Virus record (IMG/VR): IMGVR_UViG_3300020406_000022 | Span: 1-26,929 of that record | Reading direction: 5' to 3' (one strand) | Source of the DNA: a virus | Length of the DNA: 26,929 nucleotides | Part shown: positions 1-26,929 of the stretch, piece by piece | Layout of the letters: the number at the start of each line of letters is the position of its first letter | Position numbering within the stretch: the stretch's first letter is position 1 | The notes under the pieces: model-generated | Database searches by the model: none | What the model was told of the DNA's origin: nothing | Seen by the model: only the letters and a program-made list of their open reading frames with translations | Translations under genes and position numbers: made by a program

Positions 1-211
1 ATTCTGCTTCTACCTCAGATGCTAGATTTTCGTATTTTTCTTGCCACTCAAGTGCTTTTGCTGCTAATTGAGTTTTCTCATCATTAAAGTCTGTCATTAC
101 AGTTGTCAATTTTGCTTCCAAAAGAATATTTTGGTTTGTCAATGTAGAAATTTTTTGGTTGTAAATTTTAATCAAAGTGTTTACATCAACATCATTATTA
201 GAGTTTGTCAT
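1..211 (-). CDS. Partial coiled-coil protein, N-terminal 70 residues
   Basis: The reading frame opens with ATG at 211-209 and runs off the left edge of the window, so only the first 70 residues are visible. The protein begins MTNSNNDVDVNTLIKIYNQK and is polar and rich in Lys, Glu, Gln and Asn. Leu, Ile and Val recur at heptad-like spacing from about residue 13 onward, which points to a long coiled coil. It starts 7 bases after the TAG stop of the 558-residue fibre-like gene and continues the same transcription unit. No good Shine-Dalgarno sequence is visible, so translation may depend on the upstream gene. I do not recognise the family. Its place behind structural genes suggests a virion or assembly factor, which is inference only. 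Confidence 0.7.
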   Translation of the reverse strand, partial: MTNSNNDVDVNTLIKIYNQKISTLTNQNILLEAKLTTVMTDFNDEKTQLAAKALEWQEKYENLASEVEAE

Positions 212-218
212 TGTTAAG

Positions 219-1895
219 CTAGAAGGTACCCCCATCTATGGTCGTTGTCCACATGGGCTTGCTAGTATATGTAGTCGAGACATTGGTAGGTGTTTTACCT
301 GTACCAGTGCCATTCAAAATCAAATCAGCAGAAGTATTAAATGTCCCAGTTACACCAATCAATGTGACTGTTGTTCCAGATGATGATGTTTTTACAACAC
401 CCTGTTGTGTACCACCACCTGCTTGAGTAACTAAATCACCAGCAGTCACTGCTTGTGAACTACCTAATGTGATTGCTATTTCTGTAACTGCAGTTAATAA
501 CTGAGTTGATGTAAATGTTGCTGCACTTGGAGCAGTGGTTGAGTTCTGTAAACCAGTGCTATCAAAATATACGACACCATGAGTTGAAAAATCACCTGCC
601 TGATAATAGATACCTTTAATATCTAAATTACCTCTTGTACCTGTAACAACTTCATTTGAAACTGTAGCATCAGGAATATAAGTAAAACTTCTTGCTGGAG
701 CCTGACTATTTTCACCTGTACTATCGTTATATCCGAAGAAACCTATTTTAGTATTAGCAGTACCAGTTGCAGTATTATAGTTGAATGAAATACCACGATC
801 AGTATTTGTATCAAAAGCATGAGTAACTGTTAATTGAGTTGTTGTTACAATGCCTGCAGTTGTGTTATTACTAATAAAGATTGTGCCAAGACCAACTCCA
901 CCTGCTGGAGGAATATATGAATGAATTGAACTGTTACTTGGAATACTTGAACTTCCTGTAACAACATCACCTGTATTAATACCAACGACAGAATCAATTA
1001 CAATTGTAGATGATCCAGAACCAACAGTTGCTAATACTGTTCTGATACTTGTCACATCACCAACATTCATGATGGCATCATTTACAGTTGCACTTGTAGA
1101 GTTAACCGTAGTTGTTGTACCATCAACTTGTAAGTCACCTTTAATGATAACCGTACCTTCATTACTTAATCCATCTGGATATGGGTCAATGAATAGTTGA
1201 TTTCCACCACCTTGTCTTGTTGCAATAACATTTGATGAAATACCAATATTATCAATCTCAACTCCACCGGTAACAACTATTTTACTTGCAAAAGTTGAAA
1301 TACCAGTTACATTTAAGTTACCACCTATATTTACATTCTTCTCTACACCTAATCCACCCTCTGTAAATAATGAACCTGTGTCTTTACTATTTGACTGAGT
1401 TGCAATGTTGATTCTAATATCAGATCCAGTAAATGTTAATTGATCTGTGCCATTCTCATCATACTCAATTTTGGAATCCTTACTTGTACCAAATGTCAAG
1501 AAAGTATCATCAGGGATAACAATCTCACCACTTCCATTTGGATCAATTGTAATATCTCCATCGGTATTTGTAGAGGAAAATACATTACCATCTAGAGTTA
1601 AGTTATCTACATTCCACTGGTCAACTTTTCTATTCTGGTCTAATATTGCAACAAATCCGTTTGATGCTGTTGTTGGGTTTGATTGACTTGCCACCAATCC
1701 TGGCCCATGTGCCATTAAGTCTGTGAAATATCTACCACCAATGACATCCACATTACCTGCGTTATCACCGACAAATAGTCTTTCTCCTTTATTCGCTTGT
1801 GTTCCAGCTCCAATGGTTAAACCAAGTTCACCGAAATTAAGACTCGACGGAGCAGTTGCACCCGTTGATCTTTTTACTCGTATAATGCTGGCCAT
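219..1895 (-). CDS. Fibre-like virion structural protein (558 aa)
   Basis: The N-terminus (residues 1-45) has the layout KRSTGATAPSSLNFGELGLT followed by a GERLFVGDNAGN segment. This 'KRS-TG-x-APSSL-x-GEL ... LF-G' pattern recurs at the start of phage tail-fibre and adhesin-like proteins. The middle is Gly-, Thr- and Ser-rich with short beta-strand repeats such as GGNLNVTG and GDLQVDGTTTTVNS (about residues 190-265), typical of fibrous cyanophage structural proteins. There is no signal peptide or membrane segment. The protein ends in TIDGGTF, close to the end of its upstream neighbour (DINGGSF). The start follows a strong GGAGGAAG ribosome site, and the ATG lies immediately after the neighbour's stop. 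It is probably a fibre or fibre-attachment protein of the baseplate or neck; the exact role cannot be read from sequence. No catalytic motif was seen. Confidence 0.75.
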   Translation of the reverse strand: MASIIRVKRSTGATAPSSLNFGELGLTIGAGTQANKGERLFVGDNAGNVDVIGGRYFTDLMAHGPGLVASQSNPTTASNGFVAILDQNRKVDQWNVDNLTLDGNVFSSTNTDGDITIDPNGSGEIVIPDDTFLTFGTSKDSKIEYDENGTDQLTFTGSDIRINIATQSNSKDTGSLFTEGGLGVEKNVNIGGNLNVTGISTFASKIVVTGGVEIDNIGISSNVIATRQGGGNQLFIDPYPDGLSNEGTVIIKGDLQVDGTTTTVNSTSATVNDAIMNVGDVTSIRTVLATVGSGSSTIVIDSVVGINTGDVVTGSSSIPSNSSIHSYIPPAGGVGLGTIFISNNTTAGIVTTTQLTVTHAFDTNTDRGISFNYNTATGTANTKIGFFGYNDSTGENSQAPARSFTYIPDATVSNEVVTGTRGNLDIKGIYYQAGDFSTHGVVYFDSTGLQNSTTAPSAATFTSTQLLTAVTEIAITLGSSQAVTAGDLVTQAGGGTQQGVVKTSSSGTTVTLIGVTGTFNTSADLILNGTGTGKTPTNVSTTYTSKPMWTTTIDGGTF

Positions 1896-2123
1896 TTAAA
1901 AACTTCCTCCGTTGATGTCCAAATTCTGTGTTGCTCCCGGTGTTAACTCAAGAGTTGCTGTAAATTTAGCCGTACTTGCATCATATACTAGAACCATACC
2001 ATTTTGAGGGTTAGTTATATTCACATCAGACAAACCCGCTAGGGTTCCACTTACATTACCTGCAAGTGAAGAAACAACTTTTACAGCGTTTTGTTGACCT
2101 ACTCTGACTTTAATGTTTGACAT
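1896..2123 (-). CDS. Small fibre-type structural protein (75 aa)
   Basis: A 75-residue protein with a central 'GLSDVNITNPQNGMVLVYD' segment (about residues 31-49). The pattern L-S-D-V ... N-G-x-V-L-x-Y is a common short motif in phage tail-fibre proteins. It is followed by a strand-rich end and the terminus DINGGSF. It has no signal peptide, membrane segment or catalytic motif. Its ATG overlaps the stop of the 114-residue gene by one base (TAATG) and has a clear AAGGAG site 10 bases upstream (2134-2139). The next gene starts directly after its stop. It is probably a minor virion part that works with the two neighbours. A family name is not assigned. Confidence 0.7.
   Translation of the reverse strand: MSNIKVRVGQQNAVKVVSSLAGNVSGTLAGLSDVNITNPQNGMVLVYDASTAKFTATLELTPGATQNLDINGGSF
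1903..1910 (-). promoter_or_regulatory. Strong Shine-Dalgarno site of the 558-residue gene
   Basis: On the minus strand this reads GGAGGAAG, with 10 bases between GGAGG and the ATG at 1895. It is the strongest ribosome site in the window and lies inside the last codons of the 75-residue gene. It fixes the start of the fibre-like protein and suggests that this protein is made in higher amounts than coupled translation alone would give. Confidence 0.6.
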
Positions 2124-2467
2124 TAGCGTGTCACTCCTTGTCTTACTAAAACGGATCCTTCCACAACTCGTGTGACCTCACCTGCACTATCCGAAACAAT
2201 AACATCATAGACATATCGTCCGGGTTTTATACTGGCAGTTGTAGTGCTTGTTAATCCAATTTGAATTTTACCTGTGTTTGCATCAGCAATTGATGCTGTA
2301 AATGTACCCGCAATGCCTGTACTCCCTGCATGCTTTCTCATTTGTGATGAGATAGTAAATCCAGCGATATCTAAGGCAGAATTAGAGGATACATTCTCTA
2401 GTTCAAATTGTTGTTGGAATGTTGAACCTGTATTTATTACAAGGTTACTGACATATACTGCTGCCAT
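2123..2467 (-). CDS. Small beta-sandwich-like virion protein (114 aa)
   Basis: The protein alternates strands and turns: a 'GSTFQQQFELEN' strand near the N-terminus, 'FTISSQMRKHAGSTG' (about residues 37-51), 'ADANTGKIQIGLT', then 'KPGRYVYDVIVSDSAGEVTRV' and a closing 'VEGSVLVRQGVT'. This order resembles the small Ig-like baseplate or upper-fibre domains (BppU N-terminal type) that recur in tailed-phage structural genes. The fold call is inference from the pattern. The gene is the first after a TATAAATA late promoter (2496-2503), 28 bases from the motif to the ATG, and its stop overlaps the next start by one base. It is therefore the lead gene of a small late operon of structural genes. Confidence 0.72.
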   Translation of the reverse strand: MAAVYVSNLVINTGSTFQQQFELENVSSNSALDIAGFTISSQMRKHAGSTGIAGTFTASIADANTGKIQIGLTSTTTASIKPGRYVYDVIVSDSAGEVTRVVEGSVLVRQGVTR

Positions 2468-2495
2468 CTACACAATAATATGATGATCTATGTTA

Positions 2496-2503
2496 TATTT
2501 ATA
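2496..2503 (-). promoter_or_regulatory. T4-type late promoter before the 114-residue gene
   Basis: The minus strand reads GTATAAATATAA here. TATAAATA is the T4-family late promoter element recognised by the phage late sigma factor (gp55) together with the sliding clamp. It lies in the 53-base gap between the 66-residue gene and the 114-residue gene, 28 bases before the ATG. It should drive the 114-, 75- and 558-residue genes and onward. No -35 element is expected for this class. Confidence 0.7.
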
Positions 2504-2520
2504 CTTTTATATTCCAAGTA

Positions 2521-2721
2521 TTAGGACTGTTTCTCTACTAATTGACTTAGAAGAGATTTTAGTTCATCAATCTCCTTTTGCATTTCGTTTATACGACTTT
2601 GTTGAGATTGTTTCTTATGTTTAGATTTCTTGTACATATTATATCCTGTGATATCACAGTTTATAATCGCACCAGATTTTTCATCTCGATAGAGATTTTT
2701 ATGTCCTTCTACGGGTATCAT
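2521..2721 (-). CDS. Small coiled-coil protein (66 aa), unknown role
   Basis: The first half, starting MIPVEGHKNLYRDEKSGAII, has no recognised fold. It is followed by a Lys/Gln-rich stretch. The last 25 or so residues (INEMQKEIDELKSLLSQLVE) form a clear heptad coiled coil. The ATG overlaps the stop of the 2390-residue structural gene by four bases (ATGA), so it is very likely translationally coupled to that protein. It is the last gene before the late promoter at 2496-2503. Being small, basic in the middle and coiled-coil at the end, it could be a minor structural part, a chaperone or an oligomerisation partner of its large neighbour. None of these can be decided from the sequence. Confidence 0.72.
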   Translation of the reverse strand: MIPVEGHKNLYRDEKSGAIINCDITGYNMYKKSKHKKQSQQSRINEMQKEIDELKSLLSQLVEKQS

Positions 2722-5700
2722 GCCAACGCAATCACTCTAAGATCCTTAAACTTAGGAGATTCTGCTTCATTCGTACCGTTAAATACGATCTTTATTTGGA
2801 ACCCAGTAAATTCTGTTAAATTATCAGCAGTAAACTGATAATCCACGAACTCTCCACTTGTGTTTGCTGGAACTTTAGAATCTGCACGGCCAGAATTCTT
2901 TGATCCATCGATCACTTCATCTCCAAATCCATCACCATCTGTATCTGTTAAATTATCAAATCCGGGGAACAATTCATATGATTGTTCAATACCTTCCGAA
3001 TCAGGTCTGAATAATTTAAACAGTGCTCTGAAGTCAGCAGAAGTCTTTCTATCAGAACTAATTAAAACTTTTATTGATGTCGCTGGTGTTTTTAAGTCCA
3101 CACGATTGGAAATATATATTCCCGAATGTGGATCACCAACTATTAATTTGACCCTTTCATCATTTGCATAATCTGATACAGGTTTATTTAACCTGCTTCT
3201 ACCAAATATAAGAGATCCATTCATAGTATCAACAACAGGTGATAAATTTTCATCATCAGTTGTAAATCTCATCGACAAAGTAGTAGATCTATTTTTAGGT
3301 AAATCTGATAATCTCGCTGTTTCATTTACAGGAGAAGCAACTAATCTTGTAGATATCAATGGATTAATCTTATTCAATTCAATGTCTTCATAACCTTGAT
3401 CTAAGAATGAACTCTCAGAACCACCAGCACTTGTTCCAGATACTGTTCTTACTTGTGAAGAAAGACTTGTTTTTCCGGGTTGAAGTGTGTTAAATCTTGG
3501 AAATACTTGATTAAATTGTATATTCTTAGATGCATGAACTTGAGTTCCACCACCAGATCTTTCATCTGTAAATGAAGCCATAATATCATTTGCTGATAGG
3601 TCAGGTAATCCTGTTCTACCAGATCCTCTTGGAACCTCAATAAAGTAGTTATCAATATCTTTTTTCTGTGTAAGAATTGATGAACTTGGCATGTCATGAA
3701 CAGTGTTAATACCTGTTAATGATAAACCATTGAATTGATAACTTAATGCTAAACTTCCAATTGGATGTTCACGAATAGCAGATCCATTTACTCCTCTCTC
3801 TGCAATACCGATTGATGATATTCCAACAGAGTCATATCTTATGATTTCATTATTAACTTGAATATATCCCCTTGAAGTTGTGATTCCTTCAAATGTCGCA
3901 AACTTAGAAGTGTTTCCAGATCCAACAACAATGAAGTTATCATTTAATCCAAGTTCAGCAGTCAAAGGTGCTGGTTCAGTAGTTGGTGAAACATTTGATA
4001 TTTCAACTTTATTATTTGAAGCAGTCATACCATGACTATATTGAGATACTTCAATAACATTACCAGTAAATAGATCACTAACAACTTCGTTACTTGTAAT
4101 ATCAACTGCACCTGACTGTGGGACAGCACCATTTATAACTAAATCTTGACCAAGAGTATAATTTTCTCCTTGAACATTTGTAAGGTATAAGGTATCCACA
4201 CCTGAAATTGCATCAATACTTATTTGTGCACCACCACCAGATATCATATCTGCAGTTGCAAGTCCTACAATATCACCCTTGGAATATCCATGTCCTTTTT
4301 TATTAGATGTAATTGAAACTGCAGTGACAATACCTGAAGTAACTGTTACAATACCAGTCGCACTCGATCCAGCACCAGTGATTGCAAATAAATTAACATT
4401 AGTATAAGTACCGTTTGAGTATCCAGCACCAACCACTGAAACAGATAGTGCATTATTTGATGTTGCAATTTCGGATCCAACTCTTTCAAGAGTTCCCATT
4501 GGTGCAGTCGCAGATGCACTACCTTCTGAAATTTTTACACCAGAAACTAATGAATTAACTGTTGCACTTGTGGTTGTTTTTGTAATACCTAGTTTAAGTT
4601 TTCTAGGATATGATTTAATTGGATTGTTAAGTAGATCAGGAACTAATTGACTTTCATAATTAAGTTCTGGATTATAGAAAAATGCAGTAGCATCAGTAGA
4701 AGTGAATTTTGCTTTGTTTAATTTAATCTTCAAATCTTCAAACTGACTTGGTGTCCAAATACTACCATTTTGAGACTTGAATAAACTACCACCAATATAC
4801 TGTTGAGATACAATTACACTTTCAGAATCTGGTAATGATTGTGTTTCGATTGTTGGATCTCCCATTCTTGAAATCCATGCCTCATAAGCATTTGAAGTTG
4901 GAGCAAGTAATACCACACAATATTCATTATTACCCTCTAGATAAATGGGTGATGGGAATTTGACATTTGTAGCCACAGATGCATCTTCAGAAATATTCAC
5001 CTGAGATGGATCTAATACAACTTCAGCAAACTCTTGAACTTGAATTAGAGTTGGAGTTCCTAATTCCATGGTTCTGATTTGAACTGTTAAAGGTTCCTTT
5101 ACATCTTTTGATTTCATGAAGATATCAACTGAAGTCAAGAAAGCACCTGTTTCATCAACTGTAAATGATTGTGCTAAAGGATCTCCTCTATCAACCTCTA
5201 CTCTTTGAATTATAGTGGTTGTATTATTAATAATTACAGGTGGTGGAGGAGCTGGAAGATTTCTTATAATTACTTGAGTTTGTCTAACAGTGTCTACAAC
5301 ACCACTTGTATGATAGGTAGCACTTGCAACACTATTTGAGGGTGATCCGATTACCGCTAAAGTATTTGTGCTGCTTGAAGTTAATTTAAATGTTTTCTCA
5401 CCATTCTTAAATCTTACTGCTGGAACAGGTGTTGATAATGGATTTCTAAAGAAGAATGATCCATGCAAATTACCTTCATCACTGGATATTAATCTTATAT
5501 TTGATACTGTAGCAGTCGCACCACTGGTTTTTCCAACCAACTTTATTCCATTTTTAATATATCCAAAGAATCTTCCTTGTGCCTCTTCAGTTAAAGATGC
5601 AATATCAACATTAAGAACCGTGGATGATGCTGAATAAGTCGTTGCTAAAGTAACAGAATTATTATATGGATTTAATCCAAAAGTTGATGACGGTGCTGAT

Positions 5701-8700
5701 ATACTACCAGACTTATGATTTGGTTGACATGTACGGAGAGATATTAATCTTTCAGATCCATCAAAACCCTCAACAGTTTCATTTATCTGGAAAACACCAG
5801 AGTTCATTGTAATTTCAATAAGTTTAGGAATAATATCAATTCCACTTGAACTATCAAAAAACGCATAAAATCTTGTATTTGGTTTTATTCTTGACGCAAC
5901 AAATCCAACATTTCTCGAACGAATATGGGAATCTGGTTCACTACTCACTAAAACTTGTGATGCAAATGTATCCTCTCTATCACCAAATACTGTTCTAGTT
6001 CCGTCATCAAGTATTATATTCCTTGTCCATGTATCAGCACTTGGATTAAGTACAACTCCACCTTCAAAATGAATTTGAGCGAATGGGTTTACATTTTCTA
6101 TTCTTGATGCTAATGGTTGATTTAGTAATGTTGATTCCTCATAATCTAATGTAATTAGATCACCAGTTTTTTTAATTCCAGAATCTAATAATAATAAATC
6201 GCTAGAAAAATCAGCGGTGCTTGAATCAATTGATGGATCTAAAGCTAGCTCTGGTTTTAAGGAGTAAAAATCAGTTGGTGTAATTAATTCTTCTCTCTCA
6301 GAATCAACATCTGCTTTACAGTCTGGATTTAATATGTCAAATAATGAATTATTTTTAAAATCATCAACGAAGAAACCAGATTTAAATCTTGTTAATCCAT
6401 CAGCATCTTGAACTTGGAGAGTTTTTGTATCTAACTCAAGTAAACTTAAAGATGTCACTGTCTCTAAATTAGAAACTCTATCTTCAATTTTTCCAATGTC
6501 TCTCATTGTAAATCTACGATTATCAACAACAGTTATTTTGACATCATTGACATCATAAAGATATGGTGGCATTTCAAGAGTTGCAAGAGTCATTCCACTC
6601 TCAATATCTTCTGGACTTATTGGATTTTCTGATGAAACTCCCTTAAGTATCTCAAATTCACCTTTTGTATACGCTTGTTGAATATTTGCAGATGGATCAA
6701 GTATTAACTTATCAGTTCTTGGTAGATAGAAACTATAACCAATCTTCGATGCTTCATTTGGTGTGACAACTAGTGTTGGGTTAGTACCTGCAGATGCAAA
6801 ATTTCTACTTGGAAAACTAAATGGTGACAATGTTGTAACCTCAAATTCTTTAACTCTTGGTCTAAAGTCTAGTGTATCTGTGGCTCTTACATCACCTATT
6901 AAAGGAACATCCTTTGAGAATCTCTCTTCATCGTATGATCCAACTGTATATACATCACCAGTATCATTTGATGGCACCGTATAGTGGTTAACTATGATAG
7001 AAAGTCTACGATTTGGAACTCTTTCACCAGCATTTCTGACTATTCTAGAATAGTCCATGAAACTTTGTCTGTGTCCCTTATCCAAAGTATAACTTGATGT
7101 AACATTAAGATAAGATCCTTCGGTTATTCCTTGCAAATTTGTAACAATATTTGACTCTTCAAATGTTACTGTTTCTCCAACTGTAAATTTATTTTGAGTT
7201 AAATACGCGATCTCAACAATCGTTGCAGAAACACGGGATGTAATTTGTGCTACTGCACCGCTTACTGAACCAATAATTTTTTCACCTATTACTGAGGTAG
7301 TGTTTAATGCTAGCCCACTGACAAACACTAAACGATCTAAAACTGGATCAATTGTTGTTAGAGATTCAAAAACACCAACAACATTTATAACATCAGGAAT
7401 ATTGAGTGATATAACTTTATCTTCAACTCTTAATCCAAATGCAGTGGTATTTTGTGTAAGTCCATTTGTTGTTGATATACCAGAATTTGTAAGACTTACA
7501 TTAATTCTTTTACTTCTTTCAAATGTTTTTTGTTTTACCTTTATATCATTCTTACGAACTGTTGCATTCACAACAACATTTGATGCAGATGCAGTTGTTA
7601 AATTTTGTATTAGTAAAGTTTGACCATTATTTGATATAGTTACCTGATCAGATGTTAATGGTTCAATAGTTCCATTTGTTGAATGAACAGAGTATCTGTC
7701 TTCATCAAAAGTTTCAAAGGTTGCACCAGATCCTAAATCTGTATCTGTGATATTTGCAGAAAATACACCAGTTGCACCAATAGCCACACCTGTAATTTGT
7801 GTCTTGATTGATAAATCTGAGTTAGTTAATGATACATCCGAAACATTTTTATTTTCTAGTTTTGCGAATAATCCATTTCCTTCATCTTGTATTGCAGGAA
7901 TACCTTTACGAATAGAACTAACATTTGTATTAGCAGTTAGTGCAGCACCTTGAGAAACACCTGAAACATTAGTTGTTGCTGCTAATGTGACTGATTTTAA
8001 ATCAGCAGAAATAGCAGATACCCGATTAAATACAGGGTCTGCTACAGAATGTTTTGTAAGTATTAAAACATCGCCAATTTTTAGTGATCCAAAAGTCTTA
8101 CCTGCACATGTCAATACGCTTGATCCACTTATTGAAACTGTTTCTGAAGGAGATAATTCTCTAATTGGTGTTGAGTTTAAAACTAAATCACCACTGAAAT
8201 CAAATGCAAACCCTGAAAATGCGGATGAATCCTGATAGACTGATTTTATATCTTCAAGTCTGTGTGCTGTAACTGTTTTAATACTTCGAGCAACCGTGGT
8301 GAGACCATTAATTCTAATTTGTTCACCAACAATAAATGTTCCTGAAGTGTCCTCTAAAACTATATTTGCACTGTTACCACCAGCACCTGTAGCAAAACCA
8401 GAGGCACCACTACTCAAACCCTCTACAAATGCAGTGTCGGGTAGTTCTGTTGATGTGACTGCTGTATTTAAAACCAGACTTGTAAATGTCTGAACATCAT
8501 AAAGATAAAGATCAAATTTACTAGACGCATCAGAATATGCAGCATCGGTGAGTTCAAAAGCATATATTTTAGCCATACCAATAACGGTTCCAGAACCACT
8601 TGTTGCGTTTGCAGTTGTTTTTCTTTCATTAAACAAATCAACTGTGTTTACAATATTAATTCCTAACTTTGGTGTTCCATTTACATTGTTTAATTGAAAT

Positions 8701-9890
8701 TTGTTACCAAATTTAAACGGAACAGATGACAACGCAATCTCTTTCTTATCTCTTGGTTTTTCAATATCTAATATTGTACTAACAGGTCTTTCAATATCAT
8801 ATCCTCTTACATATGCCTTTCCGGGAGATACCTTTAGTGCAAATAAATCATCAGTAGGTGTTGCACCTTGATCTGTTAATTCTCCAGTATTAAATACACC
8901 TTCATTTGATATTCCATCATTTAATGATTCTTCAACATCAAATTTAAAGTTACCTACAGAATAATTACCAGATTCCTCATATGTTCTTTTTGCAAAGTAA
9001 TCTTTAATTAAATTATATTGTGTTTTATTTTGTAATTTTTTAAGTTCACCGTCATCAAGACGCATAATCTCAATAAAGTTCTTATCATTAAAATCAGTAA
9101 GACCTTTTTTCGTAAGAGTTGTGCTTATTTTAAGTCTATCTGCACCGGGAGCTGCAAAGTTTGAGAATCCTCTTGCATTATCATATAATGATTCATCATC
9201 ATTAGCAGATACTAATTCCTCTTTAATAAAGAGTCCCACTCTGTATGAAGGATTGTTTGTATATGGATCTAAAACTAACTTGTCAGCCGATACATTTACA
9301 AAATGACCACGAATAAAGAAAACACCATCAGCGATAGAAACTCTACAACCAACACCGGATGCTCCAATATCAATCAAATTTGCTACAGTATCACCTGAAT
9401 TAATTAATGTATTACCATAAACGAGAGACTCTTGAATTAGTAAATTTTCACCATCTTCTAAAAATTTAGAAGTATTATCTGTCCCTGCATCAATATATTT
9501 TACAAAAAGTGTAAGATCTGTTATTCCTGTTGCTTCATTTGGTAAAGAAAAATCATCGATAAGTATTTTTATACCAGTGCTTTGCCCCTCTAATATTTTA
9601 CCTTTTAATTGATCGACATATAAAGAAACTGGAATACCTAAATGATTTGAATCTAACTTGATAGAAAAATATTCTGGATCATATTGACTGTTTCCGGGAA
9701 TCACCATTGATCCCTCTTTAAACATATGACTACCAAACGATTCAATCTGATCTTGTAGAATAGATTGTAAAGTTGTTAATTCTCTAGCCTGAACAGGTTT
9801 TCCCGGATTAAATAATACTTTATAAAAATTACTATCCTTTGAAAAATCGTCGTAATATGGATTTATATTTAAATTAGTTTTCTGTGGCAT
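2718..9890 (-). CDS. Giant DUF4815-type virion structural protein (2390 aa)
   Basis: The N-terminus (about residues 1-75) carries 'NPYYDDF ... FNPGKPVQARELTTLQSILQ', the signature of DUF4815 phage structural proteins. More family blocks follow: 'PGKAYVRGYDIE' near 350, 'DYSRIVRNAGERVPNRRLS' and 'DTLDFRPRV' near 940-1015, 'DNRRFTMRDIGKIEDRVSNL' near 1120, and 'DPLAQSFTVDETGAFLTSVD' near 1568 after a proline-rich linker. A G-x-GY beta module lies near 1820-1900 and an 'EIIRY ... ERGVNG' module near 2005-2050. D2316-E2325 (DTDGDGFGDE) looks like a calcium loop. There is no membrane segment. It starts 3 bases after gp8 and overlaps the next gene by 4 bases. It sits where T4 has its peripheral baseplate genes (gp9-gp12), so a baseplate rim or fibre-bearing role is likely. 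It is far larger than T4 gp10 (602 aa), and I do not assign a T4 number. Confidence 0.85.
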   Translation of the reverse strand: MPQKTNLNINPYYDDFSKDSNFYKVLFNPGKPVQARELTTLQSILQDQIESFGSHMFKEGSMVIPGNSQYDPEYFSIKLDSNHLGIPVSLYVDQLKGKILEGQSTGIKILIDDFSLPNEATGITDLTLFVKYIDAGTDNTSKFLEDGENLLIQESLVYGNTLINSGDTVANLIDIGASGVGCRVSIADGVFFIRGHFVNVSADKLVLDPYTNNPSYRVGLFIKEELVSANDDESLYDNARGFSNFAAPGADRLKISTTLTKKGLTDFNDKNFIEIMRLDDGELKKLQNKTQYNLIKDYFAKRTYEESGNYSVGNFKFDVEESLNDGISNEGVFNTGELTDQGATPTDDLFALKVSPGKAYVRGYDIERPVSTILDIEKPRDKKEIALSSVPFKFGNKFQLNNVNGTPKLGINIVNTVDLFNERKTTANATSGSGTVIGMAKIYAFELTDAAYSDASSKFDLYLYDVQTFTSLVLNTAVTSTELPDTAFVEGLSSGASGFATGAGGNSANIVLEDTSGTFIVGEQIRINGLTTVARSIKTVTAHRLEDIKSVYQDSSAFSGFAFDFSGDLVLNSTPIRELSPSETVSISGSSVLTCAGKTFGSLKIGDVLILTKHSVADPVFNRVSAISADLKSVTLAATTNVSGVSQGAALTANTNVSSIRKGIPAIQDEGNGLFAKLENKNVSDVSLTNSDLSIKTQITGVAIGATGVFSANITDTDLGSGATFETFDEDRYSVHSTNGTIEPLTSDQVTISNNGQTLLIQNLTTASASNVVVNATVRKNDIKVKQKTFERSKRINVSLTNSGISTTNGLTQNTTAFGLRVEDKVISLNIPDVINVVGVFESLTTIDPVLDRLVFVSGLALNTTSVIGEKIIGSVSGAVAQITSRVSATIVEIAYLTQNKFTVGETVTFEESNIVTNLQGITEGSYLNVTSSYTLDKGHRQSFMDYSRIVRNAGERVPNRRLSIIVNHYTVPSNDTGDVYTVGSYDEERFSKDVPLIGDVRATDTLDFRPRVKEFEVTTLSPFSFPSRNFASAGTNPTLVVTPNEASKIGYSFYLPRTDKLILDPSANIQQAYTKGEFEILKGVSSENPISPEDIESGMTLATLEMPPYLYDVNDVKITVVDNRRFTMRDIGKIEDRVSNLETVTSLSLLELDTKTLQVQDADGLTRFKSGFFVDDFKNNSLFDILNPDCKADVDSEREELITPTDFYSLKPELALDPSIDSSTADFSSDLLLLDSGIKKTGDLITLDYEESTLLNQPLASRIENVNPFAQIHFEGGVVLNPSADTWTRNIILDDGTRTVFGDREDTFASQVLVSSEPDSHIRSRNVGFVASRIKPNTRFYAFFDSSSGIDIIPKLIEITMNSGVFQINETVEGFDGSERLISLRTCQPNHKSGSISAPSSTFGLNPYNNSVTLATTYSASSTVLNVDIASLTEEAQGRFFGYIKNGIKLVGKTSGATATVSNIRLISSDEGNLHGSFFFRNPLSTPVPAVRFKNGEKTFKLTSSSTNTLAVIGSPSNSVASATYHTSGVVDTVRQTQVIIRNLPAPPPPVIINNTTTIIQRVEVDRGDPLAQSFTVDETGAFLTSVDIFMKSKDVKEPLTVQIRTMELGTPTLIQVQEFAEVVLDPSQVNISEDASVATNVKFPSPIYLEGNNEYCVVLLAPTSNAYEAWISRMGDPTIETQSLPDSESVIVSQQYIGGSLFKSQNGSIWTPSQFEDLKIKLNKAKFTSTDATAFFYNPELNYESQLVPDLLNNPIKSYPRKLKLGITKTTTSATVNSLVSGVKISEGSASATAPMGTLERVGSEIATSNNALSVSVVGAGYSNGTYTNVNLFAITGAGSSATGIVTVTSGIVTAVSITSNKKGHGYSKGDIVGLATADMISGGGAQISIDAISGVDTLYLTNVQGENYTLGQDLVINGAVPQSGAVDITSNEVVSDLFTGNVIEVSQYSHGMTASNNKVEISNVSPTTEPAPLTAELGLNDNFIVVGSGNTSKFATFEGITTSRGYIQVNNEIIRYDSVGISSIGIAERGVNGSAIREHPIGSLALSYQFNGLSLTGINTVHDMPSSSILTQKKDIDNYFIEVPRGSGRTGLPDLSANDIMASFTDERSGGGTQVHASKNIQFNQVFPRFNTLQPGKTSLSSQVRTVSGTSAGGSESSFLDQGYEDIELNKINPLISTRLVASPVNETARLSDLPKNRSTTLSMRFTTDDENLSPVVDTMNGSLIFGRSRLNKPVSDYANDERVKLIVGDPHSGIYISNRVDLKTPATSIKVLISSDRKTSADFRALFKLFRPDSEGIEQSYELFPGFDNLTDTDGDGFGDEVIDGSKNSGRADSKVPANTSGEFVDYQFTADNLTEFTGFQIKIVFNGTNEAESPKFKDLRVIALA

Positions 9891-9893
9891 TTT

Positions 9894-11453
9894 TTAGAAT
9901 TCCAGAATGATTTTGACATCTTCTTTTTGTCTTGAGTTTCTAGTAATAGTCGCTCTGTTGTCAATGTATATTATATCACCCGACCCTTTATTTATCTCAG
10001 GTGTGGCAAGACCATTTGTAAAGGTTACTCCTAGTCCTACATTTTTAGATCCAACTGTAGTGATACCCAGACTAAAAGTAGTTTCAATAGATCCACTGAA
10101 TCCACTTGGAGCAGAAATTTGATTAGTTGATGACTCAAATGCTAGAACTTGGCCTTGAGTTGATATACCAACATAATCTGTTTGATCAGTTGAGTTTCCA
10201 AAATATAATGATCTATCTTGAATATATTTCATTACTTTTGTTTCAGCATCATAAGATGCAACATATCCAACTGCTTTTAAACCACTACCTAAAGTTTGAG
10301 TTATTTTTTCACCTATAGTTGGATTTCCTGATGTTGTTGAAAATTTGAATGCATTCAATGATGAGAACGAATCACCAAAATATATTGATGTAGTTCCTAT
10401 CGATGTTGGATTTTTTACAAGTTGAACTTGTGCAAATTTAGTGTCAAGGGGGAAATCTTTATTATCACCACCAAATCGAGCATAAACTAAAACTCTATCA
10501 GTTCCAAGTTCTTCATATGCATTGTGACCATGACCTTTAGATGGGGGAATGATTGGTATTAATTTTGCTTTTGTTGATGCATTAGCATTTATTGATCCAA
10601 GATCAACTAGACCGTATGTATATCCTTTACCACCTGATGAAACAATAGCATTTGTAATTTTACCACTTATTACATCCACAACAACTTTACCACCAGTGCC
10701 ATCTCCGAGAATATTAAACTCTTGGCCAAGTCCACCTGAATATCCCTCACCTTGATTGTCAATATATACTTTTTTGATTTGGTTATTATTAGTATCCGAG
10801 TCTCCGTTCTCTCTTACAGATTGAATCGAAGCATCAGTTGTAGTTGTCCAATCATTAGGCACTGCAATAAAATCTGTTGAATCAAATTTTATAATATCAC
10901 TTGGTGCAACTGTAAAAAGATATTTCCACACATATCCATCACCACTCTCACCAGCCTTAGATGGTTCTAAATCAGTAAAAGTTGGTTCGTCTTGAGACGC
11001 ATTACCTGTGGTATTGATACCTGATGATCCGTTATCTATGCAAATATAAACATTAAAGTTTTCATTCATCACATAATATCTTGCATCATATAGTCTAGAA
11101 GACTGTGTGATTGGTGATGGAGAACTTACATTATAATCATGACGATACATTTCATATCTTGTACCCTGTGTCCAATTTACTCTACGAATTAATCTTCTTA
11201 CATTTCTACCGATAACTCTTTTTCCAAATAAACTCGTATCACCTATATGATTATTATCATTAATATTATCCACTGGGTTAGGAGTTGCTGTATTCCATGT
11301 GGAAGTTCTACCAAAACCAACGACAGTAGGGTTAGGCAAACTCACAGACACATAAAATGAGCTAGATGGATCAGTGCCTCCTATCCCTGTAACTGTATCG
11401 ACAAAGTTACTCGCATTTAATATTCTAAACTGATCTGTTACAACTGCTGGCAT
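9894..11453 (-). CDS. 8: Baseplate wedge subunit gp8
   Basis: This is the homologue of T4 gp8, which joins gp10 and gp7 on the outer baseplate wedge. Conserved blocks are visible in order: 'RRLIRRVNWTQGTRYEMYRHDY' region (residues 86-107), 'YYVMNENFNVYICIDN' (126-141), 'DGYVWKYLFTV' (172-182), 'FIAVPNDW' (195-202), and 'KGHGHNAYEELG' (306-317). T4 gp8 is 334 residues and this protein is 519, so roughly 185 residues are extra. Part of the excess is a G-x-GY beta module at about 235-285 that also appears in the two giant neighbours. The ATG is 18 bases after a TATAAATA late promoter, with an A7-G tract between them. The next gene begins 3 bases after the stop. The gp8 identity is firm; the function of the insert is inference. 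Confidence 0.9.
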   Translation of the reverse strand: MPAVVTDQFRILNASNFVDTVTGIGGTDPSSSFYVSVSLPNPTVVGFGRTSTWNTATPNPVDNINDNNHIGDTSLFGKRVIGRNVRRLIRRVNWTQGTRYEMYRHDYNVSSPSPITQSSRLYDARYYVMNENFNVYICIDNGSSGINTTGNASQDEPTFTDLEPSKAGESGDGYVWKYLFTVAPSDIIKFDSTDFIAVPNDWTTTTDASIQSVRENGDSDTNNNQIKKVYIDNQGEGYSGGLGQEFNILGDGTGGKVVVDVISGKITNAIVSSGGKGYTYGLVDLGSINANASTKAKLIPIIPPSKGHGHNAYEELGTDRVLVYARFGGDNKDFPLDTKFAQVQLVKNPTSIGTTSIYFGDSFSSLNAFKFSTTSGNPTIGEKITQTLGSGLKAVGYVASYDAETKVMKYIQDRSLYFGNSTDQTDYVGISTQGQVLAFESSTNQISAPSGFSGSIETTFSLGITTVGSKNVGLGVTFTNGLATPEINKGSGDIIYIDNRATITRNSRQKEDVKIILEF

Positions 11454-11471
11454 TTTATTGCTTTTTTTCTA

Positions 11472-11479
11472 TATTTATA
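11472..11479 (-). promoter_or_regulatory. T4-type late promoter before gp8
   Basis: The minus strand reads GTATAAATATAG followed by a run of seven A, G, and seven more bases before the gp8 ATG. It lies in the 36-base gap after the stop of the giant gene. The TATAAATA core matches the late promoter of the T4 family. It should give gp8 and the 2390-residue gene their own late transcript, independent of reading through 12 kb of the giant gene. Confidence 0.72.
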
Positions 11480-11489
11480 CTACTTTTCA

Positions 11490-14400
11490 TCAACCTAAGT
11501 TTTTACGAAGTGCTCCAGTGTCGCGAATACCAAAAACTCTACGCTGAACTGTAGGGAAAGTACTAATACCAACTCCATTTGTAAGACCTACAGTGTTACC
11601 TGTAACTCCTATTGCAATTGGATTAGGACGGTTGAATGAACCCTGTCCACTAGCGTTAAATAATCTACCCCATGAGAATCGACCGTTATTACCACTATTA
11701 ATTCCGACAGTTACTCCGAGACCAGAGTGATTTGTATTTGAATGAATATTGACTAATATCTCGGCTGTTAGTCCACCCCCTCCAATAATCTCCTGTATTA
11801 CATAGACATTATCAGCAAATGTTGTTCCTATTCCAACAACATCATTGGGACTACCACTTGTATTTAATGATGTTAAACCTGTACCAACATGAGTATCAAA
11901 GATATAAATTGGGAATCCAGCGTTCAATCCAGTAAAATTACCAGATGATTTCTTAAGACCAATTCTCAATCCAAGTGTTGAAACTCCAATCACCTCTGTG
12001 GATATACCCGTTACAATGCCTGAGAATCCTGCAACTGTTTGGATATTAGTAATATTTTCCTTTATTACTTCTGGTGTTGGTGCGAGAACGATAGGTAAAT
12101 TTGTGCTTGTATAACCAAATCCAACATTATTCATAGTAACTGATGCTATTGAACCGTTTGTGATATTGGCAGTTCCGACTGCAAATGTAGATACACCTGC
12201 AACAGCGAATTGAGTTGCTGCCACACCTACAGGTGGTGAGATTGAAATACTTGTTGTTGATCCAACATATCCACTTCCACCATCTACAACTGATACTGCG
12301 ACTTGTCCTGAACCATTGACAGTGGCTGATAATTTTGCTGTTACGGGAGATTTATCATCGACAACCAATACACCTATGTCATTAATTGAAATATTCGTGA
12401 TAGTTGCATCAGCAGCACTTGTATCTTCTTCATAATCGAAGAATTCAGCATTGTCAACAAATATACTTGTGCCTTCAGCAGTCCCTGTGCTTAAGTTACC
12501 TATCAATCTCGCAGTTGGATAAATTAATGGTTCAATTGAATCTCTTGATTTTGAAATGATGTCACTACCAATAACCTTATCAATTTTCTGTTTAGTCCAT
12601 TTAATAGGTTTGAAGTTAACTTCATCAATACCAACATTTGTATAAATTTCAGTTTCAAATGTATCTGATGTTGTGATACCAACAACTGTTCTACTCTTTT
12701 GTGCAAAAGTATTAGGAATACTATTATTACTTGTAACCTGAACAACATCACCCTTCTTAAGTGTTTCTGTAACATCAACAACAATAGTGTCAACACCAGA
12801 TGTTCCCTTGTAGAAGAAAACTGCAATATCATCATCTGAGTCTGGAGCTGATGTAAAGTTAAATGTTGTACCACCTTCAAATGTGTAATCTCTTCCGGGA
12901 TGTTGTATTACACCATTTACAAATATTAAAAGTAAATTCTGCATTTCAATCAATGAAGAATCTGCAGTATTTCTATCAATTTCAAAACTTAGTAATTGAC
13001 CATTCAATCTTATGGGGAAACGAGTTCTAATTCCATCTTGTAAACCTTTAATTGAGTCTGTATAGTCAAATTCACCAAAATCCCATGATGCAAATTCATC
13101 AGTAAATATTTCGTCAACTGATAGTGTAAAGTCTGTTAAAACTGCACCACGAGCAGTCACTAGTCCAACTGGTTTAATAACATCTCCCTTTTTAAATCCA
13201 AAACCGGGTCTTGCGATCTTGAACTGGGAGACAGTAAACATAGTAGAGCCAATACCTGTTGTTGAACTTGCACCAACATCTACTGTAACTTTAAGACCTT
13301 GGCCAGTGTCTGTGGTCGCACCAATACCTAATCTTGAAACACCAACTACATCAAGTGCTTCATAAGATGGTTGGGGTATATTTAATCTTGGATTTGTATA
13401 TGATACTCCAGCACCTGCGACTGAGAATATAAGAGTTCCACCAACACCGACGGTTGCATTGATACTCGCACCTGTTCCACCTCCACCTCCTTGTCCAACA
13501 AAGATTGTAAATGTATTTGTTGTAACTGATCTGATATCTGTTGCAATACCAACAATTGGATCACCAGTTGAAGAACTAGGAGTTACACCAGATCTTGGAT
13601 ATGGATGTAAACTTGCAAAATTATCCTTTGAACATCTGAATACAATACCACCAGTGTCAATACCTACATGATTACCAACAGATAATCCGTGATTTGCTAT
13701 TGTAATTTCTAAGAAACCAGTATGTGATGTGTAAACTGCATTTGTTGCAGTTCTAGCGGTTCCATTGAATATATTTGCAGCACCTGCTTGTGTTTTAATT
13801 GAACCAATGCCAGCACTCTCAAAACGATGCTCATATGCATGATCAGTGATACCTATCGCTACAGTTCCACGATATCCAGATCCATGAACATCTGTAGTCC
13901 CTATACCAACCCCTGTAATTTGTCCTGCATCATTCTTAACTACAGTAACTGCTGCACCAACGAGAGGTGCAATTCCTTGTCCACCTGTTGATCCTAATGA
14001 TACAACTACTCCACCTCTTGGTAGTTGATTTAGGTTAACATCAGACTGGCTAACGATCTTACTTCCATTTGCAGATGTGATACCGGTAAATACAATATTT
14101 GTAGCACTTGCAGATGGTGCAACAAATCCATAATTATTTCCGCTATTATTTGCAGTTGTTGGCTTTTGGAATATGCCATTAAGGAGAACAATACTACTTC
14201 CAGTTTGTATTCCAGTTGTATTCACACCAGCGACTAACATTCTATGAGTTGCACCAATACCAGTAAATCCATCAGAAATATCATCAAATATTCTGTTATT
14301 GGAGTAATCATTTCTTAAATATACTCTTCCATTAAATTCTGAACGAGGGAACTCTAAGTTAGATTGATTTCTTGTAACATTATTAGTGCCTTTGGGTGCA

Positions 14401-17400
14401 TCAGTAAAGAATATCTTACTATCTACTATATTAAATGACCCTGTGAACTTACGAATTGCATCACTATCAGAGTGAGTCGCTGCTGTACTTCCTAGTGATC
14501 CTCTCTCTACTCCAACTAAATTAATTGCACCACTGCCTGATATTGGGCCAACAGATGTTGTACCAACACCAACAGACGATACCTTCATCAACTCGGTGCC
14601 AACCTCTAGTATATCACCCTCGATAATAGAGGATATTCCGGCAACACTGAATACAGTGGATGTAGATGATATATTACCACCAACATTATTCGTTACAGTT
14701 GTATTTACCGGTGTGAACGCGATTGGGGATTGAATCAGTCCATCAATATCAATAACAGTTTTTTCTAACTTTTTAGTCATTTCCAACTGATGAATGTTTC
14801 CTGATCCTAAAGATACAAAAGTAACACCTGTTCCAGCATTAGCGTTTGATTTACTGGATGCTAATTTAAATGTATCTTTTGTTAAACGAATAGCAAATAC
14901 ATCTGTTGGAACATTTGAACTATGTGCAGTTGTCATTGCAGTAGCTGCAACACCAATAAATGAACTTTTAGGTGTATATTTTAATTTTTCACCTGTTCTA
15001 AAGAAATGATCAGTGATTGTAAATACACCAGTTACTGGATTTAAAGTTGATGTATCAGTTGGTCTAAATTGTTTTGAAAATATTGGAATTCCATCATGTT
15101 TCAATTCAAATTCTTTTTTATTTGCACGATCACCATTGACAGCATTATATTGTCTAACTTTAACAGACTCACTTACACGACCATATGTTAAATCTGGAGG
15201 GATATTGAATATATCAATATCTTCATAGAATAATTCACTGTACGCTTGAACTTCCACATCACTGAATCCACTGTCTGGATTAAATCTTAAATTAAAATTA
15301 GATCCAGAGAAACTTGCTATAAATGTACCAATACCTGCGGTGCTTCCTATTGATATGAATGGATAGTGAACTGTGGATGTGTTTGTTCCATCATGCATGG
15401 CAATGACTTGATGCATGGCATGAGTGGTGCCTTTGGAAACCTTTACAATACTCTTGATTGCATTGTATTTGTTTGAATCAACTCCAACGATTGTAGATAA
15501 TGCACTTACTCTCTTATAGTTTGACTGTAAATTTACAGATCTTTCAGATCCAGCAAGTTGTGTTGCATCTTTAAATCTATAAGTTCCAGTTCCTGCTGTT
15601 GTTGTTCCAAATCCAACTGCCTTTGCACGAACATTTACAGTGTTAATACCAGTATTTGAAAAATCTAATGATAAAATATTAGATTGTAGATTTGATGTGA
15701 ATGTTCCTATAAAATTAGATGAGAAGTTTGCTATATCACCAGTGTCAACATAATACTCTGTAAAATATGAATTAGTACCATCTTGTGTGACATATATGTC
15801 AACTAAATTTTTCTCACTCGTAATCGTATCTTTAACTTCAATAGTAGCGTAAAAGGCAGATGTAAATCCTACAGGAGCAGATAGAACACTAGTTGTTACT
15901 GCAGCACCTACATTTGTACTAACACCAATTAGATTAATAAATCCAACAGCCTGAGTTCCTACTCCAGACAAAGTGCTATTAAATCTATTTTCATATACTT
16001 TAATATCTAAATCATCATTAAATGGATCGTTAGGTGTAATTCTTAGTGATGTATCACCTGTGGAGGAATCTGTAAATCCGATGAGATCAACAATTCTATC
16101 TGTACCTATACCTAAACTATTTTTTTCAAATGTAAATGTATCAGTTGAATCCTTGAATACAACCACCTCATCTAATCTTACTTCATTCGTAGATATATTT
16201 TTGGTTTGAACAATATAACTTGTATAATCTTCAGTTAATGGAATGTCAATTCTATTGTCATTTGTGCTTTCTGCATTAGAGAATTGAGAACTAATATCGT
16301 CAATTTCGATTACACGATTAGTTCTACACTCAATATAACTTGCAAGTTTTTTATTTTTAAACTTTAAAAATTTAGATTTTTGTCCATTATCAAGAGTATC
16401 TGTGTCAATTACTAAATCAAAATTATTAATACTATCAACTCTTTGCTCAGTAATTAAATCTCTTGATAAAACTAAGTTAGAAATTGATGAGATACCTGAT
16501 TTTGCAGTTGATGAAATACCAGTATCAGAGAAATTTTTAAGTCCTGTTGTATGAAGTAATCTATTAACAGGATCTATTAGATCTGTATAGGCTACTGGAC
16601 TTTGAACTGTGTAAGATAAGTTTTGATAATAATCATTATCGGCAAGAACTTGATAATCTTCGCTTAATTTTCCTGTCTCTGTATCCCATCCTCGATTTTG
16701 TTTGAGTGAAAAATCAACATTAAATCTACCACGGTTAACATCAATCGAGTTTACTGTTGCTACAGTACCAGTGATTTCTCCTCTTATTTGATCACCAACG
16801 ACTAGCTCATCTTTACCGCTAATTCTAATAAACTCATTTGGATTATTTTCAAAAACTGTAAGTTTACCAATTACAAAATTATTACCTGTTTTTACTGCAA
16901 GCCTTTCACCTGCTTTGAATTGTGCAGTTGCTTGTGTAGTTCTAAATGATGGATAATCACTAAATTTAGTTATTGTTGCATAATTACTTTGAGTTGTTTT
17001 TGCGATACCAATAGGCACTGTTGTAATTCCAGTCATATCAAATTTAACTACAGCAGGGTTAGTATTTGTGTACGATGTAACTGTAAAGAAATTAAATCCA
17101 TGATCTGTTGAGTTATATCCTGACCCAGTTGATGAATCGAGTTGTATTCCCTCTACAAATATTTGCTCACCTACTTCAAATACTGAAGTAGAAAATCCTG
17201 CTACAGGAGTAACTAATGTACATGTAACAATACCAACAGTGCTTGTTGTGGACATACCTACTACTTGAGATATAGAAACACCATTTGAATTATTAATTGT
17301 TCTAATTCTTTGTTCTATTGGTTTTAAACCTTTAGGTGAACTAATAACATTGACTTCAGAAACAGAACTTGATGATAATGATAATTCAATCACACCTTGA

Positions 17401-20400
17401 TCAGTTAATTTGCCAGTTTCAGGGTCAACAACAACTAAATCTGGAGCAGAAATATAATTTTTACCTCCAGACACCACTTCAATTTTTCCAATAACATCAG
17501 AATTAATTAAAGTTATAGTTGGTGATATACGAGCATCAGGCCTGAGTGTTTTATCTGAGTGATATTCAAAACCGGGGTCTAATATTCTAACTTGATTAAT
17601 TTTATTAATATTATTAGATAGGCATAAAATTTTTGCATTTATACCATTTGTGGATGTAACACTTGTTATTCCGGGGATGTTTTTATATCCTAGTCCTGAT
17701 GATGTTAATAAAATTTTACCTACTCCACCACTTGCTAAAGATGAATTAGTAATATATGATAAATTATCTGTTTGTGAAGATGTATATGATAACCTTTCAG
17801 GTATTTTATTGAGAGATAAATTGAATGATGTGGTTCCTACACCAAAAACTGAATAAGATCCTTCATATTCACTATCAATATATGTAAGTTTTGATCCATT
17901 ATTGACATCAGGATCACTAGTGCTTATAAATCCAGATTTTTCAACAGCATAGAAAAGGTTTGTTGGATTTGAATCTGAATATTTCAATGTAATTTTTGAT
18001 GTTGTACCAACGCCAACAATTCCTTCTTTCAATAATACAAATGATGATGTAGATCCTGTAGATACAAATTCATTATTAAAATCAGAATCGTAGTATAAAT
18101 TAAAATTATATCCTGATAGAGACGAATCAGAAACATAAAATACTAAATCATTATTTCTAATAATTGATAATGGTGGATTTATTAATGATAATTCTTGAGA
18201 CGATCCACCGGTGTTAGTTGTAATACCAACAACCTTTGGTGGTTCATTATCTACATCATATTTTGTCTCTGCTAATTGGAAAGTATTGTCATCTAATCTA
18301 TAAACAAAGTATGTTCCTGTAGATAATCCAGTAGCAGTGGTAGTTTTACCGTCATAAAATACTTTTTGTCCAGTCTTGTATCCATGATCTGCCAAGAATA
18401 TACTATTATTACCAATATTTGTTTGTGCTAATGGAACTGTATTAATTAGAATCTTGTCTTCTGCAGCAGAGTATTTAACTATAATTGAAGTAGAGACACC
18501 TATACCACCAGAAATATTAGAATCTAATGTCAAATCTATATTACTACCATTAATAAGATTATGAGATGTGCTTACTGCAACATGAGCAGTAATTTTCTGT
18601 GCCTTTCCTAATACTTGAGTAAAGTTTGACTCAATTGAATATTCAAAACTGTCTGTACCATTATTTTTAAAGAATATTGTTTCAGCACCTCTGACCGTTG
18701 AAATACCAATTAAATCCTTAGAAATATTTTTGATGAAGACTGTTTGACTGTCACCACTTAATGGTAAGTTAAAACTCGCAGCAACCGCAGTTGTTGTTCC
18801 AGTTCCACATGAAATTGCATTTGCACTTGTTGGTTTTTTAAGAATTACTTCTTGATTATTGACAAATGGATGATTGGGTATGAATATATTTTTTGAAGGT
18901 ACAGATATTACCTTTGATCTTTCACCTGTTGTAAATGATTTTGCTAAACCAATTGCAACTCCGGCTGTCGTGCCTACACCAACTTGCTCCTCTGGATTAA
19001 AGAAAACAATATCATTAATTTTAGATTCAAATGGGGATGTAATAAGATCTATATCAAACCTATCAGGAACTGTAAAGACTGGTGTAGATAATGTATGAGC
19101 AGCACCTACGACACCTCTCTTAACTCTTAAAATACCTCTTTCATTAAATGTATTAAGAACTAATAGACTCTCTGTACCAATACCTATGCTACTACCTGCA
19201 GATACTACATCTGGTATTTTAGAAACATAAATGTCCGTTACAACACCAGCAGTGGCATTTGCTCCTAGTTCTTTATATAATACAACTCTTTCAGAAGAAA
19301 CACCAATTTTATGCGAATCAGTAAGTTTTGGAATACTTGTAGACAATCCAGATACTGCAATTGTATCATTGTTAGATAATGTATGAGATGTTGATATAAA
19401 TGCACTAACTTGACGAGCATTCTTCCTTACATATACGACATTTGTATAGGTCTCTACAGTTGTGTTGACACTACTTATAGGTTTACCTTTAACATGTGAT
19501 ACAAGGGCACTGGCTCCCCCACCAGAGGTATTTAAATTATCAAAGTTAAGGGTATCATTTACTTTGTAATCACTACCTGCCTCAACAATTTGAAAGTCTT
19601 GAACTTGACCTCTTGTAACAGACTCTACAACAGATTGTTGTTCTACTATTTCATTCGACTCAATAAGAAAATCATTATCGGCAAAATCATCAGAAACTTT
19701 ATATGGAAGTGTATTTCTTATTAAATTATTACCATTAAAGTCAAATGTAGATTGATTAATTAAAAAATTATCTTCTATAGGTTCAGACCTGTAAGTATCA
19801 CCTATAAAATAAGGATATTTAGGAATTAAGTTACCTTGAATACCAGTTGTAACACCAACAAAGTATGCATACACACCATTTGGATAATCTGGTGTTTTAG
19901 TAAATCTTCCATTACTTGAATCTAAATCACCATCATCTGTAAACTTATAATCTTCAACAAAAAATCCTGATGAAAATGATGATGGACGATTAGTGATATT
20001 TGAGGTATTTAAAGTATAACTTGTATTTAATAATTTTATAGATGAGTTTGAATCTTTAGGGTCACTATAACCATAAGGGCCATAAATTGGATTTCCATCA
20101 TATGCCCATCCAATAATTGGTGAGTGCCCACCACCAGTATCACCTAACTCAGTGCCATAAATTGAAGTGTTATATCCAACAACAGCATATTGTAAATTAG
20201 TTAGAGATTCTTGGAGTAATATTTCATCTTCAAATCTCTCTAAATTATTGAGTGTAAGACTTCTCACTGCTGGATCAAATATTTCTCCATCACCAGCTGG
20301 TTTTACTATTATTTGTGGTGATACTGTATATCCGATACCAGCGTTTACAATTTTCACATCAGTTATTTTACCATTTTCAACCACAGGTCTTAGTCTTCCA

Positions 20401-23400
20401 CCTATTCCTGATCCTATTCCAACCACTTCTAAATCTGGAGGAGAGAAATACTCCTTTCCTCCAAATCTCACATCAGTAGCAATAATTTTACCATTTGATG
20501 TAACAACCTTTATCTCAGCCTCTTTACCATTCTGTACTCTTACACTAGGTTTTTTCTCAAAGTTAAGAATATCAGAACCATAATTTGTCCCTCCTTCGTA
20601 AAGGTAATTATCTACGATTGAACCTCTTACTATCGGTGTTACGACTAAGGATTCTGTTAATGCAATAGAAACTGGTGAGTAGACTGCATTTACTGTTAAA
20701 ACTACTGGAGGGAATGCAAACTCTTGAAATCCGGTGCCCGATGAAGTAAATTTAACATAATCATTTCTTTCATAATCATTGTTTAGTGTGCTTGCTACTC
20801 TAAAAGAATTATTATTAAGTTTGATAACTTTGTACTGACTTGATGTGCTTAATCCTGATATTATTGATCCACCAGCAGCAAAATTATATTCAATAATATC
20901 ACCACTTACAAATCCATGATTAGCAAAGGTAATTGTATTTTCAATTGTTGATACTGCAGATGGTTTAACAATCAACTTTCGGTTTATGTAATCTGAACCG
21001 GGATTTTCAACAACAACTGATCTTAGATGATTTTTTTCATTTAATAGTTTAAATTTATGAGTACCCTGTGTGTTTACAGTTGTAAATCCAACAGTATTAA
21101 CACCTGCATTATAATCACTAAAACTTTCAAATAATCTTATTGAACTAATTCCAATAACTTCTGGATAATATATTGATCCATTAGATAGGAATCTATTTTG
21201 ATCAGCATTATTTGATGTATGAATACCAGCTACTATAGTTGATACACCCAATGGTGCATTTTCATTATTATCATAGACCAGTGGTTCACCACTTAATAAG
21301 TTATGTGCACCATTAATAATAATTCTATCATGGTTTACATCTACACCACCACCAATCGTTGCTTGTCTTGCATCAAAAGATATTTCCCGTATTCTTTTAG
21401 TAACTATGGGTCTTAATATAGCACCAGATCCACCACCACCAGTCAGTGTAATTGATAATATTTTTTCGATGTCAAAATTTTGTTGATCAACTAATACTTC
21501 CTGAAGTGATCCACTTATTACTGGTTGAACAAGTGCAGTAACACCAGATCCAACTTGAGGTATAACAACTTTTGGTAAATTAATAACATCATAGTTTAAT
21601 CCACCATTCAATAATTTTACGCTTGATAAGGGGCCACTAAAAATTTTATCATCAGACTTGTAGTTAATAATTTCAACACCATTAATTAAAATACCTGTTG
21701 CACCGGGACTTGTTATAGTAGATTTACCAGATTTGATGTTTGGTTCAACAGGAAACTTCTTAAGTATTTTTTGTACACCAATTTGCTCATTTTTATGCCT
21801 TAATAATACAAAAGTTTGTTTACCACTACCATCTGGTAATGCAGTAAACTCTAAATTATCATCAATTACAATAAATGATCTTGATGAATATAATTTTATC
21901 TGTTTTTTATCTGATAATACTTTTACATAATAAACATCTTCAGTTAACTCAGTTATACGAGTTGTTTCTGGTTTGTAAAATATTGCATCACCTGTGATAA
22001 ATGGAACATCAGATGGGAATGATATAATTGAATATTTTTGAGTAATATTGCTGAATCCTTGTAATCTAACACCATTCGCTTGAGATATTGTGCTTTTATC
22101 AACAGTCTCTGTTATATCATATGCTGGCATGGATGAAGATGCCACATAAAAATCAGAATCATTTAAATTATATGTATTTTGCACATTAGAAGTAATTACA
22201 TCGTTTCCAAATTGTAATTCAGATGTGCTACTTGTAGCTAATTTTAATTTTCTTCTTAAGAAATATTCAATTCCTGTTGTAGGTGTAAATCCACCTATAC
22301 CATTTAAAAATAATTGATTAGATGTTGATGTGACTGTAATTGTTTGTATAGTTGCATTATCAACATCAACTATATTAGTTCCCTTTCTTAATATCTGAAC
22401 AGTATCTCCCTCTTTTAAATTTGATTTATCAAAATTAGATTTGAGAGTAAATGTGGATCCACTTATAGTATTGATATCAAAAGAGCATGAAGTATTGTAT
22501 ATCCATGAATTAAACCATACCTCTTTCTTAGTTTTATCACTTATCGGATTTGGAACAACTTCACCAACATTCTTAACAGATATTCTCTCTCCTTCTGAGG
22601 TAACACTAGACCCCTCTGTAGGTAATAATTCAAAATCTGACAGCACACCAGTAATTCTTAATTCAACTTTTTTAGTTAAATCACCATCTTCATATCCAAA
22701 AACATTTTCATCAGATCTTAAATCATCTGTTGTTGATATGGCTGTGGAAACACCAGTACAATTTAAAAATTGATTGACTGTTCTATCAGTATAAGTTATT
22801 GTATTGATACCAGATATAACTGTGCCAGTTGTACCAAATCCGACTGTAGAATCAACTGTAATTACTGAAGATCCAACAGATACATTACCTATGACTTTTG
22901 TTTTTCCGGGAATAGTAAATGTTCCTTGAATTCCAGTCCTATCATTAAATCCTACAAATAAACCTATTTTGTAATATGTCTTACGATTACGAGTTACTAT
23001 TTCAACCTCAGATATAGATGCTTTTGTTTCAGAATCAGTGGATTTAGTTATTGTTTGACCAATTAACTTGTTTGGATCACCACTAATAACCTCAGCTAAT
23101 ATAACCTGTCTACGAATGTATTCTGCTGATGATGGTTTTACTAAAAATTCTTCTAAGTCAACAACTTTAGGAGTCACACCGAATAAGACATTGAATAAAA
23201 TTCTAAATGACTCTGCAGTTCCCTTAGATTGATATAATGATTTTGATTCTTTTATAAAATTACTTACATCTAAATTTGATACGAAAGATGAATCTTCCAA
23301 TCCGGGAGTCAATGATGACTTTATTTTTTTGTAAAATTCTTGTAAAAATAAAACACTTAAATTATTAACTGTTACGCCAGTAGTATGAATACCTGCAGTG

Positions 23401-23834
23401 CTTGTTTCAAATATCAATTCACCGGGATTATTTGTATCCCTATATGATGTAATACCACTAAAACCTCTAACACAACCAGTAAATGTATTAGTTGTGATAC
23501 CTGTGTATGTAATTATCTCTTCATCTACTTTTAAAAGCCCGTATTCGTTTGGAAACCCTTTTGTAGTTGATACTGTAATTGTATCTGAAGTTGAAGTAAT
23601 ACCAGATGTTAGAGTTGTAACACCAACTACCACCTCTGGAGTTAAATTATCTAATTTTAGATATTGATCTAAATTATCACCAATATCTATTACACCACCT
23701 CTGTGCTCCTGAGAGATGTAGTACTGTTTAAGAAAATCAACTGTTTTAGGGCTCTCTGAGAGAATAAACTCAGGGAGTTGACTTTCAATTATTTGTTGTA
23801 CTTGTATTCGCTTTTCAATACCAGTTCCAATCAT
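11490..23834 (-). CDS. Giant multi-module baseplate protein in the gp7 position (4114 aa)
   Basis: One uninterrupted frame of 12.3 kb lies between gp6 and gp8, the place held by gp7 (1032 aa) in T4. Residues 10-65 ('ESQLPEFILSESPKTVDFLK ... NLDQYLKLDNL') and 190-245 ('LYQSKGTAESFRILFNVLFG') match the N-terminal layout of large marine T4-like structural proteins. The rest is a mosaic of beta-rich modules: 'EIITYTG ... RGFSG' (93-125 and later copies), HG-x-x-x-G modules with 'Y-x-V-x-x-L ... F-x-L' (H973, H1817, H2943), a YHYH-like segment (about 1217-1328), an HPYPR module (about 3378-3450), and G-x-GY repeats. VG[IV][GS]TT-type turns recur at least twenty times. There is no membrane segment. 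The start has an AAGGA site 6 bases upstream (23841-23845) inside the end of gp6. The gp7-equivalent role is inferred from position. Confidence 0.85.
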   Translation of the reverse strand: MIGTGIEKRIQVQQIIESQLPEFILSESPKTVDFLKQYYISQEHRGGVIDIGDNLDQYLKLDNLTPEVVVGVTTLTSGITSTSDTITVSTTKGFPNEYGLLKVDEEIITYTGITTNTFTGCVRGFSGITSYRDTNNPGELIFETSTAGIHTTGVTVNNLSVLFLQEFYKKIKSSLTPGLEDSSFVSNLDVSNFIKESKSLYQSKGTAESFRILFNVLFGVTPKVVDLEEFLVKPSSAEYIRRQVILAEVISGDPNKLIGQTITKSTDSETKASISEVEIVTRNRKTYYKIGLFVGFNDRTGIQGTFTIPGKTKVIGNVSVGSSVITVDSTVGFGTTGTVISGINTITYTDRTVNQFLNCTGVSTAISTTDDLRSDENVFGYEDGDLTKKVELRITGVLSDFELLPTEGSSVTSEGERISVKNVGEVVPNPISDKTKKEVWFNSWIYNTSCSFDINTISGSTFTLKSNFDKSNLKEGDTVQILRKGTNIVDVDNATIQTITVTSTSNQLFLNGIGGFTPTTGIEYFLRRKLKLATSSTSELQFGNDVITSNVQNTYNLNDSDFYVASSSMPAYDITETVDKSTISQANGVRLQGFSNITQKYSIISFPSDVPFITGDAIFYKPETTRITELTEDVYYVKVLSDKKQIKLYSSRSFIVIDDNLEFTALPDGSGKQTFVLLRHKNEQIGVQKILKKFPVEPNIKSGKSTITSPGATGILINGVEIINYKSDDKIFSGPLSSVKLLNGGLNYDVINLPKVVIPQVGSGVTALVQPVISGSLQEVLVDQQNFDIEKILSITLTGGGGSGAILRPIVTKRIREISFDARQATIGGGVDVNHDRIIINGAHNLLSGEPLVYDNNENAPLGVSTIVAGIHTSNNADQNRFLSNGSIYYPEVIGISSIRLFESFSDYNAGVNTVGFTTVNTQGTHKFKLLNEKNHLRSVVVENPGSDYINRKLIVKPSAVSTIENTITFANHGFVSGDIIEYNFAAGGSIISGLSTSSQYKVIKLNNNSFRVASTLNNDYERNDYVKFTSSGTGFQEFAFPPVVLTVNAVYSPVSIALTESLVVTPIVRGSIVDNYLYEGGTNYGSDILNFEKKPSVRVQNGKEAEIKVVTSNGKIIATDVRFGGKEYFSPPDLEVVGIGSGIGGRLRPVVENGKITDVKIVNAGIGYTVSPQIIVKPAGDGEIFDPAVRSLTLNNLERFEDEILLQESLTNLQYAVVGYNTSIYGTELGDTGGGHSPIIGWAYDGNPIYGPYGYSDPKDSNSSIKLLNTSYTLNTSNITNRPSSFSSGFFVEDYKFTDDGDLDSSNGRFTKTPDYPNGVYAYFVGVTTGIQGNLIPKYPYFIGDTYRSEPIEDNFLINQSTFDFNGNNLIRNTLPYKVSDDFADNDFLIESNEIVEQQSVVESVTRGQVQDFQIVEAGSDYKVNDTLNFDNLNTSGGGASALVSHVKGKPISSVNTTVETYTNVVYVRKNARQVSAFISTSHTLSNNDTIAVSGLSTSIPKLTDSHKIGVSSERVVLYKELGANATAGVVTDIYVSKIPDVVSAGSSIGIGTESLLVLNTFNERGILRVKRGVVGAAHTLSTPVFTVPDRFDIDLITSPFESKINDIVFFNPEEQVGVGTTAGVAIGLAKSFTTGERSKVISVPSKNIFIPNHPFVNNQEVILKKPTSANAISCGTGTTTAVAASFNLPLSGDSQTVFIKNISKDLIGISTVRGAETIFFKNNGTDSFEYSIESNFTQVLGKAQKITAHVAVSTSHNLINGSNIDLTLDSNISGGIGVSTSIIVKYSAAEDKILINTVPLAQTNIGNNSIFLADHGYKTGQKVFYDGKTTTATGLSTGTYFVYRLDDNTFQLAETKYDVDNEPPKVVGITTNTGGSSQELSLINPPLSIIRNNDLVFYVSDSSLSGYNFNLYYDSDFNNEFVSTGSTSSFVLLKEGIVGVGTTSKITLKYSDSNPTNLFYAVEKSGFISTSDPDVNNGSKLTYIDSEYEGSYSVFGVGTTSFNLSLNKIPERLSYTSSQTDNLSYITNSSLASGGVGKILLTSSGLGYKNIPGITSVTSTNGINAKILCLSNNINKINQVRILDPGFEYHSDKTLRPDARISPTITLINSDVIGKIEVVSGGKNYISAPDLVVVDPETGKLTDQGVIELSLSSSSVSEVNVISSPKGLKPIEQRIRTINNSNGVSISQVVGMSTTSTVGIVTCTLVTPVAGFSTSVFEVGEQIFVEGIQLDSSTGSGYNSTDHGFNFFTVTSYTNTNPAVVKFDMTGITTVPIGIAKTTQSNYATITKFSDYPSFRTTQATAQFKAGERLAVKTGNNFVIGKLTVFENNPNEFIRISGKDELVVGDQIRGEITGTVATVNSIDVNRGRFNVDFSLKQNRGWDTETGKLSEDYQVLADNDYYQNLSYTVQSPVAYTDLIDPVNRLLHTTGLKNFSDTGISSTAKSGISSISNLVLSRDLITEQRVDSINNFDLVIDTDTLDNGQKSKFLKFKNKKLASYIECRTNRVIEIDDISSQFSNAESTNDNRIDIPLTEDYTSYIVQTKNISTNEVRLDEVVVFKDSTDTFTFEKNSLGIGTDRIVDLIGFTDSSTGDTSLRITPNDPFNDDLDIKVYENRFNSTLSGVGTQAVGFINLIGVSTNVGAAVTTSVLSAPVGFTSAFYATIEVKDTITSEKNLVDIYVTQDGTNSYFTEYYVDTGDIANFSSNFIGTFTSNLQSNILSLDFSNTGINTVNVRAKAVGFGTTTAGTGTYRFKDATQLAGSERSVNLQSNYKRVSALSTIVGVDSNKYNAIKSIVKVSKGTTHAMHQVIAMHDGTNTSTVHYPFISIGSTAGIGTFIASFSGSNFNLRFNPDSGFSDVEVQAYSELFYEDIDIFNIPPDLTYGRVSESVKVRQYNAVNGDRANKKEFELKHDGIPIFSKQFRPTDTSTLNPVTGVFTITDHFFRTGEKLKYTPKSSFIGVAATAMTTAHSSNVPTDVFAIRLTKDTFKLASSKSNANAGTGVTFVSLGSGNIHQLEMTKKLEKTVIDIDGLIQSPIAFTPVNTTVTNNVGGNISSTSTVFSVAGISSIIEGDILEVGTELMKVSSVGVGTTSVGPISGSGAINLVGVERGSLGSTAATHSDSDAIRKFTGSFNIVDSKIFFTDAPKGTNNVTRNQSNLEFPRSEFNGRVYLRNDYSNNRIFDDISDGFTGIGATHRMLVAGVNTTGIQTGSSIVLLNGIFQKPTTANNSGNNYGFVAPSASATNIVFTGITSANGSKIVSQSDVNLNQLPRGGVVVSLGSTGGQGIAPLVGAAVTVVKNDAGQITGVGIGTTDVHGSGYRGTVAIGITDHAYEHRFESAGIGSIKTQAGAANIFNGTARTATNAVYTSHTGFLEITIANHGLSVGNHVGIDTGGIVFRCSKDNFASLHPYPRSGVTPSSSTGDPIVGIATDIRSVTTNTFTIFVGQGGGGGTGASINATVGVGGTLIFSVAGAGVSYTNPRLNIPQPSYEALDVVGVSRLGIGATTDTGQGLKVTVDVGASSTTGIGSTMFTVSQFKIARPGFGFKKGDVIKPVGLVTARGAVLTDFTLSVDEIFTDEFASWDFGEFDYTDSIKGLQDGIRTRFPIRLNGQLLSFEIDRNTADSSLIEMQNLLLIFVNGVIQHPGRDYTFEGGTTFNFTSAPDSDDDIAVFFYKGTSGVDTIVVDVTETLKKGDVVQVTSNNSIPNTFAQKSRTVVGITTSDTFETEIYTNVGIDEVNFKPIKWTKQKIDKVIGSDIISKSRDSIEPLIYPTARLIGNLSTGTAEGTSIFVDNAEFFDYEEDTSAADATITNISINDIGVLVVDDKSPVTAKLSATVNGSGQVAVSVVDGGSGYVGSTTSISISPPVGVAATQFAVAGVSTFAVGTANITNGSIASVTMNNVGFGYTSTNLPIVLAPTPEVIKENITNIQTVAGFSGIVTGISTEVIGVSTLGLRIGLKKSSGNFTGLNAGFPIYIFDTHVGTGLTSLNTSGSPNDVVGIGTTFADNVYVIQEIIGGGGLTAEILVNIHSNTNHSGLGVTVGINSGNNGRFSWGRLFNASGQGSFNRPNPIAIGVTGNTVGLTNGVGISTFPTVQRRVFGIRDTGALRKNLG
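19850..20185 (-). other. YHYH-like domain inside the giant protein
   Basis: This part encodes about residues 1217-1328. The core is H1237-SPIIGWAYDGNPIYGPYGY-1256, which matches the 'G-x-A-x-DG-x-PIYGP' signature of the YHYH domain family. The His-Tyr-His-Tyr motif that names the family is not visible. In its place are 'NTSIYGTELGDTGGG' upstream and 'PNGVYAYFVG' at the domain end. YHYH domains occur in secreted and viral proteins and have no settled biochemical role. The call rests on the motif alone. Confidence 0.6.
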
Positions 23835-23835
23835 A

Positions 23836-25734
23836 TTATGTCCTTGTTAGTTCTCCGTTTGCATAAGATGATGTAACTTTATATCCAACACCAGAAATTT
23901 GTTCACCTGAAGTTATTGTATCTTTAACCATATTTATAGTGCTATTTGGAATGTTAAATTCTAGATATAGGTCTTGTAATCCAATAACATCATTTGAATC
24001 AGGGAATGCCTGAACTTCAACAATATTATTAGGTTTATCAGTTGATACTATGTTGATTGTTGTTAGATTTACCTCACCATGAACATAATCAACAGTTCCA
24101 GCTGATTTTACTACAACAATATTTGTGTTTGATACCTCATCTTTTTTAACAATTGATATTACACCTGTAAGTTTATCATTATTAGGGGTATCAGTTATAA
24201 AAACTGTCTCTGATTCGCCTTGAATTCTAAATCCAGTGCTTTTAATATTCAATCCCTCTGGTTTAACATTGAATTTGTTTCCAAAACATAATTCATATTG
24301 TGCAAATTGATTTATTAAAGCATTTAAATTTCTTCTTATTTTAACACGAGTTATATTTGATGTAATTGAATTATCAATATTGTCAATTACATTTAATACT
24401 TTACTATATTTAAATCTTCCTCCAAATTTATTAAGGTCAGCTGATTTTGCATAAGATGTAAGTGATGAAGATATTTTTGATTGAAGGTCGTTGACATTTG
24501 CAACTTGTGATGAATTATAGTAAACAAAAGAATCAACTTCTACATAAAGAACTTGAAGATCTACAAGTTTTTGATTTATACCTGTTAATGAATAACTTTT
24601 TAATTTTTGTAGAATATTATTTTTGTCAAAATCAGATACAAATTCACCATTTTTTGGTTTGATAGTAATAAAAACAGTACCAAATTCAGGGGGTGTCAAT
24701 TCCTCTCCACCAACGACGGAAACACTTTCAGTATTAGGATATATTGATGCAATTATTGTCTCATAATCCCTAGCCGTAACCGCTCTATATTGTGCAGAAT
24801 ATAATCTAGGTGCAAAGTATTTAATTGAGTCTAAAGACTCTATTTCACCGCCATTTGAGGCAGATGAGATAGTTGTGATAGTGGGTACAACTGTCGGCAC
24901 AACAATATTTCCAAGAGAGTCTTGTAAACTACCTGCGTATGAAAATATTGATGGGCCATTACCTTCAATTCCACCTGTTACAATATACTGAACAGTAATC
25001 ACTGCTCCATTTTCAAGTTTTTTACCAAAAATGCCATCACCAAATAAAAGTTCATATCTTTCATCTTGAATTTCTTGAATTAGATATGTTTCTGATGCAG
25101 AGGTAACATTTACTATATTATCTACTAATTTGTATTGTTTTCCAAGACCGGGATCTGCAGAACCTTTTACATAAACCACTATAGAGGAGGAATCTATTGA
25201 TCCATTGTCTAATATAAATCTTTGTTCTAATGATCCATCTACTATAAATTGGTTTGTAAGAAAAGTTCCTTCTAAAACATCTACAGGACTCTCTGATGTA
25301 CCAAATTGTGCAATACCATTGTTTATAACTGCTGTGATGCTCTCTGATATTGAAAAAACAAAAGTGGTATCATCTTCTGCTCCAGTGCAAACTAAGCCCG
25401 GTTGTAAAGTAAGTGTTGGAGAAGATGAATTTGTTTGTACTTGAAATAAAATCGATGCTCTTGCTGCTGTTTTTGATCTTGGTACATATCCAATATTTCT
25501 AGCTAATGAAACTACATTTTCACGAAGTGTTGCGGAGTCTAGGAATGATTCATTAACGACTAAATTTGAGTTAAATGCTGAAATATAAGTATTATACGCA
25601 AGTGTGTCAATTAAAACTGAAAAGTTTGATCCTTCAAAGTCAAAGTCCGTAAAATTTGAGTTTGCTCTTAGGTAATCTTTAATTTGTGCCCTGATTTGAT
25701 CAAAATCAAGATTGGAAAATTTGGCGAAAGGCAT
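23836..25734 (-). CDS. 6: Baseplate wedge subunit gp6
   Basis: This is the homologue of T4 gp6, which forms the inner ring of the baseplate by dimerising between wedges and is related to the baseplate J proteins of simpler phages. At 632 residues it is close to T4 gp6 (660). The N-terminus is highly characteristic: 'LDFDQIRAQIKDYL' (residues 9-22), 'DFDFEGSNFSVLIDTLAYNT' (30-49), 'NESFLDSATLRENVVSLARN' (61-80), and 'IGYVPRS' (81-87). The J-like middle includes the 'YELLFGDGIFGKKLENG' block. The start overlaps the gp25 stop by one base (TAATG), so the two are probably translated together. The stop is one base before the giant gene. No truncation or frameshift is seen. Confidence 0.93.
   Translation of the reverse strand: MPFAKFSNLDFDQIRAQIKDYLRANSNFTDFDFEGSNFSVLIDTLAYNTYISAFNSNLVVNESFLDSATLRENVVSLARNIGYVPRSKTAARASILFQVQTNSSSPTLTLQPGLVCTGAEDDTTFVFSISESITAVINNGIAQFGTSESPVDVLEGTFLTNQFIVDGSLEQRFILDNGSIDSSSIVVYVKGSADPGLGKQYKLVDNIVNVTSASETYLIQEIQDERYELLFGDGIFGKKLENGAVITVQYIVTGGIEGNGPSIFSYAGSLQDSLGNIVVPTVVPTITTISSASNGGEIESLDSIKYFAPRLYSAQYRAVTARDYETIIASIYPNTESVSVVGGEELTPPEFGTVFITIKPKNGEFVSDFDKNNILQKLKSYSLTGINQKLVDLQVLYVEVDSFVYYNSSQVANVNDLQSKISSSLTSYAKSADLNKFGGRFKYSKVLNVIDNIDNSITSNITRVKIRRNLNALINQFAQYELCFGNKFNVKPEGLNIKSTGFRIQGESETVFITDTPNNDKLTGVISIVKKDEVSNTNIVVVKSAGTVDYVHGEVNLTTINIVSTDKPNNIVEVQAFPDSNDVIGLQDLYLEFNIPNSTINMVKDTITSGEQISGVGYKVTSSYANGELTRT
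23841..23845 (-). promoter_or_regulatory. Shine-Dalgarno site of the giant gene
   Basis: The minus strand reads AAGGA, then CATAAT, then the ATG at 23834, giving 6 bases of spacing. It is embedded in the last codons of gp6, whose stop lies one base before this start. It supports the chosen start of the 4114-residue protein. Confidence 0.55.
23932..23939 (-). promoter_or_regulatory. Possible internal late promoter at the end of gp6
   Basis: The minus strand reads CTATAAATATGG, a perfect match to the T4 late promoter core including the leading C. It lies within the gp6 coding region, 98 bases upstream of the giant gene's ATG. It could let the giant protein be transcribed separately from gp25 and gp6. 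Because it sits in coding sequence (it encodes Ile-Asn-Met around the core), it may be chance in AT-rich DNA. Confidence 0.4.
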
Positions 25735-26135
25735 TATCTTACTGCTTGTAATATGAATGAGAAGTCTTGGGTTGGAAACTCTTGACCTATAATATCAAAT
25801 AATACATTTACCTCAAACTCATTTTGATCTGGTCTAGGTATAACATTCACTTGTAAATTATCAACTCTAGGTTCAAAGTTTTCAATTGTGGTGATAATTT
25901 CTCTTTCTATGACGGATGCTGTACCAAAATCTACAAATCCAAAGAGACTATCACGAACTTGCGAACCTAAAATAGAATTAAAAAACCTTTCTGTCGGTAT
26001 TGTTTGCACCAAATTACGCACAGACCTCTTAATTGCGTTTTCATTTCGCAATGTAGTGATGTCTTTTGTAACTGGATGTGGTTTAAATGACAAATTTATG
26101 TCTTTAAACCCTCTAGATATGCGAGTTACCGCCAT
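25734..26135 (-). CDS. 25: Baseplate wedge subunit gp25
   Basis: This is the homologue of T4 gp25, the small wedge-core protein that contacts the sheath-initiating side of the baseplate and is part of the gp25/lysozyme-like W family. The length of 133 residues nearly equals the 132 of T4. Visible hallmarks are the N-terminal 'GFKDINLSF' strand, 'NAIKRSVRNLV' (residues 33-43), 'LFGFVDFG' (64-71), and the conserved EPR motif at 88-90, which in T4 joins gp25 to the wedge core. The ATG is 17 bases after a TATAAATA late promoter, and an A7-G tract ends 7 bases before the ATG. It is the first gene of the baseplate unit. Despite the family name, no lysozyme active site is expected or seen. Confidence 0.93.
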   Translation of the reverse strand: MAVTRISRGFKDINLSFKPHPVTKDITTLRNENAIKRSVRNLVQTIPTERFFNSILGSQVRDSLFGFVDFGTASVIEREIITTIENFEPRVDNLQVNVIPRPDQNEFEVNVLFDIIGQEFPTQDFSFILQAVR

Positions 26136-26152
26136 TTATAGTCTTTTTTTAT

Positions 26153-26160
26153 TATTTATA
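26153..26160 (-). promoter_or_regulatory. T4-type late promoter before gp25
   Basis: The minus strand reads GGTATAAATAAT, then seven A, G and seven bases before the gp25 ATG. The TATAAATA core is the T4-family late promoter element. It begins directly after the speD stop codon (26164-26162), so it separates the metabolic gene from the baseplate unit and should start the gp25-gp6-giant gene transcript late in infection. The untranslated leader would be only about 10 bases. Confidence 0.75.
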
Positions 26161-26161
26161 C

Positions 26162-26512
26162 CTATCTTGCGAAGTCTTTCATTATATAGTCATCAGAATC
26201 GAAATATTCAAGCACCCACCATGCCACACATCGTGGATTTTTTGCTCCACAAGTAAAAATATCAAAAGCCACACACCCTTTTTCAGGCCATGTGTGACAT
26301 GAGAGGTGACTTTCACCTAAAGTTAAGGTACAAGTCACTCCATATGGGTCAAATTGATGTGTATATGCGTTAAGAACCTTGACACCTTCAATTTTACAAG
26401 CATCAATACATACTTGTTCAATCTTTTTTGCATCATTTAACTTTTCAAAAGGTACATTATACACTTCAACAAGTAAATGAGTACCCATATGGGCATTTTT
26501 CACAGTTTTCAT
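26162..26512 (-). CDS. speD: S-adenosylmethionine decarboxylase proenzyme
   Basis: SpeD removes the carboxyl group of S-adenosylmethionine, giving the aminopropyl donor for spermidine synthesis. The enzyme is made as a proenzyme that cuts itself between Glu and Ser; the Ser becomes the pyruvoyl cofactor. Here the site is E67-S68 in 'GESHLSCHTWPEKG', with His73 as the processing residue and Cys88 ('DIFTCG') as the catalytic acid. This matches S63, H68 and C83 of the Thermotoga enzyme in spacing. The length of 116 is typical of the short bacterial class. Starting at M1 leaves nine residues before the conserved G-x-HLL block; starting at Met9 would leave none, so M1 is preferred. No clear ribosome site is visible. 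It is a known cyanophage auxiliary metabolic gene. All key residues are intact, so it should be active. Confidence 0.93.
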   Translation of the reverse strand: MKTVKNAHMGTHLLVEVYNVPFEKLNDAKKIEQVCIDACKIEGVKVLNAYTHQFDPYGVTCTLTLGESHLSCHTWPEKGCVAFDIFTCGAKNPRCVAWWVLEYFDSDDYIMKDFAR

Positions 26513-26563
26513 CCGAATGTATGTATGTTATAGGATTTACGAACAGGTGGATATAGTGTTTTT

Positions 26564-26692
26564 TTAGGTTTTTTGGTTACTGCTATGTAAATTTTCAATA
26601 ATTTTTGTGTTTTCATTAATTTTTGGATATTCGCTTATTAAAATTTTGCCACTTTTGACAAATTCTTGACTTTTATCAACTTTTACGACCAT
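26564..26692 (-). CDS. Possible small protein (42 aa) upstream of speD
   Basis: A short frame runs from ATG at 26692 to TAA at 26566-26564 and encodes 42 residues, starting MVVKVDKSQEFVKSGKILIS and ending NLHSSNQKT. A GAGG ribosome site lies 5 bases before the ATG (26698-26701), which is better placed than the site of speD. The frame fills most of the gap between the upstream gene (stop at 26715) and speD (start at 26512). The product is hydrophilic and rich in Lys, Asn, Ile and Ser. It has no membrane segment and matches no family I know. A gene is supported by the ribosome site and the tight fit; chance in AT-rich DNA remains possible. The 51 bases between its stop and speD show no clear terminator. 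Confidence 0.5.
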   Translation of the reverse strand: MVVKVDKSQEFVKSGKILISEYPKINENTKIIENLHSSNQKT

Positions 26693-26711
26693 TTGTACCT
26701 CTTTTTAAATA

Positions 26712-26719
26712 TATTTATC
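26712..26719 (-). promoter_or_regulatory. Weak late-promoter-like site before the 42-residue gene
   Basis: The minus strand reads GATAAATA, one mismatch from the TATAAATA late element, 19 bases before the ATG at 26692 and overlapping the stop codon of the upstream gene. The spacing is like that at gp25 and gp8. The first T is normally well conserved, so this is a weak call. Confidence 0.25.
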
Positions 26720-26929
26720 CTAACTCTGGGTCATTTTTGCGTTCTTTTGATGTTTTCCAGAAATAATTGTCCTCTGAACCCAATCCATCACGATCATGAC
26801 CATTCTCAACCTGATAGTAAACTGTTGATACCTTAAAATCAGGCATTTTTGGATTTTCTGGAGTGATACTGTTATCATAAATCCTCATTCTGTTGTTTGG
26901 ATAGAGACAAAACTGTCCATTATCCAATT
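26715..26929 (-). CDS. Partial protein of unknown function (C-terminal 71 codons)
   Basis: The frame enters from the right edge and ends with TAA at 26717-26715. The visible part reads LDNGQFCLYPNNRMRIYDNS and continues through 'VSTVYYQVENGHDRDG' to 'KNDPELG'. It is soluble, rich in Asn, Asp and aromatic residues, and has no membrane segment or recognisable catalytic motif. The TTG at 26927-26925 should not be taken as the start, because the frame is still open at the edge. It is on the same strand as speD and 22 bases upstream of the possible small gene, so it may share a transcript with them. I do not recognise the family. Confidence 0.65.
   Translation of the reverse strand, partial: LDNGQFCLYPNNRMRIYDNSITPENPKMPDFKVSTVYYQVENGHDRDGLGSEDNYFWKTSKERKNDPELG

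Follow-up and report, generated by a model that had tools for sequence, protein, structure and literature searches.

The DNA studied here is a 26.9-kb virus record, the whole of which is called the window below. Its gp6-gp8 interval is occupied by a single giant protein, X. Is this protein the equivalent of gp7 of phage T4, and if so, what does its additional length contribute? T4 gp7 is a virion protein that initiates wedge assembly together with gp6 and gp10, and it likewise holds the position between gp6 and gp8.

X is encoded on the minus strand at 11490..23834 (ORF and translation, phrog_2885, tblastn). The frame of 4114 residues starts with ATG, contains zero internal stops and takes up 45.8% of the window, and its product is 3.99 times as long as T4 gp7 (1032 residues, NC_000866). 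These values agree with an earlier note on this DNA, which had described one intact 12.3-kb frame about four times the size of gp7 and covering nearly half of the window. A check for frameshift or assembly errors, set beforehand, also left the frame intact. In 56/56 independent IMG/VR contigs checked, no stop interrupts the homologous frame before the available sequence ends (longest 3843 residues), and cultured phages carry intact single genes in the same slot, namely S-SRM01 (3895 residues), ACG-2014f (4225 residues) and P-SSM2 (5195 residues). Because the frame is open in all 56 related contigs, fusion of X by sequencing error is excluded; the explanation of the frame as an artefact in which several genes were joined through sequencing or assembly error, for which the annotation of the S-SKS1 slot in several pieces was the sole support found, is thereby refuted.

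PHROG and Pfam matches give the gene order SpeD - gp25 - gp6 - X - gp8 - VrlC-type protein, in line with the earlier claim that gp25-gp6-X-gp8 follow each other as in T4. Upstream of X are the baseplate wedge subunits gp25 (133 residues, 25734..26135, minus; phrog_261, E 1.5e-50) and gp6 (632 residues, 23836..25734, minus; phrog_219, E 2e-197; Pfam Gp6-like_1st), and just one base lies between the gp6 stop and the start of X. Downstream of X are the wedge subunit gp8 (519 residues, 9894..11453, minus; phrog_438, E 7e-157; Pfam Phage-Gp8, E 4e-10), the VrlC-type protein (2390 residues, DUF4815, 2718..9890, minus; phrog_358, PF16075), a 114-residue L-shaped-tail-fibre-assembly protein and a 558-residue protein. 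The gene speD, encoding an S-adenosylmethionine decarboxylase (116 residues, 26162-26512), is located directly upstream of gp25; in S-SRM01, speD is likewise close to gp25, with one small gene intervening. Four late-promoter-like TATAAATA boxes were observed on the minus (coding) strand, at window positions 2496-2503, 11472-11479, 23931-23938 and 26153-26160. Three stand just upstream of start codons (114-residue gene, gp8 and gp25) and the fourth is located inside gp6, about 97 bases upstream of X. Their total is at chance level (4 versus 4.25 expected); their placement looks non-random.

X matches the PHROG 2885 family, 'baseplate wedge subunit', with 3593 bits (E 0) from residue 3 to 3405 on profile positions 3-3416 of 4179, and its N-terminal 1000 residues matched 460 cyanophage records in tblastn. 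Megablast against phage records and phmmer of X against PDB chains returned no match. The P-SSM2 homologue (AAX44489.1, 5195 residues) is annotated 'gp7: baseplate wedge initiator'. This protein and the 'baseplate wedge initiator' of S-SRM01 share with X the slot, both core halves, the YHYH region, the module A pair and the tail, at 39-51% identity over the stretches compared. Further slot lengths are 3048 residues in S-PM2 (with another 175 in the next gene), 3007 in S-SSM7, 6483 in Syn19 and about 6180 in S-SM1, and outside the cyanophages shorter proteins of 1016 (pelagiphage HTVC008M) and 503 residues (Stenotrophomonas phage BUCT608) are encoded in the slot. A comparison of slot lengths had been proposed in the earlier note; with a range from 503 (BUCT608) to 6483 (Syn19), it places X in the middle. 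Cyanophages as a rule have a giant gp7, and X is an ordinary member of an already described family. What stands of the earlier view of X is a gp7 equivalent in the form of one giant protein; it missed that giant gp7 proteins are normal in this group and that their family is already named. In S-SKS1 (L006, NC_020851; 8040-20427), the slot comprises two annotated genes preceded by ~7 kb without annotation, and the three parts of X all have matches across this region, at 43-50% identity.

The homology to gp7 goes beyond position alone, which upholds the claim of gp7 equivalence. X opens with an N-terminal helical segment (LPEF...FLKQYY; residues 1-64; 23643..23834, minus), assigned from alignments and from hhalign with the BUCT608 protein. 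The first half of the gp7 core, a domain V-like region with an SKGT..S..ILFNVL motif, follows at residues 168-292 (22959..23333, minus; hhalign, HMM h1). When compared with the T4 gp7 family in hhalign, the N-terminal family profile of X aligned to T4 residues of about 724-813 (E 1.1e-6) and a broader X profile to 727-813 (E 1.6e-9; reversed control, E 0.67); reversed controls of the core comparisons gave E 0.3-0.7. HMM h1, which was built without T4 or window sequences, as was h2 below, matches the window protein at 168-282 and T4 gp7 at 732-759. Among all PDB chains, the sole match of the family profile with E <10 was baseplate gp7 (E 0.0085). The slot protein of BUCT608 aligns from its N-terminal helical segment onwards to T4 gp7 from ~644, where Pfam Gp7_helical covers 643-689. 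In hhalign, its residues 8-206 of 503 match T4 gp7 640-824 at E 5e-6, and the protein matches PHROG 2885 at 2e-30; this compact protein bridges the two families. The AlphaFold2 model of X residues 1-500 was too weak to judge the fold by (pLDDT 56, pTM 0.29), probably as the packing partners of the core helices are gp6 and gp25. Foldseek with this model ranked T4 baseplate chains 5iv5_BJ first (E 0.012) and 5hx2_A third (E 0.16), neither of them significant; judged from their lengths (1004 and 1030 residues), both chains are probably gp7.

A second conserved segment, YYQ-[DN]-x-SY ... HPaG, is common to BUCT608, HTVC008M, S-PM2 and Syn19, and HMM h2 was built from these four. Supported by hhalign, it locates the second half of the core (YYQNLSYTVQS...HxxG motif) at residues 2380-2443 of X (16506..16697, minus; E 7.8e-6), and it also matches P-SSM2, S-SSM7, ACG-2014f and S-SRM01. 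Its match to T4 gp7 862-890 is weak (10.7 bits; best shuffled sequence, 2.0). A nine-member profile of the segment aligned to T4 gp7 865-904 in hhalign at E 4.5e-5, with a score of 39.8 against a top score of 21.8 for 20 column-shuffled T4 profiles. The two halves are collinear with T4 gp7, in which ~50 residues lie between them versus ~2100 in X. Measured between the KGT motif and the second segment, the distance is ~125 residues in T4, ~300 in BUCT608, 570 in HTVC008M, 1630 in S-PM2, 2200 in the window and 2760 in Syn19, and the order of the core motifs is the same at slot lengths of 503, 1016, 3048, 3895, 4114, 4225, 5195 and 6483 residues. Pfam model PF23786 Baseplate_wedge (284 positions) falls on the KGT half in HTVC008M and, below the curated cut-off, on the HPaG half in S-PM2; HTVC008M and BUCT608 score above the cut-off and X below it (13.2 versus 27 bits). 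As the motif spacing grows and the PF23786 halves separate, the extra length can be attributed to three sites: the interior of the core, which carries an insert, the C-terminus, which carries a tail, and in Syn19 also the N-terminus, which is extended. To judge from these alignments, the gp7 core is present in X but split by an insertion of ~2000-2100 residues, and is followed by a C-terminal tail of ~1670-1700 residues. No description of such a split-core gp7 anatomy was found in the literature searched.

T4 gp7 itself (phrog_964) contains the KG[TI] helix, the domain V-like region and the HPaG segment in the same order as X. Its core halves, however, follow ~640 residues of N-terminal domains, whereas the core of X starts at the N-terminus, and neither these N-terminal domains nor domain VI were found in X. 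Under Pfam, T4 gp7 yields Gp7_5th, Gp7_6th and a sub-threshold fn3; X has no fn3, Gp7_5th or Gp7_6th match. Since its T4-like core is both short and interrupted, and it lacks the N-terminal domains of T4 gp7, X is better described as a reduced core bearing an insert and a tail than as T4 gp7 plus extra modules. The slot proteins of BUCT608 and HTVC008M resemble X in being encoded before gp8 and a VrlC-type gene and in having both core halves, but have small inserts (~200-500 residues) and no recognisable YHYH domain. The T4-GC969 proteins of S-SM1 and Syn19 are, like X, located immediately after gp6, and the Syn19 protein has both core halves, the YHYH domain and module C. Unlike X, they carry a GxGY-rich N-terminal region ahead of the KGT motif (Syn19 residue 702), and gp9 and another baseplate gene stand before gp8. 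In Anabaena phage A-1(L), the wedge is a (gp31)2-gp32 heterotrimer with a third subunit that contributes its N-terminal helices to the bundle; unlike X, this subunit is small, with helices 1-107 and a C-terminal loop 129-151 described (PMC10966104).

The extra length had earlier been taken to consist mostly of beta-rich modules. This holds only in part: the two stretches modelled with AlphaFold2 are mainly strands outside the core helices, and T, S, G, V, I and N are abundant in X, but recognisable repeated modules make up a small part of its length. An iterated HMM identified two copies of module A, a beta module of ~45 residues, at residues 83-127 (23454..23588, minus) and 322-364 (22743..22871, minus). 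Module B comprises two tandem GxGY beta repeats of 40 residues each at residues 1101-1180 (20295..20534, minus; HMM, AlphaFold2 pLDDT ~83-93), and a third repeat is located at residues 3880-3917 (12084..12197, minus; HMM). The module A and B HMMs gave zero matches among shuffled sequences. In the C-terminal third of the VrlC-type protein, the stretch NDNFIVVGSG...IIRYDSVGI resembles module A by eye; the module A HMM has no match there. Residues ~205-281 of gp8 match phrog_460 (Hc2) at E 0.0015, and phrog_460 also matches the GxGY repeats of X; such a module may therefore be common to adjacent wedge proteins. The HTVC008M slot protein (L163:11436-14486, NC_020484) is annotated 'head closure Hc2', and 'baseplate wedge initiator' sits on other genes. 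This Hc2 label may stem from GxGY repeats, because phrog_460 weakly matches X, gp8 and other wedge proteins as well.

The insert is conserved and contains a YHYH domain (PF14240, E 1.3e-26) at residues 1237-1329 (19848..20126, minus), which is retained among the aligned giant cyanophage gp7 proteins at 36-52% identity to the window. One study predicted that YHYH acts as a metal-dependent, tail-associated hydrolase through a set of three histidines plus one aspartate (PMC7824862), so the insert could be a baseplate-borne enzyme that attacks the envelope. This is very improbable for X, which matches only positions 92-183 of the 193-position model, within its C-terminal half. Among 61 relatives, H1237, D1246, D1295 and D1305 are conserved and no histidine triad is present, so that the three-histidine and aspartate set of PMC7824862 is not found; with H1237 as the sole well conserved histidine left, hydrolase activity is doubtful. 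The domain thus appears conserved but degenerate. The model of the YHYH region (pLDDT 77) had nothing below E 0.26 in the PDB with Foldseek, i.e. no similar solved fold, and among predicted viral structures it matched YHYH proteins and other cyanophage structural proteins, which added no function.

The assignment of X to gp7 conflicts with the literature, in which T4 gp7 is stated to be absent from pelagimyophages and cyanomyophages and apparently substituted by VrlC (PMC7029224). According to this statement, the VrlC-type protein would take the role of gp7 and X would be an unrelated structural protein in the slot, and the plain comparison of X with the PDB, which finds nothing, is consistent with it. 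We consider this very unlikely, as both gp7 core halves are found in X and neither gp7-core HMM hits the window's VrlC-type protein. Moreover, the two genes stand side by side wherever annotation shows both (Syn19, HTVC008M, BUCT608, S-PM2 and S-SRM01). VrlC as gp7 is accordingly not supported. Contrary to PMC7029224, the profile matches place gp7 in the gp6-gp8 interval in both pelagiphages and cyanophages.

Identity along X is fairly even, except around residues ~3300-3550 in the tail, where close relatives fall from 75-97% to 34-40% or lower. This region contains a variable cassette at residues 3334-3449 (13488..13835, minus) with one copy of module C (~77 residues); relatives contain 0, 1, 5 or 8 copies. 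One copy is present in the window, none in S-SRM01, five in L390, eight in P-SSM2 and four in Syn19. Relatives L366 and L368, both ~93% identical to the window over the C-terminal 599 residues, have one copy and none, respectively, and the same holds for L374 (one) and L370 (none), both 79% identical to the window. The cassette is a gain-or-loss site that varies even between close relatives. The difference in copy number between P-SSM2 or S-SRM01 and X entails a difference in length, and the eight copies at the cassette site largely account for the extra length of P-SSM2.

Taken together, X is most probably the gp7 wedge subunit in a T4-like phage of the Kyanoviridae type, anchored by its core and bearing two large outward lobes. 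The core, formed by the helical segment with the KGT and domain V-like region (~1-300) and by the HPaG segment (~2380-2443), is most likely packed onto two copies of gp6 and onto gp25 in the manner of the T4 wedge, which would require its two halves to meet in space. Between the halves, ~2100 residues with the GxGY repeats and the YHYH domain would exit, and the ~1670-residue tail would follow the second half. Insert and tail probably form large lobes that face outwards, in six copies per virion, and enlarge the baseplate, with the tail and its variable cassette probably supplying a surface for attachment or host contact. A structural role of X is likely. In S-SM1, gp6 is followed by T4-GC969, whose product was detected in purified virions (PMC3037559), a report that concerns the related S-SM1 protein and not X itself.

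The strongest competing explanation is that X serves chiefly as an adhesin or fibre for receptor binding, for which the core is only an anchor, and whose insert and tail, as the principal organ of host recognition, replace the missing T4 g10, g11, g12 and long-fibre genes. T4 g10, g11, g12, g34, g35 and g37 were reported missing from cyanomyoviruses (PMC2984593), YHYH was listed among putative receptor-binding domains (PMC7029224), and the module C cassette makes the tail of X variable. The YHYH domain, however, is among the more conserved stretches of X rather than hypervariable, and the separate 558-residue protein and the L-shaped-tail-fibre-assembly protein in the window leave room for dedicated fibres. 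A further hint comes from coevolution with the host in a chemostat, in which S-PM2d081 (3048 residues) acquired a non-synonymous change by day 39, alongside changes in gp8 and short tail fibre genes (PMC9910659). Its length equals that of the gp7-slot protein of S-PM2. The mutation is weak evidence, because most early S-PM2d changes were already in the deposited genome. We regard the adhesin explanation as possible but not probable, and the built-in adhesin or fibre suggested earlier stays a hypothesis with indirect support. For X as a wedge subunit, a role in host contact is plausible, and we propose it tentatively.

The placement of gp7 in cyanophages and pelagiphages now comes with features to look for, namely a short core and a huge insert. 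A split-core gp7 also explains the erratic annotation of this slot ('head closure Hc2', 'VrlC', 'tail fibre', 'initiator'). More speculatively, gp7 of marine T4-like phages may be a host-contact organ, in which a split core displays an insert of ~2100 residues and tail-tip cassettes that are gained and lost, in place of gp10-gp12 and the long-fibre genes. Should insert and tail contact the host, adsorption functions that are divided among several genes in T4 would be borne by the wedge in phages that are among the most abundant in the ocean.
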